Shown piece after piece: positions 1 through 64,000 of a stretch of DNA of 64,000 nt. The notes beneath the pieces are model-generated. The model ran no database searches and was not told the DNA's origin. It saw only the letters and a list, made by a program, of their open reading frames with translations. A program made the position numbers and the translations under genes. Positions within the stretch are counted from its first letter, which is position 1, and each line of letters starts with the position of its first letter. This DNA comes from Sphaerochaeta pleomorpha str. Grapes (GTDB lineage: Bacteria; Spirochaetota; Spirochaetia; Sphaerochaetales; Sphaerochaetaceae): contig NC_016633.1 in assembly GCF_000236685.1 (NCBI RefSeq), forward strand, positions 1,674,001-1,738,000, written 5' to 3'.

Positions 1-1110
1 GACAACAACGAGCTCGAACTTGAGGATATGGAGCTCGATGCCTATAAGAGCAAGGCTGTCTATGCGGTGAGGATGGCTGAGGCTTCCTTTGAGGTATTCA
101 AGGAAAAACATCCCGATAAAAGGCCTTGGGTCTATTCGCGAAGCGGTAGTTGCGGAATCCAACGATTTGCCCGTACGTGGTCGGGAGACAATGTAAGCGA
201 CTGGAAAACACTGAAGTACAACCAGTATATGGGAATCGGGTTCGGTCTTTCAGGCCTTCCCTATTTCGGCCATGACCTGGGAGGGTTTTTCGGCTCTTTC
301 CCTGAGGAAGAGTTGCTGGTGCGTTCCTGCCAGTCTGCAGTGTTCCAGGGGCGGTTTGTCATCCATTCTTGGAGGGAGGATGGCAATCCGACTGAACCTT
401 GGTCTTATGCTACCGCCCTGGACCCGATCCGTTCCCTTATCGAGGAGCATTACCGGTTCATGCCCTACATCTACAGCTGCGCCTTTGAGGCAGCCTTGGA
501 GGGTAAGCCTTTGGAACGGTCGTTGCACTTGGAGTTCCCCCAGGATGAGGCTATCAAGGGGAATGAGGTCAACTCGATGTTTGGGCCTTCTATCCTGAAA
601 GTTTTGGTTACAGACAAAGGCAAAGAAACTGCAACAATATACCTACCGAAGGGAGTTGCCTGGTTCAATGCCGAAAGCGGGAAACGAACTGAAGGCGGTG
701 TGGAGCTTACGATTCCGTATCCTTGTGATGGCAAGGTCAGATGGTTTGCACAAGAAGGATCTGCCATTGCTACGTCTCCTTTTCTCAAGCATCTGGACAA
801 GGGTCTGTTCGACGTTGTAGAGTTCCTTATTTTCCCGATGACTAAAAAGGGAATAACAAGGACAACTACATACAGGGAAGATGATGGGCAGACAAGTCTG
901 GATCTAGGGGCCTTCAATGAATGGGATTGTACGGTAGGGGATTCTTCCTTGGTTATGACCAAAAAGAAATCGGGGATAAGCGGTACGGGAAGGATTTTTC
1001 GATTTGTTGTGCCGGAAGGCTACACCATTGAAAACAAAAACTTTGCCCCAGAGAGAGTTATGACTTCGGAATCAGTAACGATTCATTTTTTCAGAACAAT
1101 CGAGAGGTGA
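1..1110 (+). CDS. GH31 family alpha-glycosidase, C-terminal part (5' end outside the window)
   Basis: Glycoside hydrolase family 31 enzyme that removes terminal alpha-glucosyl or alpha-xylosyl residues. The reading frame is open from base 1, so only the C-terminal part is here (about 369 residues). The visible segment carries the typical second half of the GH31 barrel: R-P-W-V-Y-S-R-S-G, then W-S-G-D-N-V-S-D-W, whose Asp (codon 187-189) is the expected general acid/base, then G-L-S-G-L-P-Y-F-G-H-D-L-G-G-F. The catalytic nucleophile lies upstream of the window. A beta-sandwich domain fills the remainder. A short hairpin (1112-1130, AAAGCC/GGCTTT) follows the stop. The LacI-type gene 50 bp downstream on the same strand is a plausible local regulator. 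The family call is solid; substrate is not determinable. Confidence 0.88.
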   Translation, partial: DNNELELEDMELDAYKSKAVYAVRMAEASFEVFKEKHPDKRPWVYSRSGSCGIQRFARTWSGDNVSDWKTLKYNQYMGIGFGLSGLPYFGHDLGGFFGSFPEEELLVRSCQSAVFQGRFVIHSWREDGNPTEPWSYATALDPIRSLIEEHYRFMPYIYSCAFEAALEGKPLERSLHLEFPQDEAIKGNEVNSMFGPSILKVLVTDKGKETATIYLPKGVAWFNAESGKRTEGGVELTIPYPCDGKVRWFAQEGSAIATSPFLKHLDKGLFDVVEFLIFPMTKKGITRTTTYREDDGQTSLDLGAFNEWDCTVGDSSLVMTKKKSGISGTGRIFRFVVPEGYTIENKNFAPERVMTSESVTIHFFRTIER

Positions 1111-1161
1111 CAAAGCCCTGTATAGGCTTTACACTAAATTTACCAAATCAAGGAGGGGGAG

Positions 1162-2163
1162 ATGAGTTCACCTGTCACCATCATGGATGTCGCGAAACGG
1201 GCAAAGGTCTCCCCTGCTACGGTTACCCATACACTCAATGGGAAGCGTCCTGTCGGAGAAGAGACCAAAGCAAAAGTGCTCAAGGCAATTGATTCCTTGG
1301 GATATGTGCCTTCCTGGAACGCCTCAAGGATGAAACAAGGGAAATCGGGAATAATCGGCTGCCTTGCAGCCGATATCACCGAAACATTCGTCAACCAGAT
1401 TGTCCGTGGCATTGAGCATGGACTGAGCGGTGGTGAATATTCCCTGTTCTTTGTCTCGGGCATTGAGTTTGGACATGACTTGAAGCGAGCATATGAGTTC
1501 CTCAAGAGCCACAAGGTCGATGGGATCCTGTTCTGTCATCACATTCCCCTCTGGCAGGATTTTTCCATCGATACGAAGAATGCTGACATTCCGATAGTAT
1601 CGGTAAACATGGACACCCCGAATATGATTTCAGTGATTCCCGATAACTGCAACGGTGGTTATCAGGCTGCAGATCATCTATTTGGCTGCGGTATGCGCCA
1701 CCCTGCCATGATTTGCGGACCTGAGGACAGGCTATCGGTCAAAGACCGTTTGTCTGGGTTCAAGAACCGGGTACGGGAACAGGGGTTGCCGTTCGATGAG
1801 ACTGCCTTATATTTCGGTCCCTATGACTACGACCATGGTTTTACGGCAGCAAAGGACCTGATGGACTCGCATCCCCTCACCGATGGCATTTTCTGCGCAA
1901 ATGATTACATTGCCGCAGGGGTTATTGCCAGGTTACAACAAATGAATATTGAAGTTCCCAGGCAAGTGCGGGTTTTGGGGTTTGACAACCGTGACTTCTC
2001 ATCATTCTGGAACATTCCCATAACAACCTTTGAGCTTCCCCTGCAGGAGATGGGTATGCTGGGTATGAGCTTGCTGAGAAACTGCATAGATACCGGCACG
2101 TACATTCAAGAGAAACGGGTACTGCAATCGAAGCTGATACCCAGGAAGAGTACCAGGGGATAA
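1162..2163 (+). CDS. LacI-family transcriptional regulator
   Basis: Sugar-responsive DNA-binding repressor of 333 residues, the usual family length. Residues 5-26 form the LacI helix-turn-helix (T-I-M-D-V-A-K-R-A-K-V-S, then A-T-V-T-H-T-L-N-G), followed by the hinge region and a periplasmic-binding-protein-like effector domain with motifs such as G-F-D-N-R-D near the C-terminus. A strong Shine-Dalgarno (AGGAGGGGG, 1151-1159) sits just before ATG 1162 and decides the start. It follows the GH31 gene in the same direction, so it may regulate that glycosidase cluster. The effector sugar cannot be read from the sequence. Confidence 0.93.
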   Translation: MSSPVTIMDVAKRAKVSPATVTHTLNGKRPVGEETKAKVLKAIDSLGYVPSWNASRMKQGKSGIIGCLAADITETFVNQIVRGIEHGLSGGEYSLFFVSGIEFGHDLKRAYEFLKSHKVDGILFCHHIPLWQDFSIDTKNADIPIVSVNMDTPNMISVIPDNCNGGYQAADHLFGCGMRHPAMICGPEDRLSVKDRLSGFKNRVREQGLPFDETALYFGPYDYDHGFTAAKDLMDSHPLTDGIFCANDYIAAGVIARLQQMNIEVPRQVRVLGFDNRDFSSFWNIPITTFELPLQEMGMLGMSLLRNCIDTGTYIQEKRVLQSKLIPRKSTRG

Positions 2164-2583
2164 CCTTCCTTACAGGTTTTTGACGTACAGAAAACAATGC
2201 TGTGCTAGCATTTATATTGTGGTCATGTGCTGAAGGGAATAATATAAAACCAGAAAGGTCTTCAAAACAAAAGATGACTGATGATTTTACAATAAATGCC
2301 AGGAAACCGTTCCTTCCAAGGTATATATTTTACCCAGGAACGGACGCTCCCTTTTTGATCGAAACCCATTTCCTATTACCCTGTGGCATACTTTGAAAAG
2401 CTGAGATAGCTATTGTGCATTCCCGTTCTGCCAGAAAAGAGGCGGCTCCCTTGAAAATCTTGCCTAGAGACAGGAAATATCTGCAGGCAACCATTTTATG
2501 ATACAAAGCTGGTTCAATTTGAAAAAACCGTAGCAAAGGTTTTCGATTTTTCCCAATATCCCATCACTACTGATTCTCAAGAA
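2164..2583. other. 420-bp intergenic region between convergent genes
   Basis: Lies between the plus-strand LacI gene and the minus-strand isomerase gene. I see no convincing gene. The only structure found is an inverted repeat CCGTTCCT/AGGAACGG (2307-2314 and 2336-2343, 21-nt loop) followed shortly by CCCTTTTTG on the plus strand. This could be a weak terminator for the regulator gene. Small open frames here lack ribosome-binding sites. Confidence 0.4.
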
Positions 2584-3402
2584 CTATAGTAACTGTTCAA
2601 GCAACTTTTTTGCCTCAAGGATATCCTTAATCTGTTCTTCTCCAGAAATTTCCCGTTCAATAGTAATAGAACCGTCGTACCCGACTTCTTTCAATTTGGC
2701 AATAAATCGCGGATAGTCGACTTTGCCTTTGCCAAGGGGAACCTCTGCTCCCAATCGATGGCCATCAGTCGGATACTCGCCATCTTTTCCATGGACGCCC
2801 CTGACATACTTCCCAAACACATCCAAGGCATCAATGGGATTCGCTTTCCCATACATTAACAAATTAGCCGGATCAAGGTTGACCCCTACATTCTCACTGC
2901 CCAGATCCTGTAGGACCCGTTTCAGAGTCACAGGTGTCTCTTGTCCAGTTTCAAAAAGAAAATATTGACCGTTGGTTTTACATTTTTCGACTAAAGGCCT
3001 TAAAGCAGCTAGTACTTCAGCATAGACAGCATCATTAGGATTCTCACTCAGGAATCCTACATGGGTAACGACATCCCTGACTTGGATTTTCTTTGCAAAA
3101 TCACAACCCTGCAATAAGATTTCCAGCCTTTGTGCCCGATAAGCTGTCGGTACAAGGCCTAAAGTAAGGGGGCCATCGTAGAAATCCCATACTTTGGGAC
3201 CGTCCCATCCGCACCAGAAAGCAGTTATTTCCATTTGCTGAGAAACAACGGCCTTGTTGATTTTATCCGCCATAGCATCGGTGAAGGCGAGATGGTCCCA
3301 ACATACCAGCTGGCAATTATCCATTCCCATTTCCTTGACCTCTACAAATTTTGCTTCAATATCTGTACCACTTTCCATGGTTACGATTACACCGATTTTC
3401 AT
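2584..3402 (-). CDS. Sugar phosphate isomerase/epimerase (TIM-barrel, xylose-isomerase-like)
   Basis: 272-residue TIM-barrel protein of the AP_endonuc_2 / IolE-like family, which isomerises or epimerises sugars at a divalent-metal site. The four expected metal-site segments are visible in order: an F-E-T-G Glu near residue 150, N-L-D-P-A-N, V-H-G-K-D, and I-E-R-E near the C-terminus. It is the last gene of the sugar operon, 18 bp after the permease, with a good ribosome-binding site (AGGAGGAAA). Pairing with a Gfo/Idh oxidoreductase is the usual setting for oxidation/epimerisation pathways of inositols or unusual hexoses. The exact substrate is unknown. Confidence 0.85.
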   Translation of the reverse strand: MKIGVIVTMESGTDIEAKFVEVKEMGMDNCQLVCWDHLAFTDAMADKINKAVVSQQMEITAFWCGWDGPKVWDFYDGPLTLGLVPTAYRAQRLEILLQGCDFAKKIQVRDVVTHVGFLSENPNDAVYAEVLAALRPLVEKCKTNGQYFLFETGQETPVTLKRVLQDLGSENVGVNLDPANLLMYGKANPIDALDVFGKYVRGVHGKDGEYPTDGHRLGAEVPLGKGKVDYPRFIAKLKEVGYDGSITIEREISGEEQIKDILEAKKLLEQLL

Positions 3403-3420
3403 ATGATTTCCTCCTGATAA

Positions 3421-4251
3421 TTAGCCCTTTACAGAACCTGCTGTTACACCACTGATAATTTTTCTTTGCATCAATGCGAAGAATAAAAGACTAGGGACCA
3501 TGGACATGACAATACCGGGAAGTGCATGCTCCCAGTCGGCTGTCTGTGCAGAAAACCTCATATACAGGGAATTCTGAATATTCATCGCCGCTACTTTTCC
3601 CCCGACGATCAATTGGTTGGTTATTATATCGTTCCAAGTTGCCAATGCATCCAGAACTACAACCGTTACCAGAATCGGTTGCAATAGAGGAAGGACTATC
3701 TGGACATAGGTCCTCAGTTTTCCTGCTCCATCAATGCAAGCCGCTTCCTCCAGTTCAAGGGGAACGGTTTTTACAAAACCATGGATCATGAATACAGCCA
3801 AAGGGACACACAATCCAGTAGAAACAAGAATATACCCGATTCTAGTACCAGAGAGACCAACGGAACTGACAATTCTGGTTAGGGAAATCATATAAGATTG
3901 GAAGGGCACCATCATTGGCATGATGATTGCGAGAAAACAAACCCTGCTGAAAGCAGTCTTCGTCCGCGAGAGTTTGTAGGCACTCATCGGGGCAACCAGC
4001 AAAATCAAGACCACTGTAGAAACCGTATATAAAACAGTATTTCCCATCAAAGGGGTAAATTGAAACTTCACCCAAGTCTCTACGTACATTTTCAGCGACC
4101 ATTGCTTGGGCAGGGAGAGAAAATGCTGCAACATATCATTATAGGGTTTGAAGGAATTTATGAATATCAACAGTAATGGTAGTAACCAAAAAATAGAGGC
4201 TAAAAGTATAAGTATTTTTCCAACAGATACTTTTTTACGACGTCTGATCAT
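3421..4251 (-). CDS. Carbohydrate ABC transporter permease (MalG-type, CUT1)
   Basis: 276-residue inner-membrane permease with about six hydrophobic segments. It has the binding-protein-dependent EAA loop for the ATPase (E-L-E-E-A-A-C-I-D-G-A-G, around residue 180). The C-terminal V-T-A-G-S-V-K-G ending is typical of MalG-type subunits. Its start codon overlaps the stop of the MalF-type gene by 4 bp (ATGA), so the two are translationally coupled and presumably form a heterodimer. No ATPase gene is nearby; a shared MsiK/UgpC-like ATPase encoded elsewhere would be needed. Confidence 0.93.
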   Translation of the reverse strand: MIRRRKKVSVGKILILLASIFWLLPLLLIFINSFKPYNDMLQHFLSLPKQWSLKMYVETWVKFQFTPLMGNTVLYTVSTVVLILLVAPMSAYKLSRTKTAFSRVCFLAIIMPMMVPFQSYMISLTRIVSSVGLSGTRIGYILVSTGLCVPLAVFMIHGFVKTVPLELEEAACIDGAGKLRTYVQIVLPLLQPILVTVVVLDALATWNDIITNQLIVGGKVAAMNIQNSLYMRFSAQTADWEHALPGIVMSMVPSLLFFALMQRKIISGVTAGSVKG

Positions 4252-5129
4252 GCCTCAACCTCCTTGCTTTTGGTAATCTTCATCTGTATAAGCGTAACCA
4301 AAAGAACGAATACGACAAATATCAAGGACTTTGAGGTGGCCATTCCATAATTGCTCTTTGTAAAAGCTTCTTTGTAAATATTATACGCAACGGTTACCGT
4401 TGAATTTGCCGGTCCCCCTTTAGTAAAAACCAGAATAATATCAAACAGCTTGAAGGCAAACGTAAGGGAGGTGAGCAAGCAGATACTAATCGCGGGCATA
4501 ATCATCGGCAACGTTACATGCCTGAATCGTTGCAATACATTTGCCCCGTCGATCGTAGCGGCCTCGATCAATTCCTGGGGCACAGACATTAACCCTGCGA
4601 TATAATTGATCATATAAAAACCCAAGGTCTGCCAGACTGTCATGACAACAATGACAATGAATGAATTTCCAGGGTCTCCCAGCCAGCTCATACCAAACAA
4701 CTCTATTCCCGTCAATTCATAAAGGGAATCAAAGCCAGGGCCAAGGATAAATTTCCAGATAAGACCAATAGCCGTGAGGCTGATGATATAAGGGATGTAG
4801 TACAAGGCCCTGCCAAGATTGGAAGTGGTCTTATTCTGTTGCAGGGCTAGCGCGACAGCCAAAGAAGCAATGTTTACGATAATCACATAAAATACGGAGA
4901 ATCTGAGAGTAAACAAGCCTGATTTCCAAAAAAGCGTATCGCCTGTAAAAATATTGATGAAATTATCAAAACCTACAAACGTTATCGACTTGCCTATACC
5001 ATTCCAGTCAAAAAAGGAGTAGTACAAGTTCATGAAAAACGGAATATCGGTTGCAAACAATACAAATGCCAAAGCTGGGAAAACGAATAGACCAAATATA
5101 AATTTGTCGGATATTTTAGTTTGTTTCAT
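4248..5129 (-). CDS. Carbohydrate ABC transporter permease (MalF/UgpA-type, CUT1)
   Basis: 293-residue polytopic permease. The EAA loop E-L-I-E-A-A-T-I-D-G-A-N is present near residue 195. An N-terminal segment ending in P-F-F-M-N-L-Y-Y-S-F matches UgpA-like subunits. It lies 64 bp downstream of the binding-protein gene, separated from it by a stem-loop (5151-5182), and overlaps the MalG-type gene by 4 bp. Confidence 0.93.
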   Translation of the reverse strand: MKQTKISDKFIFGLFVFPALAFVLFATDIPFFMNLYYSFFDWNGIGKSITFVGFDNFINIFTGDTLFWKSGLFTLRFSVFYVIIVNIASLAVALALQQNKTTSNLGRALYYIPYIISLTAIGLIWKFILGPGFDSLYELTGIELFGMSWLGDPGNSFIVIVVMTVWQTLGFYMINYIAGLMSVPQELIEAATIDGANVLQRFRHVTLPMIMPAISICLLTSLTFAFKLFDIILVFTKGGPANSTVTVAYNIYKEAFTKSNYGMATSKSLIFVVFVLLVTLIQMKITKSKEVEA

Positions 5130-5150
5130 TGTTCTCTTTTTTTATGTACG

Positions 5151-5182
5151 ATGGCTGCACCCCATTCATGGGATACAACCAT
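5151..5182 (-). promoter_or_regulatory. Intercistronic stem-loop between binding-protein and permease genes
   Basis: Outer arms ATGGCTG and CAACCAT (one mismatch) enclose CCCAT/ATGGG. There is no T-run on the minus-strand side. Hairpins here usually protect the binding-protein mRNA or reduce expression of the permeases. The role is inferred from position. Confidence 0.45.
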
Positions 5183-5193
5183 CGAAAATCTAA

Positions 5194-6462
5194 TTATTTG
5201 GCCCCATCCCAAAACTGCTGAAGATTCTTGATGACTTCTTTCTCTGACATTTGCCCAATCATATAGGCCTGGAGGTTTCCACCAAGAAGATCATAATACC
5301 CCAAGGGAGTACTGGTATGTATCCAGCTATTGGTTTTCCCGTCACTCAGGTAGGCACTTGCATCGTTAGCCAGATATCCTTTTATCTTCATATCGGTCTT
5401 TGCCCCAGGGACAGCCCCGACACCTTCACTCATCCATTTCTGACCTTCAGGAGAAGAAAGAATAAATTCTTCATATTCCTTGGCAAGTTCCAAATGCTTG
5501 GAATCCTTGTTCACAATATAGGTCCAGTTACAGGAGGATAAAAGGGTGGCATCTTCGCTCTTATCACTTACAGGGAACGGCAAGAACGCAAGGTTAGCTG
5601 CTGGATTGAAGGAATCCAAGGTCGACTGGCACCAATCGCCCATATGGATGATGGCAGCCTGGTTGTTTGCAATCTTATTTTCCGAGGTCTCCCAATCTAC
5701 TTCCAGTGGTTTCTTGACTCCATATTTCATTACAAGGTCCAGGAACCTAAAAAGGTTGTGGATATTTTTCATATCTGCAAACTTCAATTGCCCATTATTG
5801 ATTTTCTCAACTACACCTTTTGCACCAATGCTCTTATCCATCATGAAATGGGTGGCAACCTGCCCAAGAACCCAGGTTTCCTTAGAAGCAAGCGCAAAAG
5901 CAGGAATTCCTTTCGCATTCAATTTAATACAAGCCTGTTCCAGTTCATCCATAGTTTGGGGCAACTGGGTAATACCAGCCTGTGCAAACAAATCCTTATT
6001 ATAAATCAGACCCATATTCTCAAAAGTCCAAGGGAGTGACATAACGTTGCCTTGTGCATCGAGGCCCGTATCCAATGCCGACTGTTTGAATTTGGCAAGT
6101 ACAGTGCCATCATTTGACCAGTTATAGGCGTATTCGTAGTAATTCCTGGCTTGGGTTCCCGATTCAACATCGAATACATCCGGTATATCATTCGAGTTGA
6201 CCCTTGACTGCAGGAGAGCCTGGGAATCATTGGCAGCATGTTGTACTTCAATCTTTACCCCCGGATGACTTGCCTCAAACTTCTTTACCATTTCGGCATA
6301 TTGCTCCAAGCCATAAGCATGGGCATCAAATACCTGAAGAACAACAGCCTCAGGACCTGCTACGTTAGTGGTTTGTTCCGAACCTGTTTCTTTCTGTCCA
6401 TTTGCAGAAACTCCCACCAGAACACAAACCAATACCAATAAAAACACAAAGCCTTTTTTCAT
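5194..6462 (-). CDS. Extracellular sugar-binding protein of ABC transporter (SBP family 1)
   Basis: 422-residue MalE-like solute-binding protein. Residues 1 to about 20 form a signal peptide (basic M-K-K-G, a hydrophobic core, then V-S-A followed by N-G-Q-K-E-T). There is no lipobox Cys at the boundary, so it may be a soluble periplasmic protein. Interior motifs such as W-T-F-E-N-M-G-L-I-Y-N-K-D-L-F and the C-terminal W-D-G-A-K fit the family. It starts at ATG 6462 behind GGGAGGAAGG. The gene is bracketed by stem-loops at 6477-6495 and 5151-5182, consistent with higher expression than the rest of the operon. Confidence 0.93.
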   Translation of the reverse strand: MKKGFVFLLVLVCVLVGVSANGQKETGSEQTTNVAGPEAVVLQVFDAHAYGLEQYAEMVKKFEASHPGVKIEVQHAANDSQALLQSRVNSNDIPDVFDVESGTQARNYYEYAYNWSNDGTVLAKFKQSALDTGLDAQGNVMSLPWTFENMGLIYNKDLFAQAGITQLPQTMDELEQACIKLNAKGIPAFALASKETWVLGQVATHFMMDKSIGAKGVVEKINNGQLKFADMKNIHNLFRFLDLVMKYGVKKPLEVDWETSENKIANNQAAIIHMGDWCQSTLDSFNPAANLAFLPFPVSDKSEDATLLSSCNWTYIVNKDSKHLELAKEYEEFILSSPEGQKWMSEGVGAVPGAKTDMKIKGYLANDASAYLSDGKTNSWIHTSTPLGYYDLLGGNLQAYMIGQMSEKEVIKNLQQFWDGAK

Positions 6463-6476
6463 TCCTTCCTCCCTTT

Positions 6477-6495
6477 CAATCTCCTCAAGAGATTG
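6477..6495 (-). promoter_or_regulatory. Stem-loop immediately upstream of the sugar-binding-protein gene
   Basis: Perfect 7-bp arms CAATCTC and GAGATTG with a 5-nt loop, between the oxidoreductase stop and the ribosome-binding site of the binding-protein gene. It probably acts as an RNA-processing or stability element; the function is inferred. Confidence 0.4.
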
Positions 6496-6499
6496 GATA

Positions 6500-7516
6500 T
6501 CATTGTTTCTCTATGAACTTTTGCTCCTTGAATACCAGTCTTACTGCTTCAATTCCATCGGCAAGGGTAGCCTGTCCAATAGGTTTTCCCTCGGATAAAC
6601 ATTCAATAAAATATTTGATTTCCGAATAATAAGGGCCGATACTTTCGATATTGATCTCTGTCGATCCTTTAGAAGATCTATTTTCCTGTAAGGGTAAAGG
6701 AAAGCTGGTCTCTCCTTCTAAAGATTCAAACATAACCGTGGGTTTTTTCTTACTACTGAATTGAAGCGTCCCACGTTCAAAAGAGGCCTTGAAATAGGCT
6801 TCGAACGGGACATCGGGGGAAACATCCCAAAGGGCTTCAGCAGTTGCATGAACAGAACCGAATTGATAGCTGGTTATCACATGGTTTACCAAACCCGTAG
6901 AAAGTTTTTCCGCCTTGACCGAAATCGAGGAAGGAATACCCAAAAGGTATTGAAGAAAATCTACGTCATGCACATGCAAGTCGAGCATCACAGAACCACT
7001 CTTCTTTTCATCATGGAACCAATCCTCGAAACCCCAAAGAACGTCACCGCCCTTTCGTCCCATTTCAATAGATTGTAATTTTCCATAGAAATCGGTTTCA
7101 GTGATTTGTTTGAGATACTTATATTCCTCAAAGAATCTTAAGACTTGTCCAATCATTACCTTTGCACCTGTTCGCTTTTGAGCATCCAACAACCTTGAGC
7201 AATCCTCTTCGGTTATACAGACAGGTTTCTCAATTAAAACGCCAAGTCCTTTTTCCATTGCCTGGATGGCATGGTCAGTATGCAAGTAACTGGGAAGACA
7301 GATGTGTACGGCATCTATTTCTTCTTTATCAATTAGATCAAAACCCATCGAATACGTAGTAGCCTCAGGCCACAGCTCCTTGGCTTTGTCCAGGAAATCC
7401 TTCCTGCAGTCAGCTAGTGCAACAACTGCAACGGCATGGTCTTGGGATAAAGCCTTCAAGGCTTTGTTGTGCGTGCTTCCCATGCCGCCACATCCGATAA
7501 GTCCTATCTTCAACAC
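6500..7516 (-). CDS. Gfo/Idh/MocA-family NAD(P)-dependent oxidoreductase
   Basis: 338-residue sugar or inositol dehydrogenase. The N-terminal Rossmann motif G-L-I-G-C-G-G-M-G (residues 5-13) binds NAD(P). The family motif E-K-P-V-C (near residue 95) carries the conserved Lys, and a D-L-H-V-H-D-V-D segment lies in the substrate domain. The start is GTG 7516 behind AAGGAGA; TTG one codon later is also possible. It is the first gene after the ROK gene, with an operator-like inverted repeat directly upstream. Substrate unknown; probably the first oxidation step on the sugar imported by this operon. Confidence 0.9.
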   Translation of the reverse strand: MLKIGLIGCGGMGSTHNKALKALSQDHAVAVVALADCRKDFLDKAKELWPEATTYSMGFDLIDKEEIDAVHICLPSYLHTDHAIQAMEKGLGVLIEKPVCITEEDCSRLLDAQKRTGAKVMIGQVLRFFEEYKYLKQITETDFYGKLQSIEMGRKGGDVLWGFEDWFHDEKKSGSVMLDLHVHDVDFLQYLLGIPSSISVKAEKLSTGLVNHVITSYQFGSVHATAEALWDVSPDVPFEAYFKASFERGTLQFSSKKKPTVMFESLEGETSFPLPLQENRSSKGSTEINIESIGPYYSEIKYFIECLSEGKPIGQATLADGIEAVRLVFKEQKFIEKQ

Positions 7517-7526
7517 AGTATTCTCC

Positions 7527-7561
7527 TTTAATTAATAAGTCCATTGTCTTTACTAATTAAA
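7527..7561. promoter_or_regulatory. Candidate ROK/XylR-type operator
   Basis: Near-perfect inverted repeat: left arm TTTAATTAATAAG, right arm CTTTACTAATTAAA, with a short central spacer. It sits just upstream of the ribosome-binding site of the oxidoreductase gene and downstream of the ROK regulator gene. AT-rich arms of this kind are typical of ROK-family operators, which suggests repression of the transport/oxidation operon. Binding is inferred. Confidence 0.5.
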
Positions 7562-7701
7562 ATAATTGTATGGCTATGTTTTTGATTTGTCAACCTTTAT
7601 ATTTTTACAGAAAGTCGAAAAAATGAATCACCCAATATTATGGCCAGCAATACTGCGTTTTTATTAAAAATTCTTTTATCGCAATGAACAGTCTTTCTGA
7701 T

Positions 7702-8907
7702 TTAACCTATGAATAAAGCATTGTTTGATGTGTCAGAAAAATCGTAATAGGCATCAAAGAAATAACGCATTGCACCCTTGAGGTAGGAACTGCTATCAAG
7801 ATTGGTATAGCGGATAAGAGTATAGTCGGACATCTGGCTGAATCCTTGTTCATGCAATGAGGTTTGAACCTGGGAAAGAAACAAATCGCCCAGATGCTGG
7901 CACTTGCCTCCAAGAACTATTAGACGGGGATTTATGATGCAGACTACGTTCCGTAAGGCCTGTGCAAAATCCGTAGCCAAGGAAATGATTACTTTTTTTG
8001 CAGTTTCACTTCTCTTTTCCATGGCAGAACCCAAATCCTCATAGGTCAGATATTCCGGAATTTCTTCCTGTGTATTTTCAGAGAATTGTTTAAACCGTTT
8101 CGATAAATTGCATTCCCCGATTTCGTTTTCCAGGCAACCTTTGTTTCCACAGGCACAGGGAGCACCATCAGGATCGATTGAATAATGTCCAAATTGCGTA
8201 AAGGCACCATTGGCCTTACCTAGCATTTTACCTTGGACAAACAGCGTAGCCCCGATACCGAGATTGAAATTAATGAAAGCATAATCCTGCACCTGGATAT
8301 CGGTGTAGATTTTCTCTGCGTACGCATAACATGCGGTGTCCTGAAGGATTGCCAGCGGATATTGCTTACAGGCGTTATGTATTTTTTCATAGATTACTTT
8401 GGCATTCGTGTCATACAGCCCCAAGGTAGTGGAGTAAAGCACATTATGGAAGGAGTCTATCATTCCAGGCAACACCAAACAACAACCCAGGATTTTATCC
8501 TTGAATGCTTTTCTGATGCAAATTGCCCTAAGATTCTTTATCGTTTCCGGAATAAACTGGTCTTTGTCTTGAATATGCTCAATTTGGGAGAATACTATAT
8601 CTCCATTGAGATCAACGACATGGAAAACTATGGTATTTCTGCTCCAGGTAATTACAGGGACAAAATGGCTTCTCTCTTTGACAAACAGGGACGAAGGACG
8701 CCTTCCAACCGTTTTGGTTACCTGTTTACCGGTATCCTCAATAAACGACTGCGCTATAAGTTCTTCAACCAAACTCGATATGGTTGTTTTGCTCAAGGAA
8801 AGCCGTTTGGCAATTTCTGCACGCGAAATGCCTGCTTCGTCCCATATGAGAGAAAAAACTGCTTTCATGTTTTTTGCTTTCATTACCTGTTGGTTCAGCA
8901 GTTCCAA
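7702..8907 (-). CDS. ROK-family transcriptional repressor (XylR/NagC-like)
   Basis: 401-residue repressor. The N-terminal winged helix-turn-helix (residues about 27-50, I-S-R-A-E-I-A-K-R-L-S-L-S-K-T-T-I) precedes a ROK sugar-binding fold. That fold has the zinc motif C-A-C-G-N-K-G-C-L-E preceded by G-H-Y-S-I-D and an N-L-G-I-G-A-T segment. The preferred start is TTG 8907: a GGGAG lies 7 nt upstream and the conserved L-N-Q-Q-V stretch precedes the first ATG (8883). It heads the sugar operon, 185 bp before the oxidoreductase gene. The inducer is probably the transported sugar or its phosphate. Confidence 0.9.
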   Translation of the reverse strand: MELLNQQVMKAKNMKAVFSLIWDEAGISRAEIAKRLSLSKTTISSLVEELIAQSFIEDTGKQVTKTVGRRPSSLFVKERSHFVPVITWSRNTIVFHVVDLNGDIVFSQIEHIQDKDQFIPETIKNLRAICIRKAFKDKILGCCLVLPGMIDSFHNVLYSTTLGLYDTNAKVIYEKIHNACKQYPLAILQDTACYAYAEKIYTDIQVQDYAFINFNLGIGATLFVQGKMLGKANGAFTQFGHYSIDPDGAPCACGNKGCLENEIGECNLSKRFKQFSENTQEEIPEYLTYEDLGSAMEKRSETAKKVIISLATDFAQALRNVVCIINPRLIVLGGKCQHLGDLFLSQVQTSLHEQGFSQMSDYTLIRYTNLDSSSYLKGAMRYFFDAYYDFSDTSNNALFIG

Positions 8908-9357
8908 TTTTCCACTCCCTCATTGTAGGCATTTGATTTTCTTGCCGCTGCATCTCTACGTGGACTGCTGGCATTGCTCAAGGTATCACAGAAATGAGAT
9001 CCTGACACATCCTTCACCACTACCCTTTCTTTGATACTTTTGAAATTATATCATACTTTCCCTATTATTTCGCTGGAGAATCAAGAGAGCCTTAAAACAG
9101 ATAATTTTGCAGTTCGGGATACTGTTTAATCCTTACCCCCCTTTTGCCCTTCTTTACCGTAGTCTGCATGGGTTTTGAAAGAGCCCGGCTTTTCTTTCAT
9201 TCATAATCCCTTGCCGTACTTCCCTGCTGGATCAGCATAATTGTCCAGATAATGCCAATTCAAAATCACCTCTATAGTTCAGCAATTGGCTTTGATACAC
9301 CCAAAGAAGGGACAAAGGAACTAGACGCTTTTTTTTTATGAAAATCTTTCACTGGGA
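8908..9357. other. 450-bp intergenic region upstream of the ROK gene
   Basis: No gene is supported here. The segment should hold the ROK promoter. A T9 run occurs at about 9330 without an obvious stem before it. Nothing else stands out. Confidence 0.4.
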
Positions 9358-9389
9358 AATTGGCTCCCCCCTTTCAGGGAGAGCCAATT
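9358..9389. terminator. Hairpin downstream of the broken aldolase gene
   Basis: Strong inverted repeat AATTGGCTC (9358-9366) and GAGCCAATT (9381-9389), with further C/G pairing inside. It lies about 95 bp past the minus-strand aldolase pseudogene. There is no long T-run after it on either strand, so terminator function is only probable. Confidence 0.4.
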
Positions 9390-9482
9390 GTTGTAAGTCA
9401 TCATTGTCAGATACAAGCAGAACCTTTTAGTAGAGTAGGAAGATTCCCTATCTGCCGCATCGAAAAACTTCCCATCAATATG

Positions 9483-10255
9483 CTAGCTATTGATAGAATC
9501 CAGGTAATATTGGTAGGCTTCCTTGTCCGTAAAGCCTTCATGTACGATCTTGCCGATAGAAAGGACCATTTCCAGGCTATGTTCGCTCTGGAAGATGTTG
9601 CGACCCATATCAAGTCCGCGGACTCCACCCCTAATTGCATTGTAGGCCAAGGACAAAGCCTCGGGTTCAGGGAGTTTCTTCTCACCAGCAACTACTTCCT
9701 CAAAATTCTCACAATAATAGGTCTTGATGATATTGACACCCATTTCGGCGACAATACGCGTGGCAAGCTTGAAGAAACGGTCGGTCCGTTCCATGGCTTT
9801 GCCTACGGCCACGGCACCGATGAACGTCTGCACAGCAACGCAATCTGCGTTCATGCGGATAGAGTCTCCCATATCGACAGCATCACTTCAGGGCTCAAGT
9901 CCTCATTGATTATGGACGAACAGGACGAAACCCTCAAGGCGATTGCGTTCTTGCAATCGGGGGAAATGCAGGTGCGAAGCGCACCGCGTGTTCCCATCAA
10001 TACATCAACAGCGGGCAAGAGTTTGGGAATAACCAGGTCCAGGCGTTCCAGCCCTGCAGTCGATCCCATGAAATATCCATGATTGAAGGCAAACATGACT
10101 GTATTCCCGCTCTTAGGATCAAAGATATTGGACAAATGTTTCTTCACTCCCCAATCCAGATTATTACAACCCTTCACATAGAATGCCTTCTGGTTACCAA
10201 ATGCGGTATCGATCTGGTAATCCTTGGCAACTTTCAATCCATCTTTATCAGCCAT
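9483..10255 (-). pseudogene. lsrF: Broken LsrF-like class I aldolase/thiolase
   Basis: Remnant of a DhnA/LsrF-family aldolase (AI-2 phosphate thiolase or a relative). The 5' part starts at ATG 10255 behind AAGGAG and matches the family through N-H-G-Y-F-M-G and N-E-D-L-S. A one-base loss near 9882 then shifts the frame. The downstream frame continues with A-V-D-M-G-D-S-I-R-M-N and L-A-T-R-I-V-A-E-M-G to the normal C-terminus. Compared from memory with E. coli LsrF, two in-frame internal segments are also missing: about 25 residues after F-I-G, and about 10 residues (the P-V-P-I-V-I-A-G-G region). Several independent lesions make a sequencing error unlikely. Confidence is high for pseudogene and moderate for the exact family member. 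Confidence 0.78.
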
Positions 10256-10323
10256 TTTGCTTATTCTCCTTCAATGAAGGAATGGCCATCGCAAGGCGAT
10301 AGCCATCCCTGTAATACATACTC

Positions 10324-11045
10324 TTAGAAATTGTAATTGTTCATGTTGGCTTTGGTGAATTCTTCTACCATACCGATGTCTGGTACGTCGATCTTGTCTC
10401 CGACCTTGAGGGTGTTTCCGCTTGCAAGGTAGTAAGCGAGGTAACAACCCAAAGAACCCTGTACCTTACAATCCCAGAGACCCCAACGGGTGAGTACACC
10501 GGCGTTGCAATAGTCTTTCATGGAATTAGGACTGGCGAAACCAGTGATGGAAACGTCATTGGCATCCTTTTTCAGATTCTGTGCAGCCTGAGCTTGACCA
10601 GGAAGCGCCATCAGGATTGCTTCACTGGCAATCTGCCAGGAATTCTGGTCGGCTACGTTAGCCTGTGAATAGTGCCATGTATATTTGATTGTATCTTGCC
10701 AAGGATTTCAGGAGTTCCCTGTGATACCATGACAGTTCGGGCATCGCCAGAAACATCAGAATCCCAAGTCACAACCTGTAAACCGGCTTTCTTTGCATCA
10801 CGCATGATGTCATCAAGACCTGTGGCATCGACAGAGGATACACAGATAGCATCTGCACCGCTGTTGATTGCATTGTCAATGACTGTGACCTGTTTGGCTA
10901 CAAAAGCCTCGGGGCTACCGTCATACTTTACGGTATATCCATGGTTGGCTGCGTATTCTTGGGCACCGACATTTGCTGATTCGAAGAAAGCGTTACCGGT
11001 AAGTTTGGGAACAAACACAACGGCAAGGAGGATAATCAGATAGAA
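10324..11045 (-). pseudogene. lsrB: Broken LsrB-like sugar/autoinducer-binding protein
   Basis: Remnant of a periplasmic-binding protein of the LsrB/RhaS type. The N-terminal piece (from about 11018) has F-V-P-K-L-T-G-N-A-F-F and V-T-W-D-S-D-V-S-G. The frame then breaks near 10690. The other frame continues with D-Q-N-S-W, an abrupt jump to A-Q-A-A-Q-N-L-K-K, G-F-A-S-P-N-S-M and the end at 10324. Compared from memory with LsrB, a block of several tens of residues between D-Q-N-S-W and the A-Q-A-A segment is missing. The segment before F-V-P-K-L is hydrophobic but lacks a start, so a deletion probably removed the signal-peptide start as well. Same decaying locus as the aldolase. Confidence 0.75.
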
Positions 11046-11057
11046 CCAGGTAAAAGA

Positions 11058-11267
11058 GTTGAGAAACCCATCCTCGGCAATCCACTGGAAGACCGCCTCA
11101 TAGGACTCTCTTTGGAAACACCTAAGTCCCTTGACAATATCATAGGGGTTGCAGCGGGAATTCCCAAGGTCGAAGCAATCAAAGCAGTGCTGAGAGGAAA
11201 CTACCTTGATGTATTGATCACTGATATTGCGACTGCAGAAAGATTACTGGAGGAATCTGATGAGTAA
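11058..11267 (+). pseudogene. C-terminal fragment of an LsrR/SorC-type regulator
   Basis: Read on the plus strand in the frame ending at TAA 11265-11267, this stretch encodes P-I-L-G-N-P-L-E-D-R-L-I-G-L-S-L-E, I-I-G-V-A-A-G and V-L-I-T-D-I-A-T-A-E-R-L-L. These are the typical final strands of SorC/DeoR-like sugar regulators such as LsrR. There is no start codon and the DNA-binding domain is absent. It directly abuts the truncated 5' end of the lsrB-like pseudogene in the opposite direction, so a deletion seems to have joined the two genes. Confidence 0.65.
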
Positions 11268-11326
11268 TCGGTACCTATTGGCCTTGAATACGGCATGCAT
11301 TCTACGGCTGAAACGGACCATCAGTC

Positions 11327-11928
11327 TGCGATTTACGGGACAGATTCCGTTAGTGCGGGACAAAGCCCACTAGACATTACATCCGACAGGGTTGTTTTAT
11401 CAGAATTATTTACCGTTTTGACCTACAGCAATAAAAAGCAAATATCCGTTGTCCACTATCTCTCTAGTAATGGCATCTCCCAATACCCTTGAGCCAAGTT
11501 GTGAGAAAGAAATCATCAACAATCTTCTGCTCCCAGTTCCTGGACGGAAGCTGGTATACCCGACATGGCAGAGCCGAAAACCTGCTGGCATTCCCTGCTA
11601 GACAGGATCAAAGTACAACGCCTACAAGATAAACATCAGAGCTGTGCGGTTGATGAAAACCATAACAGGTCAATACGTGAGCTCTATGGATTGAAACTGA
11701 GGAATCGCAGTACAGGCCGTTTTGCTTCGGCTCCGACTGTTTCGAGATGGCTGATGCTACCCCTTTCAGGCTGTTCCACTATAGTTACCCACAACGATGC
11801 TGATTGATTTTCTTGAACTGGATTTGTGATTTCCTCTGCATGGTGCAGGCTCTTTAAGCGCACAGAATATTCATTTTGCTTAGAAAGAGACTGTCCCGTC
11901 CCGACGGAACAATGTCCCGTTAATCGTA
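11327..11928 (-). mobile_element. IS21-family element remnant (istB tail plus terminal repeats)
   Basis: Imperfect terminal inverted repeats bound this about 600-bp segment. The left end (from 11327) reads CGATTTACGGGACA and then TTCCGT and CGGGACA. The reverse complement of the right end (to 11928) reads CGATTAACGGGACA and then TTCCGT and CGGGACA. Doubled ends of this kind are typical of IS21 elements. On the minus strand, 11591-11406 encodes L-G-D-A-I-T-R-E-I-V-D-N-G-Y-L-L, resembling the C-terminal tail of the IstB ATPase. A full IS21 is about 2-2.5 kb, so istA and most of istB are gone. No target-site duplication was recognised. 11600-11900 is unassigned relic DNA. Confidence 0.55.
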
Positions 11929-12030
11929 GACTTGCGTCCCGTTTATGACGCAGAATGTACGGCATGTTATCCGCCATATGAGGGCTGCACCCGGTATGGT
12001 GACCGAATATGGAAGGAGAAATAGATATTC

Positions 12031-12384
12031 ATTGTTCATGAGAATGAGAAGCAATACAGGTTTGGTGACAGTGGTTCCAAATATCTGATGAAGGGTCCGA
12101 GGATGAATTTCGCCATTGTTCAGTTCCAGCCTGGCCTGGATTTCAAGGCACATCTGCATCATGTGATGGAGGAAAACTTCTATATCCTTGAGGGTACTGT
12201 CGATATCGTGGTAGATGGTAAGGTCTACACGCTTTCCCCTGGGGAACTCATTCATATTGAGCCGGAAGAAGTCCACTATGTCATCAACAACGGGCCTGAT
12301 GTAGTAAAGATGATTTCCACCCTTGCCCCGTATAAAGAAGTAGATAAAGTCGATGTGGAGAACTACACGTACCAAGGAAAGTGA
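12031..12384 (+). CDS. Small cupin-domain protein (start codon uncertain, possibly impaired)
   Basis: Single-domain cupin of about 98-118 residues with the metal-ligand pattern H-L-H-H-x-M-E-E-N and, later, H-I-E-P-E-E-V-H. Family-like sequence (Y-R-F-G-D-S-G-S-K-Y-L-M-K-G-P) extends in frame upstream of the first ATG (12088) to at least 12046, and a GGAAGGAG ribosome-binding site lies at 12011-12018. No ATG, GTG or TTG exists at the expected place. Either ATT 12031 (used here) or ATA 12025 starts translation, or the start codon was lost and only the shorter form from 12088 is made. It sits beside the IS relic and the dead lsr-like genes. Substrate unknown. Confidence 0.6.
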   Translation: MVHENEKQYRFGDSGSKYLMKGPRMNFAIVQFQPGLDFKAHLHHVMEENFYILEGTVDIVVDGKVYTLSPGELIHIEPEEVHYVINNGPDVVKMISTLAPYKEVDKVDVENYTYQGK

Positions 12385-12405
12385 ATAAAAGGGAAACCCA
12401 AGCGC

Positions 12406-12442
12406 AAAAAAAGATTCCAGTAGCAAAGCCGGAATCTTTTTT
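12406..12442. terminator. Bidirectional rho-independent terminator
   Basis: AAAAAAAGATTCC (12406-12418) pairs with GGAATCTTTTTT (12431-12442) across a 12-nt loop. Runs of A on one side and T on the other allow termination both ways, fitting its place between the plus-strand cupin and the minus-strand end of the phosphonate cassette. Confidence 0.88.
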
Positions 12443-12476
12443 CATGTCCAGTTTCTCTATTCTTACACAAAGCTGG

Positions 12477-13601
12477 TTAGGTTTCGTATTTTTCCTGAAT
12501 GATAATTTTGCCATATATATGCGCCAACCCAACAGAATCGAGTAAGACCGGGGAGTTTTTCAAGCGTTCCAGGTTTACCGAATCCACCAACATTTCAAGG
12601 ACCTTGCTGTCCTTCGACTGAGGGCATTGGATATCCAGCTTCTCCAATAGGGATTGGAACCAGGAAATTGCCTCGTGGGGAGTCCCATTGCAAAGCATCC
12701 GGGAAATATCTTCGAATATCGCATTGAGATATTCCTGTCCCCTTTTGTCGACGCATTTGTCCAGATTATTAACCATATACCCCCAGACCAAAGGCAAACA
12801 GATTGCAACAGCATGCCCGTGGGGGATCTTGAAAACCGACGTCAGCTTGTAGCTCATCGCATGGGGGGCCGTAGTCTGCGTTATGTTTATCGCCCTCCCC
12901 GCCCAGTTGGAGGCAAGCAACATCCCTTCGTTGGCTTGCGGCGTATTGAGCAGGTACTGGTTGTAGTGTTCTAGGAACAAGGCTACGGCCTGTTGGGAAT
13001 ATTCCCTGCTCACGGGCGTGGAATTCACCGACCACCACGATTCGATTGCCTGGCAGAGGGCGTCGAGCATAGTACATTTCTTCTGGTAAGGTGGCAATCC
13101 ATCCAAAACGCTCGGTTCAAGGATTGCATAGGAGGGAACCAGGCTGTCATGGGTGACCGACTGTTTCTCACCCTTGTAATAGATTACCGCGTACCTGGTT
13201 GATTCGCTCCCCGTCCCCGCTGTTGTTGGCAAGGCAATCAGGGGAACCTTGTTTTCCTTGTACTCCTGCCTCAGATACAGCGAACCTGACTCCATGGAAC
13301 TGAAAAGCTTGATGCACTTGGCCACATCGATACTGCTCCCCCCTCCCACGGCAACGATACAGTCGCATCCTTCCTTGCAAAAGAAATCGACTCCCTTGCA
13401 GACATCCTCATAACGCGGGTTCGGCCCGAAGGAACTGAATACCGAATAAGGGATTCCCAGGTCCCCAAAGTGCCTGGCAATTGCCAGGGAATTGAACGAG
13501 GAACCGCATACCAGCAAAAAATGCTTGCAACGGTATCCTTCCAATACGGTTTTGAGTTTCAGGCAAGAAGGGTCGCCTACAAGGATAGTCTGGGCGCTCA
13601 T
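12477..13601 (-). CDS. Phosphonoacetaldehyde reductase (iron-containing alcohol dehydrogenase family)
   Basis: 374-residue group III alcohol dehydrogenase predicted to reduce phosphonoacetaldehyde to 2-hydroxyethylphosphonate with NAD(P)H, the FomC/PhpC role. The nucleotide-binding G-G-G-S is at residues 86-89 and the motif P-T-T-A-G-T-G-S-E lies around 125-133. The metal-site region has D180, Gln184 where most iron ADHs have His, H247 and the P-H-G-H motif (261-263). The ATG overlaps the stop of the decarboxylase gene by 4 bp, coupling it to PEP mutase and the decarboxylase. That context, not the fold, gives the substrate. It is the last gene before the terminator at 12406. A close paralogue lies at 51002-52120. 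Confidence 0.85.
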   Translation of the reverse strand: MSAQTILVGDPSCLKLKTVLEGYRCKHFLLVCGSSFNSLAIARHFGDLGIPYSVFSSFGPNPRYEDVCKGVDFFCKEGCDCIVAVGGGSSIDVAKCIKLFSSMESGSLYLRQEYKENKVPLIALPTTAGTGSESTRYAVIYYKGEKQSVTHDSLVPSYAILEPSVLDGLPPYQKKCTMLDALCQAIESWWSVNSTPVSREYSQQAVALFLEHYNQYLLNTPQANEGMLLASNWAGRAINITQTTAPHAMSYKLTSVFKIPHGHAVAICLPLVWGYMVNNLDKCVDKRGQEYLNAIFEDISRMLCNGTPHEAISWFQSLLEKLDIQCPQSKDSKVLEMLVDSVNLERLKNSPVLLDSVGLAHIYGKIIIQEKYET

Positions 13602-14740
13602 ACCCTCAAGGCTCCCATGAAAGCTTCCTTGTTCTGCAGGGGTGTGGTATCGGGGCGCATAAGGTCCTCCCGGGCACCGGTGCTCACGAGTACCTGAATG
13701 AGGGCAGGTTTCGCAATGGCGCCGAGACCTGAGGCTAGCAGGACTTCCAGGTCTGCCCTCGTTTTCAAGGTTACGGCACTTGCATATCCACAGGCTTTCG
13801 CAATGGTTTCGAGGTCAACCTTTCCTGCAACGGTGGGCATTCCCCCGACCGATTCGTGGGCCTCGTTGTTCAGCACCACGTGGATGAGGTTTTCCGGTTT
13901 CATCGTCCCGATGGTAGCCAGCCCACCCATATGCATGAGTGCAGCCCCGTCCCCGTCAAGGCACCACACGGTCTTTTCACTTTCCTGCAGGGCAACTGAA
14001 AGCGCAATGGCACTTGCATGACCCATGGACCCTACGGTCAAAAAATTATGCGAGGAGTTTTCCGGTTTGTTTTTCTTGCAATACTCGAACAGCTCCCGCG
14101 ATATCTTACCGGTGGTGGAGATGACAAAATCGTCAGTCCCCATCCTCTCGGCCAGCAGCCCGATGGCTTCCTCCCTCCCAAGTTCCTCGTCATGCCCCTC
14201 AAAGGTACCGCTTCCTTTCTGGAATGCACCCTTACGGACTACCAAAGCTACGCTTTTCCCTTGTGACAGGGAAGAGGAAAATGTTTTTGAGAACTGGTTT
14301 ATGATATCTTCAAGGGTGGTTTCCTTGCTTACGACCATATGTTCTATACCCAGGACAGACAGCAACTGCTCGGTTATCTCCCCCTGCTTTACATGCTGGG
14401 GCTCGTCATGAACCCCAGGCTCACCCCTCCATCCCACCAGGTATATGACAGGGATCCCGTACACGGCTGGGTCTGTGAGGGAGGTGGCAGGGTTCACCGC
14501 ATTGCCAAGCCCGCTGTTCTGCAGGTAGACAAGGGGAACCTTACCGGTTGCCAGGTGGTAGCCGGCTGCCAGGCCCACGGCATTGCCTTCGTTCACGGAG
14601 ACGATGTGCCGCTTCGAGTTCACCCCATAGCGCCCATAGACTTCCTCACAGAAGCTCTTCAAGAGGGAATCGGGGACTCCCGTAACGAAACCTACATTGA
14701 TTGTTTCAAGATAATCCAAAAAAAGGGATGGGTCCAACAT
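13598..14740 (-). CDS. ppd: Phosphonopyruvate decarboxylase
   Basis: 380-residue thiamine-diphosphate enzyme that decarboxylates 3-phosphonopyruvate to phosphonoacetaldehyde and so pulls the unfavourable PEP mutase reaction forward. The ThDP signature runs from C-L-D-G-D-G-A-A-L to V-V-L-N-N-E (residues about 261-293). V-N-E-G-N-A-V-G near residue 51 supplies the cofactor-activating Glu, and G-V-P-D-S-L-L marks the N-terminus. The frame is open further upstream, but ATG 14740, 11 nt after the pepM stop and preceded by AGGAG at 14749-14753, is the natural start. Confidence 0.93.
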   Translation of the reverse strand: MLDPSLFLDYLETINVGFVTGVPDSLLKSFCEEVYGRYGVNSKRHIVSVNEGNAVGLAAGYHLATGKVPLVYLQNSGLGNAVNPATSLTDPAVYGIPVIYLVGWRGEPGVHDEPQHVKQGEITEQLLSVLGIEHMVVSKETTLEDIINQFSKTFSSSLSQGKSVALVVRKGAFQKGSGTFEGHDEELGREEAIGLLAERMGTDDFVISTTGKISRELFEYCKKNKPENSSHNFLTVGSMGHASAIALSVALQESEKTVWCLDGDGAALMHMGGLATIGTMKPENLIHVVLNNEAHESVGGMPTVAGKVDLETIAKACGYASAVTLKTRADLEVLLASGLGAIAKPALIQVLVSTGAREDLMRPDTTPLQNKEAFMGALRV

Positions 14741-14751
14741 GACAAATGCTC

Positions 14752-16050
14752 CTATTCTGCACCGGGTATCAATGTGATGATATCCTTGATCGACATACAG
14801 TTCTCGCTCGCTTCCTTGCACCTTCCGTTTTCCAGTATCAACTGGGCGGTACGCTGCATTGCAGGAAAGGCACTACGGATGAGATGGTTGGCATAGATGA
14901 CCACGCGTACGTTATGTTTGGCCAGCTCTTCCTCGTAGACGCTATTGAAAGAAGAGGGAACAACCACTATGGGGACATGGGGGAATTGCATCCCAAAGGT
15001 ATCGCAGAACTCGAATATCTCCGCAGGGTCTTTCTTCCGGCTATGGATCATAACCGCGTCGGCACCTGCACGGACGTAGGCACCCGCCCGTTTCAAGGCG
15101 TCCTCCATCCCCTGTTCGAGGATCAGGCTCTCGATACGGGCAATGATCATGAAATCCTTCGTCTGCTGGGCCTGTTTGCCCGCGGTTATCTTCCGGCAGA
15201 AATTCTCTATGGAATCCTGTTGCTGGGCAACCTCGTTACCGAACAGGGAATTCCTCTTGAGCCCTATCTTGTCCTCAATAATGACAGCGGACACCCCGAT
15301 GCGCTCCAGCGTCTTCACGTTGAACACGAAATGCTCGAGCAATCCGCCGGTATCGCCGTCAAGGATGATGGGCTTGGTCGTCACTTCCATGATCTGGTTG
15401 ATGGTATCGAGGCGGGAGGACATGTCGACTAGCTCGATGTCCGGCTTACCCTTGGCCGTTGAGTCGCAGAGAGAGGAAACCCACATGGCATCGAACCCTT
15501 CCAGCCTGTCTCCCTTGACAACCCGCGTATTCTCCACGATGAGGCCGGAAAGCCCGTTGTGGGCCTCAAGCACTCTGACAACCTTCTTGATCCTCAACAG
15601 GTTGGAAAGACGGCTCCGCCTGGTTTCGGGCAGGACACCTTGGGAGTCAATCTTGCCCCTCAGCTGCTCAATACTCACCCCTGCAGTATAGGGGTATTCC
15701 ACCAGTTCCCCGCCCCATTCACCGAGCAGGGCGATGACTTTTTCCCGCATCGTGCTCTGGACCCCGGTCCTCCAGTCATCCCCGTGCACCACGTAGTCGG
15801 GTTTGACCTCCCTCAGGTTCTTCTCATAGTCCAGCGTTTCCTGGACCAGGACATGGTCAACACCCTTAAGAGACCCTATAATCCCCATACGCTGCTCTAA
15901 GGGCATCAGCGGATAGCGTTTGTATTCGGCGATAGCTTCGTCGGTAAGGACCCCCACATACAGTTCCCCGAGTTCGCTTGCCTTGTTCAGCAAGTTGACA
16001 TGTCCAACATGGATGATGTCGGCACTCATCGCTACATATACTTTCTTCAT
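14752..16050 (-). CDS. pepM: PEP mutase with N-terminal cytidylyltransferase domain (Fom1-like fusion)
   Basis: 432-residue bifunctional protein. Residues 1 to about 135 form a nucleotidyltransferase of the glycerol-3-phosphate/phosphocholine cytidylyltransferase fold, with an H-V-G-H motif (14-17) and V-V-H-G-D-D-W (87-93). Residues about 150-425 are PEP mutase: G-D-T-G-G (232-236) and the diagnostic [10 protein letters not shown] (259-268), which separates mutase from isocitrate-lyase relatives. PEP mutase makes 3-phosphonopyruvate from PEP. The same fusion is known in Fom1 of fosfomycin producers, whose N-terminal domain forms CMP-hydroxyethylphosphonate. With a hydroxyethylphosphonate-type reductase two genes on, CMP activation of that compound is the best inference. 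The nucleotidyltransferase gene ends 9 bp upstream. Confidence 0.93.
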
Positions 16051-16059
16051 CTTTATATC

Positions 16060-16782
16060 CTATACCTTGAACCCAAGAAGTCCCCTGGCCCTGGCCAGGT
16101 CCTCCTGGTTGTCCACTTCCATGCACAGCAAACCTTTTGCATCATAGGTTCCCAACTGAACCCTTCCCAGTATCGAATTGAGGGCATTCTCTGCATATAC
16201 ATTGGTCTGTCCCCCAAGGCAGAAAGAATGTATCGCCCCCTGCCAGGCAGCCCAATCGGTACCGAGAAGCTTATACAGAGGCTGGCATGCAAGGCAACCA
16301 TCCCCGAACACATCGATGCCTATCTGCTTCACCAGCCCATCGTCACCTATCCTGGCCTTGAAATCCTTCTCGGGAATAGGGGCAAGGGAATCGACGACCA
16401 CCGTACTCTTGGGAGCCTCCATGACAGACTGAAGAACCTCACCCGAGAACAACAGGTCCCCGTGCATCAGAAGGATATCTGATGGGAAAACCATGCTACA
16501 AAGCTTATCCAGTGATACTATGTAATTCGTGGTATCGTATTCCTCGTTATAGACAAACCTGATGGCCATTGAAGGATACTTGTCCTGCAGGTATTGCTTT
16601 ATCTTGCCTTCGAGATATCCTGTCGTGATGATAATATCGGTTATCCCGCACTCAGCCAGGCGGTCAATCTGCCTTGACAGGAGGGTGTTCCCAGAGTCCA
16701 AGGCAACAAGGCATTTTGGATTGCTGGTTGTCAGTTCCTTCAGGCGCGAGCCTTTGCCTGAATTCAATATAATTGCTTGCAT
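16060..16782 (-). CDS. LicC/PntC-like nucleotidyltransferase
   Basis: 240-residue nucleotidyltransferase of the GT-A-like fold. The signature N-S-G-K-G-S-R-L-K (residues 7-15) with N-P-K-C-L precedes E-E-Y-D-T-T-N-Y-I-V-S-L and a late C-M-E-V-D-N-Q-E-D-L, as in LicC (phosphocholine cytidylyltransferase) and PntC (2-aminoethylphosphonate cytidylyltransferase). It lies 9 bp before the PEP mutase/cytidylyltransferase fusion, so the cassette holds two candidate CTP-using enzymes. One may activate the phosphonate and the other a polyol or choline-like head group. Which does which cannot be decided from sequence. Confidence 0.85.
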   Translation of the reverse strand: MQAIILNSGKGSRLKELTTSNPKCLVALDSGNTLLSRQIDRLAECGITDIIITTGYLEGKIKQYLQDKYPSMAIRFVYNEEYDTTNYIVSLDKLCSMVFPSDILLMHGDLLFSGEVLQSVMEAPKSTVVVDSLAPIPEKDFKARIGDDGLVKQIGIDVFGDGCLACQPLYKLLGTDWAAWQGAIHSFCLGGQTNVYAENALNSILGRVQLGTYDAKGLLCMEVDNQEDLARARGLLGFKV

Positions 16783-16826
16783 TGCTAAAAGACACCCCCA
16801 TTGAAAAATTCATTTTCGATTCGCAT

Positions 16827-18053
16827 TCACAACCCCAGTTCTTTTTGTTTTGCTGCTAGATAGTCAACAATCTTTTCTCCACTATGTCCGCGAAACTGCC
16901 AAGCAGTTTCCTTTGCTTGCAGTCGGTTTTTGGTAAGAGTCTCATTTTGCACAGTATCAAGTAACACCTCTTTGATAGTAGGAAAACTGCTCTCTATCAG
17001 CTCAACGCCAATCTCTGGCAAAATCTTAAACTTCCAAGGCTCTTCATCTATACTTCCCCCATCATAAGGCCGATCATCAAAATTCGCATTGACATACAAA
17101 AATGGACGATCTAATAAGAAAGAGTAATCAAAAATGACCCCTGAGAAATCTGAAATCATGATATCAGATCGAAAAAGTGTTCCAATATTTTCCCTAGAAT
17201 AATTCCACTCAAGATTACTACTTGACGCATACCGTCTCTGCAATCTCTCTAAAACAGCTTTCTCTGATTGTATAGATTGAGGATGAGGACGTACAATAAT
17301 TTGGAAACCGGTCTCCACAAGTGGATCAAGCAAACGCTCTCCATATTTACTCAGAATCCCATTACTTCCCCAAGAAGGAGCTACAAGAACGGTAAATAAG
17401 TGGTTCTCATCTGGCTCAAAGGTAGAAAGTTGTTGATTGAGCATATCCAAATACGTGCATCCGACCACAACAAGTTCTTTTTTCGCTATTCCCCGTTGCT
17501 CTTCTAAAATGCGAATATGGGCTTCTTGATATGTACCTGAAAGAAATACTGAATCAAAATAATCCAATCCGAAGAGTCTATATGAAGTAGCATCGGCCAC
17601 AGAATGGAGAACATGGGCATAATGTTTGACCCCCCTTGATCTCTTAAGCTGGTAGACATCAAGGCCTGGGGTGGTCATAAGGCAGATATCAGCCTCAAGA
17701 AAGTTCAGACGAGTGAAAGCCTTATTCCCTTCCCCGATAAATTCACCGTTTATATAGGAATATGGGTTCGAAAAGAACGGGTCTTTCTCAGCTGATGTAA
17801 AATACATGACAGAAATTTGTCTCTTCTCGAAGGCGTCAAGGATAGGTTTGAAAACACTCCAGTATCGCTCACTCTCAGAGTAGATAACAAAAGGATACCT
17901 ATTCTTATTTGAAGCAACAGCCTTTCCTCCGGTGAGAAAAAATTTGACCTTTATCAGCGCTGCCTTGGCAACAAAATAGAGCATGGTAACTAAACCAATG
18001 ATGATAGAGAACAACATACTTCCCGTTCCGGGATCTATATACAACAGCAACAT
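16827..18053 (-). CDS. Membrane-associated CDP-glycerol glycerophosphotransferase-like protein
   Basis: 408-residue protein of the TagB/TagF family, enzymes that move polyol-phosphate groups from CDP-activated donors onto glycans. One N-terminal hydrophobic segment (Y-I-D-P-G-T-G-S-M-L-F followed by an I/L/V-rich stretch) should anchor it. The GT-B-like core has V-A-P-S-W-G-S-N, I-V-R-P-H-P-Q and D-I-M-I-S-D-F-S-G-V-I-F-D-Y near 300-325, the usual C-terminal CDP-binding region. It lies 14 bp after the YidC/LTA-synthase-like gene and just before the nucleotidyltransferase/pepM genes. It could therefore use either a CDP-polyol or a CMP-phosphonate donor. Confidence 0.82.
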   Translation of the reverse strand: MLLLYIDPGTGSMLFSIIIGLVTMLYFVAKAALIKVKFFLTGGKAVASNKNRYPFVIYSESERYWSVFKPILDAFEKRQISVMYFTSAEKDPFFSNPYSYINGEFIGEGNKAFTRLNFLEADICLMTTPGLDVYQLKRSRGVKHYAHVLHSVADATSYRLFGLDYFDSVFLSGTYQEAHIRILEEQRGIAKKELVVVGCTYLDMLNQQLSTFEPDENHLFTVLVAPSWGSNGILSKYGERLLDPLVETGFQIIVRPHPQSIQSEKAVLERLQRRYASSSNLEWNYSRENIGTLFRSDIMISDFSGVIFDYSFLLDRPFLYVNANFDDRPYDGGSIDEEPWKFKILPEIGVELIESSFPTIKEVLLDTVQNETLTKNRLQAKETAWQFRGHSGEKIVDYLAAKQKELGL

Positions 18054-18067
18054 ATGTAAAAACCACC

Positions 18068-20797
18068 TTACTTAACGATAATAGGACTCCAATTAGTTTC
18101 AATGGAGATGTCATCATGAACCGTAAAACTTCTTGAATAATCAAAGGAAAATTGGGTTCCAAGGTTTTTCTTGGGATCCCAGGAACCGGTATAAACCTGG
18201 ACCTTTTGCTTCTGGACACTTTCTAGAAGGTTCTTTCCCGTAAATGGGTTCACTTTCGAAACTTCTAGATTTTCAATGGCGAGCTGAGGAAGGTCAGCAT
18301 TGGTCATAAAAGTGGAATCTGTCCTTAGTCTATCTTTTGAATTGAAATCCTTAACGAGAAGCAAGGGGTTATACCTACTATAGTCGTTCATGGCATTATC
18401 GAAATCTTTAAATAGCGGGTTGAATAAATCCTTGCCGTGGTCCGCAACGATAAAAATACGAGTATTATCATACATCCCGTCTTTTTTTAATTTTTCAAGC
18501 CATATGCCAATACGCTTGAGGGCAGCAACATAGACATGGTAGGTGGCAATATCTTTTTCACTAAGCCTAGTCATTTCATCAAAAGGAGTAGAGATATCTG
18601 TTACCCTACTTCGTGGTTCATACTCCGGAGCCTGTAAGAAGACCGGGCTATGAGCTGTTTGATTATCTATAAATGTATAGGTGTTTCCTTCGGCTGTATA
18701 ATCAGTAATGGAATCCAGATAATAAAGAGTCGAATATGAATTTAAAAAAATATCAATATCTTGCGAATTTTCATCCACTAAGAAATATCTGCCAGTATCA
18801 TATATCGTTTTTCTAAGCAAAGGTGCCAGGGCCTTCATCAGGGAAAACATAGGAAGACGCTTTTTTATGATTTTGCTTTCAGCATTTGTATTCCAATCCA
18901 AGACGTCACTGAAATCTTTCTTATATTGGACAGCATATTTTCCTTGAATATTCATTACCTTAATTTCAGGATATGGCTTGAAAGGAGTATAATCACCTTC
19001 CCACTTATAATTACAGAATGGAGGATCAGTTACGGTGACAGAATATCCTGCATCGAGAAAAAGCTTAGGCAAAACGAGGGTAGCCTCATTATGTTTATCT
19101 ACAAGTTTTTCGTTATCCCGTTTATTGATTTCTCCTGGGGTATACTCATAGCCTCCCATCATTGCAGGGGCCCCATATAAAGTATCAGTACCAAAGGATA
19201 CAGTATTCGGGTAATAAACAAATCCATCCAGCTGTTCTCTCAATTCTGGAATTTGTTCAAGGGCATAGGGGAAATAAGCATTAATAGCGCGATCAAGGAA
19301 GAGAACTACTACGTTCTTTCCTTCTTTTGAAAGATGAAAAACAGGTTTCAATCCCTCTACATCACTTCCTTTTGCTTGATTTTCCAACACATTCTGTTTG
19401 TGTTCCGTAAATTCCTTCTGAATGGTCATAGTATTCAACATACTTGCAGCTAAAGTGGTGATGGAAAGAATGAGGAACAAACCAGAGAGGATTTTATACC
19501 GTCGTTGCTTTACAAGCACCCCACATATGATAAAACATATCACTCCCACCAAAAAAGGAATTACTATAAGAGAGAGAGACGGGGTCAATACTGTAGGATT
19601 CTCAAACTCAAGATGAGTACTTACAGTCCCATAATTCCCTCTGAACAAAAACACATTGAAAAGCGATACGAGGGATAAGCACGCAAACAGATATGCAATT
19701 ATGGCTTTTGCTTTCTTCGAAGCTAACGCATAGATGGCTGAAGGCCAAACACAACAGATTCCAAAGAAAATGATAGCAGTTGAATACACATAGGACAAAG
19801 GGTTTTCCACATTACCGAGAAATGAGAATTCAATAGTTGAAGATGAAATAAGGTTGGAAGGAATTAAAAGCCCACAAAGGGCCCAAAGAATAAGACAAGA
19901 AAGAACAAACAGGAGATTCCTTCCTTTACGATTCTCTGCAAGGCTAGCAAGAAACGTAATATACATAAAATCAATGAAACGGAGAAACAAAGGGATAATA
20001 AGTATTGCGATACACCCTCCGATAAGTACTATTCTATTGGCAAAAGATAAGGAGGGGTGTGCAATACTAATTGCGACAGTTATTCCAATAGATGCAAAAA
20101 CAGCACAACCATATAAGGCCTTGAGAGGACTCTTCAACCTATAGAAACAATTCTTTACCAGCGAGAAAATATTATTCAAAGTCCAGTAATAGACCAACCC
20201 TGCAGGGGAATTATAGAGCAGGATCATAAACAAGCCAGCCATACCATACAGCTGTACTTTATCCCGCAGGGGAAATCCTTTGCTATAAATAATTCCGGCA
20301 ATTACATTGATAGCGGTCATCAATATCGGCAGGACATTGAAAGAAATGCCACCGATAGTAAGAAGTCTGTCTGGTTGTCCTAAGTCTGAAAGAAAAAAGA
20401 AGCTCTGGCCTTGCAACTGGGAAAGATTGGATAGGAAATGATAGGCTGCAATAAAAAAAGGGACCTGAATCATCAAACTGATGGAGCTTCGGAGAGCATA
20501 TGCAGGATGATAATGATTCTGCCTATAGTAGGTAGAGAGAATCATGTACTGCTCATCACCTTTGAATACAGCCTTGATCCGATCAATACCAGGTTTCAGC
20601 TTTATACGGATATCCCGTTCTCTCCTCTGGAGGGAATCGGCAATATTATACAGAGGTAAGGCAAGAAGACTAATAACGATACTAATCCCAGCTATCGCAA
20701 TCCCGCTATTATCAAAGCTTTTTAAAAAGAAAACATAAATTAATTCAACCAATAACTCTAAAGGATAAACTACTATATTATAAATAAAAGCACCCAT
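18068..20797 (-). CDS. YidC/Oxa1-like membrane domain fused to LTA-synthase/sulfatase-like domain
   Basis: 909-residue inner-membrane fusion. Residues 1 to about 225 resemble the YidC/Oxa1 insertase core: a helix ending in L-P-L-Y, a basic amphipathic loop with L-K-P-G-I-D-R-I-K, then M-I-Q-V-P-F-F-I-A-A and a late helix with N-S-P-A-G-L-V-Y-Y-W. Further membrane helices follow to about residue 460. From about residue 495 an alkaline-phosphatase-superfamily domain begins (V-V-V-L-F-L-D-R-A), with S-F-G-T-D-T-L-Y-G as probable nucleophile region and I-F-I-V-A-D-H-G-K-D as metal site. Such domains move phospho-head groups onto polymers (LtaS) or transfer phosphoethanolamine. I know of no characterised protein with this architecture. 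Position beside phosphonate genes suggests export-linked head-group transfer. Confidence 0.8.
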   Translation of the reverse strand: MGAFIYNIVVYPLELLVELIYVFFLKSFDNSGIAIAGISIVISLLALPLYNIADSLQRRERDIRIKLKPGIDRIKAVFKGDEQYMILSTYYRQNHYHPAYALRSSISLMIQVPFFIAAYHFLSNLSQLQGQSFFFLSDLGQPDRLLTIGGISFNVLPILMTAINVIAGIIYSKGFPLRDKVQLYGMAGLFMILLYNSPAGLVYYWTLNNIFSLVKNCFYRLKSPLKALYGCAVFASIGITVAISIAHPSLSFANRIVLIGGCIAILIIPLFLRFIDFMYITFLASLAENRKGRNLLFVLSCLILWALCGLLIPSNLISSSTIEFSFLGNVENPLSYVYSTAIIFFGICCVWPSAIYALASKKAKAIIAYLFACLSLVSLFNVFLFRGNYGTVSTHLEFENPTVLTPSLSLIVIPFLVGVICFIICGVLVKQRRYKILSGLFLILSITTLAASMLNTMTIQKEFTEHKQNVLENQAKGSDVEGLKPVFHLSKEGKNVVVLFLDRAINAYFPYALEQIPELREQLDGFVYYPNTVSFGTDTLYGAPAMMGGYEYTPGEINKRDNEKLVDKHNEATLVLPKLFLDAGYSVTVTDPPFCNYKWEGDYTPFKPYPEIKVMNIQGKYAVQYKKDFSDVLDWNTNAESKIIKKRLPMFSLMKALAPLLRKTIYDTGRYFLVDENSQDIDIFLNSYSTLYYLDSITDYTAEGNTYTFIDNQTAHSPVFLQAPEYEPRSRVTDISTPFDEMTRLSEKDIATYHVYVAALKRIGIWLEKLKKDGMYDNTRIFIVADHGKDLFNPLFKDFDNAMNDYSRYNPLLLVKDFNSKDRLRTDSTFMTNADLPQLAIENLEVSKVNPFTGKNLLESVQKQKVQVYTGSWDPKKNLGTQFSFDYSRSFTVHDDISIETNWSPIIVK

Positions 20798-20893
20798 TTA
20801 AAAATCACTCCAAAGGCCCATATAAAAATATTTTCGGAAACCATAACTTAAACTTTAACAACACTATAACATAGTTCAAATTTCTAGGGTGAG

Positions 20894-22069
20894 TTAATTA
20901 CTAACCTGGGAACTTCCAATGCTATAGTAGTCTAATTTTCTCACAATAAACCTACAGACATCTTCACTTGCCTGTCCTGTTTCCCGAGTTTTATAGAAAT
21001 CGAGTATCTGTTCACAATTTTCCTTGCTATCACGATGCGGAAGATCCTTAAGAATTGAAATTAGTTCTGCTTGCGTCTGGGCAATCCAAAAGGGTGAATT
21101 ATCCAAATCGAAATAGAAAGCCCTGTCATGTGCAAGGTAGCTTTCCCTGTCATCTTGAAAGAGAATCAGAGGACGCTTGGTGAGGGCAAAATCCCCGGCA
21201 CTTGAAGAATAATCAGTTATAAGGATATCAGCAATTTGCAACAGGTCTGCCATATCCTCATGGGAAGATACATTGATGATTCTCGTAGATTCCGGTATTC
21301 CACCCAAACCAATTACTTTGTTATGGGCACGAACCAACATGTTCCATTTCACTCCTGTGGAATGTTCAAGAGCATCGAGAACTGCAATCATATCAAATTC
21401 TTGGACTTCTTGATTCTCCTTTGAATGGGTGGCCTTTCGCCTCAAGGTAGGAGCATAGAGAATATATTTTACCTCTGGATCGAATGAAAGCATACGTTTT
21501 GTCTGGTTCACTGATTCCTTATCAATGTGGACTAATTTGTCATTCCGTGGAGTACCAGTCTTTAATATCTCACCAGTATACCTGAATGCCGATCGGAAAA
21601 CAGACTCAGCAAAATCAGACCCGGCCAAAGTTAAATCACACGTAGTTGTTTCGGGTAATTGATTCTTCTTTGAACGGGGATTACAGTCATTCAAAATCTT
21701 CTTGAAGCCTCTGTCACCGTGCCACGTCTGGATATATATCTGGTTCTTCCCTTTATAGGCCCAATAGGGCTGAGTATCGTTAAATACCCAGATCCGTGCC
21801 GTAGCAAGCTCATAGACAGCACGTAAACTCCATCGTTTTGCAATCTTTAGATAGGAAGGAACCAACGTTCGTTTCTGTTCAGGGTTGTTGAATAGCCAAA
21901 TTTGTTCTATGGAAGGATCCATGACATGCAAGTGTTCCGATATTGCCTTTGGGTTGTCAGAATAGGAACCGCCAGAAAAACTGCAAAACACCACTTTACG
22001 GGGATTTAGGGGAAGCATTGCATGAACGAGATGCATTAAACCAAGTTTTAATTTTATTGAATTAAACAT
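20894..22069 (-). CDS. CDP-glycerol glycerophosphotransferase family protein (TagF-like)
   Basis: 391-residue cytosolic/peripheral transferase. K-V-V-F-C-S-F-S-G-G-S-Y-S-D-N-P-K-A near the N-terminus, I-Q-T-W-H-G-D-R-G-F-K-K near residue 125, I-L-Y-A-P-T-L-R-R and D-I-L-I-T-D-Y-S-S near 285 are classical TagF/TagB signatures. Predicted to add glycerol- or ribitol-phosphate units from a CDP-polyol. The ATG at 22069 is preferred over longer in-frame starts because it overlaps the flippase stop by only a few bases, as expected in a coupled operon. 96 bp separate it from the YidC-fusion gene. Confidence 0.9.
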   Translation of the reverse strand: MFNSIKLKLGLMHLVHAMLPLNPRKVVFCSFSGGSYSDNPKAISEHLHVMDPSIEQIWLFNNPEQKRTLVPSYLKIAKRWSLRAVYELATARIWVFNDTQPYWAYKGKNQIYIQTWHGDRGFKKILNDCNPRSKKNQLPETTTCDLTLAGSDFAESVFRSAFRYTGEILKTGTPRNDKLVHIDKESVNQTKRMLSFDPEVKYILYAPTLRRKATHSKENQEVQEFDMIAVLDALEHSTGVKWNMLVRAHNKVIGLGGIPESTRIINVSSHEDMADLLQIADILITDYSSSAGDFALTKRPLILFQDDRESYLAHDRAFYFDLDNSPFWIAQTQAELISILKDLPHRDSKENCEQILDFYKTRETGQASEDVCRFIVRKLDYYSIGSSQVSN

Positions 22070-23543
22070 TGCCTTTTCTCGCTTTCTTCTTACGAAGTAC
22101 TGCAAATGCATCTTGTATCGATCCTCGGTTTGCCAGATAGACAATGCTGAGAAAAACCAAAAGAACAACAGCCTTGTAGACAATATTGCCAAATGAAATT
22201 ACATTTGCATACCGTGTATAACTAAAATAGAGACCAGTTACAAGAAACAACACCGTAAGCAATGACAATCCAATAAAATGGCCAATATTGTACCCTATTT
22301 TATCAAACTTATTGGAAATCCAGACAACAATACCAACCCTGATAACCATCGCAATGGCATCAGCTGCAACGGACCCGTACATCCCATATTTTTGAATTAA
22401 AAAGTATGATAAGGCTACATTAACCAGGCTACTGGTTACCGTTGCCGTGAATATATATTTTGATGCCTTTTTATAATAAAAGAGAATATTTATATAAAAA
22501 TAATAAGGGGTCTTCAGGGAAAACGTGATAACAATCAGCGGAACCAGTTTCCAGGATTCTTCATATTGTGAGCTTGCCATGAGCACAATCAACTCCTGAC
22601 AAAAAAGACCTACGCAAAGGAATAAGAAACTATAAAACCAAACCAAGACACTGGATAAATCAACTATTTGTTTTCTGTCGAAACCTTTTTTATTCATCTG
22701 GTCGTAGAACCATGGTTGAAAAGCCGCGTTGACAGAGCTTTGCACCAAATCGGCCAAGGAACCAAAACGGCTTGCAAGGCTAAACAAACCGACAGAAGCC
22801 AAAGACGAAGTTCCATTGATAAAGACCTTGGAAACAAACTGGGCAATCTGGGTCGATAGGTTATGGGGAATTATCGGAATGGAATAACTGAGAGTTTCTT
22901 TTAAAATTGTCTTGTCGAGGCAAAACCGAATGAGATGAAGCCGCTTCAAATCAAAAAGCATCCAGATACATGCAAGGGAGCTGCTTATTACCAAAGAGAG
23001 CAATACTCCGTTTGCCCCCCAGCTAAAGAAAGCGACGAACAAGATATTTAATATTACCTGCAGAAAGAAATAGGAAATACTGACCATTGCAGATTTCCTT
23101 GCTTCCTGCATTCCCTTCAAAATGTCTTGATAAATCGTATAAAGACTGGTGAAGACCAAGGCTATCAGCGCCATGAGCACTGAAGGGTAGAAATCAACTC
23201 CCTGGAACAAGAATTTTGCCAATACATTCTTAAGCAATAGAGCCAGGATAAAAAACACACAGCCCGACAGGAACACAAAGCAAATCACCGTTCCGAAAAA
23301 AGTCCTGACTTTTTCAAGGTCATGCTTATAATCCGCATAAAACCTTATAACTGCCGAGTATAGGCTAAAGGCAATGATATAGGTGGAAACCGCAGAAAAA
23401 CTCGACAGCAGGTTAATAACACCATAGTCAGTCGTAGTGAGAAAAACGGTATACAGAGGCAACAATAAGAAGTTGAAGGCTTTCAACAAAATATTGTTAA
23501 ATGTATAGATGAGTGAGTTTTTAAGAACCTTTTTATTTGTCAT
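22062..23543 (-). CDS. Polysaccharide flippase (Wzx/MOP superfamily)
   Basis: 493-residue protein with about 12-14 hydrophobic helices, the size and profile of Wzx-type lipid-linked oligosaccharide flippases. The N-terminal T-N-K-K-V-L-K-N-S-L-I-Y-T-F-N-N with Y-G-V-I-N-L-L-S-S is typical of the family. It should flip the lipid-linked repeat made by this locus for the polymerase encoded just upstream (23605-25710). It overlaps the TagF-like gene and is one of three flippases in the window. Confidence 0.92.
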   Translation of the reverse strand: MTNKKVLKNSLIYTFNNILLKAFNFLLLPLYTVFLTTTDYGVINLLSSFSAVSTYIIAFSLYSAVIRFYADYKHDLEKVRTFFGTVICFVFLSGCVFFILALLLKNVLAKFLFQGVDFYPSVLMALIALVFTSLYTIYQDILKGMQEARKSAMVSISYFFLQVILNILFVAFFSWGANGVLLSLVISSSLACIWMLFDLKRLHLIRFCLDKTILKETLSYSIPIIPHNLSTQIAQFVSKVFINGTSSLASVGLFSLASRFGSLADLVQSSVNAAFQPWFYDQMNKKGFDRKQIVDLSSVLVWFYSFLFLCVGLFCQELIVLMASSQYEESWKLVPLIVITFSLKTPYYFYINILFYYKKASKYIFTATVTSSLVNVALSYFLIQKYGMYGSVAADAIAMVIRVGIVVWISNKFDKIGYNIGHFIGLSLLTVLFLVTGLYFSYTRYANVISFGNIVYKAVVLLVFLSIVYLANRGSIQDAFAVLRKKKARKGNV

Positions 23544-23604
23544 GCAATAGTATCCCTCAGTTCAATCGAAAAGCTCTCTTTAGCAAGACAGACTCTCAAG
23601 GAAT

Positions 23605-25710
23605 TCATTTATTGGTCATTCTTTCTGGCAATGCCAACCAACTTCCAAGAAGCAAGTCGTATTGTTCAGGTTCAAATTCTACAAACCCTGAAAAATGGAA
23701 AAATGTCAATTCACCAAAAAGGATCGTGTCATTTGCATCAATATAGAAATCGACACGTACGTGGGGCATCCCTGCAGACAAAACCCTTGCAAGGGAAAGC
23801 ATTTTTTCCCACTGTTGAGGTTTGGGAATATCATAGGTGCTATTTGGATAATGCTGAATAAGGGGAATTCTGTTCCAATCAACGTCAAAATAGTCAAATT
23901 TTGTGGTTTTCCCTCTATCCGAAGCTACAAAAGCAAATTTGGGTATCCCGTCAAAACAAAATATTTTATAATCCCTAGGAGGGTTTCCATCAGAAGTTTC
24001 GATTAGCTGTTCACATACAATTCTTGGCTTCACATCTTTATAAGGCCATTCCCTATCATACCAATAGTAGTTTTTCCCCATCCAAGCATGCATCTCACCT
24101 ATGGCAGCATCCCTGTTCAACTTTGCTTTGTCCCTACAGATGATTACATCCCCAGAAGTCTGGGTAGGTTTCAACACAAAAGCATCGGGAAGTGAATCAA
24201 AATCAATATCGTCAACTTTGTCATAGACCCCAATAAGAGGGATAAGGTATTCAGAGCCAATCGTATTGGCTATATGTTCCCTTACCTCATATTTGTCGAC
24301 AAGCTTTGTATACATCTCTTTTCTATCATAGAGCTTCAGCCACTGGAGTTTCTCGTTATACGTCTTTGGATTTTTAAGGTCCAGCTTCTTTTTAAGCGAC
24401 ATACGATATTTTATGGTTACAAAGGTTTTATCAGAAAGTAGCCGGGCAACTTTCCATTTTAGCATATGCAATACCAAAAGACGCGGACTACTGACCCATT
24501 CCTTCGCCTTTCTGAAAATATGCTCGAGGCTTTTACCTGAGTTTGCATCCCTTCTGGCTACACCAACATAACATAATGCAAGCAGTATTGTTGGCAACTC
24601 CTCATTGAATGTAACCCTTCCTAGGTTGTCGACTAACATGACAAGAAGAAGCGTTACAGATAGAATCGTTCCATTCTGCATCCTTCTCATAAAAAACATT
24701 TTCAAGCCTTTCGCCAAAAGCAAAAGAGGAAGCAAATAATACCAGAGGGTGCCAACAATACCCAAGGAAACAAGCAATTCGATGTAATTATTATGGGCAT
24801 AGACACTGAAGCCACCGACATTGGTAAAAGCCCCATATCCCCAACCAAAGAAAGGTTTCTCTTTAAACATTTCCCAGCCGCGAACCATCATCTCCATCCT
24901 GATCGAAGTGCTACTGCCCGATTGCCCCTCAGTAGGATAGACGAAAAAGGTTTCTATCTGACGTCCGCAAATTCTGTATAGGGGTTCCCATTTCATGGAT
25001 AGGTACAATACAGAAATGATTAGAAAAGCTACAATTCCAAACGATAAAAAGGAACGCTGGAGATTTTTTCGGGTAAGAAAAAACAGAAGCACACTGCCAA
25101 TGATAAGTATTGCTATCATTTTCCCGGAACCTGAGAAAAGACTCAGAAAACTGAAGGCAATGAAGATGATTCCAAAATACCATTTTTTGGCATCAAGAAA
25201 ACGATATAGCGCTACCAAGCCAGTCATAGAGAACAAATAGCCAACAGTATTTGCATTAATAGCTATAGTCTCACCCAAGCGTCTTGTTACAAAATCCTGA
25301 AATGGAGTTTTTATAACCAAGCGGACAACTACCACAAAAGTTGCAAAAAATAAACAATTCAGAAAAAATCTATAGTTTCTCTCTGACTCGAGTATATAGG
25401 CAATAAGCAAATTGGCAAAAATCATTACCTGAAGTATGGAAATTGCCCCATCCAATGCAAGAGAACTGCTAGTTGCGTACAATAGGGAACAGAAAGAAAG
25501 AGCAATAAACCCCAGGCTCCAAAAAGCGAAGGTGGTGAGTTTAGATTTTAAAACTAGAAATCTGATTCCAAAAACCAGGATAAACAATATCTCTACAGGT
25601 AGAAATACCTTGTGGTTGTTAAGACCAAAAGCCATAAGGATACTGAGAAAAACCAAAAGGGATATATCACAAAAAGTATCAAATACTTTGTGATTGTAAA
25701 TTGAATTCAT
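23605..25710 (-). CDS. O-antigen polymerase/ligase fused to TupA-like ATP-grasp domain
   Basis: 701-residue fusion. Residues 1 to about 410 form a polytopic membrane region with the Wzy/WaaL-type motif G-W-G-Y-G-A-F near 300, followed by a Y-A-H-N-N-Y-I-E-L segment, marking the O-antigen ligase/polymerase family. Residues about 440-695 form a cytosolic ATP-grasp domain like TupA: P-K-T-Y-N-E-K-L-Q-W-L-K-L, V-D-K-Y-E-V-R, D-Y-K-I-F-C-F-D-G, H-V-R-V-D-F-Y, F-G-E-L-T-F-F. TupA-like proteins are linked to adding amino acids or peptides to uronic acids. ATG 25710 with GGGAG 6 nt before it is preferred over the ATG five codons upstream. A stand-alone TupA lies at 35447-36334. Confidence 0.85.
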   Translation of the reverse strand: MNSIYNHKVFDTFCDISLLVFLSILMAFGLNNHKVFLPVEILFILVFGIRFLVLKSKLTTFAFWSLGFIALSFCSLLYATSSSLALDGAISILQVMIFANLLIAYILESERNYRFFLNCLFFATFVVVVRLVIKTPFQDFVTRRLGETIAINANTVGYLFSMTGLVALYRFLDAKKWYFGIIFIAFSFLSLFSGSGKMIAILIIGSVLLFFLTRKNLQRSFLSFGIVAFLIISVLYLSMKWEPLYRICGRQIETFFVYPTEGQSGSSTSIRMEMMVRGWEMFKEKPFFGWGYGAFTNVGGFSVYAHNNYIELLVSLGIVGTLWYYLLPLLLLAKGLKMFFMRRMQNGTILSVTLLLVMLVDNLGRVTFNEELPTILLALCYVGVARRDANSGKSLEHIFRKAKEWVSSPRLLVLHMLKWKVARLLSDKTFVTIKYRMSLKKKLDLKNPKTYNEKLQWLKLYDRKEMYTKLVDKYEVREHIANTIGSEYLIPLIGVYDKVDDIDFDSLPDAFVLKPTQTSGDVIICRDKAKLNRDAAIGEMHAWMGKNYYWYDREWPYKDVKPRIVCEQLIETSDGNPPRDYKIFCFDGIPKFAFVASDRGKTTKFDYFDVDWNRIPLIQHYPNSTYDIPKPQQWEKMLSLARVLSAGMPHVRVDFYIDANDTILFGELTFFHFSGFVEFEPEQYDLLLGSWLALPERMTNK

Positions 25711-25826
25711 TAATCTCTCCCACATTCTGCTTCGATGTGAACAGGCCCCAATAATTTGTTCATTATCGCAATATTCCAGTATTGCTTCAAGGAAGAATCA
25801 TTTTATTTACTCATCTTTCCTTCTTC

Positions 25827-26930
25827 CTACTTGTAGGCGGTAATTGTTTCCTCTATGGTATCCAACCATTTTTTACATATCTGTCTGCTATCCAATTCAT
25901 TCCGTACACAAAGAGCATTGCGACTCATTTCGAAAGCAAGTTTTGGATTCTCAATTATGAAAAGCATGGCTTCAGCCAAGGCTTTCTCATTAAAGCGGGG
26001 AACTACAAGACCATTCTTGTTGTTAATCACCAAAGTCCCCCGACCTTCACTGTAATCGGTAGTAACGACAGGAAGCCCCATCGCCATAGCTTCAATCAAG
26101 GCATTGGGCATCCCTTCGAAATTGGAGGACATTACAAACATATGGGCTTTCTGAAGCTTGGGAAAAATTGAGGACTCAATTCCTGGCAAGGATACAGAAG
26201 ATTCCAGATGCAATGAGGAAATTAACTGTTCCAGCTGCATACGTTGATCGCCCTCACCGTAGATCGTCAAAGTACACTGTGGATGTTTTTCATGGACCAA
26301 AAAAAACGCTTTTATCAACAATTGCTGGTTTTTCTGTTTTGAAAGTCTTCCCGCAGACATAATCTCCATTGTGTTGTTGATTCCTGTGTTCGGGGAAGGA
26401 AGATCTTCCAAATACAGCGGGTTAGGAATAACCACCCCTCGAAAGCTGTCTCTCCGGTAATAATAGGTCTTCGCACTTTCCGTCTGGAACACAGCGCGAT
26501 AAGCAAACTTATGATAGGCAAACCTGATAACTTTCTTTTCCAGATTACTGAACGATTGAGTGGTGTTTGGATCATTCCGTTCTGACAAGAGAATCGGTAT
26601 TTTCAAACCAGCACAAGCAAAAGCGGTCAATGAACCGCTATAGGACATCATACCCAAAACAAGGCTCGGTTGGATTTTCTTGATAGTATTTCTTATTTGC
26701 TTGATCAGGGCACGATATCGTACCAAGGGGTTTTTGCTCTCAGAGGGGTCCAGTTGGATATAATGCACCAAACCTGCAAGCGGGTAGGCCGGTTCTGTCT
26801 TGGTCAGAGATATCAGATAGATATCCTTGTTACAGGAAACAAAGTAATTTGACAAATAGGCGGTCACCCTCTCAGCTCCGCCAAAAGACATACCGGTAAT
26901 GACAATGGCTATTTTGTTGTTTTCATTCAT
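25827..26930 (-). CDS. Glycosyltransferase family 4
   Basis: 367-residue GT-B glycosyltransferase. The N-terminal G-M-S-F-G-G-A-E-R-V acceptor loop and the C-terminal F-E-G-M-P-N-A-L-I-E-A-M-A-M-G-L-P-V-V motif (EX7E) place it in GT4, retaining enzymes using nucleotide-sugar donors. It should add one sugar to the lipid-linked repeat on the cytoplasmic face. Donor and linkage are not predictable. Confidence 0.92.
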   Translation of the reverse strand: MNENNKIAIVITGMSFGGAERVTAYLSNYFVSCNKDIYLISLTKTEPAYPLAGLVHYIQLDPSESKNPLVRYRALIKQIRNTIKKIQPSLVLGMMSYSGSLTAFACAGLKIPILLSERNDPNTTQSFSNLEKKVIRFAYHKFAYRAVFQTESAKTYYYRRDSFRGVVIPNPLYLEDLPSPNTGINNTMEIMSAGRLSKQKNQQLLIKAFFLVHEKHPQCTLTIYGEGDQRMQLEQLISSLHLESSVSLPGIESSIFPKLQKAHMFVMSSNFEGMPNALIEAMAMGLPVVTTDYSEGRGTLVINNKNGLVVPRFNEKALAEAMLFIIENPKLAFEMSRNALCVRNELDSRQICKKWLDTIEETITAYK

Positions 26931-26965
26931 TTTCTTTAATTACTCACCCCTAACGAAAAAAAGAC

Positions 26966-26999
26966 TGAAAAAGGCTTGGAACCATAATTATCAGGTTCC
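26966..26999 (-). terminator. Terminator-like hairpin between SDR and GT4 genes
   Basis: GGAACC (26978-26983) and GGTTCC (26994-26999) enclose a 10-nt loop. On the minus strand the stem is followed a few bases later by a T5 run. It is probably a leaky attenuator inside the operon. Confidence 0.35.
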
Positions 27000-27077
27000 G
27001 AGTGCAGGGCCTTCATCAGTCCCCCTCTCAAGTTTCACTATTCTCTAGTCCCTCAAAGTAAATGTCAACAAGCCCTT

Positions 27078-28151
27078 CTATTGCATAAAATCCTTTTCCT
27101 CTCGCAAACTGGCCACCAGTCTCTGGTAAGCTTGTTCAAGGTTTACCTCGGCATGCCATCCCAGGGCATTCATTTTCCCTGAACTCAGCCTTAGCTTGGT
27201 ATCAGGGGCATAGCCAAGGTTTTTATCCTGGGGAGGAATATCGAAGATGACTTTAATAGTATTGTTTGCAATAGAACAGGCTACAAGCGAAGCCATTTCT
27301 GCAATGGTCATGCTCGTCTCTTCGTTCACGATGGTGTAAGCGTCACCGGGAGCCCCATGGAATAGAAGTGTCACAATTGCCTTGATCGCATCACTAAGGT
27401 AACAGTAGTTTCCTACCGACTGACCTGTAGTATGGAGTACGATGTCTTTGCCAGTAAGGGCACTTCTGGCAAACTGGGCAAATACCCTGTTTTCCTGTTT
27501 CCCGATTCCAGGGCCAAAGGTCTGGGCAAGCCGGGCAATAGTGACAGGAACCCCATATTCTATGTAATAGGAATGGCACATACATTCAACCAACCGCTTG
27601 CTTTCCGAGTAACTGCTACGGACATTGAGGATGTCGATGGAGCCAAGGTCCTTCTCGGTGGTGCGCTGCTCAGACTCCTCCACCCTTCCATACACTTCCA
27701 TGGAGGAGAGATAGACCATAGCAAGTACTTGTTGTTGTTTGGCAAATTCCAAGAGATTTCGAGAACCAAGGACTGTGGTTTCAATTGTCTCTACAGGATG
27801 GGAGACAAACAAAGAGGAGGTAGTTATCGACGCTGCATGGACAATAAAGTGTACCGGCACTTCAAGATGCAAAGGGGTGAGAATATCATGACGTAAAAAA
27901 GTCAGAAAAGGATCATCATAAAAGGATCCAAAAAGATCCTTGGCTTTTTCCTTGTCCCTGACAAGACCGATGATCGTGATGGGTTGCCCAGGCCCCCGGT
28001 TATACGTCACTACGGCCTTGATAAAAGCAGAACCTATCAAACCGGTTGCACCGGTAACCAAGATTGTTTTACCAGACAAGCGAGAAAGATCTGCATAACC
28101 GGCAATCGAAGCAAGGTCAGCCTTTTCCTGGGTAGATATAAAAGAGGGCAT
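27078..28151 (-). CDS. NAD-dependent epimerase/dehydratase (extended SDR)
   Basis: 357-residue extended short-chain dehydrogenase. V-T-G-A-T-G-L-I-G-S near residue 33 binds NAD and the catalytic pair appears as Y-S-E-S-K. It is packed against the IspD-like cytidylyltransferase (1-bp gap) and LicD. A cytidylyltransferase next to an SDR is known in CDP-ribitol synthesis, for example as a fused enzyme in Haemophilus capsule loci. A role in making or reducing a polyol phosphate is possible, but a nucleotide-sugar epimerase is equally compatible. Confidence 0.82.
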   Translation of the reverse strand: MPSFISTQEKADLASIAGYADLSRLSGKTILVTGATGLIGSAFIKAVVTYNRGPGQPITIIGLVRDKEKAKDLFGSFYDDPFLTFLRHDILTPLHLEVPVHFIVHAASITTSSLFVSHPVETIETTVLGSRNLLEFAKQQQVLAMVYLSSMEVYGRVEESEQRTTEKDLGSIDILNVRSSYSESKRLVECMCHSYYIEYGVPVTIARLAQTFGPGIGKQENRVFAQFARSALTGKDIVLHTTGQSVGNYCYLSDAIKAIVTLLFHGAPGDAYTIVNEETSMTIAEMASLVACSIANNTIKVIFDIPPQDKNLGYAPDTKLRLSSGKMNALGWHAEVNLEQAYQRLVASLREEKDFMQ

Positions 28152-28152
28152 A

Positions 28153-28875
28153 TCAGTTCACCCCGAAGACCAAGGAAGACTCCTTGGCTTCCAGGATTGC
28201 CCTGAAAATATAGTAATCGATGGGAGTGGTAATCTTTATGTTGTCGGCAGGACCTTGGACAGTATGCAATACCTTGCCTTGGCTCAACATCAAAGAGGCG
28301 GAGTCAATGAAGGTATAATTTCCCGAAGCAAGGGCATTGTTGTGGGCAGAGAGTATATCGTGCAGATAAAAACACTGGGGTGCCCGTGCCAGTGAACAGA
28401 GATTCCTATCGATTGTTCTGGTCACTTCCTGTTTATCATTGGTCTCAATGATAGTTTCGATTGCCGGGGCAACGGTAATTGCAGAACCATACTCTTGTGT
28501 GCTTTGAATACAAGAAGAGATAAGATCTGGGCCTAAAAGAGGCCGAACCCCATCGTGTAACAACACGATAGAATCATCAGCGCAAGAAGAAGAAACGGTC
28601 TGTAAACCGATATATTGTGATTCCATTGCGGTCTTTCCGCCGGGGACTATCCATCTGACCTTTGAAAAGCCTTCTTTCTTAACCAATTCTTCTACAAAAT
28701 TGCACCATTCCTTGATGCAGATAATGCAGATTGCATCTATCTTTTCATGATTCTCAAAACATTCGAGGGTGTATTGGATAATGGTTTTCCCGAACACTGG
28801 GAGAAATTGTTTAGGGGTGGTTTTACTGTTCATACGGGTACCAGTTCCACCAGCAAAAATCAAGGCAATATTCAT
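28153..28875 (-). CDS. IspD/TarI-family cytidylyltransferase
   Basis: 240-residue cytidylyltransferase with the family motifs A-G-G-T-G-T-R-M (residues 7-14), P-K-Q-F-L-P-V and L-L-H-D-G-V-R-P-L. It could be TarI (D-ribitol-5-phosphate to CDP-ribitol) or IspD (isoprenoid pathway). Placement between an SDR and LicD in a glycan operon with three CDP-polyol transferases favours TarI-like activity. ATG 28875 with AAGGA 7 nt upstream is preferred to a longer in-frame start inside licD. Confidence 0.85.
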   Translation of the reverse strand: MNIALIFAGGTGTRMNSKTTPKQFLPVFGKTIIQYTLECFENHEKIDAICIICIKEWCNFVEELVKKEGFSKVRWIVPGGKTAMESQYIGLQTVSSSCADDSIVLLHDGVRPLLGPDLISSCIQSTQEYGSAITVAPAIETIIETNDKQEVTRTIDRNLCSLARAPQCFYLHDILSAHNNALASGNYTFIDSASLMLSQGKVLHTVQGPADNIKITTPIDYYIFRAILEAKESSLVFGVN

Positions 28876-28885
28876 TCCATGTTCC

Positions 28886-29692
28886 TTATAGTTCTTCGTT
28901 CCAGTACGCGACAAAGTCGTGGTGGGTTATCCTCTTTTCCTCGGGAGGCAATAGCATATAATCCCCATACAAGGAGGACAGATATGTATGATAGCCCACA
29001 GGAGCGGGGAAAACAAGCTTCTCGAATTCTACAGGGACAGAAGAAGCGAACACGGAGGTATCCAATATTTCCCGTTCCTTGTAGCCCCATACCATACAGC
29101 CCATATAGGGGGTCTTTTTAGAAGCATAGGATTTTGCAATAGTATCGATCTTGGAGGAAAAGAAAGCTGTACCGAAGGGAGCTAGGAATACCCGTCCAAC
29201 GGCTATTACTAGATTCTGGGGGATGGTCCATTGAGAGGAAAGCCTGGACAACTTCACTTTCAACAGTTGTTGGTAAAAACGGGAATGTTTGATCATTTTT
29301 CGTAAAATGATAGCATCATCAGGTGCAACATCAAGGGGAAATATGTCGATATTCAGTCCAAATTCAGTTTTCTTTTTATAAGACCCTTCGATAACAGAAG
29401 TCTTAATGTCACAAACCTTTGCAAAGGGGAAACGGCATTTTTTCGAAGTCTTTAGAGAATACACCTTGTAGCGAGGATCTGAAAATTCTGCAAGAAATCG
29501 CTCATAGTCAGGACGGGGCATAGCCAGATCGATATCATCATCCCAAGGAATGAACCCTTTATGGCGAATTGCCCCGAGCAAAGTTCCCCCTGAGAGAAAA
29601 TACTGGATACCATGTTCTTTGCAGAAGGCATCAAGGGCTCTAAGTATAGACAGCTGGATTTCTTTCATCTGTCCAGCATCGAGTTCTTTCAT
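28886..29692 (-). CDS. licD: LicD-family phosphotransferase
   Basis: 268-residue LicD/fukutin-type nucleotidyltransferase-fold enzyme. The signature is clear: Y-F-L-S-G-G-T-L-L-G-A-I-R-H-K-G-F-I-P followed by W-D-D-D-I-D-L near residue 45. LicD proteins transfer phosphocholine or other CDP-activated groups, including ribitol phosphate in the fukutin branch, onto glycans. The start at 29692 is chosen for the AAGGAG about 10 nt upstream. It heads the licD / cytidylyltransferase / SDR trio, and a 366-bp gap before it suggests a local promoter. Confidence 0.9.
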   Translation of the reverse strand: MKELDAGQMKEIQLSILRALDAFCKEHGIQYFLSGGTLLGAIRHKGFIPWDDDIDLAMPRPDYERFLAEFSDPRYKVYSLKTSKKCRFPFAKVCDIKTSVIEGSYKKKTEFGLNIDIFPLDVAPDDAIILRKMIKHSRFYQQLLKVKLSRLSSQWTIPQNLVIAVGRVFLAPFGTAFFSSKIDTIAKSYASKKTPYMGCMVWGYKEREILDTSVFASSVPVEFEKLVFPAPVGYHTYLSSLYGDYMLLPPEEKRITHHDFVAYWNEEL

Positions 29693-30058
29693 GGGGATAC
29701 AACTCCTTGTAATGAAATCAAAAGCAATAACAACAACTGCCAAAGATTATAATCACGCAAGTATACAAAATTCCATAACAGAGGGGAACCAGTAACCAAA
29801 GTGCCTTCCCCCCCCTTTTTTCATAGGGAAGTAATAATACATCAAGCCAATAAGAAAGGCATTTCAATCCTTTCGTTGTATCACAGGCTATGTATTTTAC
29901 CTAATAATTATAGGAAATATTTTGTGAAATTTCACCATGCCTATGCATCAACGAATAGTATCCTCTGTACAGCAATACCTTATAGGCAAAAAAAACTGAC
30001 CCAAGTTCTCAGTAAACCCAGGTCAGCATTCATGCAAAAACGATGTTTTAAAAGCTTT
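29693..30058. other. Gap between licD and the glucuronate epimerase gene
   Basis: No gene supported. It contains the terminator of the upstream epimerase gene (29988-30026) and about 290 bp in which a promoter for the licD-to-phosphonate segment would be expected. I did not identify reliable -35/-10 boxes. Confidence 0.4.
29988..30026 (-). terminator. Rho-independent terminator after the UDP-glucuronate epimerase gene
   Basis: On the minus strand CTGACC pairs with GGTCAG (30021-30026 and 29996-30001 on the plus strand) and is followed directly by a run of eight Ts. It lies 33 bp past the stop at 30059. It divides the large locus into at least two transcription units. Confidence 0.8.
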
Positions 30059-31069
30059 CTAATGCGTGTAGTATTCCTTGAACCAAGAGACAAAGGAACC
30101 CAACCCATCAGAAAGCGGAGTATTCGGTTTGAAGTCAAAATCAGCTTCAAGGTCGGATACATCTGCATAGGTCTGGTACACATCTCCCATTTGCATGGGG
30201 AGATACTCCTTGACCGCTTTCTTTCCCAGACACTGTTCCAGAGTCTCGATAAAGTACATCAGTTTCTCCGGCTTGTTATTCCCTATGTTGTAGATCTTGT
30301 ATCTGTCTCCGTGCTCGTTTTCAAGTGGAGGGTTGCACAACATGTTCTCCATTCCCTTCACGATGTCATCTATGTAGGTAAAGTCGCGGTACATATCCCC
30401 GTTGTTGAATACCTTGATAGCCTCCCCTTCCATGATTTTTTTGCTAAAGGAAAAGTAGGCCATATCGGGTCTGCCATAAGGACCATAGACCGTGAAGAAC
30501 CGCAATCCGGTAGAAGGGATGCCATAGAGGTGGGTGTAGCAATGAGCCATGAGCTCGTTCGACTTCTTGGTCGCCGCATACAGACTTACCGGGCTGTCCA
30601 CCTTGTCTGCAGTTGAAAACGGTATCTTGTCATTCATGCCATATACACTGCTTGAAGAGGCGTAGACAAGATGGGAAACAGGATTATGCCTGCACGCTTC
30701 CAGGATGTTCAAAAACCCCACCAGATTCGACTGCAGATAAGCATAGGGGTTGTCTATGCTGTAGCGCACCCCTGCCTGGGCTGCGAGGTTCACTACCACA
30801 GAGGGAGAATAGGTAGCAAACAAACCATCGACGGCAACCTTGTCGGCCAAGTCTCCCTTTACAAAGGTGAAGGAGGACGATGCAGACAAAAGGATATCAA
30901 GCCTGGCTTGCTTGAGTGAAACATCATAATAGTCGTTGAGATTGTCAAACCCGATGACCGTACACCCAAGGTCAAGCAAGCGCTTAGAGAGGTGAAACCC
31001 TACAAAGCCTGCACTTCCGGTAATCAGATAGGTTTTCGAACGGTCGAGCATCTGGAAATCTGGTCTCAT
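30059..31069 (-). CDS. UDP-glucuronate 4-epimerase
   Basis: 336-residue extended SDR converting UDP-glucuronate to UDP-galacturonate. I-T-G-S-A-G-F-V-G-F-H binds NAD; S-S-S-S-V-Y-G and Y-A-A-T-K-K are the catalytic segments; R-F-F-T-V-Y-G-P-Y-G-R-P-D-M-A and the N-D-Y-Y-D loop after the second strand are characteristic of the glucuronate-specific subgroup. It follows the UDP-glucose dehydrogenase gene, which supplies the substrate, but terminators before and after it imply partly independent expression. Confidence 0.92.
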   Translation of the reverse strand: MRPDFQMLDRSKTYLITGSAGFVGFHLSKRLLDLGCTVIGFDNLNDYYDVSLKQARLDILLSASSSFTFVKGDLADKVAVDGLFATYSPSVVVNLAAQAGVRYSIDNPYAYLQSNLVGFLNILEACRHNPVSHLVYASSSSVYGMNDKIPFSTADKVDSPVSLYAATKKSNELMAHCYTHLYGIPSTGLRFFTVYGPYGRPDMAYFSFSKKIMEGEAIKVFNNGDMYRDFTYIDDIVKGMENMLCNPPLENEHGDRYKIYNIGNNKPEKLMYFIETLEQCLGKKAVKEYLPMQMGDVYQTYADVSDLEADFDFKPNTPLSDGLGSFVSWFKEYYTH

Positions 31070-31087
31070 GGGTGTGGTTCCTTCTTA

Positions 31088-31119
31088 TAAAAAAGGGGAA
31101 GACATATATATTCTTCCCC
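31088..31119 (-). terminator. Rho-independent terminator after UDP-glucose dehydrogenase
   Basis: GGGGAAGA (31095-31102) and TCTTCCCC (31112-31119) form a perfect 8-bp stem with a 9-nt loop. On the minus strand the stem is followed by T6. It lies 27 bp past the stop. Confidence 0.88.
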
Positions 31120-31145
31120 TGGTAAAAATCACTATGGATGTAGTT

Positions 31146-32438
31146 TTATCGCCCTATCGAATAATATTCAACCCCGGCAGCTTTCATCGCAGCTGGGTCG
31201 AAAAGATTTCTCCCATCATAGACCAAGGGAGTGCGCATGAGGCGTTTGAATTCCTCGGGAGCAGTTTCCTTGATCTCTTTCCAGTCGGTGAAGATGAAGC
31301 AAATCTGGGCACCTTGCAAAGTCTCTGCTACCGTCGGGCTATACGTCATAGAAAAGTTAAACTGCTTTTTACAGTTTTCCTCGGCCACAGGATCGAAGGC
31401 GGTAATATCAGCTCCTTGCTCAAGGAGCAAGGGGATGTTGTACAAAGCCGGTGACTCACGAAGATCATCTGTCCCTGCCTTGAAGGCAAGACCGAGCACT
31501 GCCACCTTGATACCATTGAAGGTAATCATACGGTTGCAGGCCTTCTTGAACAAAACGGTTCTCTGCGAAGTATTGACAGCCACAGCCGCCCCTACAGTCT
31601 TGAGGTTGTACCCATGTTGCTTGGCAAGGTATTCCAGAGCCTTGGTATCCTTGGGGAAACAGCTGCCCCCGTATCCGATACCGGCTTGCAAAAACCTTGA
31701 ACCTATTCGTTCATCATAGGCCATTCCCTTGGCAACATCTTCAATGTCAGCCCCTACCAGCTCACAGAGATTGGCAAGGTCATTCATATAAGAGATTTTC
31801 AAGGCCAAGAAGTCATTGGCAGCATACTTGCTCATTTCTGCACTGCGTCGCTTTACTGCGACGATGGGCAAATTGAAGGGGGCATAGATAGAACGCAAGA
31901 CAGACTCCGCGTTCTTGCTCTCCACCCCGATGATAATGCGCGCGGCATGCATCATGTCATGGACTGCAGTACCCTGGGCTAGGAACTCGGGATTGGAAGC
32001 TACCTCAACACAGACATCGTTGATCAAAGAATCTTTTATGAACTGTTCCACCTTGTCGTTGGTCCCCACCGGGACAGTGGACTTTACCACAACCAGACAG
32101 TCATGGGTGACGCTCTCGGCTATCTGCCTGGCTACAGTAGCAACATATTTCAGATTGGCAGACCCGTCGCTCTGTTCAGGAGTCCCAACTCCGATGAAAA
32201 TGGCTTCTGCAGAAGCGTAGGCTGACCGGTAATCGGTTGTGAAATGCAGTAAATCGGAAGCAATCCCTTCTTTCAGGAATGCCTCAAGGTTTTCCTCATA
32301 GATTGGGCTTACCCCGCTACGTAGCAGTTCCACTTTCTTCTGATCAATATCAACACACGTTACAGTATGCCCGACATGGGCAAAACAGACACCAGCGACT
32401 AGGCCGACATAGCCGGTACCGGCAATGGTTAGGTTCAT
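31146..32438 (-). CDS. ugd: UDP-glucose 6-dehydrogenase
   Basis: 430-residue enzyme oxidising UDP-glucose to UDP-glucuronate with two NAD+. N-terminal A-G-T-G-Y-V-G-L (NAD site), central G-I-G-Y-G-G-S-C-F-P-K-D with the catalytic Cys, and C-terminal R-E-S-P-A motifs are all present. ATG 32438 with GGGAG upstream begins exactly at the Rossmann strand; the longer open frame is not supported. Product feeds the 4-epimerase next door and possibly TupA-modified uronic acid units. Confidence 0.95.
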   Translation of the reverse strand: MNLTIAGTGYVGLVAGVCFAHVGHTVTCVDIDQKKVELLRSGVSPIYEENLEAFLKEGIASDLLHFTTDYRSAYASAEAIFIGVGTPEQSDGSANLKYVATVARQIAESVTHDCLVVVKSTVPVGTNDKVEQFIKDSLINDVCVEVASNPEFLAQGTAVHDMMHAARIIIGVESKNAESVLRSIYAPFNLPIVAVKRRSAEMSKYAANDFLALKISYMNDLANLCELVGADIEDVAKGMAYDERIGSRFLQAGIGYGGSCFPKDTKALEYLAKQHGYNLKTVGAAVAVNTSQRTVLFKKACNRMITFNGIKVAVLGLAFKAGTDDLRESPALYNIPLLLEQGADITAFDPVAEENCKKQFNFSMTYSPTVAETLQGAQICFIFTDWKEIKETAPEEFKRLMRTPLVYDGRNLFDPAAMKAAGVEYYSIGR

Positions 32439-32691
32439 TTCATGCTCCCGAAATTCAACTTGGAAACCAGGTAAGACAAGCGTGGCTTTCAGATATCTAG
32501 GATACATGAAAAACAGTAATAAGTCAGCTTCAATTGTGAAGAGAATCAAAGAAAGAGCTTTTCATCGGTAAGAGACCTGCTTTTATTATCCTTTTCGATT
32601 ACTCAGATTTATCAACCGCTTTTGTCAAATACAATATGAAGAAAGAATCATTCCAAAGACCACATACTCCTGTAATTACTAGCTAATCGCC

Positions 32692-34215
32692 TTAGACGCG
32701 TGTTTTCCCCTCTTTGCCTTTTTGATTCCCCTCCCTTTCACGGTTCCTTAAAGATGCAACAATCTCAAAGTAATCGGCTTTACAAAAAAAGCGAACAGAA
32801 AGGAAATACTCAACAATACAAATGAGTATCGAAGCAATATACCAAAGATTTGAAGTAGAAAAGTTCCTAAGAACGAGAGCAAACAGACTCATCAATAATG
32901 AGGCTGCTAGAGGCCTTATAGTATTTTGTATTGTTGCGAGATGAGAAATGCCGAAAAAAAATCGTAACAAAAGAAACGCTATCGGTATTCCGGTTATTCG
33001 AGCTACAATCCTCCATATCACAAAGGATTGGAAACCATTCTTTAGAGAAATCATCACTAAAGGTATAATAATTGATAACCATAGAATTTGGTGAAGCACC
33101 GATATTTTTGGTTTTCCCTTGGAACGATACACCTCACTGGCAAAAGCAGAGAAAACGACAACAAAACCAGAAGACAAAGCCCAGGCACCAATCAGGGGGG
33201 CTGCTTCAACCCAGTTTTCACCCAGTAAAAAAACTGTAATAAAGTCCCTAAATATGAAAATACCCATGCCAAGGGGTATTAACAGATAGGCTACAATTTT
33301 TTGGGTTCGTTGGTAAGTCGCATTGAATTGTGCTTCATTTTGCTGACATCTGGATAAGGCCGGGAAAAGAACAGAAGTAAAAGATGCCGTGACAATTACG
33401 GTAATGGAATTAACCAGGGATATTGAATTCTTATAAAGCCCAATGTAATACGGGGACAAGAATGTATGTATCAAAAACACATCAATCCAACTGGTAAGCC
33501 AAATTGAAATCGATTCAATCAAAGACCAATAACTAAATGAGAACATTTGTTTCAAAATCGTAAGAGAATAAAAAAACCTGGGCTTCCAATCTGAAAGGAA
33601 CGTCAAGACAAGTACATGCATTGCACTTGAAGAAAGAGTGCCAAATAACAAAGCCCAATAACCAAACCCCTGCAAAGCCAAAGGCACAGTAACTGCAAAG
33701 GGTATGCAGGCAGCAATCAGCCTGGCCCAAAACAAAGCCTTGAACTGGAATTTTCTCTTGTAGATTGCCGTTTGAATGCTGGTTAAGGCAATGAGAGGGA
33801 GAGAAAAACAAGAAACAACCAAAGGTTTCTCATATCCCTCGTTACCGAGAAAGAGTGCAAAAGGTTTTCTAAATAGAATTAAAATTGCCAGTAAAAGCAG
33901 AGATATTGCAAAATTGGTCCAGAAAGCAACGCAGGCATTTTCTTCCAACTCATCATTGGTTCGAAACTCATGCTGGATAATGTATTTGGAGAAACCAGCA
34001 TCGGCAAACATCGATGCAAAACTGGTTATCATGGTAATATTGGCAATGATTCCAAAAGCTTGTGGCAATAGCAACCTTGCGAGGATAATGCTCACAATAG
34101 GTTGCACAAGCGTTATCGAAACCTCAGTGACTACAGACCATTTTGTCGCACTGGATACCTTTCTTTCAAAGGAATGTACAGTGAGCTCCTTTGCCTCAAG
34201 ATTTGGAATATCCAT
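32692..34215 (-). CDS. Polysaccharide flippase (Wzx/MOP superfamily)
   Basis: 507-residue multi-helix membrane protein. K-V-S-S-A-T-K-W-S near the N-terminus and L-L-P-Q-A-F-G-I-I-A-N match lipopolysaccharide-type Wzx/WzxC exporters. It begins directly after the CapA stop codon (no gap), so the two are cotranscribed. Second flippase of the window, likely serving the uronic-acid-containing polymer. Confidence 0.92.
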   Translation of the reverse strand: MDIPNLEAKELTVHSFERKVSSATKWSVVTEVSITLVQPIVSIILARLLLPQAFGIIANITMITSFASMFADAGFSKYIIQHEFRTNDELEENACVAFWTNFAISLLLLAILILFRKPFALFLGNEGYEKPLVVSCFSLPLIALTSIQTAIYKRKFQFKALFWARLIAACIPFAVTVPLALQGFGYWALLFGTLSSSAMHVLVLTFLSDWKPRFFYSLTILKQMFSFSYWSLIESISIWLTSWIDVFLIHTFLSPYYIGLYKNSISLVNSITVIVTASFTSVLFPALSRCQQNEAQFNATYQRTQKIVAYLLIPLGMGIFIFRDFITVFLLGENWVEAAPLIGAWALSSGFVVVFSAFASEVYRSKGKPKISVLHQILWLSIIIPLVMISLKNGFQSFVIWRIVARITGIPIAFLLLRFFFGISHLATIQNTIRPLAASLLMSLFALVLRNFSTSNLWYIASILICIVEYFLSVRFFCKADYFEIVASLRNREREGNQKGKEGKTRV

Positions 34216-35382
34216 CTACCCGATCTCATTCTCTGGGAAATTTGAAATCTCGGCTCTCAACCCTTCGCCAACTAGTTCCTGATGAGCCTCACAGGTAAGG
34301 AAATTTGACAATTGCAGCATTTTTTTCTCAGAAAACATTGTTTGTAACAATCTTCCTCTAAAGATCATCCGGTCGAATCGATTAAACCATGAACCGAGCC
34401 CTGAAAATTCATACAGATAGGTAGACAGGGATTTTTTGGAAAAATCACGATAGGTTTCTTCCAAGAACCTCTGGGATATGATTGCTTTGGACCTTTCGTT
34501 CAAAGAAGAGAGAATAGCTTCCCTCTCTTCCCCCATAGCCAGATACACAGAACCTGTCCCATCTAATTTCTTTTTAATCGGGATATAAGTAATTTTTGGA
34601 GGGAAATCTTTGTCAATCTCATAGGCAAGAAGCAAGCTATCGAAAGAAAGAGGATTATCCAGATCAAAGATAAAATTCCCCTGCCCATACACGATATCTT
34701 TCCCTTTGTACTTCTCATAGGCGCCAATACAATGGCTATGCTGGCAAACAACCAGGGAAGCCCCTTTATCCACAAGATATCTACATGCCTTCTGGAGATT
34801 TGGTGAAGGGAATTGAAAGTATTCCTTCCCACCATGATAGAGCACGATGAGGATATCCAATTTTAATGCTTGTATTTTTTCTTTGATATAATCTCCAGTA
34901 TGCAAGGGATCGAAAGGATTTGCCCCGGGAGAATTATCACTTGCAATGGAGAATTCGTGCTCAGTGCAAGCAAAGAGGCCGATTCTCAGCTCGGATAATT
35001 CAATGACCGAGATTTTTTCCGCTTCCGAAAGGTTGGGTCCAGCACCAAAATAATGAGATCTGTTTTCCTTGAGAATTTTTAACGTTGAGTGAAAACCAAG
35101 GGGCCCTTGGTCAAGGATGTGATTATTTGCCAAGCCTACATAATCAAGATGCAAAGATTTCAACCCTTTCCTTACGGAAATGGGAACAACTAAATTGGGA
35201 CCGTTTTTCATTATTGGCATAGATATATCTGTTACAGGAGCCTCAAGGTTTACAATTCTAATATCTGCCGATTCCCATTCTTTCAATAAAGCTTTGTCCA
35301 GGATTGCAGACGCATCACCCGTACAAAATGCCTGCACATTTTTTTCCGTTGGAACCAAATCACCCCCAATGAGAAATTTCAT
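34216..35382 (-). CDS. CapA-like poly-gamma-glutamate/capsule metallophosphatase-fold protein
   Basis: 388-residue PGA_cap-domain protein with the calcineurin-like metal motifs G-G-D-L near the start, N-L-E-A-P-V, L-A-N-N-H-I-L-D-Q-G and C-Q-H-S-H-C-I-G, then Y-G-Q-G-N-F-I-F-D. CapA supports poly-gamma-glutamate capsule formation; its exact reaction is unsettled. There is no N-terminal signal peptide or membrane anchor, so this copy appears cytosolic, unlike typical CapA. Adjacent TupA-like genes raise the possibility of a glutamate- or amino-acid-modified glycan. Confidence 0.85.
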   Translation of the reverse strand: MKFLIGGDLVPTEKNVQAFCTGDASAILDKALLKEWESADIRIVNLEAPVTDISMPIMKNGPNLVVPISVRKGLKSLHLDYVGLANNHILDQGPLGFHSTLKILKENRSHYFGAGPNLSEAEKISVIELSELRIGLFACTEHEFSIASDNSPGANPFDPLHTGDYIKEKIQALKLDILIVLYHGGKEYFQFPSPNLQKACRYLVDKGASLVVCQHSHCIGAYEKYKGKDIVYGQGNFIFDLDNPLSFDSLLLAYEIDKDFPPKITYIPIKKKLDGTGSVYLAMGEEREAILSSLNERSKAIISQRFLEETYRDFSKKSLSTYLYEFSGLGSWFNRFDRMIFRGRLLQTMFSEKKMLQLSNFLTCEAHQELVGEGLRAEISNFPENEIG

Positions 35383-35446
35383 GGTTGTATCCTCTATTTT
35401 TTAAGGCTAGGGAAATGAAAAGCGACAAACGCTCACCTTATTACCC

Positions 35447-36334
35447 TTATCCTAGATGTATCCAGCTTCCAAGCAGTAAATCATCTTCCGAGTTATCAAA
35501 CAAATAAAACCCGGAACCATTGAAAAAGGTTAGTTCCCCGAAATACAGCTTTTCCCCAACCATATACCAATCGACCCTGACATGTGGTTCTCCTTTTGCC
35601 AATTTGCCCGAAAGGTCCAACATCTCAGGTAAATTTGCAGGTTTTGGGGAAACCAGTTCTGAATTCGGCAATCCATTTATTTTCTGGGATATTGAGAGTT
35701 TATTCCATGCGACATCGTAAAAATCTTGGCACCAATTATCCTGAAACCGGTTTCTATGCATTTCGATTAATTTCGGAATTCCATTGAAACAGAGAACCTT
35801 GTAGTCTATCAGCGGGGTAAGGGAATCCTCGGCCATGTATTTTTCAACGATTATCCTAGGCACTACATGTTTGTAAGGCCATTCTTTTCCAACCCATTGC
35901 CAGTTGCATTTCAACCACTTCCGGAGTTTCTTGCTTGTATCCTGTATATTCAGTTTTCTTTTGTCTTTACAGATAATATTATAGCCAGACCCATGGGTAC
36001 ATTTCATTACAAATTGATTGGGAAGCTTTTCCCATTTGATTTCCTCAACAGAGGTATACAAGAAAAGCAAAGGAACCAGATACTGCTCGCCGATTTGTTC
36101 CTTTATAATTGTGCGTACTGCATATTTATCAACATACATCGTGTGCCTTGGATTATGGTAATATAATTTCAGCCATTGCAATTTTTCATTATAGGTCTTT
36201 AACAAGCTAAACCTCAAAGACTTATTTGTCATGGCTTTATACAAAAGTTTAAGATACAGCTTATCAGGGATCCATCGTAAGTATCCTGATTCTCCTAATA
36301 GTATGTATAAGTTTTTTAACGTATAGTGCCGCAT
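35447..36334 (-). CDS. TupA-like ATP-grasp protein
   Basis: 295-residue ATP-grasp-fold protein. K-T-Y-N-E-K-L-Q-W-L-K-L, V-D-K-Y-A-V-R, V-M-K-C-T-H-G-S-G, D-Y-K-V-L-C-F-N-G, H-V-R-V-D-W-Y and F-G-E-L-T-F-F follow the same order as the C-terminal half of the 23605-25710 fusion, so the two are paralogues. TupA is named for teichuronopeptide synthesis in alkaliphilic Bacillus. Presumed to join an amino acid to a sugar carboxylate or amine with ATP. Confidence 0.85.
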   Translation of the reverse strand: MRHYTLKNLYILLGESGYLRWIPDKLYLKLLYKAMTNKSLRFSLLKTYNEKLQWLKLYYHNPRHTMYVDKYAVRTIIKEQIGEQYLVPLLFLYTSVEEIKWEKLPNQFVMKCTHGSGYNIICKDKRKLNIQDTSKKLRKWLKCNWQWVGKEWPYKHVVPRIIVEKYMAEDSLTPLIDYKVLCFNGIPKLIEMHRNRFQDNWCQDFYDVAWNKLSISQKINGLPNSELVSPKPANLPEMLDLSGKLAKGEPHVRVDWYMVGEKLYFGELTFFNGSGFYLFDNSEDDLLLGSWIHLG

Positions 36335-36361
36335 CTCATGCCTCGATTGTTCCTTGCGGGT

Positions 36362-37105
36362 TTAACCTCCAATACAAGAGTCAGACAGCGTAAAGTATCC
36401 TAAACATTTCCTGAATTTCAGTATCCTTTCATAGTCTTCAATATAGTCAACTTCCGCCCAGAACAAACCATTCGTCTCCTGCACAAAAACCTCGATCTCT
36501 GGCAGACTCTGGTACAGGACATTCTCCCACCAGAGGGGATGTTGCTGGGAATAAATCATCTCCACAAGTTTTTTACAGAAAATCGGTATAAAGGCTTTTC
36601 CCAACTTGGCAATCCCGACATATTCGCCAGTAACATCACTATCTTTCAAATCTTTCCCGTATTTAACCAATAGATTGTTCTTATATAAGAACTTATAATC
36701 TGCTTCTTCTTTCCTGGACCCATCGGCAAATAAAACGGGACTCGTTTTGGTTTTGATGACTTCATCAATCAACGCTTCTTCCATGAACACATCACCATTC
36801 ATTATCAAAACATCATCGTCCACAAAAATGAAATCCAAAGCAAACCAGGCAGAGGCGATACTGTTTGTAACATCGAAGAAAGGATTATAAAAATATTGTA
36901 CGGGATAGGCTTTAAGGTTTTCCCGAATCATCTCTTGTTGATATCCGAGAGCGATCCCAATTGAATCAATGCCTTTCTTGAAAAAGGTCGAGACAGTATA
37001 TTCAAGGAGCGAGGATCCTCCTATCTCCACAAGACTTTTCGGGATCCCAGGCAGATGCTTGCTAATCCGTGACCCTTTCCCCGCTGCAAGAATTAGTAAT
37101 CTCAC
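36362..37105 (-). CDS. LicC/PntC-like nucleotidyltransferase (second copy)
   Basis: 247-residue sugar-nucleotidyltransferase-fold protein with A-A-G-K-G-S-R-I (residues 6-13), I-P-K-S-L, F-D-V-T-N-S-I-A-S-A and F-W-A-E-V-D-Y-I-E-D-Y, the layout of LicC and PntC enzymes. GTG start at 37105 behind AAAGGAGGAG. Like the 16060-16782 gene it may activate a phosphonate or phospho-head group with CTP; true substrate unknown. Confidence 0.85.
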   Translation of the reverse strand: MRLLILAAGKGSRISKHLPGIPKSLVEIGGSSLLEYTVSTFFKKGIDSIGIALGYQQEMIRENLKAYPVQYFYNPFFDVTNSIASAWFALDFIFVDDDVLIMNGDVFMEEALIDEVIKTKTSPVLFADGSRKEEADYKFLYKNNLLVKYGKDLKDSDVTGEYVGIAKLGKAFIPIFCKKLVEMIYSQQHPLWWENVLYQSLPEIEVFVQETNGLFWAEVDYIEDYERILKFRKCLGYFTLSDSCIGG

Positions 37106-37264
37106 AAGCCACTCCTCCTTTGTTCAGCATCAAAAGATGTAAAGAAGAAAACGAATACCTTCACCTGACAGAAAAGTAAGGTATTGCCCTGAAGGCTGCT
37201 TCATAGGATCCTTAGGATATTCCTGCAGGAACAAAGCAAACCCGCTTCTTGGGCCAAATACATG

Positions 37265-37816
37265 TTAATCAGGGATTTGCCTTACTAAATTGATATATCC
37301 AAGGGTAGCATTCTCTTTTGGAATTATTATGCAGGGATTTCCCATCACAACGGAATGATCAGGGACAGAGCAGTTCACGAACGCATTTGCCGCTATCATT
37401 ACATCCGTCCCAATTTCAACATTTCCGACAATCGTTGCATTCGTACCAATCCAAACAGAATCCCTGATCAAAGGGGCTCCTTTGCGCGCACCCCTATTTT
37501 CTTTACCGATGGTAACCCCTTTATGGATATTTATGTTACGTCCCATTTTTGCCTCTGGGTTGATCGTGATGCCCCAAGGATGTCCCAGGTACAACCCCCC
37601 GCCAATTTCCATCTCTGGAAAAATATCCAAACCCAACTTTCTCCGTATTCGGGTCTGTAGTATCCAATGATACGAATAAGTCCTTTTTTTTATTTGGGAT
37701 TTTCTAAAATGGTAGAGAAATTTTAAATCAACAGGGAGAAAAAATGCCTTGATACCAAATGTATTTTTCCACTGTTTCCCAGTCTTTCGAAAATAGTCAT
37801 CAGCAAATAAATCCAT
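37265..37816 (-). CDS. Serine-acetyltransferase-like hexapeptide-repeat acyltransferase
   Basis: 183-residue left-handed beta-helix protein. G-H-P-W-G-I-T-I-N, H-K-G-V-T-I-G and I-G-T-N-A-T-I-V-G-N-V-E-I-G are hexapeptide repeats of the serine-acetyltransferase type. In glycan loci such proteins usually O- or N-acetylate a sugar. It could provide the missing acetylation step for the 4-amino sugar made by the PglF/PglE-like pair, but the repeat type does not prove that. Confidence 0.85.
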   Translation of the reverse strand: MDLFADDYFRKTGKQWKNTFGIKAFFLPVDLKFLYHFRKSQIKKRTYSYHWILQTRIRRKLGLDIFPEMEIGGGLYLGHPWGITINPEAKMGRNINIHKGVTIGKENRGARKGAPLIRDSVWIGTNATIVGNVEIGTDVMIAANAFVNCSVPDHSVVMGNPCIIIPKENATLGYINLVRQIPD

Positions 37817-38033
37817 TTTCCCTCACTCTTGGTGTAATCAGGGCACACCAGAAAAATCCCACGGTAATCCCATGGAAAGGATTTGCAGCCCTTCACCTAT
37901 TTACCTGTAAAGGCAGAGACTTTTCCCCTTGTTGCAAGAAACCTTTACCAAGAAGGCCACTGCCTCTAAAAGTTTTTATAATTTTTATCTTTACCGGAGT
38001 TCCTGCCGATTGCCTGGCTACCCATGCAGCGCC

Positions 38034-39461
38034 TTAACCCTTTTTATTGAAAAACATCCAATCCAATATGAGTTTTCGTTTTACCAGAATTCCGATTGAC
38101 AGGATTGCAAGCAGTGCATATCTCACAACAAACAATGCATACAGCCTATTGCCAAAAATGGCAAATACGAACATTGCAGCAGATAGGTATGCCAGATAAC
38201 GCATATCATATATTTTTTCCTTAACTACTTTTAAAAGAGCAAAATAATCAAAAAGAGCTTGAAACATATAACAAGCAAGGGTGGTATATCCTGCAGCAAG
38301 ATATCCGTATCTCCTGATGTAGAAATAATTCAGCATTACATTCAGCAACATGGTTGTCACACTCACATACATCAGATATTTTGGTTTTTTATAAAAGTAT
38401 ATGATGTTCGCATACATATAGTATTGGGCTTGGAAAAAAACACCACCAACTATGGGGGGAATGACATATATTGCCTGTCGGTATTCAGTGGTTGCCATCA
38501 CCGCGATAACTTCAGGAGCCAAGAAAATGATAAAAATACATCCGACAAAAAAGACCGACAGAACCTTGTTCGTCACCTTGGCAATTGGCAAATAGTCCTT
38601 CGCCTTGCAATGTTCATACGTAAAGGGAAGCAACGATGAATTTGCTGCCGTCCAGATCAAAAGCACCAGGGAAGCAACTGCATAGGCAACGCTATAATAC
38701 GCTGTCGAAGAATCATTGATCAGGTAGGAAATCATTATCTTATCTGAACTGTTCAACATATACGTAGACAAATAATGTGGCAGTAAAGGTAAATTGAAAC
38801 CTATTGCATATTTCCAATACCTTGTCTGGACCTTGCCTTTAGCTCTTATCGCCAGTAACAGGTAAAAACCCAGGTATAGGATGAGCAATGGGACCTGGGC
38901 TCCAAACAACCTCGCATATAAGGGGTTTCCCGTTAGATAGATAATACAGAGAATAGAAACCACGGGAGAGAGTATTGCACATAAAATCATGAAAACCGCT
39001 GAAACCTTATATTTTAACTCATATCGTTGTCTGGCAGTCCAAAAGTTATAAGCAGGTTGCAATAGAAATATACCAACCATCAAGAGTAACAAAGGTATAT
39101 CGAAACCCGTAAAACGCTTGATTGCAGGGAGAAAGGGTATTACCAAAGCTGAAAAGAGTATGGTGATACCATTGGAGAGGATAAGCATGGAAAAAGAATA
39201 GCCGTCTCGATCACCTTGAAAATCGAGCATTCCATTATTGAAAACCCCATAGGATAAACAAAACATCGCAAGTATCCCGAAAGTCATCTGATAGGCTATA
39301 AAGAGCGATACCTTGCCAAAATCATTGGGGGATAGCAATCTTGTAAAGACCGGTGTGGTAATATAGGCAATCCCAGTGGTAAGGATAGTGGCAAGGAATA
39401 ATGCGCCGGAAGCTTTTACCCCTTCAGGCAATTCACTGATTTTATTGGTTTTATTTCTCAT
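38034..39461 (-). CDS. Polysaccharide flippase (Wzx/MOP superfamily)
   Basis: 475-residue membrane protein with about 12-14 helices. The N-terminal motif P-V-F-T-R-L-L-S-P-N-D-F-G-K-V-S is characteristic of Wzx-like exporters. Third flippase in the window and flanked by 200-bp gaps without genes on both sides. Confidence 0.92.
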   Translation of the reverse strand: MRNKTNKISELPEGVKASGALFLATILTTGIAYITTPVFTRLLSPNDFGKVSLFIAYQMTFGILAMFCLSYGVFNNGMLDFQGDRDGYSFSMLILSNGITILFSALVIPFLPAIKRFTGFDIPLLLLMVGIFLLQPAYNFWTARQRYELKYKVSAVFMILCAILSPVVSILCIIYLTGNPLYARLFGAQVPLLILYLGFYLLLAIRAKGKVQTRYWKYAIGFNLPLLPHYLSTYMLNSSDKIMISYLINDSSTAYYSVAYAVASLVLLIWTAANSSLLPFTYEHCKAKDYLPIAKVTNKVLSVFFVGCIFIIFLAPEVIAVMATTEYRQAIYVIPPIVGGVFFQAQYYMYANIIYFYKKPKYLMYVSVTTMLLNVMLNYFYIRRYGYLAAGYTTLACYMFQALFDYFALLKVVKEKIYDMRYLAYLSAAMFVFAIFGNRLYALFVVRYALLAILSIGILVKRKLILDWMFFNKKG

Positions 39462-39668
39462 GCATACCTTCAGGGAGAAAATGCAGGTAGTCTGGTAAAA
39501 AGACCAGGGAATGAAAATAAATCAACAAGAACCAGACAGTAACTACGAGATTCAACAAGGGTACCCACCCTACCGACCTACTGGCAAAAGAGCATCGCAA
39601 TCCTTAACAATACCTTTTTTTATAATTATCAAAGCAAACAAGGAGAACCCGTAAGGAAAGGTAGGTTG

Positions 39669-40787
39669 TCAGCCAAAGAGGATTGAGGATACTCTTGATC
39701 GATTATTTGCATCCTGGTAATAATTGACCATATCATTTACTTGTTTTCTTTTGTCCCTATATCCATCTTTTCCGATGCTGATCTCCTGGAAAAACGCCAA
39801 AAGCTTTTCCTTGTCGGTAATGATGTTGCCCGGCATCAAAGAAATTGGATCGTCCAGAACAAATCCCCGATGGGTTTTGTACGATGCAAAATCAGTAAAA
39901 GCATATCCTATAGGACGATCCAACAATAAAAAATCAAAGGCAATTGAGGAGTAATCGGTAATCAGAGCATCTGAAAACCCTACAAAGGAATAGAAATCAA
40001 TATGCAGCCTTGTAAAGGCTTTATGGGAAAATATATGTAAACAGGGAAAGTGCCTTTCAATTACATCCGCACACAGCTCCATTGGATGTAGCTTGATAAC
40101 CATCTGAACACCCTTCGATTCCAAATCTGCATTCAACTCGTCAAAAGAACCGTCATAGAAAGGAATCATTCCTGAAAAATCACTGTCCCTTTGTTCCCAG
40201 TACTTTGCTTTCCTGAAGGTTGGAGCCCAAAAAATCAACTTGGCATCATTCAAGAATGCAGGCTTATCGATGGACTCAAACAGCAAATCGTTTCTTGGTT
40301 GCCCACACAGTAGGATACGCTCTTCCTCACAGGGAATTGATTTTTGATAATATTCGTTGAAGAATTTTGAACAAGATAAGAAATAGGTAAAATAGTCGGA
40401 TTTGTATTTTTTCTCAATCCCGTCATTGAATATCTTTTTCAACGGAGATCCGTGCCACATTTGAATCACTCTCTGGCTACTACTGGGCATTATTTTAATG
40501 GGATTGAAAGCATACAGGGCATAGCGGGAAAACAAGAACATGAAATAGGCGAATATCTTTGAATGGACAGTCAAATGCTGATTTCCATTGACCCATATCT
40601 CCTTATTGATTCTCTGATACTCAGCATAATAAATACTACATTTTTTATCGAATCCCCTTGCAAACAGGTAGTCGCACATAGCTTTTGCATTATCTTTATA
40701 TTCCACGCCTGAATAAATCAATACGATGTCTCTTTTAGGCAAATACCTATTAATCCATTCAAGAAATCTAAACATCTGATTATACAT
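39669..40787 (-). CDS. CDP-glycerol glycerophosphotransferase family protein
   Basis: 372-residue TagB/TagF-like transferase: I-V-L-I-Y-S-G-V-E-Y-K-D-N-A-K-A, Q-M-W-H-G-S-P-L-K-K, F-W-A-P-T-F-R, I-K-L-H-P-M, and D-A-L-I-T-D-Y-S-S-I-A-F-D are the standard motifs. ATG 40787 behind GGAAGGAAG starts at the conserved domain; the 45-codon longer frame overlaps the preceding GT gene less plausibly. Adds polyol-phosphate to the growing glycan. Confidence 0.9.
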   Translation of the reverse strand: MYNQMFRFLEWINRYLPKRDIVLIYSGVEYKDNAKAMCDYLFARGFDKKCSIYYAEYQRINKEIWVNGNQHLTVHSKIFAYFMFLFSRYALYAFNPIKIMPSSSQRVIQMWHGSPLKKIFNDGIEKKYKSDYFTYFLSCSKFFNEYYQKSIPCEEERILLCGQPRNDLLFESIDKPAFLNDAKLIFWAPTFRKAKYWEQRDSDFSGMIPFYDGSFDELNADLESKGVQMVIKLHPMELCADVIERHFPCLHIFSHKAFTRLHIDFYSFVGFSDALITDYSSIAFDFLLLDRPIGYAFTDFASYKTHRGFVLDDPISLMPGNIITDKEKLLAFFQEISIGKDGYRDKRKQVNDMVNYYQDANNRSRVSSILFG

Positions 40788-40945
40788 CTTCCTTCCCCCC
40801 AAACCAAATGCAATAACCGGAGGCATACAACCCCTCCGGCAATTATGCATAATTGCCCGTAAGCGGATAAAAGAAACGGGCACCTGCTGTAAAACCGAGT
40901 GGCAAAACGAGCCTACCAACACACATGCCGGACGAATTTTTTGCC

Positions 40946-42148
40946 TCAGCCCTCCAATAAAATCGGGTAAAGTGTTGAATAACAGGATTCCTCTGAGAAA
41001 TATTTGGAACGATCAACGCTAATCTTCGAGTAATGGGCAAACTCATTCGTTTTGATACAGATACTTTCAAGTGCATCCGCCCAGGTTCTTTCCTCCCCGC
41101 AATTCACTGTCCAATCCTCCCTGCCTGAAAACGGGGGGAACAGATACCCATATTGTGCGGCGTAGGCCTTTTCCATAGGAGTGCCATATATGTCCAATTC
41201 GGGAGCCAGGATTTCCCGCGGGCCACTTTTGCAATCCGCAGCGATTACAGGCAATCCCAGGCACATTGCCTCAACCAAAGCGTTGGGAAAACCTTCAAAA
41301 AGCGATGGCAAAACATACACTGAGCAGAGTGCCATTATTGCATAGGGATTTTCTCGGTAACCACAGAAACAAACACTGTTTTCAATATGCAACAAGGAAG
41401 CTAATTCTTTTAACTTGGAGCCCTGTTCCCCATCTCCGATCAGTACCAGTCCAAGATGATTTTCCGAAGGTTTTACCAAGCTAAACGCCTTCAAAAGATG
41501 CCATAATCCCTTTTGGTAGGACAAACGTCCCATACTTACAAAACAGAACTCCTTTCCCCGGATAAAATCGGCTATCTTCGGGTCAACAGACTCAACCAGA
41601 GAGGCATCCTTACGAATCGACTCGGCATCGTAGGGATTGTAGAGGACTCGTATCTTTTCCAAGGGGACACAGAACGATTGCTCGACATCCCTGGCAATGA
41701 GCTTCGAGACACAGATAACCGAATCGGCATGTTTATACATAGTGGTAAATATCCACTTCTGAACGCTTCCAAATGAAGCTGCTTTTAATTCCGAAGACAG
41801 ATGATTCCTGATAGATACTATCGTCTTCGTTTGCTTTGTTTTTGCAAGGATATTAACGATATTTGCTCCATCCATAAAACTAATCACACAATCCAGGTGA
41901 TGCTCATGTTTGGTTTTGCCCAGTTTGTTTCTTCGTTTCAAGAGGGTAACAAGTTTTCCTAAAAGACCTCTGGCCGAGGGGATCTGAAAATCAATCAACT
42001 TCCCGGAAACAGAATACGAGACTAAGCTCGCATCGCTGATAATCACAAATACGGCATGTCCCTGTTGCTGTAAAATAGAGGACAGCCTGCTGACAACTCG
42101 TTCAGCCCCCCCGTGTTCAAAAGCATTTACGTATAGCCCTATACGCAT
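40946..42148 (-). CDS. Glycosyltransferase family 4
   Basis: 400-residue GT-B enzyme. N-terminal N-A-F-E-H-G-G-A-E-R-V, middle F-V-S-M-G-R-L-S-Y-Q-K-G, and C-terminal F-E-G-F-P-N-A-L-V-E-A-M are GT4 hallmarks. ATG 42148 with GGGAG 6 nt before it is preferred to the TTG two codons upstream. Confidence 0.92.
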   Translation of the reverse strand: MRIGLYVNAFEHGGAERVVSRLSSILQQQGHAVFVIISDASLVSYSVSGKLIDFQIPSARGLLGKLVTLLKRRNKLGKTKHEHHLDCVISFMDGANIVNILAKTKQTKTIVSIRNHLSSELKAASFGSVQKWIFTTMYKHADSVICVSKLIARDVEQSFCVPLEKIRVLYNPYDAESIRKDASLVESVDPKIADFIRGKEFCFVSMGRLSYQKGLWHLLKAFSLVKPSENHLGLVLIGDGEQGSKLKELASLLHIENSVCFCGYRENPYAIMALCSVYVLPSLFEGFPNALVEAMCLGLPVIAADCKSGPREILAPELDIYGTPMEKAYAAQYGYLFPPFSGREDWTVNCGEERTWADALESICIKTNEFAHYSKISVDRSKYFSEESCYSTLYPILLEG

Positions 42149-42265
42149 GAGCAACTCCCAATTTTCTTATAAATCATGCTAATATATAAACATATAAATT
42201 TATAAAAATACCATGTATCAAAAAACGAGGGAAACTACCAGTATTTCCAACAAAACGACATTGCC

Positions 42266-43564
42266 CTAGAAAGGAGCCCCCCGATAATATTTGGTACGTG
42301 AGTGAGATCTTTGTTTGAGAAGATATAAAACTTTGAATCCCTTATATACGACAAAAAACACAATGATACCGAAAAAACGAGTAATCAGGTTTGCAGGATC
42401 AGCAACCAAAAAACTTCTGAGAATGAACTGGATAAAGAAATACATCTTGAAAATGGCTTGGAAGGCCTTGGTGGGTAAATGTCGGATTTTTCTGATGAAA
42501 TAGCCAATAATCATCCCCGCGATAATCCCGACTATCATAAACCCAAGAATGCCAAATTCGTAATAACAAAACGATATCAGGTCAACGGGAAGCTCACCGG
42601 TTACCCCACTCTGACCTTTATAGGCTCCCTCCAGAAAAAAGGTGTTTTGTTCCGATACTGTTTTCATGCCCAGTTTGCCTTCCCAGATTCGAGAGGGTAA
42701 CAAAAAGACAAAGGGGAAAAAAACATCTAACCCCCTACGGAACAATTCCTTGGGGAGTCGGAATACGTTGATGATATTATTCGTGATAAAATACGTCCCC
42801 TCGACGATAATCGCAACAGGGTCAGTTGGGGCTCCTCTTCCCATGGCATTCGAAATTTCTTCAGTCAAGCTGATAAACGTCAGAAATATAACAAACACAA
42901 GAATCACTTTGAATATTTTCTTTCTGGCAAATACGATATTTACCGTTGAAATCAACATGACAGCTAAAAAGGATATGAATGACATACGGCCTCTATTGGC
43001 AATCAGTATGAGAATTTCAAGGTAAACAGACAGCAACAACCCAAAAAGATTCTTTTTTGAATGCTTGTGAAATTCCAACCCAAGAAAAAACAATGAGGAG
43101 ACATAAAAGATATCGCCAAAAGGCTGCAGAAAACTAAACCTGTTGTAAATGAGAAAATTTCCTACCCGCAAATCCAAAGAATAGTCCAGATATCGTTGAT
43201 AGGAACCATACGGCCAGAGATAGATAACATTGGCAAGAATGCCCAGAATCAGATAAGGCCAAATGATTTTTTCCAATAACGATATATTGATAACTTCAAG
43301 CTTCTGTTTCCTTGGCTTTAGGTTTCTGCCAATAAAAGAAGATATAAGCAAGACCCAGACACTGAAATATATAGTCAACAGATTGCGTACAGCCAAGGAA
43401 AAATAGGCAATATGCAAAGGAAAAAATACAACCATATAGCCCACTATGCAAACCAGGAAGAGATTGAAGTAATCGGTGATCGGGTTGCCAAACATCTTAT
43501 TATTGGCGATCACTAATACGCAGAAAAGAAGTATTGTCACTAGACATGCTATCACTATGAGCAT
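42266..43564 (-). CDS. O-antigen polymerase (Wzy-like) membrane protein
   Basis: 432-residue protein with about 10-12 hydrophobic helices and a large polar loop around residues 270-340 (P-K-E-L-F-R-R-G-L-D followed by F-P-F-V-F-L-L-P-S-R-I-W-E-G), as in Wzy-type polymerases. Wzy proteins share little sequence, so the call rests on topology, size and location among GT and Wzx genes. It would be the second polymerase after the 23605-25710 fusion. The ribosome-binding site is weak. Confidence 0.72.
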   Translation of the reverse strand: MLIVIACLVTILLFCVLVIANNKMFGNPITDYFNLFLVCIVGYMVVFFPLHIAYFSLAVRNLLTIYFSVWVLLISSFIGRNLKPRKQKLEVINISLLEKIIWPYLILGILANVIYLWPYGSYQRYLDYSLDLRVGNFLIYNRFSFLQPFGDIFYVSSLFFLGLEFHKHSKKNLFGLLLSVYLEILILIANRGRMSFISFLAVMLISTVNIVFARKKIFKVILVFVIFLTFISLTEEISNAMGRGAPTDPVAIIVEGTYFITNNIINVFRLPKELFRRGLDVFFPFVFLLPSRIWEGKLGMKTVSEQNTFFLEGAYKGQSGVTGELPVDLISFCYYEFGILGFMIVGIIAGMIIGYFIRKIRHLPTKAFQAIFKMYFFIQFILRSFLVADPANLITRFFGIIVFFVVYKGFKVLYLLKQRSHSRTKYYRGAPF

Positions 43565-43804
43565 AGTATTTTTTTTGTAGTATGTTGCATAAGGTTTTGC
43601 ATAGTCCTCCCAACCAACTATCAGGGTGTCCTATTTTCAACTCGAAACACTGTATGCCATCATGCTTTCTTCCCTATAATGTATTTTAAACCATTCTCAT
43701 GCACCCGTTTTGCATACTGAAAAACCCCAAAAAGGCCTACCGATTCCCTGATTCCTTGCAATGTATTGTAGTCCGGATCCGAGACGCTTAGTCTTTCCCC
43801 TGGG

Positions 43805-44893
43805 TCAGGAACGTACGTTATAGATCATGCCTTTGGCTTTTTTGTGTGCCAACTGATAACATTTTCGATAATGGGACAGTAACACATCTTGATATGCTTG
43901 CAAATCGAATAAATGATCAGCACCTTCCAAAGTGGCCTTCGAAAGACTTGCCAGTAAAAGGGGATTAGTAATTATCTCATTCATTTTGACAGCCATTTCA
44001 TGGTCATCATCTGATAAAAACCCAGTCACACCGTTTGCAACCAGGTCAAGCATTCCATCGACAGGTGTGGAGACTATCGGGATACCCAGGATCATGGCTT
44101 CCAGGGCAACCATGGGAGTCCCTTCGTACCGTGAGGTCAAAAGCAATATCTTGGACTGTGAGAGCATTTTCATGGGGTTTTCCACATATCCAAGATAGCT
44201 GACATTGTCTTGCAGAGTGTTAGCACGTATTTCGTTCTCCAATTCATTTTGCATAGTTCCCGTACCTACAATACAGGCCTTTACCGTTGGATTGAGCAAA
44301 GTCAATTCGTGCAATACATGGATTAGTCTCTGGGGGTTTTTCTGGTAGGTAATGCGCCCAATGAACAGGACATCGATGGCATACTCCTGCTTGTCCAAGA
44401 GAGTCCTTCTTCTTACTTCGTCCTTGTTCATGGTATTTATGAGAATTGAACTTTTATTTGCAAGTAACCGGGAAAAAGGAAATTCTTCAAACGCAGACTT
44501 TGAAACCCAGAAAATGTGCCGATACGAAGGGGCTGAAAGCAAATACACTAGGGATTTGAATTTTAATCCTTTTCTTCTCTTATCATTCACATGCATGTGC
44601 GAAATTATAGGCAACGTGGTTGATAAAGCAGCCAGGACACTTGCCCGTCTGTCATGTGCATGGATGATATCGGGGTGCACCAACCTGATGACTCTCCTCA
44701 CTTCAGACACTGACATTTTTTCCATCGGATAAAACCGCACATTGCGAAGACGCAAGGACTCGGAAATCGGGCCATCGGGACTCACATATACCATCTCGAT
44801 ATCCGGATAAGAAGAAAAAGAAGCTATAATTTGACATACCACATTTTCGGCACCAGAAAAAACTCTTTGTGACAATACATGCATTACTCTCAT
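43805..44893 (-). CDS. Glycosyltransferase family 4
   Basis: 362-residue GT-B enzyme: V-F-S-G-A-E-N-V-V-C near the start, I-H-A-H-D-R-R-A, F-I-G-R-I-T-Y-Q-K-N, and Y-E-G-T-P-M-V-A-L-E-A-M near the C-terminus. ATG 44893 follows GGGAG. 240 bp of non-coding DNA separates it from the polymerase gene. Confidence 0.92.
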   Translation of the reverse strand: MRVMHVLSQRVFSGAENVVCQIIASFSSYPDIEMVYVSPDGPISESLRLRNVRFYPMEKMSVSEVRRVIRLVHPDIIHAHDRRASVLAALSTTLPIISHMHVNDKRRKGLKFKSLVYLLSAPSYRHIFWVSKSAFEEFPFSRLLANKSSILINTMNKDEVRRRTLLDKQEYAIDVLFIGRITYQKNPQRLIHVLHELTLLNPTVKACIVGTGTMQNELENEIRANTLQDNVSYLGYVENPMKMLSQSKILLLTSRYEGTPMVALEAMILGIPIVSTPVDGMLDLVANGVTGFLSDDDHEMAVKMNEIITNPLLLASLSKATLEGADHLFDLQAYQDVLLSHYRKCYQLAHKKAKGMIYNVRS

Positions 44894-45003
44894 GGAAATT
44901 CTCCCATTGACCTATCATTGACACAGATAGTATGAATTGACGGCAATCGCAAACCGTGAATGACAGCCTTTCCAGCTTCCCAGCACAAAGCAATCCCGAG
45001 AAT

Positions 45004-46200
45004 TTATCGAGAAGGAAGGGGATGCCTGACATTTCTGTCCAGTTGGGGAAGCTTGACCGATAAAGGGCTTCCTTTCTGTTCTGTTTTTGCATAAATGGCT
45101 CGCATTCCCCTTTTAACTATCTGGGAATCAAATTTCTTGATCAGTTCCGAATTGGTATTGCCAAGCATCACCCTCAGTTCTTTATTTGCAAGAAGCGGTT
45201 TTAGTACTTGTATCAGGGATGCATCCTTTTTTGGGGAGAAAAACACTTCCTTCTGGGAAAGGAGATCTGTGTTACCTCTGATATGCGACACCAGGCAAGG
45301 CAAATGGCAGGCCATCGCTTCCATCAAGGCAACCGGCAACCCTTCTTGCAAGGAAGGAAAAACAAATATATCAGCAATGGAATAGTAGTCAAAGACATTG
45401 TTGCAGAATCCTGCCAACAGTATTTCCCCTTGCATTTCTTGTTGTGCAATTCGCTTTTCTATATGATCGCGTAGCACACCATCTCCGCAGATAATGTATT
45501 TCACATCCTTTCGCCCGAGCTTCTGCAGCGCATCGATAACAAGCAAGTGGTTCTTTCTGGGGATCAACTCACCTACCGATAAGAGCACAATGGTATCTTC
45601 ATCAATATGGTATTTCTCCCTGATATTTTCCTGAAGTTGCTTCTTTTTCAGTGCTTCCAGATGTATTCCGACTCCTGGTATATACTGGACCGACTGAGGA
45701 TGCAGATGTTCTTTTGCAAAGCTGTAATCCTCAGTATTGATACAAATAAGAATGTCTGTAAAAAAGGAGCAAAGCCATTCAGCCGGAAAACAACGAATCC
45801 AGTTTTTAATTGAAGCCCCTTGGAAGAAATGAAAACCATGGGCTGTGTAGATAACCTTGGACCCATAGAGGATTCGGGATTTTCTTGCGGCAAGTCGGGT
45901 TACAAAGCCCCCGATGGGGGTGTGGCAATGTATTATCGAATATTGGTTTTCATCGATATGCTTCTTCAGTATGGTATAGGCCTTGATATTATCAATCGAA
46001 AAGGGACTTCGGTGAAACGGAATGTTATGTTTGATTATTGGCAAATCATCGAGTTGCCCATGATCACCCCAATATCCTGGAATAGTCATATTTGACGCAA
46101 CATGGATCTCGTAGCCTTTTTTTATCAATATCTTAATATCATCACGCTCAAACTGATGGATAAAGTTAAAGACATTAGCTACAAACAGAGCCTTTTTCAT
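45004..46200 (-). CDS. Glycosyltransferase family 4
   Basis: 398-residue GT-B enzyme: H-C-H-T-P-I-G-G, Y-T-A-H-G-F-H-F-F, S-V-G-E-L-I-P-R-K-N and L-Q-E-G-L-P-V-A-L-M-E-A-M-A. The N-terminal part resembles the GT4 subgroup that acts early after a PglC-type transferase (PglA/EpsD-like). It is the next gene downstream of the sugar-phosphate transferase, so it may add the second sugar. ATG 46200 with GAGGAG upstream is chosen over a start seven codons earlier. Confidence 0.92.
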   Translation of the reverse strand: MKKALFVANVFNFIHQFERDDIKILIKKGYEIHVASNMTIPGYWGDHGQLDDLPIIKHNIPFHRSPFSIDNIKAYTILKKHIDENQYSIIHCHTPIGGFVTRLAARKSRILYGSKVIYTAHGFHFFQGASIKNWIRCFPAEWLCSFFTDILICINTEDYSFAKEHLHPQSVQYIPGVGIHLEALKKKQLQENIREKYHIDEDTIVLLSVGELIPRKNHLLVIDALQKLGRKDVKYIICGDGVLRDHIEKRIAQQEMQGEILLAGFCNNVFDYYSIADIFVFPSLQEGLPVALMEAMACHLPCLVSHIRGNTDLLSQKEVFFSPKKDASLIQVLKPLLANKELRVMLGNTNSELIKKFDSQIVKRGMRAIYAKTEQKGSPLSVKLPQLDRNVRHPLPSR

Positions 46201-46364
46201 ACACTTTCTCCTCAAATTCAATTCTTAGTACCACCAAGGAAGCCAGTTCATCGTCTGAGGATACGCTTTGGCAACAAAGCATTTCCCACAAATCCTTTCC
46301 AAATGGGAAAAGGGGGTACACACAAGGGACAACCTAGTAAAAGGAAAAATGGTGCTGACTGCCT

Positions 46365-46403
46365 AAGCCCACAGGACAAGGTTCCTCTGGGTTCTTTTTT
46401 TTT
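46365..46403 (+). terminator. Plus-strand-oriented terminator-like hairpin
   Basis: AAGCCCACAGG pairs with CCTCTGGGTT (one mismatch) and is followed on the plus strand by a run of nine Ts. All neighbouring genes are on the minus strand, so it may stop antisense transcription, or act weakly in the other direction. Confidence 0.5.
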
Positions 46404-46415
46404 CAAAACCTCCTT

Positions 46416-47153
46416 TCAAGATATCTGAGGGGGAAGGGTCCGGACCGAACCATGCTTTTGCTCTGGCAAAGGGTGGTTCATCAAGATAATCTTGGCTTGT
46501 AACATTTTCTGCCCATACTGAGTGGGGTCTATCCTTCCCTGTTCTCTGAGGTAATCCCCAAAATCCTGGGCGGTTACCATCCCCTCTTCGGTGATGTCAG
46601 CTTCCTTTAGGACGTTTCCAAATGTTTTGCAAAGTATGGAGAAATCTCGATAAAATGAAATATGCTCCAGATAGGCAAGGTCAAACTGGAGTTTCAAATC
46701 CCAGGATATTGCGTTTCTCCCATTGATCTGGGCAAGGCCTGTAAGTCCTGGCTTGACTCCATGGCGCCTTCGTTGATCGTCTGACATGAAAGCCATGTCC
46801 CTAACCAACAGAGGACGGGGTCCTACCAGACTCATATCTCCCAAAAGGATATTGAGAAGCTCTGGGAGTTCATCCAGGCTTGTGGCCCTAAGTTTTTTCC
46901 CAAACGTAGTCAACCGTTCAGAATCGGGGAGAAGAGCACCCTGGGCATCTTTTTTATCGGTCATTGTCCTGAACTTGTAGAGTGTAAACAACTGTTCATG
47001 CAACCCCGGCCGAAGCTGCCTGAAAAAAACAGGACTCCCCAGTTTTATTCGAACCAGAAGAACAAGGAACACAAGCACAGGGAAAAATACAATAAGAGCT
47101 GACAAGGAACAGAGGATGTCCAGAATTCTTTTCACATGTTTTTCATACATCAT
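46416..47153 (-). CDS. Phosphoglycosyl transferase (PglC/WcaJ-type, initiating sugar transferase)
   Basis: 245-residue monotopic phosphoglycosyl transferase that loads the first sugar-1-phosphate onto undecaprenyl phosphate. One N-terminal hydrophobic hairpin (I-L-D-I-L-C-S-L-S-A-L-I-V-F-F-P) precedes the catalytic core with Y-K-F-R-T-M, T-S-L-D-E-L-P-E-L, V-G-P-R-P-L and P-G-L-T-G-L-A-Q-I-N-G-R. The size matches the short PglC group rather than the 470-residue WbaP group. The start at 47153 forms a 4-bp ATGA overlap with the aminotransferase stop and has AAGGAG 9 nt upstream. Confidence 0.93.
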   Translation of the reverse strand: MMYEKHVKRILDILCSLSALIVFFPVLVFLVLLVRIKLGSPVFFRQLRPGLHEQLFTLYKFRTMTDKKDAQGALLPDSERLTTFGKKLRATSLDELPELLNILLGDMSLVGPRPLLVRDMAFMSDDQRRRHGVKPGLTGLAQINGRNAISWDLKLQFDLAYLEHISFYRDFSILCKTFGNVLKEADITEEGMVTAQDFGDYLREQGRIDPTQYGQKMLQAKIILMNHPLPEQKHGSVRTLPPQIS

Positions 47154-48268
47154 GTAAAACAACTCCTTACAATTTCAATTACCCTAGAGAGGTCCTCATC
47201 GGTATTCTTGATATCACTGGGCAGGCAAAGCCCCCGTTCGAAAATGTCTCCTCCGACATCTTTATCCCCTAAAAAAACGAAATCGTTTTCTGCAAAGATC
47301 GGTTGTAGATGCATAGGTTTCCAAATCGGCCTGCTTTCAATATTCTCCTTGGAAAGCGCTTCTATGACCTGAGAGGGTTTTACCGGACAGCCCTTATCAA
47401 GGAGGAGACACGACAACCAATAATTGGGACTACTCTCTGCAAGGTGCGGGTTCATCATCACAGGAAGATCTGAAAAAGCCTTTTGGTAGGTTTCATAAAT
47501 CCTTTTTTTCAAGGCGATATGTTCATTGAGGTGGAGTAACTGACCTCTCCCGATTCCAGCCACTACATTGCTCATGCGGTAGTTGTAACCAAGCTCGCTA
47601 TGCTGGTACCACGGTGCTGGGTCACGAGCCTGCGTTGCCAGGAACCTGACTTTCTTTACCGATTCCGTATCGTTGGAGAGAAACATGCCTCCCCCCGAGG
47701 TTGTAATAATCTTGTTCCCGTTGTAGGAAAGGGCTGCATACCTGCCAAACGTCCCGGTCTGTTTGCCCTTGTAGGTTGCCCCAAGGCTTTCCGCGGCATC
47801 TTCAATCAAGGGAACGCCATGCTTTGCACAAATGCTTGAAAGCTCATCAAGTTTGGCTGGGGTCCCGTATAGGTTGGCTACGACCACAGCTTTGGCATTG
47901 GGGTAGATAAAAAAGGCTTTCTCCAAGGCAACAGGGTCCATATTCCAGGTATCACGTTCACTATCGATGAAGACCTGTCTTCCGCTCTCATAGGAGACTG
48001 GGTTTACGGTTGCGGCAAAGGTAAAATCCGAACAGAATACAAGATCATCTTTTGCTATTCTGCAGAGTTTCATTGCAAGATGCAGGGCTGCTGTCCCTGA
48101 GGAGAGAGCAGCGGCATCGGCAATACCGAGAAAAGAAGCCATTTCCTTTTCAAAGCCGTCAACATTGGCTCCCAGCGGCGCTATCCAATTGGTATCGAAA
48201 GCCTCTTGGATGAACTGCATCTCCTCCCCATGCATGGTAGGGGAAGAAAGATAGATACGTTTGTGCAT
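47150..48268 (-). CDS. DegT/DnrJ/EryC1 aminotransferase (PglE-like)
   Basis: 372-residue PLP-dependent sugar aminotransferase. The PLP-binding Lys lies in S-Y-N-G-N-K-I-I-T-T-S-G-G-G-M near residue 180, with E-D-A-A-E-S-L-G-A-T about 20 residues earlier. With the PglF/CapD-like dehydratase encoded next to it, it probably makes UDP-4-amino-4,6-dideoxy-GlcNAc, the precursor of bacillosamine-type sugars. ATG 48268 begins at the conserved I-Y-L-S-S-P motif. Confidence 0.92.
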   Translation of the reverse strand: MHKRIYLSSPTMHGEEMQFIQEAFDTNWIAPLGANVDGFEKEMASFLGIADAAALSSGTAALHLAMKLCRIAKDDLVFCSDFTFAATVNPVSYESGRQVFIDSERDTWNMDPVALEKAFFIYPNAKAVVVANLYGTPAKLDELSSICAKHGVPLIEDAAESLGATYKGKQTGTFGRYAALSYNGNKIITTSGGGMFLSNDTESVKKVRFLATQARDPAPWYQHSELGYNYRMSNVVAGIGRGQLLHLNEHIALKKRIYETYQKAFSDLPVMMNPHLAESSPNYWLSCLLLDKGCPVKPSQVIEALSKENIESRPIWKPMHLQPIFAENDFVFLGDKDVGGDIFERGLCLPSDIKNTDEDLSRVIEIVRSCFT

Positions 48269-48470
48269 TGTATTCCCCCTATTAATCCCGCCCTCCCTGG
48301 TTATTCCGGAATAGCAATGGTGAAAGTACCACCTCACCCTGCAAGAGAACCGGCAGGATACGTTTTATCGCAATTTGGTTCCTCTGATGTTCATGCATTG
48401 CCAGGTAGGTTTCCTGAGCACCTCAAGGCAAACAAAAAAAGAGAGGGTAACTCCCAGCAGACAAAAAAGG

Positions 48471-50294
48471 CTAATGGGCTAAAGGAGAACTACGCTGTTG
48501 TACTACAAATTCCGGCACCAGCATCTGGAGTTCCTCCAGTAGCTTTTCTATCGGGTCCGTTTCCAAGGATTCGTAGATCTTTTGGAAAGCTTCCAAGGTC
48601 AAGACATGGTTATCGACAATCGCCTTGAAGACCAGTTTGTCTTCTGTGGGAAGAGTCACATCCTTGTTGGCCAACAATTCTTCATAGAGTTTCTCACCAG
48701 GCCGAAGGGAGGTGATCACTATCTTGCTTTGGGAATTCCCGTAGTAGCGGATGAGCTTCTGGGCAAAGTCATAGATATTTACCGGTTGGCCCATATCCAG
48801 GACCATGACCTCCCCGCCCTTGGCCATCGAGGCGGCCTTGAAGACGAGGCCTACAGCCTCGGGGATGGCCATGAAGTACCTAATGATATCTTTATGCGTC
48901 ACGGTTATCGGTACGCCGGCCTTGATCTGGTCCATGAAGAGGGGGAGCATCGAACCACGGCTTCCCAGGACGTTGCCAAAGCGGACACAGACCATCTCAG
49001 TCGCATCAGTGGTCAGCATGCTCGCAATCTGTTCGACCACCCGTTTGGTAGCTCCCATGATGGAAGTCGGGTTTACCGCCTTGTCGGTTGAGATAACCAC
49101 CACCTTTTCCACACTGTGGTCCCTAGCCCCCTTGAGCACGTTGTACGACCCACCTATATTGGTGGTAATAGCTTCCTCAGGATAGAGTTCCTGAAGTGGC
49201 ACATGCTTGTAGGCAGCAGCATGGAATACAATCTGTGGATGGAATTTCTCATAAATCCTATCTATTTTCGCCGCGTTCTTGATATCGCAGATAACAGGAA
49301 CAATGAAGTCGCTCCACTCCTTCTGGTAGTTGTGAAGCCTCAACGACAGGTCGTGTAATTCCGTCTCATCATTATCGAGCAAGACCAACTGCGTAGGACC
49401 AAAGGAAAGGAGCTGGCGGCATATTTCGCTCCCGATACTACCACCAGCTCCGGTGACCAGCACCCGCTTGCCCTTCACCATCCGCTGTGTCGGTTCCCGG
49501 TCGATGTAGGTAAGCGGTCTGCCCAAAAGATCTGCATAATCAAGATTGCGAAGGTCAAATTCCCTGGCTCCCTGCTGCATTTCAAAGAGCCGGGGAATTA
49601 TCTTGACCTCACAACCGTGTTCCTTGGCCGCATCAATTGCCTTGAATACATGTTCTTGGTCGATCTGGGAAATAGCTATGATCAAAACAGAACACGTATA
49701 GGAGGACAGGAGTACCCCGAGCGTATCGATTGCACCAAGAACCTTCATTCCTACAATATATGAACCAAGAAGCGTTGGTTCATCATCGACAAACCCTACG
49801 ACATGATAGGGCACGTTGCCTTTCTGGAACTGACGGACAATTGTTATCCCTATTTCCCCTGCCCCATAGACAAGGGCCCGGGGAAATCCATTGGCATGGA
49901 TTATGTTTTTCTTGTTCAAAACACTGCGGTACAACTCCCTCACTCCCAGGATGCAGAGAAATGCCGACCCGTCAGCGACCAATATGAAAGGAATCCATAG
50001 AGAGGTTAAAGAATCGAAGAGGGCTATGGATAACACTGCTATAAAAAACATCGGGAGAAAACCTGCAAGCCCACGACCGAGCAAGTCTACAGAACTCTCA
50101 CCGATATAAACCCTGTAGAACTTGACGACAAAAAGCAGCAGGACTATCGAAATGGCATTTACCAATGAAACTATGTAAAAATTACTTGGTATAAAAGTAT
50201 GAAATACAATCCATAGGGCGAGATAGCCACACCCCAAAAGAATTAGGATATCGAGCAAGATGAGCAGAAGCTGACATGTTCTCCGTGATAGCAT
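48471..50294 (-). CDS. Nucleoside-diphosphate-sugar 4,6-dehydratase/epimerase (PglF/CapD/WbpM-like)
   Basis: 607-residue membrane-bound SDR. Four N-terminal hydrophobic helices, then a Rossmann domain (Y-G-A-G-E-I-G near 145) and the catalytic SDR: V-L-V-T-G-A-G-G-S-I-G-S-E-I-C near 285, A-A-A-Y-K-H-V-P-L, and S-T-D-K-A-V-N-P-T-S-I-M-G-A-T-K-R. Met replaces the usual catalytic Tyr, as in the 4,6-dehydratase branch. Acts on UDP-GlcNAc to give the 4-keto-6-deoxy sugar. It is the first gene of the 38-kb glycan locus in transcription order. Confidence 0.93.
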   Translation of the reverse strand: MLSRRTCQLLLILLDILILLGCGYLALWIVFHTFIPSNFYIVSLVNAISIVLLLFVVKFYRVYIGESSVDLLGRGLAGFLPMFFIAVLSIALFDSLTSLWIPFILVADGSAFLCILGVRELYRSVLNKKNIIHANGFPRALVYGAGEIGITIVRQFQKGNVPYHVVGFVDDEPTLLGSYIVGMKVLGAIDTLGVLLSSYTCSVLIIAISQIDQEHVFKAIDAAKEHGCEVKIIPRLFEMQQGAREFDLRNLDYADLLGRPLTYIDREPTQRMVKGKRVLVTGAGGSIGSEICRQLLSFGPTQLVLLDNDETELHDLSLRLHNYQKEWSDFIVPVICDIKNAAKIDRIYEKFHPQIVFHAAAYKHVPLQELYPEEAITTNIGGSYNVLKGARDHSVEKVVVISTDKAVNPTSIMGATKRVVEQIASMLTTDATEMVCVRFGNVLGSRGSMLPLFMDQIKAGVPITVTHKDIIRYFMAIPEAVGLVFKAASMAKGGEVMVLDMGQPVNIYDFAQKLIRYYGNSQSKIVITSLRPGEKLYEELLANKDVTLPTEDKLVFKAIVDNHVLTLEAFQKIYESLETDPIEKLLEELQMLVPEFVVQQRSSPLAH

Positions 50295-51001
50295 TGTGCA
50301 TAGCCTCGGTTTATATCTGGTTTGGGATGGGAAGAGTAGCAAAAACACACATAAAAAGAGTAAAAAACCAGAAAAGGGGAAAAGACCTAACCGAAATAGC
50401 GAGAATTTTTGCCTCAGGGAATAAGTTTTTCAGAAAAAAGAATAAAACACCCCCAACCCAGAAAATCTGGAAGGAAGCAGTCCCTGAAGCTTTCATACCA
50501 GGGCGGACCGGTAGTATAAAAGACTAGGCGATTAGACTGTATATCATTATGTATACAATCCAATTTGATATCCTTAGGTTATCACCAAAAGAATATTCTG
50601 TAAACAAAATTCGCATGCAAAAAAACTCTGTGGGTTTTTATAATTTATTATACCAAAAAGAATTCTAACTAATGGACATAGAGTAAAACCAGAGATTAAA
50701 CATCACTAAAAGAGAGGGAATTTCAGTATAAAAAAACCTACCAACAACACTGATACAAAGCCCCTTAGAAAGGAAAACCGAGAAAACCAACCTGTTTTGA
50801 AGAAATATCGGCATACTAAATTGGCACTTTCTGGAACAAAAAAATAAGCAATGTTTACAAAACAGGAAAACCCAAGCAACCTAGGCTTGGGTTTTCCAAC
50901 AGTGATTATTTTGTTTTCTTAGTTTCTTTTTCTCTATTTTTTTATTTTTCTTTATTCTTCTTTATTTTTTACCTTTTATAAAATTTTTATTGCTTCCCGA
51001 A
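50295..51001. other. 707-bp AT-rich region upstream of the glycan locus
   Basis: No gene is supported. It must hold the promoter(s) of the glycan locus (minus strand) and the 3' end of the lone reductase gene. Visible features are the hairpin at 50865-50897 and a nearly purine-free tract on the plus strand at about 50926-50990. No ops/JUMPStart element was recognised. Confidence 0.45.
50865..50897 (-). terminator. Terminator downstream of the second reductase gene
   Basis: GGAAAACCCAAGC (50865-50877) and GCTTGGGTTTTCC (50885-50897) form a perfect 13-bp stem with a 7-nt loop. On the minus strand it is followed by TGTTTTGT. It lies 105 bp after the stop of the 51002-52120 gene. Confidence 0.75.
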
Positions 51002-52120
51002 TCAGGAATCTTGCATTTTCAACACTTGCCTATACAACCTTTCCAAAGTTTCGCTATCCATTCCCACCGGGGAATTCTTCAACCGGTCCAAGTTCACTGA
51101 TTTTACCAGCTTGGGAAGTACGCTGCTATCAGGGTCAATCGGAGGCGTAATGCCAAGGTTCTCCAATAACTTCTCAAACCACGTGATGGCCTGCAAGGGA
51201 TACGAAAACCCCATGGTACTGGCTATCTCGTTGAACAGATGTTCGAAATACTTCTCGCCCCTGTCTTTGTTACTTGCCTCTAGGTTTTCCAGCATGTACT
51301 GCCAGACTACCGGGAAACACAGAGCTACCGCATGCCCATGGGGCAAAGAAAACAGTGAGGAAAGCTTATAGCTCATTGCATGGGGGGCTGTAGTCTGTGT
51401 GATATTGATCGCTTGTCCTGCCCAGTTGGAAGCAAGGAGCATTCCTTCATTGCCCTCAGAATAGTTGGCCAAGAACTCAGCGTAGTGGTTCAGGAACAAA
51501 ACCACTGCCTTTTTGGCATAGGCTTTGCTCTCATCGGTGGCACTGAGCGACCACCACGACTCTACTGCCTGGCAAAAGGCATCGAGCATAGTGCATTTCT
51601 TTTGGTAGAGCGGCAGTCCTTCCAGTACGCTTGGCTCCAAGATTGCATAGGCAGGTACCAGGCTTTCATGCACCACCGAGTGTTTCTCCCCACGGTAATA
51701 GATAATGGCATACCGTGTCGATTCACTCCCTGTCCCCGCTGTGGTAGGTATGGCTAACAGGGGAATTGAGTTTTCCTTATATTCCTGTTTCAAGTACATC
51801 GAACCTGGTTCCAGGGAGCTAAAGAGCTTGATGCATTTTGCTACATCCAGGCAGCTGCCACCCCCAACCGCTACGATGAAATCACAGGATTCTGAGCGGA
51901 AAAAATCAACTCCCTTGACGATATCCTCATACTTGGGATTGGAACCAAAGGAATTGAATATAGAATAGGGAATTCCCAAAGACTCAAAAGCGTGCGCAAT
52001 GGGCAGAGTCTGGAAGGATGAACCACAGACTAACAAGAAGCGCTTTGCACTGTGTTGGTGCAAGATGGATTTGAGTTTCTGGCAATGCTTGTCGCCTAGG
52101 ATGATGGTTTGTTCTGACAT
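51002..52120 (-). CDS. Second phosphonoacetaldehyde-reductase-like iron alcohol dehydrogenase
   Basis: 372-residue paralogue of the 12477-13601 product. A hand alignment gives about 70 percent identity over the first 200 residues (142 of 200). It has the same G-G-G-S (86-89), D180, Gln184, and P-H-G-H motif. No PEP mutase or decarboxylase gene adjoins it. It lies just outside the glycan locus on the same strand, with its own terminator (50865-50897). It may be a backup reductase or act on a related aldehyde. ATG 52120 behind GGAGGG is certain; the 80-codon longer frame has no support. Confidence 0.85.
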   Translation of the reverse strand: MSEQTIILGDKHCQKLKSILHQHSAKRFLLVCGSSFQTLPIAHAFESLGIPYSIFNSFGSNPKYEDIVKGVDFFRSESCDFIVAVGGGSCLDVAKCIKLFSSLEPGSMYLKQEYKENSIPLLAIPTTAGTGSESTRYAIIYYRGEKHSVVHESLVPAYAILEPSVLEGLPLYQKKCTMLDAFCQAVESWWSLSATDESKAYAKKAVVLFLNHYAEFLANYSEGNEGMLLASNWAGQAINITQTTAPHAMSYKLSSLFSLPHGHAVALCFPVVWQYMLENLEASNKDRGEKYFEHLFNEIASTMGFSYPLQAITWFEKLLENLGITPPIDPDSSVLPKLVKSVNLDRLKNSPVGMDSETLERLYRQVLKMQDS

Positions 52121-52396
52121 AGAAAACCCTCCATGGATAGCAATAGTATAGCACAGGCTCAAAGAAAGCAGAAAGCAATGCCCGACCAAGCAGTCATCAT
52201 GTCCATTGGTACAAGCCTTCCTTAATGAGGCTTGCACCGCTATCACAAAGACTTGTATCAAAGTCGGAAGTGAACAGGAAGAGGAAACGGGAGAAACGAA
52301 TTGCTCTGTCCTTATTTCCAGCCCTGGTACCAAGGTTCTACCATTCCAAAACAAACCCATACAAGGGGTGATCTTTCAGCACAAAAAGAAGTATTC
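52121..52396. other. Leader region of the second reductase gene, with repeat copy 1
   Basis: Non-coding. It contains the first 65-bp repeat copy and a perfect 7-bp hairpin CAAGCCT/AGGCTTG (52212-52218 and 52228-52234) that would lie in the 5' leader of the reductase mRNA. No T-run follows the hairpin. Confidence 0.4.
52227..52291. repeat. 65-bp imperfect direct repeat, copy 1
   Basis: Matches copy 2 (53913-53977) at 60 of 65 positions in the same orientation. Both copies hold the small inverted repeat GACTT/AAGTC. The copies flank the AlbA_2 regulator gene. Confidence 0.85.
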
Positions 52397-53767
52397 CTAT
52401 TTGACGTCTAAAGAAGGAGCCTTTATCAAATACTTTTTGCCAATCCCCCGCCCACGCACTTCAAGCAATCCAGCATCAATCATCTGCTTGACCAAAATAT
52501 AGGCTCGTGTCTTCTTAATACCGAGCAATTTCTGAACCTCTTCATCGGTTGTAAAACCATTACGTATAATCTGGTCAAAAATCTGCCTTGTTTGGGGTGA
52601 AAGCTCTCGATTGACCAGAGGTTCCTTTGCAGAAACAACGTCGCTTTCTTTTCCCATGGTTTTATTCTGGTTTGGAAGAATCATCTTAAATGTGTTTGGG
52701 GTGACTTCGATTCGAACAGGCTCTTTGAAGTCTTTATAGAGCTCGTGTATCTTGCGAACCCCCGTCCCATAGGATTCTACAAAACCAAGCCGATGGAAAA
52801 TATCGGCAAGATGACGATTTCGAGGCTGGGAGATACCAGTTCCGATATCTGCGATAGTCAAACCTGAAACAAGTCCACCGATTGAAATAAATTCCATCTG
52901 ACTCCCTATGATATTGATAATAATGCTCCCACTATAGGCATAGTCTCGATGTACGATTGCATTCAAGAGCGCTTCACGAATAGCCTCCGCTGGATAGTCG
53001 AAACGGTCAACACGATCCAAGCCAGTAATCTTTGCTTGGTTCTGGTTGCACAGCATGAGATAGGAATACGTACTTTCCAGTTGCTTGAGCACTGACCCTT
53101 TGAATTCTCTGGTATCTTTGAATAGGGTTTTCGCTTCATCAGCATATACAGCGACCATTATCGAATGCTCACACTGATCGGAAAGCAACAGACCCACGTT
53201 TGTAAATAATCCAGAGAGGTCACACATTCCAAGCCTTGGGAACTGTTCTTTTTGAAAAGCTACAGACTTTTGGGCAAACGTTTCCTTGGCTTGCTTAAAA
53301 GTGAGGTCCTGTACCAATGAACGCATATCCTCATACGCATCTCCATCCGCATTCCTGATCATCTGCCGTATCTGTTCTGGCGAAGCAGGCACTGAAGAAG
53401 AGCCTTGCCTCACATACACCCCAGAAGGTTTTAAGCCCTTCCTATGTAAATAATACGGTTTGTTGGCACCTTCACTGATTTCAAGGCAAATCACATGATT
53501 TTCTTGAAGCGTATACTTGATGAACATGGTAATATCCGGAAGAATACTGTCCCTGATTACGTTGGTGATCAGATTATAGGTTTCATCAACATCTGCCACG
53601 CCTACTTGGGTGCCAGTATCATCAACTCCGATGTATAGATATCCTCCATCTGAATTCGCAAAGGCAATGACTTCCTTACAGAAGGCCTCACTCCATTGGC
53701 TCTTGAATTCGATTCTCTCGGTCTTATATTTCACTGATTTCAACCTCCCGTAACCATACGCTTCCAT
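52397..53767 (-). CDS. COG2865-type regulator (AlbA_2/Schlafen-like, HATPase, winged helix)
   Basis: 456-residue three-domain protein. An N-terminal AlbA_2 domain has R-I-E-F-K-S-Q-W and F-A-N-S-D-G-G-Y-L-Y-I-G-V-D-D. A GHKL-like HATPase_c_4 domain has E-A-I-R-E-A-L-L-N-A-I-V-H-R-D-Y and G-T-G-V-R-K-I. The last about 60 residues look like a winged helix (T-T-D-E-E-V-Q-K-L-L-G-I-K-K-T-R-A-Y). Members are called ATP-binding regulators, and AlbA_2 proteins also occur in defence islands. ATG 53767 is preferred; an in-frame GTG at 53806 would place start and operator boxes in the coding region. Neither has a clear ribosome-binding site. Four palindromes just upstream suggest self-regulation. Confidence 0.85.
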   Translation of the reverse strand: MEAYGYGRLKSVKYKTERIEFKSQWSEAFCKEVIAFANSDGGYLYIGVDDTGTQVGVADVDETYNLITNVIRDSILPDITMFIKYTLQENHVICLEISEGANKPYYLHRKGLKPSGVYVRQGSSSVPASPEQIRQMIRNADGDAYEDMRSLVQDLTFKQAKETFAQKSVAFQKEQFPRLGMCDLSGLFTNVGLLLSDQCEHSIMVAVYADEAKTLFKDTREFKGSVLKQLESTYSYLMLCNQNQAKITGLDRVDRFDYPAEAIREALLNAIVHRDYAYSGSIIINIIGSQMEFISIGGLVSGLTIADIGTGISQPRNRHLADIFHRLGFVESYGTGVRKIHELYKDFKEPVRIEVTPNTFKMILPNQNKTMGKESDVVSAKEPLVNRELSPQTRQIFDQIIRNGFTTDEEVQKLLGIKKTRAYILVKQMIDAGLLEVRGRGIGKKYLIKAPSLDVK

Positions 53768-53773
53768 GGCAGA

Positions 53774-53844
53774 ACGAATATTCACTTTTTCCAAGTGAAT
53801 ATTCACTTATTTGTGAATATTCACATAAAAAGGTGAATTTTCAC
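53774..53844. promoter_or_regulatory. Array of four GTGAATATTCAC-type palindromic boxes
   Basis: Boxes at 53774-53785 (ACGAATATTCAC), 53795-53806 and 53813-53824 (both perfect GTGAATATTCAC), and 53833-53844 (GTGAATTTTCAC). Start-to-start spacing is 21, 18 and 20 bp, about two helical turns, so bound dimers would line up on one face of the DNA. It is placed directly before the regulator ATG and is a likely cooperative operator. Confidence 0.8.
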
Positions 53845-53896
53845 TTTCATGCAAAGTGTTTTAGGATGCAGTTGATCCACTCAATTTTTAGACACA

Positions 53897-53916
53897 AAAA
53901 ACCTCCCCAAGGAGGC
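53897..53916 (-). terminator. Rho-independent terminator after the glycoside-hydrolase operon
   Basis: On the minus strand CCTCC-TTGG-GGAGG is followed by TTTTTTG. It lies about 180 bp past the stop at 54096, so it ends the operon or a small RNA from this gap. Confidence 0.75.
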
Positions 53917-53977
53917 TTGTACTGCTATCACAAAGACTTGTATCAAAGTCGGAGGTGAACAAGAAGAGAAAACGGGC
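53913..53977. repeat. 65-bp imperfect direct repeat, copy 2
   Basis: Sixty of 65 bases are shared with 52227-52291. Read on the plus strand, three of five differences are synonymous in one frame, but no start or full gene is visible, so coding origin is unproven. Confidence 0.85.
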
Positions 53978-54095
53978 AAGCATGCCAGTTGCTTGGGAAA
54001 GATTGCACCAAGCCCTCGACCGTCTGACCGATGAACACGATTTTCACCCAGTCCGATCGAGGGACTTCATTTTCTGCAAAAGCGAAAAACCAGAA

Positions 54096-56183
54096 TTACG
54101 CCAATAAAAGAATCATGAACGTATCCCCGTCAATTTCTTTGGGAATCCCCTCACCGTTTGCATCTATTGTTTCCCAACCCGTAATGGTCTTGTTTTTATA
54201 GGAAAGTGAAACCGTTTGGGTAGTTACCGTGTCATTCCAGAGAACCAGACAGGACCGAGCCTTCCCTTCAAACAAGGAACAATAGACTTGGGGATTCTCG
54301 TTTTGAATATTCTCTTGGTCCCTGAACAAACCTTCAAGCAACATATCCTTGTATTTCCTACGCAGCGCGCCTGCCTTTCTTGCGTACAGCGCCATTTCGG
54401 ACTGCTCATTGTCAACCAAGACCTGCCTGTCACCCAGGTATCGTATTTCCATCTCAAACCGGAAACCAAAGGCAATCGCATAATTGACATATCTACGGTC
54501 AAGAAACGGATTAGGATTACGGAGGGTCATGATGATCTCTGGAAAACAGTACCTGAACATCTGGGGGGCAGAACTGGAAAGAGAAGTCCAGGAATCCCCT
54601 GCTTTCTTCATTTTATTACGAGAAGGAGGACAAATCCCTATTCCATGCAGAATATCAGGGAACTGGGAATACACATCCGTTTCATGCTCAGTCATAAATA
54701 TGAACTCATCCCCAAGGGTTCTGGCTTGGTCATGAATCTTTTTAAGCAACGCGAGCCTTCCCTGTGTATAGGAAAGAGAAGGACGATTATGCATATGCTG
54801 GTGCTTTTCATTGAAACAGGGATAAGAGGGCATACCTCCGATCTGGTCGTAGAGGATTCCGTCGGGACCAAAGGAAGCTACCCATTTTGCTTTTTCAACC
54901 ATTAAATCATGCCATTCGGTACAAGATGGGCAAACCGTGGAAAATTTCTTTTTGGAAAAAAATGAGAGGAAATCACTAGCGTGAGATTTCGAGTAATCTT
55001 CATAGTAGGGAGTATCCCAGATGTTCCTTCCTTCAAGCTCCTTTCCCTTCTCTTCATAAAACTTCGACTTCACATCCATCAGATGTCCTTGATAATACAA
55101 CGTAATACGGCCCCCATCGGCCTGGATTTCGCGTATTTTCTGTTTTAACACCTCTGCTCCCCCGAGCGTCAGAGAAACAGTGAGATCAGGATATTGGTTG
55201 TCATGCCCTGAATCAAACCAGCCAAACAGGCCGAGGACATCACAGCCGTACGTCTTTGCATAGTCATACAAGGAAGGAAGCGATGCATAATCCCAGAGCT
55301 CGTCACCATATTGCTGCTTGGCGATTACCAGAAAATACCCATTCATATCCTGTGCCCATTTGATCTTTTTTACTGGTTTTCTCCAAGTCTTGCACCAGGA
55401 AACGTATTCATCGGCACCTTCCCTCCAAGTACCTTTGTACAGCGACAGGATGCAGGAAGGGCAATGCCAAGTTTCGCCCTGACGTACAAAAGCCATTTTG
55501 TCTGTCTCCAGTAGTACCTGCCGCCCCTTCAGAGCTTCTATGCTGACCACACGTAGCGAGCTTGTATGGAATAGACTATCATGGCCTGCATAATACAAAA
55601 CCTCATCATCATCAACGAGGCTCATCCATTGCATGCTCAAGGAACCCGGATAGGAAGCTTTCAAAACCTGGGGCCCTCCCCACTCTCCTTGGGACCCGAG
55701 AGATTCCGCAATATTGTCTATTTTCTGTCCCGCACAATCCGGCCACAAAAGACTCGGTTTCCCTCCTTTCAGTGTGGAAATACCTCCGACACAAGGATAA
55801 TACACATCAGTGACCAAGCCATCCTCGTTATTTTTGATATCGGCTTCAAAGACAATCTTTTTCCCATCCAGACTGATAACCAAAGTCACCTCTACCGAGG
55901 CCTTCCTGTCTCTTGTCTGAAGAAACCCTGTTGTCAAAAATATTGTGTTTCCTTCTACCCTGATTGCATATCGCTGGTTTTCACTACCTGCGACATCTTC
56001 CCAGTTCTCTTTGTTTTTCAACACCGCGCGGAACAAACCAGGTCCTGGATCACAGACAATATTTCCATACCCGCTTCCCCTACGTTCCAAATGAATCAGT
56101 CGTCCATGATTATCCACCGATACCGTATACCATTCATTTTGAATGGTTTCTTCGAACGTACCGACCTCATGCATGAATTCCAT
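54096..56183 (-). CDS. Large glycoside-hydrolase-like protein (DUF6259-type)
   Basis: 695-residue protein with an N-terminal beta-rich region and a central barrel-like part: L-G-L-F-G-W-F-D-S-G-H-D, then F-G-P-D-G-I-L-Y-D-Q-I-G-G near 435, then F-I-F-M-T-E-H-E-T-D near 500. The Asp and Glu residues of the last two are likely catalytic. The pattern resembles DUF6259 proteins, related to retaining hydrolases such as GH101. No signal peptide, so it should act inside the cell on imported oligosaccharides. ATG 56183 with GGGAG is chosen; it overlaps the end of the upstream hydrolase gene by 17 bp. Substrate unknown. Confidence 0.7.
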   Translation of the reverse strand: MEFMHEVGTFEETIQNEWYTVSVDNHGRLIHLERRGSGYGNIVCDPGPGLFRAVLKNKENWEDVAGSENQRYAIRVEGNTIFLTTGFLQTRDRKASVEVTLVISLDGKKIVFEADIKNNEDGLVTDVYYPCVGGISTLKGGKPSLLWPDCAGQKIDNIAESLGSQGEWGGPQVLKASYPGSLSMQWMSLVDDDEVLYYAGHDSLFHTSSLRVVSIEALKGRQVLLETDKMAFVRQGETWHCPSCILSLYKGTWREGADEYVSWCKTWRKPVKKIKWAQDMNGYFLVIAKQQYGDELWDYASLPSLYDYAKTYGCDVLGLFGWFDSGHDNQYPDLTVSLTLGGAEVLKQKIREIQADGGRITLYYQGHLMDVKSKFYEEKGKELEGRNIWDTPYYEDYSKSHASDFLSFFSKKKFSTVCPSCTEWHDLMVEKAKWVASFGPDGILYDQIGGMPSYPCFNEKHQHMHNRPSLSYTQGRLALLKKIHDQARTLGDEFIFMTEHETDVYSQFPDILHGIGICPPSRNKMKKAGDSWTSLSSSAPQMFRYCFPEIIMTLRNPNPFLDRRYVNYAIAFGFRFEMEIRYLGDRQVLVDNEQSEMALYARKAGALRRKYKDMLLEGLFRDQENIQNENPQVYCSLFEGKARSCLVLWNDTVTTQTVSLSYKNKTITGWETIDANGEGIPKEIDGDTFMILLLA

Positions 56184-58233
56184 AAATAGCTCCCTTTTCT
56201 TGTATGGGTTCCAAATCCCCATTTGCTAATTCGTACATAGTTTGAGCAAATTCTTCCATTGCCTTGGAAAGACTGGCATAGGGAACATTAGCAATGCTAA
56301 TCAGTCCATGCTGCATGCATTCTCCATCAAATCTCCCAAGAACAGGCTGATCATTCATTTCAAAATAGTGTAAACCTACGCAGGATACGTGGGAAACAGC
56401 CTGTTCAAAATAATACCGGATTGCTTTTGTCCTCTCTTCTTGGGTAGGGGAAGATACCAGACCCGTTGCAAAGTTCCTCATTTCCCTGGCAGCAATATGC
56501 CACTCACCGATAAGGCCAGGACAATTTGCCTTCTCTTTGAGAATGTCCAGCATAGGACGAGGGCTTGGGCGATAACAATTGAACGAACACACATCGAATG
56601 CATCATTACCTGCAAATTCCATAGGGGTAAGCTGGCTATAACGCATACCTAGATTCAAATGTTCAGGGTCAACCTCTCTGGCGGCCACTGAAGGGACCTC
56701 ACAATATTTCTGAATGAGGATGTCCCTGAAATCCAGTAGATCCTTTTTGGATTGTTCGCTATACATATCAGCATGTTCCATGGGTTTTTTCAAATCAGAA
56801 AAACTCTGCAAATCCAGATTCCAGGCTTCATTCAGGTACATGATATCCCCATATCTTTTTTGCAGAAAATCGATGAGGGCATTCTTACTCGCAGAATCCC
56901 CGTCTTGGGCCAACAGTCTCTCGGCAGGATTGGTAGTTTGCTGGAATAGCCATTCCGGCTCGTTGGTAATAAAATACCCGATGAGCAGGGGATTTCCCCG
57001 ATAGGCTGCAAGCTGTTGCTCGGCAAATGTTTTGGATGCAAGCCTATATTCCTCACTGAACACATCGGGAAAATCCCGGTAAATTGTTTTCTTGGTCAAT
57101 GGAAAATCTTTCAGCGTCAAAACGAAAGGGATGTTGGCCTTTTCAAGGAAGGCCTCCACATGCTCATCCGTATAGGTGTTCACCCCAACACCAATCGTAT
57201 TAAATCCCCAACGACGAATCCTTGCCGCATTTATGGTTACCCAGGCATCCCACCAAGCATCTGGGCCAAAAGCCCTGATCATGTTTGCCCGTGCAAAATT
57301 GAACATCCGCCGGCCTTTTCCGCTTTCTTTTCCATTCCTTTTTACAAATTCAGGAATTTTTGAAGCTTCTGTCCAACAGTCCTTCCACATTGCATCATCA
57401 GGGTCCGGCAGCCAATCAAATAGGTCTTCCATCTGGTCTACAAACCCATGCACCCCCATCCTGGCCCCATAACAGATACCGTTGCTGAGAAATGCATAGC
57501 CATCGGGGTCTACCAGCCACCAACGTTTTCCGTCGTGGTGTGAATGGAAATATCCGGTAGCATCGAATTTCAGTTTCCTGTATCCGCCATACCGACTCCA
57601 TCCGGAAGGATACGAAGACGCACCCTTTGCATTCGCAAGCTCTGTTCTCAGATAGGAAACCATCTCATTGACTGATTCCATCTTTCCTGGCCATTGATAT
57701 CCCTTCCGTTGCCCCATTTCATCAACCAACGGATGCCCTAGTACCTGCATATCGCCAAGAGTGTCTTTCAGGCATAGCGAAAAGATTTCTACGCTCTGAA
57801 ACCCTACAGCCGTTCCCATGCGAATCCGAATCTCATCAATCGAATCGATACATGTCGGTTCTCCGCGGACATGCCCTTTGAAAGACCCTGGGTACGTTGG
57901 GGTAAAATATCGGTGCGAATCCAATTCTGAAAGCTTTACCACCATTTTCACCCGTGCCGTAGGAATAAGGAAGTAATAGACCGAAAGTATATGTTCTGTA
58001 CCATCACTATGGCTTACAAAGTCAAAATATACAGTCGGCATTCGATCGGTATCGATGATAAGGTCAATGCACAGGTACCTATCGGGATTCCAGATGTCCC
58101 TGTTGCTAGGTTTTTTATATGTCAGACAGAAAAAATCCTTATCGTTAGGCAATATCCTAAGAGTTTGGGATGTTTCATCTTTTTCTCCTGAGACTATCGA
58201 AAGGTCAGTCAATGCAATCGAAGTATCCAACAC
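56167..58233 (-). CDS. Clan GH-A glycoside hydrolase, GH50/agarase-like
   Basis: 688-residue protein. An N-terminal carbohydrate-binding-like region (1 to about 215) precedes a barrel opened by W-W-L-V-D-P-D-G-Y-A-F-L-S-N-G, a phrase typical of GH50-type beta-agarases. I-T-N-E-P-E-W near residue 415 holds the predicted acid/base Glu and L-I-G-E-W-H-I-A-A near residue 590 the nucleophile Glu. No signal peptide, so it is cytoplasmic. Start GTG 58233, or TTG one codon on, behind GAGGAG. Agarase activity is not implied; related enzymes act on other galactans or glycosaminoglycans. Confidence 0.75.
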   Translation of the reverse strand: MLDTSIALTDLSIVSGEKDETSQTLRILPNDKDFFCLTYKKPSNRDIWNPDRYLCIDLIIDTDRMPTVYFDFVSHSDGTEHILSVYYFLIPTARVKMVVKLSELDSHRYFTPTYPGSFKGHVRGEPTCIDSIDEIRIRMGTAVGFQSVEIFSLCLKDTLGDMQVLGHPLVDEMGQRKGYQWPGKMESVNEMVSYLRTELANAKGASSYPSGWSRYGGYRKLKFDATGYFHSHHDGKRWWLVDPDGYAFLSNGICYGARMGVHGFVDQMEDLFDWLPDPDDAMWKDCWTEASKIPEFVKRNGKESGKGRRMFNFARANMIRAFGPDAWWDAWVTINAARIRRWGFNTIGVGVNTYTDEHVEAFLEKANIPFVLTLKDFPLTKKTIYRDFPDVFSEEYRLASKTFAEQQLAAYRGNPLLIGYFITNEPEWLFQQTTNPAERLLAQDGDSASKNALIDFLQKRYGDIMYLNEAWNLDLQSFSDLKKPMEHADMYSEQSKKDLLDFRDILIQKYCEVPSVAAREVDPEHLNLGMRYSQLTPMEFAGNDAFDVCSFNCYRPSPRPMLDILKEKANCPGLIGEWHIAAREMRNFATGLVSSPTQEERTKAIRYYFEQAVSHVSCVGLHYFEMNDQPVLGRFDGECMQHGLISIANVPYASLSKAMEEFAQTMYELANGDLEPIQEKGAIYGIHA

Positions 58234-58253
58234 AGGCTCCTCTTCTCATTATG

Positions 58254-58291
58254 AAAAAATCTATGGGGATACCTGAGTCTTTCCCCATAGA
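58254..58291 (-). terminator. Internal terminator/attenuator after the binding-protein gene
   Basis: TCTATGGGG (58260-58268) and CCCCATAGA (58283-58291) make a perfect 9-bp stem with a 14-nt loop. On the minus strand the stem is followed by T6. It sits between the binding-protein stop and the hydrolase start, so partial termination would give more binding protein than hydrolase. Confidence 0.85.
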
Positions 58292-58321
58292 CATACTTCT
58301 AAAAGAGAATTCTTTTATGCT

Positions 58322-59830
58322 TTAATTTGAGAGTTTCTCTGCCGCAAGCTGGGCAGCATAGGCAGCAGTCGCCTCTTTTTCAAATTCCAAACCACCTTCA
58401 TTGTTCCAACGTTCAACAAACCCTTTGTATTCGGCCTCGAGGTTTCCTTTTGTCACGATGAGTTGCGCAAAAGCCTCTTTGGTTATATCCCTTAGTGTTG
58501 AACCATACTCACCGAGAGAATCCAAGGACTGTATAATATTCGGATACCCGATACTATGTTCCCTTGCAAAGGCTTGTCCTTCCTGTGTCTGTTTATTCAA
58601 CGTACGTACCTCTGTATTTACCAATGGCCACATATGGTTATAAACAAAGGCCCCATCGGCACGGTAGGTCGCAGGATCAACAAATTCATTCAGCAATTTG
58701 AATTTGCCATTTTCCTTATCGACCCAGCTATAATGAACGCCCTCAATACCTAGGTATGTAAGTTCGTCCCCTTCTTGTCCGTACAGATAATTTATCAGTT
58801 CCATTGCCTTTTCCGGATTTTTGCAGGTTGAAGCAATTGCGTTATAATATTGGTATCTAGGATATTGCTTGATTGCCCCACCCTTCCCTCCAGGGCCAGC
58901 AAGGACAGCAAACCCAAAAGTAGGGGGAATAGGTTCGGTATACCGCCCAGGCATCCAGTTATTGGTGGTTCCGACATTCTGGAAATCAAACACCCCGGTT
59001 CTTCCAGTCCAGAGCTTCTCGAAGGCACTCATCAATGGCATCGTGGCAAAATCAGAATCCAAAAGGCCATTCTGGTAGAGTTTTCTCAGATACTTAATGG
59101 CATCAAGATATAAAGGAGCTTTCATATAGGTGGTGACCGTTCCATTATCCATCAGGTACGGCATATCAACGCAAATGCCAAAAGCCCCGAAGATATGCTC
59201 GAACGTCCTCATGGAAGCCATTGTACCGATATATCCAACGGTATCATCTATGCCGTTTCCATCCGGGTCCTTATTTGAGAAGGCATCGAGAACCATATAG
59301 AGTTCATCCAGGTTCGTTGGCATAGTCATCCCTAGATTCTTCAGCCAATCAGTTCTAATTGAAAGATTCGAGGTATAGTTCAGGGAAGCAGGGGTCAAAG
59401 CATAAATACCATCTTTTTGATTTACCGGTGATTTCAAAAGATTGTCACTGACTTCTGATAAGACAGTCTGACCATATGTATCCAAAAGGGAATCCAGTTT
59501 CATCAACATCCCTTGATCCCTGAATTCCACTACATCAAGCTTCTTTCCGTCCATCCAGAAAACATCTGGGAGATTCCTTGCTGCGATCAAGGTATTGAGT
59601 TTTGACATATAGTCGGCCTCAGGAACATAGATAACAGTCAAATCAATCCCTAGCTTTTCCTCTAATGCCTTGATTACAGAATTCTCCTCAGTAGGGGTAT
59701 TGTCTCCATATAGCATCCAAGTCAAAGAAACCGGTCCTTCATTCCCTGCAGGGGTTTCTGTTTTTCCGTTTGCAAAAACCGACACACAAAACAAAGTCAA
59801 CAAAACCAATAGAACCAATTTTTTCTTCAT
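58322..59830 (-). CDS. Extracellular solute-binding protein (LplA-type, SBP family 1)
   Basis: 502-residue binding protein. Signal peptide residues 1 to about 20 (M-K-K-K-L, hydrophobic core, F-A-N-G boundary). The mature part has L-T-W-M-L-Y-G-D-N, A-A-R-N-L-P-D-V-F-W and D-P-D-G-N-G-I-D-D-T, the last common in LplA-like binding proteins for oligosaccharides. ATG 59830 lies 7 nt after AAGGAGA; the TTG two codons upstream is less likely. Confidence 0.93.
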   Translation of the reverse strand: MKKKLVLLVLLTLFCVSVFANGKTETPAGNEGPVSLTWMLYGDNTPTEENSVIKALEEKLGIDLTVIYVPEADYMSKLNTLIAARNLPDVFWMDGKKLDVVEFRDQGMLMKLDSLLDTYGQTVLSEVSDNLLKSPVNQKDGIYALTPASLNYTSNLSIRTDWLKNLGMTMPTNLDELYMVLDAFSNKDPDGNGIDDTVGYIGTMASMRTFEHIFGAFGICVDMPYLMDNGTVTTYMKAPLYLDAIKYLRKLYQNGLLDSDFATMPLMSAFEKLWTGRTGVFDFQNVGTTNNWMPGRYTEPIPPTFGFAVLAGPGGKGGAIKQYPRYQYYNAIASTCKNPEKAMELINYLYGQEGDELTYLGIEGVHYSWVDKENGKFKLLNEFVDPATYRADGAFVYNHMWPLVNTEVRTLNKQTQEGQAFAREHSIGYPNIIQSLDSLGEYGSTLRDITKEAFAQLIVTKGNLEAEYKGFVERWNNEGGLEFEKEATAAYAAQLAAEKLSN

Positions 59831-59856
59831 TTCCAAATCTCCTTTTTTGAAAAATA

Positions 59857-60759
59857 CTATTCCTTTACAGCACCAGCTGTGATGCCACTGGTGTAATAGC
59901 GTTGGATAAATGGGTATACGACCAATACAGGAAATATAGACACAGCTATAGTAGCCATTTTCATACTCTCTTCAGAAAGACTGGCTGCTTCAGCCAAGCC
60001 GGTAATACCAGAAAGTGAATTCAGCGTACCTGTTGAAGCCAACAGTTTTCTCAAATATACCTGGAGTATTTCCAAGCTGGTAGAATTGATATACAGGATA
60101 CCATCAAGATAGGCATTCCAATTGTTTACGCCATAGAACATAGTCACCGCAGCCAAGGCTGGTGTAGAGACGGGAATGATAATTTTCCAGAGGATAGTGA
60201 AAGAATCGGCACCATCGATGAATGCGCTTTCTTCCAGGGAATCGGGAATGGTCTTGAAATAATTCCTTAGAATAAACATGTTATAGGCATTCATTGCCAA
60301 GGGAAGGACCAGGGCCCAGAACGTGTCGATAAGCCCGTAGGCTTGCACAATCAGATAGGTGGGGATCATACCGCCATTGAATAGCATGGTGAAAAAGACA
60401 AGCATGGAAATCCAGGAACGCCCTCTTAGGCGTTTTTTCGAAAGAGGATAAGCTGTAAGAACACTGAGAACCATACTCAAGCTGGTCCCTACAAGGGTTC
60501 TGAGAATTGTATTCCTATACGCTACGAATATTTGGCTGGTTCTAAAAATCATCTTATAGGCAAGCAAATCAAAATTTCTCGGTCTAAAAAACAGCCCCCC
60601 TGACATAGCAGCCTTTGAATTGCTGAATGAATACATCATCACATGCCAAAAAGGATAAACCGTGGTAAAACAGAAAACCCCAAGAAAAGCATAGATTAAA
60701 AGCAAGAATATTCGATCGGAAAAAGATTCCTTCACTCGTCTTGAACGTTTACTTCCCAT
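59857..60759 (-). CDS. ABC transporter permease (LplC/MalG-type)
   Basis: 300-residue permease with six hydrophobic segments. The EAA loop is S-L-E-E-S-A-F-I-D-G-A-D-S near residue 180. The C-terminal Y-Y-T-S-G-I-T-A-G-A-V-K-E is typical of LplC. It lies 15 bp downstream of the partner permease and 26 bp upstream of the binding-protein gene. Confidence 0.93.
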   Translation of the reverse strand: MGSKRSRRVKESFSDRIFLLLIYAFLGVFCFTTVYPFWHVMMYSFSNSKAAMSGGLFFRPRNFDLLAYKMIFRTSQIFVAYRNTILRTLVGTSLSMVLSVLTAYPLSKKRLRGRSWISMLVFFTMLFNGGMIPTYLIVQAYGLIDTFWALVLPLAMNAYNMFILRNYFKTIPDSLEESAFIDGADSFTILWKIIIPVSTPALAAVTMFYGVNNWNAYLDGILYINSTSLEILQVYLRKLLASTGTLNSLSGITGLAEAASLSEESMKMATIAVSIFPVLVVYPFIQRYYTSGITAGAVKE

Positions 60760-60774
60760 TGCAGCAACCCTCTT

Positions 60775-61746
60775 TTACATTATGCCGCTATCAGCATCTA
60801 TTTTTTTTGCAATTGCATTGGTTATAAGCACCAGCGTCAATCCAATGGCAGACTGGAACAACCCTGCAGCCGCAGCCTCGGAAAACTTCTGCTGCTCCAG
60901 GCCCAACCTATAGACAAAGGTATCGATAATATCGGCATTGGAAACAACCAGATAATTCGATATGGCAAAAATCTGGTCAAAACCGGCGTACATCATTTCC
61001 CCAACTCTGAAGATGAGCAGCACAACGATGGTAGGACGAATCGAAGACAGGGTAATATGCCACATTTTTCTGAATCGGCCGGCACCGTCTATAGAGGCAG
61101 CCTCGTACAGGTTCCTGTCAATTCCTGCTATAGAAGCAAGATATACAATAGTACCCATGCCTGCCCCTTTCCAGATATGCGAAAAGACAATAACCCAGAC
61201 AAAGGTTTCCTTCTGATTCATGATATTCGTGATATCGCCGGTATAGCCCAACGATCTCATCAATCCAGGTATCGCCCCGCTTGAGGTATTGAACATTGCG
61301 AAAAGTATGCCGTTTATAACAATCCACGAAACAAAATTGGGAAGGATTACGGCAGTCTGTACGAATTTCTTCGCCCCGCTGAAATAAATCTCACTGATCA
61401 TAAGCGACAATATAATAGGGAAAGGGAACCCCAGGATAAGCTTAAGGACACTGATAAGGACATTGTTACGGAGGGCCCTGATGAATGCAGAACGGGAAAA
61501 CAATTTCTGGAAGTTTGCCATTCCCACAAAAGGAGCATCTGAGAAACCACGAAAAATACTATAGTCTCTGAAAGCGATGGAAACGCCAAACATAGGGGCG
61601 TATTTAAACATCAAGACATACACTATCCCAGGTACAAGCATCACATAGAGCAAGGTATCCCGTCTTATATCTGTCATAAGCTTTTTCTTCAAAGGACATA
61701 TAGACTGTGTAGCTTTTGTGCCGAACTGCTTTTTTCCGTACTTCAT
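60775..61746 (-). CDS. ABC transporter permease (LplB/MalF-type)
   Basis: 323-residue permease. M-L-V-P-G-I-V-Y-V-L-M-F-K-Y-A-P-M-F-G in helix one, G-F-P-F-P-I-I-L-S-L and the EAA loop N-L-Y-E-A-A-S-I-D-G-A-G near residue 215 are LplB signatures. First gene of the operon, transcribed away from the AT-rich divergent promoter region. No ATPase is encoded here. Confidence 0.93.
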   Translation of the reverse strand: MKYGKKQFGTKATQSICPLKKKLMTDIRRDTLLYVMLVPGIVYVLMFKYAPMFGVSIAFRDYSIFRGFSDAPFVGMANFQKLFSRSAFIRALRNNVLISVLKLILGFPFPIILSLMISEIYFSGAKKFVQTAVILPNFVSWIVINGILFAMFNTSSGAIPGLMRSLGYTGDITNIMNQKETFVWVIVFSHIWKGAGMGTIVYLASIAGIDRNLYEAASIDGAGRFRKMWHITLSSIRPTIVVLLIFRVGEMMYAGFDQIFAISNYLVVSNADIIDTFVYRLGLEQQKFSEAAAAGLFQSAIGLTLVLITNAIAKKIDADSGIM

Positions 61747-62024
61747 TTAATTCTCCACAAGACATGGTTTAGTATAACTCAGTTGATTCTATTGTCAATT
61801 AATTTTTTCAATATTTATTTGTTTTAATGAAATTTTTTGCTAATATTTTTTTAAATTAAAAATATTAACTTTATATATTATCTATTTTTATTATTTTTAT
61901 ACAAGTATTTTTTCTTTAGTTATTTTCATCATTGTACTTTTTAATTGACATTTTACAGGTGGAAGTCTATGATAAAAAAGAATTCAAAAACCCTTCTTAG
62001 GGTAAAACAAGTGAGGTGAATGCT
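61747..62024. promoter_or_regulatory. Divergent, very AT-rich promoter region
   Basis: Separates the Lpl-type operon (minus) from the isomerase/kinase genes (plus). It is mostly A and T from 61795 to 61940. It contains a perfect 9-bp inverted repeat AATATTTTT/AAAAATATT (61842-61850 and 61858-61866, 7-nt loop), a candidate operator for both directions. Confidence 0.55.
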
Positions 62025-63878
62025 ATGAGCTTTATGTATAACCCGTTTCCCTATGATGACCCAAACGCCATAAATGAAATTGCCGTAGGAAAAGATATAT
62101 CGGACACCATATGCTTTGGCCTGCAAGATTGTTCCGCTATGCTTGCCAAACGCATACAAGAGACACTTGCAGAGAAAAGAACCTGTGTTTTATCGCTGGA
62201 TGGTTATACCAGTGCACCCTTTGGAGTGCTGGCTCTCCAAGTCGCGCGATTGCTCCTACAGGAAAATATTGCCATCACCAATAGTGAAACAAACAATCTG
62301 TATTTGGAAGAATCGGAATTGGATGCCAGGCTTTCTGACAATTTGCCACAAGACAGGACGATGGATCCTCCGCTGCTGTACGGCAAACTCTATGCAAATG
62401 GGTACGAAGGGCTGATGGACACAGCCAAAGTCACAGCAAAAATCCAGAGGATACTTGCATTCAAGGATTCAGGAGAAGGAGTGTATATACTTTCGGGAAA
62501 TGGCGCCCTCTGTGATGCATTGGTGGAACTATCCGATATTCGCTGTTACCTTGACCTGACCCAGAAAAGAACCGTATTGAACATCAAACAGGCAAAGACA
62601 AAGAATCTGGGATATACCAGTCCAAAACCTTATAAAGAGACACTTCGCCATGCTTACTATGTGGATTTTGAAGTTGCCGCCGCACTGAGGGGAAAACTCA
62701 TTGCATCCCGCCAGCTGGATTACTATCTGGCAGCTGACGACATCAATTCCATCCAATTGTTGCCTCTTGCCAGTTATATTGCAATTTGCGAGACTCTGGT
62801 CAGGTATCCGTTTCGATGCAGACCCGTTTATCTGGAAGGGGTATGGGGTGGCTTTTATGTCAAACATCTTCGAAACCTCCCCGATACCATGAAAAATTGC
62901 GCATGGGTGTTTGACCTTATTCCCATGGAAGTGTCGATAGTGGCGAAACTGCAGGACAAAGAAATTGAATTCCCATTCTTCGGGTTTGTCCAGACCGTAG
63001 GCGAGCTTCTGATGGGAAGAACCTGCTGTGAAAAATTCGATGGATACTTCCCCATACGGTTTAATTACGATGATACGTTCCATGCGAGCGGAAATATGTC
63101 TATCCAGTGTCATCCAGACAGCAAGTATGTAAAAGAACATAACAATGAATTGGGAAGGCAGGACGAGAGTTACTACATTGTAGTTGCCGGGCAGGAAGCA
63201 AAAACCTATTGCGGATTTACCGAAACCTGCGATGTAGAAGAATTTATCGACGAATGTAAAAAATCAGAGAAAAACGGACTCCCCTTCGACCATGACGCCT
63301 ATGTTCATTCAGAGGCCTCAAAGCCAGGTATGCAGTTTCTCATCCCTGCAGGCACGATACATGCCTCAGGAAGGAATCAGGTAATCCTTGAAATCGGGAG
63401 CCTTACGATTGGGTCCTATACATATAAAATGTACGATTATGTCAGGAAAGACCTTGACGGAAATCCAAGGCCAATCCATTCGATACAGGGGGATGCCGTA
63501 CTGAAGCGAGAAAGGAAAGCCGCCTGGGTACGCAAGAATCTTATCCAGGAACCCCGAATTGTCAGAGAATCCCCAGAAGGCAAAGAAATTACCGTAGGCG
63601 AACATGACTTACTGTATTTCACCTTGAGAAACCTTTGTTTTTCCTCAAGGATGACCGACGATACAAAAGATCGCTTCCATGTACTTGTCCTTGTAGAGGG
63701 AGAGAAAGTATTGATACGGTCACTTGAGAACCCTGATAAGTTCTATGTTCAAAACTATATGGATATGATTGTCGTCCCCTCCTCTTTTGGGAAATACGAA
63801 TTGATCAACCAAGGGGTCGGGAAGATTATCATCCACAAGACGATGCTGAGAGATGGATATGAACACATCGAACGATAG
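62025..63878 (+). CDS. Class I mannose-6-phosphate-isomerase-like protein with extra N-terminal domain
   Basis: 617-residue protein. Residues about 270-610 match the cupin phosphomannose isomerase fold: L-E-G-V-W-G-G near 270, S-I-Q-C-H-P-D-S-K-Y, then Y-Y-I-V-V-A-G and L-I-P-A-G-T-I-H-A-S-G-R-N, which hold the zinc ligands. Residues 1 to about 230 are an additional domain weakly like a nucleoside-kinase fold but without a clear P-loop. Predicted to isomerise a hexose 6-phosphate to fructose 6-phosphate. ATG 62025 with AGGTG upstream is preferred over GTG 62016. Its end overlaps the ROK kinase start by 20 bp, which supplies the phosphorylated sugar. Confidence 0.8.
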   Translation: MSFMYNPFPYDDPNAINEIAVGKDISDTICFGLQDCSAMLAKRIQETLAEKRTCVLSLDGYTSAPFGVLALQVARLLLQENIAITNSETNNLYLEESELDARLSDNLPQDRTMDPPLLYGKLYANGYEGLMDTAKVTAKIQRILAFKDSGEGVYILSGNGALCDALVELSDIRCYLDLTQKRTVLNIKQAKTKNLGYTSPKPYKETLRHAYYVDFEVAAALRGKLIASRQLDYYLAADDINSIQLLPLASYIAICETLVRYPFRCRPVYLEGVWGGFYVKHLRNLPDTMKNCAWVFDLIPMEVSIVAKLQDKEIEFPFFGFVQTVGELLMGRTCCEKFDGYFPIRFNYDDTFHASGNMSIQCHPDSKYVKEHNNELGRQDESYYIVVAGQEAKTYCGFTETCDVEEFIDECKKSEKNGLPFDHDAYVHSEASKPGMQFLIPAGTIHASGRNQVILEIGSLTIGSYTYKMYDYVRKDLDGNPRPIHSIQGDAVLKRERKAAWVRKNLIQEPRIVRESPEGKEITVGEHDLLYFTLRNLCFSSRMTDDTKDRFHVLVLVEGEKVLIRSLENPDKFYVQNYMDMIVVPSSFGKYELINQGVGKIIIHKTMLRDGYEHIER

Positions 63879-64000
63879 CTGTATTTTGGCACTGGATGCC
63901 GGAGGGACAACAATCAAGCTAGGGGTAGTATTGAAATCCGGGGGCTGTTCAGAACTTGTTGATTTTCAAGAAACTCCGATACAGTCCTCTGGTTCGATAG
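63859..64000 (+). CDS. ROK-family sugar kinase, N-terminal part (runs off the window)
   Basis: The frame from ATG 63859 stays open to the right edge and encodes L-A-L-D-A-G-G-T-T-I-K-L-G-V-V near its start, the phosphate-1 motif of ROK/ASKHA sugar kinases. There is no helix-turn-helix before it, so it is a kinase rather than a ROK repressor. Overlap with the isomerase gene implies coupled translation and a kinase/isomerase pathway for a hexose, perhaps released by the hydrolases of the divergent operon. Confidence 0.8.
   Translation, partial: MNTSNDSCILALDAGGTTIKLGVVLKSGGCSELVDFQETPIQSSGSI

Follow-up and report, generated by a model that had tools for sequence, protein, structure and literature searches.

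A YidC-like module fused to a PbgA/EptA/LtaS-like phosphotransferase-type unit: a conserved protein family of spirochaetes and gut Bacillota

A 909-residue protein of Sphaerochaeta pleomorpha joins a YidC-like module, through a two-helix linker, to a PbgA/EptA/LtaS-like unit of five transmembrane (TM) helices and an extracytoplasmic alkaline phosphatase (AP)-superfamily domain. It is encoded on the minus strand at 18068–20797 of the window (the whole stretch of 64,000 nucleotides that was analysed), according to the reading frame, Pfam, alignments, models and structure searches. The protein belongs to a real, conserved family, undescribed in the literature searched, that combines two known kinds of protein. 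From sequence and predicted structure we tentatively propose, with confidence a little short of even, that the fusion is a membrane transferase that puts a small phospho- or phosphono-group on a surface glycan and carries its own YidC-derived lipid-handling module. An insertase fold may here have taken on a new task, that of passing lipids on to an enzyme; a scaffold or flippase-like role for it had been suggested in the original prediction.

The frame of 909 codons runs from an ATG at 20797, preceded by GGAG, to a stop at 18070–18068. The original prediction of a single 909-residue frame with a YidC/Oxa1 core and an AP-superfamily domain was correct, and the strand, which had not been given, is the minus strand. 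A chance frame or a misassembly is ruled out, because many genomes encode full-length homologues that are about as long and have their domains in the same order; 18 homologues were aligned with the window protein. In Pfam, PF02096 (60KD_IMP) matches residues 32–219 (E 2e-20, 73.8 bits against a cut-off of 35), and PF00884 (Sulfatase) matches residues 494–834 but barely clears its threshold (E 4.6e-6, 26.6 bits against 25). The NCBIfam model of the YidC C-terminal domain scores 81.8 bits, just below its cut-off of 84.3. The V-A-D-H-G motif corresponds to residues 784–788.

According to the hydropathy and charge analysis, EH1 and the five YidC TM helices are followed by the two helices of the linker and by another five TM helices; two of the YidC helices lie below the hydropathy threshold used and were taken from the predicted structure. 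All parts are on the minus strand. Residues 1–222 (20132–20797) form the complete YidC/Oxa1 core with EH1, five TM helices and the C1 cytoplasmic hairpin, with no P1 domain (PF02096, model and VIA-align). Residues 223–288 (19934–20131) form the two extra TM helices that join the modules, as seen from hydropathy, loop charges and the model helices. Residues 289–455 (19433–19933) form the five-TM domain of the transferase unit, according to the alignment of PbgA (6xlp) to model residues 289–909 and the TM count. Residues 493–909 (18071–19321) form the catalytic domain (PF00884 and VIA-align). The cytoplasmic loops are rich in Lys and Arg, whereas the outer loops have 0–1 such residues. Because of this strict positive-inside pattern, the placing of the catalytic domain outside the membrane, and thus extracytoplasmic catalysis, is well supported; the outer location had also been assumed in the original prediction.

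The full-length model (19 sequences, mean pLDDT 85.2) has a modest pTM of 0.64, and we make no claim on the relative placing of the modules. The first 228 residues were modelled separately (88 sequences, mean pLDDT 90.1, pTM 0.82). The top nine Foldseek matches of this N-terminal model in the PDB are all YidC. By VIA-align, the model gives Z 17.9 over 209 residues against Bacillus halodurans YidC (3wo7) and Z 17.1 against Escherichia coli YidC (6al2). Apart from a mitoribosome-bound chain at 11.9, which we take to be OXA1L, every match with Z above 6 is YidC; the next match, outside YidC/Oxa1, is at 5.9. According to the model, the N-terminal module certainly has a true YidC/Oxa1 fold. The separate prediction, Foldseek and VIA-align together confirm the fold that had been suspected from the sequence, and the lack of a YidC-like fold is excluded.

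The position of E. coli Arg366 in the groove is occupied by Ser43 (20669–20671, minus strand; alignment of 88 cores). This position is Asn, Ser, Thr or Gln in all 88 fusion cores, never Arg or Lys, so that the positive charge in the hydrophilic groove, a mark of YidC insertases, is absent from them. In 51 canonical cores, the same position is Lys or Arg in 43, Asn in four, Tyr in two and a gap in two. The six uncharged canonical YidCs (Asn or Tyr) are all clostridial. The canonical Bacillota YidCs at L167, L169, L170, L172 and L174 have Asn or Tyr at this groove position, which is said to be strictly Arg or Lys in all homologues. The role of the positive charge is to maintain a hydrophilic groove, and E. 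coli YidC is functional without the arginine provided that a polar or aromatic residue occupies position 517 (PMC8920935). The loss of Arg/Lys was dropped as proof of lost insertase function, as the clostridial canonical YidCs also have Asn or Tyr and E. coli tolerates the loss. At the position matching E. coli 517, Trp205 is invariant in the fusion. Thr161, Asn164, Gln182, Asn208 and Lys215 are near-invariant polar residues of the fusion module, and Asn164, Gln182, Asn208 and Lys215 are among those atypical of canonical YidC.

A tree built by a quick method from 91 fusion and 47 canonical cores places the fusion cores on one side of a branch with an SH-aLRT support of 100 and a length of 2.44. 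By sequence, the fusion YidC domains are a family and clade of their own, apart from canonical YidC. The entire five-TM core, EH1 and the C1 hairpin are shared with the YidC/Oxa1/Alb3 insertases, whereas the long branch and the uncharged groove position differ from them, the module is fused to, or encoded beside, a phosphotransferase, and the C-terminal tail of canonical YidC is replaced by further TM helices. The S. pleomorpha genome also encodes a separate canonical YidC of 614 aa, and a canonical YidC is present in nearly all fusion-bearing genomes. Caution is needed with PF02096 proteins, which may not all be insertases.

The best Foldseek matches of the full-length model in the PDB are PbgA (first), MCR-1 and EptA. 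By VIA-align, the catalytic domain gives Z of about 19–21 against phosphonate monoester hydrolases, sulfatases, LtaS, LtaP, YejM and MCR-1, and PbgA is aligned from residue 289 onward. The expected likeness of the C-terminal domain to LtaS and EptA structures was found, and it extends to PbgA and MCR-1. Five TM helices followed by an extracytoplasmic AP-superfamily domain with a conserved Thr, Asp and His set are common to the fusion and to PbgA/YejM, EptA/MCR and LtaS/LtaP. The fusion differs from these proteins in the additional N-terminal YidC core, the two linking TM helices and a dedicated partner gene. Asp502 (19292–19294), Thr539 (19181–19183), His716 (18650–18652) and Asp786-His787 (18437–18442, all minus strand) are unvarying in 92 of 92 full-length sequences. 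In the model, Asp502 is located at a strand end, Thr539 caps the helix 539–548 at its N-terminus, and Asp786 follows a strand, as expected for the AP superfamily. Thr539 is the putative nucleophile, and Asp502, His716, Asp786 and His787 are the putative metal ligands. The reference residues are Thr280, His383 and His453 of EptA, Thr300 and His476 of LtaS, and Thr302 of YejM (PMC7576196). From its motif and model position, as distinct from a superposition, Thr539 is probably the equivalent of EptA Thr280, LtaS Thr300 and YejM Thr302. The first metal position is Asp in the fusion, whereas it is Glu in EptA and LtaS. In YejM/PbgA, the first metal position is Asp, and Arg451 of YejM is located at the position of EptA His453 and LtaS His476 (PMC7576196). 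The conserved residues support a complete transferase-type active site in the fusion, with a nucleophilic Thr and an Asp/His metal site.

A second gene (16827–18053, minus strand) begins 14 bp past the fusion gene. According to Pfam and the neighbour counts, it encodes a near-obligate partner of 408 residues with an N-terminal membrane anchor (YIDPGTGSMLFS) and a C-terminal PF04464-like transferase domain. The PF04464 match is weak (1.5e-7), and the NCBIfam search of the partner gave no match. In comparison with the TagF-type CDP-glycerol glycerophosphotransferases (PF04464), the partner shares this C-terminal similarity but is short, membrane-anchored and has a Y(I/L)DPG(T/S)GS motif. Its donor and acceptor are presumed from the same weak similarity. 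The partner is by far the commonest neighbour of the fusion (76 of 99 loci; some loci are duplicated, and the counts are not all independent). The pairs that are adjacent on the same strand (n = 74) have a median gap of 0.5 bp. Among 247 spirochaete genomes, the partner is present in 56 of the 59 that bear the fusion; three have the fusion alone and three the partner alone (Fisher p 6e-48, a value that ignores genome kinship and overstates independence).

The other neighbours in the window, also on the minus strand, include an NTP (cytidylyl) transferase-like protein (16060–16782, PF12804/PF00483), a PEP mutase (14752–16050, TIGR02320 above cut-off) with an N-terminal cytidylyltransferase domain (PF01467) as in Fom1, and a phosphonopyruvate decarboxylase, ppd (13598–14821, TIGR03297 above cut-off; the true start is probably downstream of 14821). 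An iron alcohol dehydrogenase (12477–13601; PF00465, no equivalog at cut-off) is a putative phosphonoacetaldehyde reductase that would give 2-hydroxyethylphosphonate. On the other side of the fusion gene, a CDP-glycerol:poly(glycerophosphate) glycerophosphotransferase-type enzyme (20894–22192, PF04464 6.5e-72) is followed by surface-polymer genes (22062–34215): two PF01943-type flippases, a Wzy_C/TupA protein, a glycosyltransferase, epimerases, an IspD-like cytidylyltransferase, LicD and a UDP-glucose dehydrogenase. The neighbours named in the original prediction are thus in place, with PF04464 proteins on both sides (one weak, one strong) and pepM, ppd and the iron alcohol dehydrogenase downstream, and the presumed context, with CMP-activated head groups and genes for surface polymers, is supported. 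O-antigen-ligase-like Wzy_C and TupA-like ATP-grasp domains lie in one 706-aa frame (23605–25725). The IspD-like cytidylyltransferase adjoins LicD at 28153–29743, which suggests a second CDP-polyol or head-group route.

Fom1 makes CMP-HEP and has the N-terminal PF01467-type domain on a PEP mutase (PMC6697681). Because the PEP mutase in the window has the Fom1-like domain and the iron alcohol dehydrogenase is adjacent, the likely product of the cassette is CMP-2-hydroxyethylphosphonate. The pepM gene is found in 19 of the 59 fusion-bearing spirochaete genomes, where 7.6 are expected (p 3.7e-6 over 247 genomes; kinship is ignored, which overstates independence), whereas 40 of the 59 are without it. 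The suggested co-occurrence with pepM is therefore above expectation but partial, an obligate phosphonate function of the fusion is ruled out, and the closest companion is the 408-residue partner. The phosphonyl-tailoring (Pnt) loci, such as that of PntC in Treponema denticola, likewise combine a PEP mutase and a phosphonopyruvate decarboxylase with cytidylyl activation to serve surface glycans (PMC6697681). The main text of that paper names neither a YidC nor a sulfatase protein, and pepM is missing from two thirds of the fusion-bearing spirochaete genomes.

In other loci, an enzyme that makes a CMP-activated group (PntC/AEPT, an NTase with a CobD-like domain, pepM or an NTase) lies within five genes of the fusion in 34 of 50 well-flanked loci. 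A frequent neighbour is a PntC-like cytidylyltransferase fused to a 2-AEP aminotransferase (TIGR03301 above cut-off). The second commonest is an NTase of about 600 aa with a CobD/HisC-like PLP domain (below cut-off; L054:4170–5978, L025:5744–7555, L034:6555–8231 and others), which may make CDP-ethanolamine from phosphoserine without phosphonates. At L105:3132–7400 and L182:127–4371, an NTase without the CobD-like domain has an ABC importer and a solute-binding protein as neighbours, which suggests uptake of the head group in place of synthesis.

Split forms were also found. At L183 (8556–12434), a YidC-like gene of 238 aa, the partner and a 607-aa PF00884 protein (1.5e-8) come one after another as separate genes, and these adjoin pepM, ppd and PntC/AEPT. 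The triad at L184 (5733–9847), which is less sure, consists of a YidC-like gene of 286 aa, the partner and a protein of 594 aa that resembles the AP protein of L183 and has no Pfam match of its own. The fusion catalytic HMM gave no match to the AP-type proteins of L183 and L184. At L185 (10709–19546), two fusions and a partner gene precede a tandem series of several separate YidC-like/AP gene pairs, the later ones of which are perhaps partly decayed. The split YidC-like proteins score about 176–268 bits to fusion cores versus 77–100 to canonical ones, and they group with the fusion cores (FastTree support 0.84). These triads and pairs indicate that the YidC-like module, the partner and an AP-type enzyme travel together, fused or not.

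In the proposed transferase scheme, a CMP-activated head group would be made in the cytosol by the neighbouring enzymes, and the membrane-anchored partner would transfer the group from CMP to a lipid acceptor in the inner leaflet. Next, the YidC-like module would use its polar groove to let the lipid head group cross to, or reach, the outer leaflet, and Thr539 in the extracytoplasmic domain would take the phosphorus group and hand it to the glycan. The group added in S. pleomorpha would most likely be 2-hydroxyethylphosphonate. The architecture, the sidedness, the intact active site, the YidC module as one clade with an altered groove, the near-obligate partner and the split-gene forms come out of the computation; that the donor is lipid-linked, which molecules act as donor and acceptor, and that the groove flips lipid are what we infer here. 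The known extramembrane enzymes of this type, EptA, MCR and LtaS, take their group from a lipid, and thus the crossing of a CMP-linked head group, which the original prediction had allowed, is unlikely. These enzymes function without a YidC-like module, which counts against the scheme, as does the PF00884 match that barely passes; the CMP-X enzymes might also serve cytoplasmic transferases only, with the fusion using ordinary phospholipids. Lipids are scrambled by reconstituted E. coli YidC (PMC10491306), and this in vitro activity makes donor flipping by the derived module plausible by analogy. A more specific reading makes the YidC-like module a translocase dedicated to head groups, which feeds the fused transferase and is served by a cytosolic lipid-charging partner; this reading is less likely than not. 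If it is true, an insertase fold would have been adapted in evolution to carry a lipid-linked donor through the membrane straight to the transferase, giving a flip-and-transfer machine. With a groove joined to an enzyme that would need an outer lipid head group, the fusion family makes the lipid use of a YidC-type groove testable in cells, and it is a candidate for the missing last step by which spirochaetes and gut Clostridia decorate their surface glycans with head groups and phosphonates.

The YidC-like module may still be an insertase or chaperone that inserts or assembles the many-helix transferase domain or the membrane-anchored partner. Its true fold with EH1, the C1 hairpin and five TM helices would suit this role, as would the still polar groove with Trp205 at the position that lets E. 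coli YidC work without arginine (PMC8920935). However, we regard it as rather unlikely, as canonical YidC is kept in nearly all the genomes and further TM helices stand in place of the canonical tail. In addition, the module and partner at L183 (probably also L184) lie beside an AP enzyme of another subfamily, and thus the module is not tied to a single client. Alternatively, the module might only dock the transferase, as a passive scaffold without a transport role of its own, to the partner or the polymer exporter. This agrees with the near-obligate partner, the overlapping gene ends and the separate adjacent genes in other loci, but the near-invariant polar residues (Thr161, Asn164, Gln182, Asn208 and Lys215) seem to go beyond what docking needs, and this role is unlikely. 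It is very unlikely that the catalytic domain is a PbgA/YejM-like phosphatase or lipid sensor that controls polymer or lipid synthesis. PbgA is the first Foldseek match and both have Asp at the first metal position (PMC7576196), whereas His716 and the Asp-His pair, of the EptA/LtaS kind, are invariant in the fusion, YejM has Arg451 in place of such a His, and the fusion is linked to makers of CMP-activated groups.

Spirochaetes commonly carry the fusion, whereas its occurrence in Bacillota is patchy. A scan of the genome collection with the catalytic-domain alignment gave at least 591 pattern matches, and at least 558 were confirmed as catalytic-domain relatives. Spirochaetota and gut Bacillota account for most of the best 79 loci, and the rest belong to Actinomycetota or to a few MAGs with other labels; these loci contain 91 frames longer than 800 aa with all three parts, and the shorter frames mostly run off contig ends. 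The 59 fusion-bearing genomes come from a set of 247 from spirochaetes, each at least 85% complete, and a few of the matches may represent split or divergent versions. In a Lachnospiraceae-centred sample, the fusion is present in one of 249 genomes, the centre genome itself. A mobile or phage origin is rejected: no relative was found on viral contigs, the YidC matches in phages and plasmids are at the canonical level only, PADLOC gave no match and PHROGs gave just a weak match of unknown function. Searches of the open-access literature found no paper describing the fusion and no described function for the family. The statement that no protein of this design is characterised holds within that literature, but the design is widespread and not isolated. 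One Saccharofermentans MAG (the L107 genome, G140) has about ten copies of the fusion.

Follow-up and report, generated by a model that had tools for sequence, protein, structure and literature searches.

A Wzy_C-type membrane protein fused in frame to a TupA-like ATP-grasp domain in a surface-glycan gene cluster of Sphaerochaeta pleomorpha

A single gene of Sphaerochaeta pleomorpha str. Grapes encodes a polymerase/ligase-type membrane protein of the Wzy_C family that continues into a TupA-like ATP-grasp domain. We propose, with moderate confidence, that its product is a bifunctional surface-polysaccharide enzyme, in which a Wzy polymerase acting outside the membrane is joined to a cytosolic TupA domain that amidates a uronate of the lipid-linked repeat unit. 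The gene lies in a stretch of 64,000 nucleotides (NC_016633.1, positions 1,674,001 to 1,738,000; hereafter the window), to which all coordinates refer unless a locus is named.

Results

One reading frame encodes both domains

The minus-strand frame at 23605-25725 runs for 706 codons without an internal stop in the ORF list (Table 1). Pfam places Wzy_C (PF04932) at residues 188-329 of the fused protein (E = 1.1e-16; 61.4 bits against a cut-off of 31.7) and ATPgrasp_TupA (PF14305) at residues 458-695 (E = 6.1e-61; 206.4 bits against a cut-off of 25). These are the only Pfam matches at E values up to 0.1, and the protein has no GT2 domain. NCBIfam has no model matching the fused protein or the stand-alone TupA. 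The original prediction, made from the letters of the window, of an uninterrupted frame leading from a polymerase/ligase region into TupA was therefore correct: a single ORF carries both domains over their Pfam cut-offs. The ATG of residue 6, at 25710, from which the original prediction had the gene start, falls in a column that is invariant in an alignment of four fused proteins, and on this evidence may be the true start of the gene. The host genome (3,590,853 bases, one contig) contains two PF14305 matches over the cut-off, the fused gene and the separate TupA that had also been predicted at 35447-36334; one further match is weak and below the cut-off.

Table 1 Features of the fused gene and its cluster in the window
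Feature	Position	Strand	Basis or remark
Fused gene, Wzy_C-type polymerase/ligase and TupA-like ATP-grasp, 706 aa	23605-25725	-	ORF and Pfam; alternative start 25710
Membrane part, residues 1-395; 12 predicted helices; conserved R149, R276 and H311, predicted on the outer side	24541-25725	-	
Basic linker and N-terminal helices of the TupA part, residues 396-457	24355-24540	-	Recombination breakpoint between residues 449 and 466
TupA-like ATP-grasp core, residues 458-695	23641-24354	-	Pfam, model, fold matches
Glycosyltransferase, family 4/1 type, directly upstream of the fused gene	25827-26930	-	Pfam
Wzx-type flippase (Polysacc_synt), directly downstream of the fused gene	22062-23543	-	Pfam
CDP-glycerol glycerophosphotransferase-like (Glyphos_transf)	20894-22192	-	Listed frame and flippase gene overlap; the real start is probably more internal
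Phosphonate branch: Glyphos_transf-like, NTP transferase, PEP mutase with cytidylyltransferase domain, phosphonopyruvate decarboxylase, Fe-alcohol dehydrogenase	12477-18053	-	
Nucleotide-sugar epimerase/dehydratase, possibly uronate 4-epimerase	30059-31069	-	
UDP-glucose 6-dehydrogenase (TuaD-like), UDP-glucuronate source	31146-32549	-	
Flippase, beside the PGA_cap gene of the stand-alone TupA	32692-34215		
PGA_cap gene, beside the stand-alone TupA	34216-35382	-	
Stand-alone TupA-like ATP-grasp protein, 295 aa	35447-36334	-	PF14305, E = 2.2e-59

Topology and predicted active site of the membrane half

The helices of the membrane half were set by hand, guided by family-averaged hydropathy, and sidedness was assigned by charge. 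The resulting 12-helix model of the fused protein has 18 Lys and Arg residues inside and 7 outside, and the inside holds more of them than the outside in all 11 Wzy homologues. In this model, R149 (loop 5-6), R276 and H311 (both loop 9-10) are outside, and the C-terminus and TupA are inside. An automatic helix call, used alone, gave 10 helices and no clear charge bias. The AlphaFold model of the membrane half is poor (pLDDT mostly below 60) because the relatives used were limited to the window sequence, viral-contig sequences and one genome_contigs sequence, and the topology therefore rests on hydropathy, hand-set helices and charge. The charge-based model agrees with the earlier claim that the TupA part is cytosolic; the charge bias supports this probable location, short of proof.

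No substitution of R276 or H311 occurs among the 11 Wzy homologues, and R149 is almost as strictly conserved. A sequence search of the PDB gave a single match, the Cupriavidus ligase 7tpg (E = 0.0023), with an Arg aligned with R276 and a His with H311. In an O-antigen ligase structure from the literature, two Arg residues bind pyrophosphate and a His is the proposed activator of the acceptor (PMC10920833).

Fold and conserved residues of the TupA half

AlphaFold modelled the TupA half with pLDDT mostly above 90. Foldseek found resemblance to LysX, ArgX, RimK, PsnB, DcsG and Ddl, and in VIA-align 2 the D-Ala-D-Ala ligases were best (Z 14.2, rmsd 4.2, 215 aligned). The ATP-grasp matches of the modelled half are thus mostly carboxylate-amine ligases. 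Carbamoyl phosphate synthetase and carboxylases scored nearly as well (Z 12.1-13.5), and therefore the fold alone leaves the reaction unfixed. Family and fold together suggest an ATP-dependent carboxylate-amine ligase with amide chemistry.

An alignment of up to 37 rows has 51 columns with at least 80% agreement, and the fused protein departs in one of them. It has Gln522 where 33 of 37 rows have His; of the other three deviating rows, two have Asn and one has Trp, and this is the sole Gln of the set. The conserved polar residues K519, E559, E572, D585, K587, R657, D659 and E672 are kept.

The fusion in relatives

Three further genomes of the genus (G001, G002 and G025) encode the same in-frame architecture in proteins of 698-702 aa with 44-49% identity. 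Wzy_C and TupA exceed the Pfam cut-offs in all four fused proteins, and their alignment has no gap at the junction. The G025 frame is unbroken at 698 aa, the TGA within its match being the terminal stop codon in the ORF list. Fused proteins are present in 4 of the 139 genomes of the family, all four within the genus's 26 genomes; the fusion is established but narrow in distribution. Separate genes are indeed the usual arrangement, as had been stated: in G005, G012 and G019, Wzy and TupA occur only as separate genes in the same cluster, and G001 and G025 have a second, separate Wzy/TupA pair in addition to the fused gene. Most relatives have two proteins or neither, as would be expected if an error in sequencing, assembly or annotation had merged two genes. 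Such an artefact is nevertheless extremely improbable, and a missed stop or frameshift at 24400-24500 was rejected, because three independent genomes share the in-frame fusion at this level of divergence with a gapless junction; relatives do not always encode two proteins.

Three of the separate Wzy/TupA pairs consist of neighbouring genes. In the G001 pair (L038), the TupA start overlaps the Wzy stop by 4 bases (GTGA); the G005 pair (L042) has a gap of 74 bases; and the G025 pair (L040) has a gap of 78 bases and a reversed order, with TupA first. The gene run around the G025 pair resembles the window: a glycosyltransferase, TupA and Wzy, a flippase, a CDP-glycerol-type transferase, and then phosphonate genes (PEP mutase, phosphonopyruvate decarboxylase, NTP transferase and alcohol dehydrogenase). 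The window differs in having two extra genes after the CDP-glycerol-type transferase and in the NTP transferase preceding PEP mutase. Given the likeness of the two runs, the fused gene occupies the slot of the two separate genes. GT4-type genes lie upstream of the Wzy/TupA genes in relatives as well.

Mosaic history of the two halves

We compared the fused protein of the window (F_G000) with those of the relatives (F_G001, F_G002 and F_G025) in trees of each half. The Wzy tree places F_G002 beside F_G001 and F_G025 (93/97), and F_G000 beside the separate Wzys found in G005, G012 and G019 (82/92); it does not reject a union of all fused rows in one clade (p-AU 0.15). The TupA tree does reject such a union (p-AU 0.0195). 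In it, F_G000 and F_G002 form a five-row clade with the TupAs of G005, G012 and G025 (100/99), and F_G001 and F_G025 group with a truncated TupA of G001 (96/90).

A breakpoint scan divided F_G002 at the start of the ATP-grasp core. Up to residue 449, the sites shared only with G001/G025 against those shared only with G000 number 103 to 32; from residue 466, the sites shared only with G000 outnumber those shared only with G001/G025 by 49 to 11. None of 10,000 site shuffles gave an equally strong break, a rough value since shuffling disregards rate differences along the protein; identity profiles agree. The stand-alone TupA of G019 has a like break near residues 565-573 (40:6, then 9:23), with an equally rough shuffle value of 0 in 10,000. 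Taken together, the trees and the scan show that the ATP-grasp core has been exchanged like a module, with the polymerase and linker in front of it kept constant. This mosaic may explain the conflicting tree tests on a single fusion origin.

The idea that the core type (A or B) tracks the neighbouring genes was rejected: the neighbours in G012 (type A) closely resemble those in G019 (type B). G001 also has a type B core. On the strand opposite to the fused gene of G001, and close to it, lies a TupA lacking its N-terminal part (L037:778-1452, plus strand), which is closest to the core of that fused gene and is possibly a remnant of a core exchange.

TupA fusions in other genomes, plasmids and viral contigs

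We surveyed genome samples from two phyla (392 and 395 genomes). PF14305 is present in 24 of the 392 genomes of the host's phylum, with six frames of more than 600 codons outside the genus. Four of these are glycosyltransferase fusions, with GT8 (L056), GT2 (L064) or RgpF (L070 and L078); L052 has no Pfam domain besides TupA, and L073 has a PF14305 match under the cut-off without a preceding membrane part. The other sample was drawn from the phylum to which G517, a genome with a Bacteroidales record, belongs, and 35 of its 395 genomes have matches. It contains two long frames, one of 1202 codons with TupA followed by a family-4 transferase and the other a sub-cut-off match. Among the examined long TupA frames of the two samples, no Wzy-TupA fusion was found outside the genus. 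The plasmid records gave 141 matches, none covering at least 80% of the query; the genome_contigs search gave a single distant Bacteroidales Wzy; the viral_contigs search gave no relative of the whole protein and none of the Wzy half. No description of a Wzy-TupA fusion was found in the open-access literature searched. The fusion has so far been seen only in a few close relatives within the genus.

TupA-like ATP-grasp genes occur in 35 IMG/VR loci (L088-L122), many on contigs of more than 100 kb, and at least one viral locus (L098) encodes TupA followed by a GT2 domain. One Brachyspira hyodysenteriae plasmid (G173 contig C2) has three TupA genes (L055, L074 and L078), one of them fused to RgpF; a TupA match on a 32,598-base contig of G173 coincides in position with one on the B. 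hyodysenteriae plasmid NZ_CP016085.2, which has the same length. RPDQT repeats close some of the TupA frames in these relatives.

Cluster neighbours and substrate supply

The UDP-glucose dehydrogenase and the epimerase can supply uronic acid. The dehydrogenase is present in all 11 genus genomes tried and is not specific to those with the fusion. The genes at 12477-18053, including PEP mutase, look like a phosphonate-to-glycan branch. PEP mutase and phosphonopyruvate decarboxylase exceed their cut-offs and the Fe-alcohol dehydrogenase is below every equivalog cut-off; judging from its phosphonate genes, the window more likely has a branch to hydroxyethylphosphonate than to an amine. 2-Aminoethylphosphonate (AEP) was considered as the amine here and found no support: AEP transaminase is over the cut-off in one of seven genomes (G002), which is not the host's. 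In G002 it is fused to an NTP transferase (L049:11085-12911, minus strand; PhnW-AepZ over the cut-off), and a similar-looking NTP transferase in G005, G012 and G019 has a CobD-like domain instead, below the CobD cut-off. The PEP mutase itself (14752-16050, minus strand) has an N-terminal cytidylyltransferase-like domain.

Further along the cluster, a 909-aa protein (18068-20797, minus strand) combines a YidC/Oxa1 insertase domain (60KD_IMP) with a sulfatase/alkaline-phosphatase-type domain. Six genus relatives carry proteins of 45-57% identity to it in their Wzy/TupA clusters, with two copies in G002, and nothing on such a fusion was found in the literature searched. The stand-alone TupA and PGA_cap genes (34216-36334, minus strand) form with the adjacent flippase a trio that also occurs in G001 (L038), after a Wzy gene and with its order kept.

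Discussion

We propose a pathway in which both halves of the fused protein act on the same repeat unit. The N-terminal half would be a Wzy polymerase of GT-C type that spans the membrane 12 times. On its outer side, R149 and R276 are proposed to bind the undecaprenyl pyrophosphate donor, with H311 as the activator of the acceptor. The TupA half would work in the cytosol on a uronic acid of the lipid-linked repeat unit, activating its C6 carboxylate and linking this to an amine. The Wzx flippase (22062-23543) would then move the amidated unit outward, where the Wzy half would polymerise it. A uronate acceptor is suggested by the UDP-glucose dehydrogenase in the cluster and, by analogy, by the precedent in Campylobacter; the order of amidation, flipping and polymerisation is presumed, as is a benefit from the physical coupling of two tethered reactions.

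Wzy_C comprises both polymerases and ligases, and the membrane half might instead be O-antigen-ligase-like (WaaL or an O-oligosaccharyltransferase), passing an amidated, finished glycan to lipid or protein. The 7tpg match and the Pfam name of Wzy_C, 'O-Antigen ligase', speak for such a role. We regard it as unlikely: the fused gene adjoins a flippase gene within a glycan cluster, the window holds no second Wzy_C protein, and the other of the two in the genome lies 0.75 Mb away. It is similarly doubtful that no uronamide is formed because the TupA half has become degenerate in this copy or catalyses a different ATP-grasp reaction (with an amino acid or a phosphonate as substrate, for example). 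Gln522 in place of the family His and the phosphonates made by the cluster point that way; against it, the remaining strongly conserved columns are intact, the frame has no stop or frameshift, and the core is common to F_G002, which keeps the His.

The closest competitor of the proposed coupling accepts the same chemistry and denies only that the two reactions are coupled. The fusion would be a membrane anchor, with TupA acting independently and the joining setting only stoichiometry and place; we give this reading a nearly even chance. It accords with the separate genes of genus relatives, with the swapping of the TupA core across types while the Wzy half stays unchanged, which argues against tight co-adaptation, and with the stand-alone TupAs, whose basic N-terminal stretch (7-12 K+R against 2-3 D+E among residues 1-48 in eight proteins) could sit on the membrane. 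Coupling, in contrast, has a precedent in the Campylobacter transferase that requires an amidated acceptor (see below), and it is favoured by the adjacency of Wzy and TupA in the three separate pairs, one of them overlapping. A stronger form of coupling, cross-membrane licensing, would have the Wzy half polymerise only units amidated by its own TupA half, with the core as an exchangeable cassette; we put this forward as a speculation that is probably wrong. If it held, a strain could alter the decoration of its surface sugar by a core swap while keeping its polymerase.

Our understanding of Wzy polymerases is limited, and the question of how such an enzyme, acting outside the membrane, distinguishes decorated from undecorated units is open. 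A decorating enzyme on the inner face of the polymerase makes the recognition of decorated units testable within one protein, and the mosaic TupA core suggests a route for the diversification of surface glycans.

Comparison with known systems

The TupA half belongs to the family named after TupA of Bacillus halodurans, which is associated with teichuronopeptide. Teichuronopeptide is described as an acidic polymer of polyglutamate and polyglucuronate (PMC8153356), and the TupA/PGA_cap/flippase trio recalls, by analogy, this polyglutamate/glucuronate theme. Here, however, the PGA_cap companion adjoins the stand-alone TupA and not the fused gene. The membrane half shares the Wzy_C domain, the Arg/His pattern and the predicted sidedness with the WaaL O-antigen ligase (7tpg) and Wzy polymerases; unlike the fused protein, 7tpg is a chain of 413 residues without a cytosolic enzyme domain. 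The TupA fusions with GT2, GT8, GT4 or RgpF (L056, L064, L070, L078, L155 and the viral contig L098) likewise join TupA to a glycan-building enzyme, but their partners are transferases of soluble type, and none is a Wzy_C membrane protein.

The nearest precedent, an experimentally tested one, is Cj1438 of Campylobacter jejuni (HS:2), together with the HS19.11 capsule proteins, in which a TupA-like ATP-grasp amidoligase stands C-terminal to a polymerising glycosyltransferase (PMC11800379). According to the same text, Cj1438C consumes ATP in forming amides of glucuronate with either serinol-P or ethanolamine-P, and only amidated acceptors are extended by the GT2 half (PMC11800379). The two halves of Cj1438 are separated by a 127-residue middle domain described there as uncharacterised in function (PMC11800379), whereas a short linker joins them here. 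Cj1438 has a GT2 that uses a nucleotide sugar; the protein described here has a Wzy_C half of 12 predicted helices with a putative lipid-linked donor across the membrane. Fusion of TupA to a glycosyltransferase is thus already known, and Wzy_C is the unusual partner; what is new relative to Cj1438, in the model presented here, is the placement of two predicted active sites on opposite faces of the membrane.
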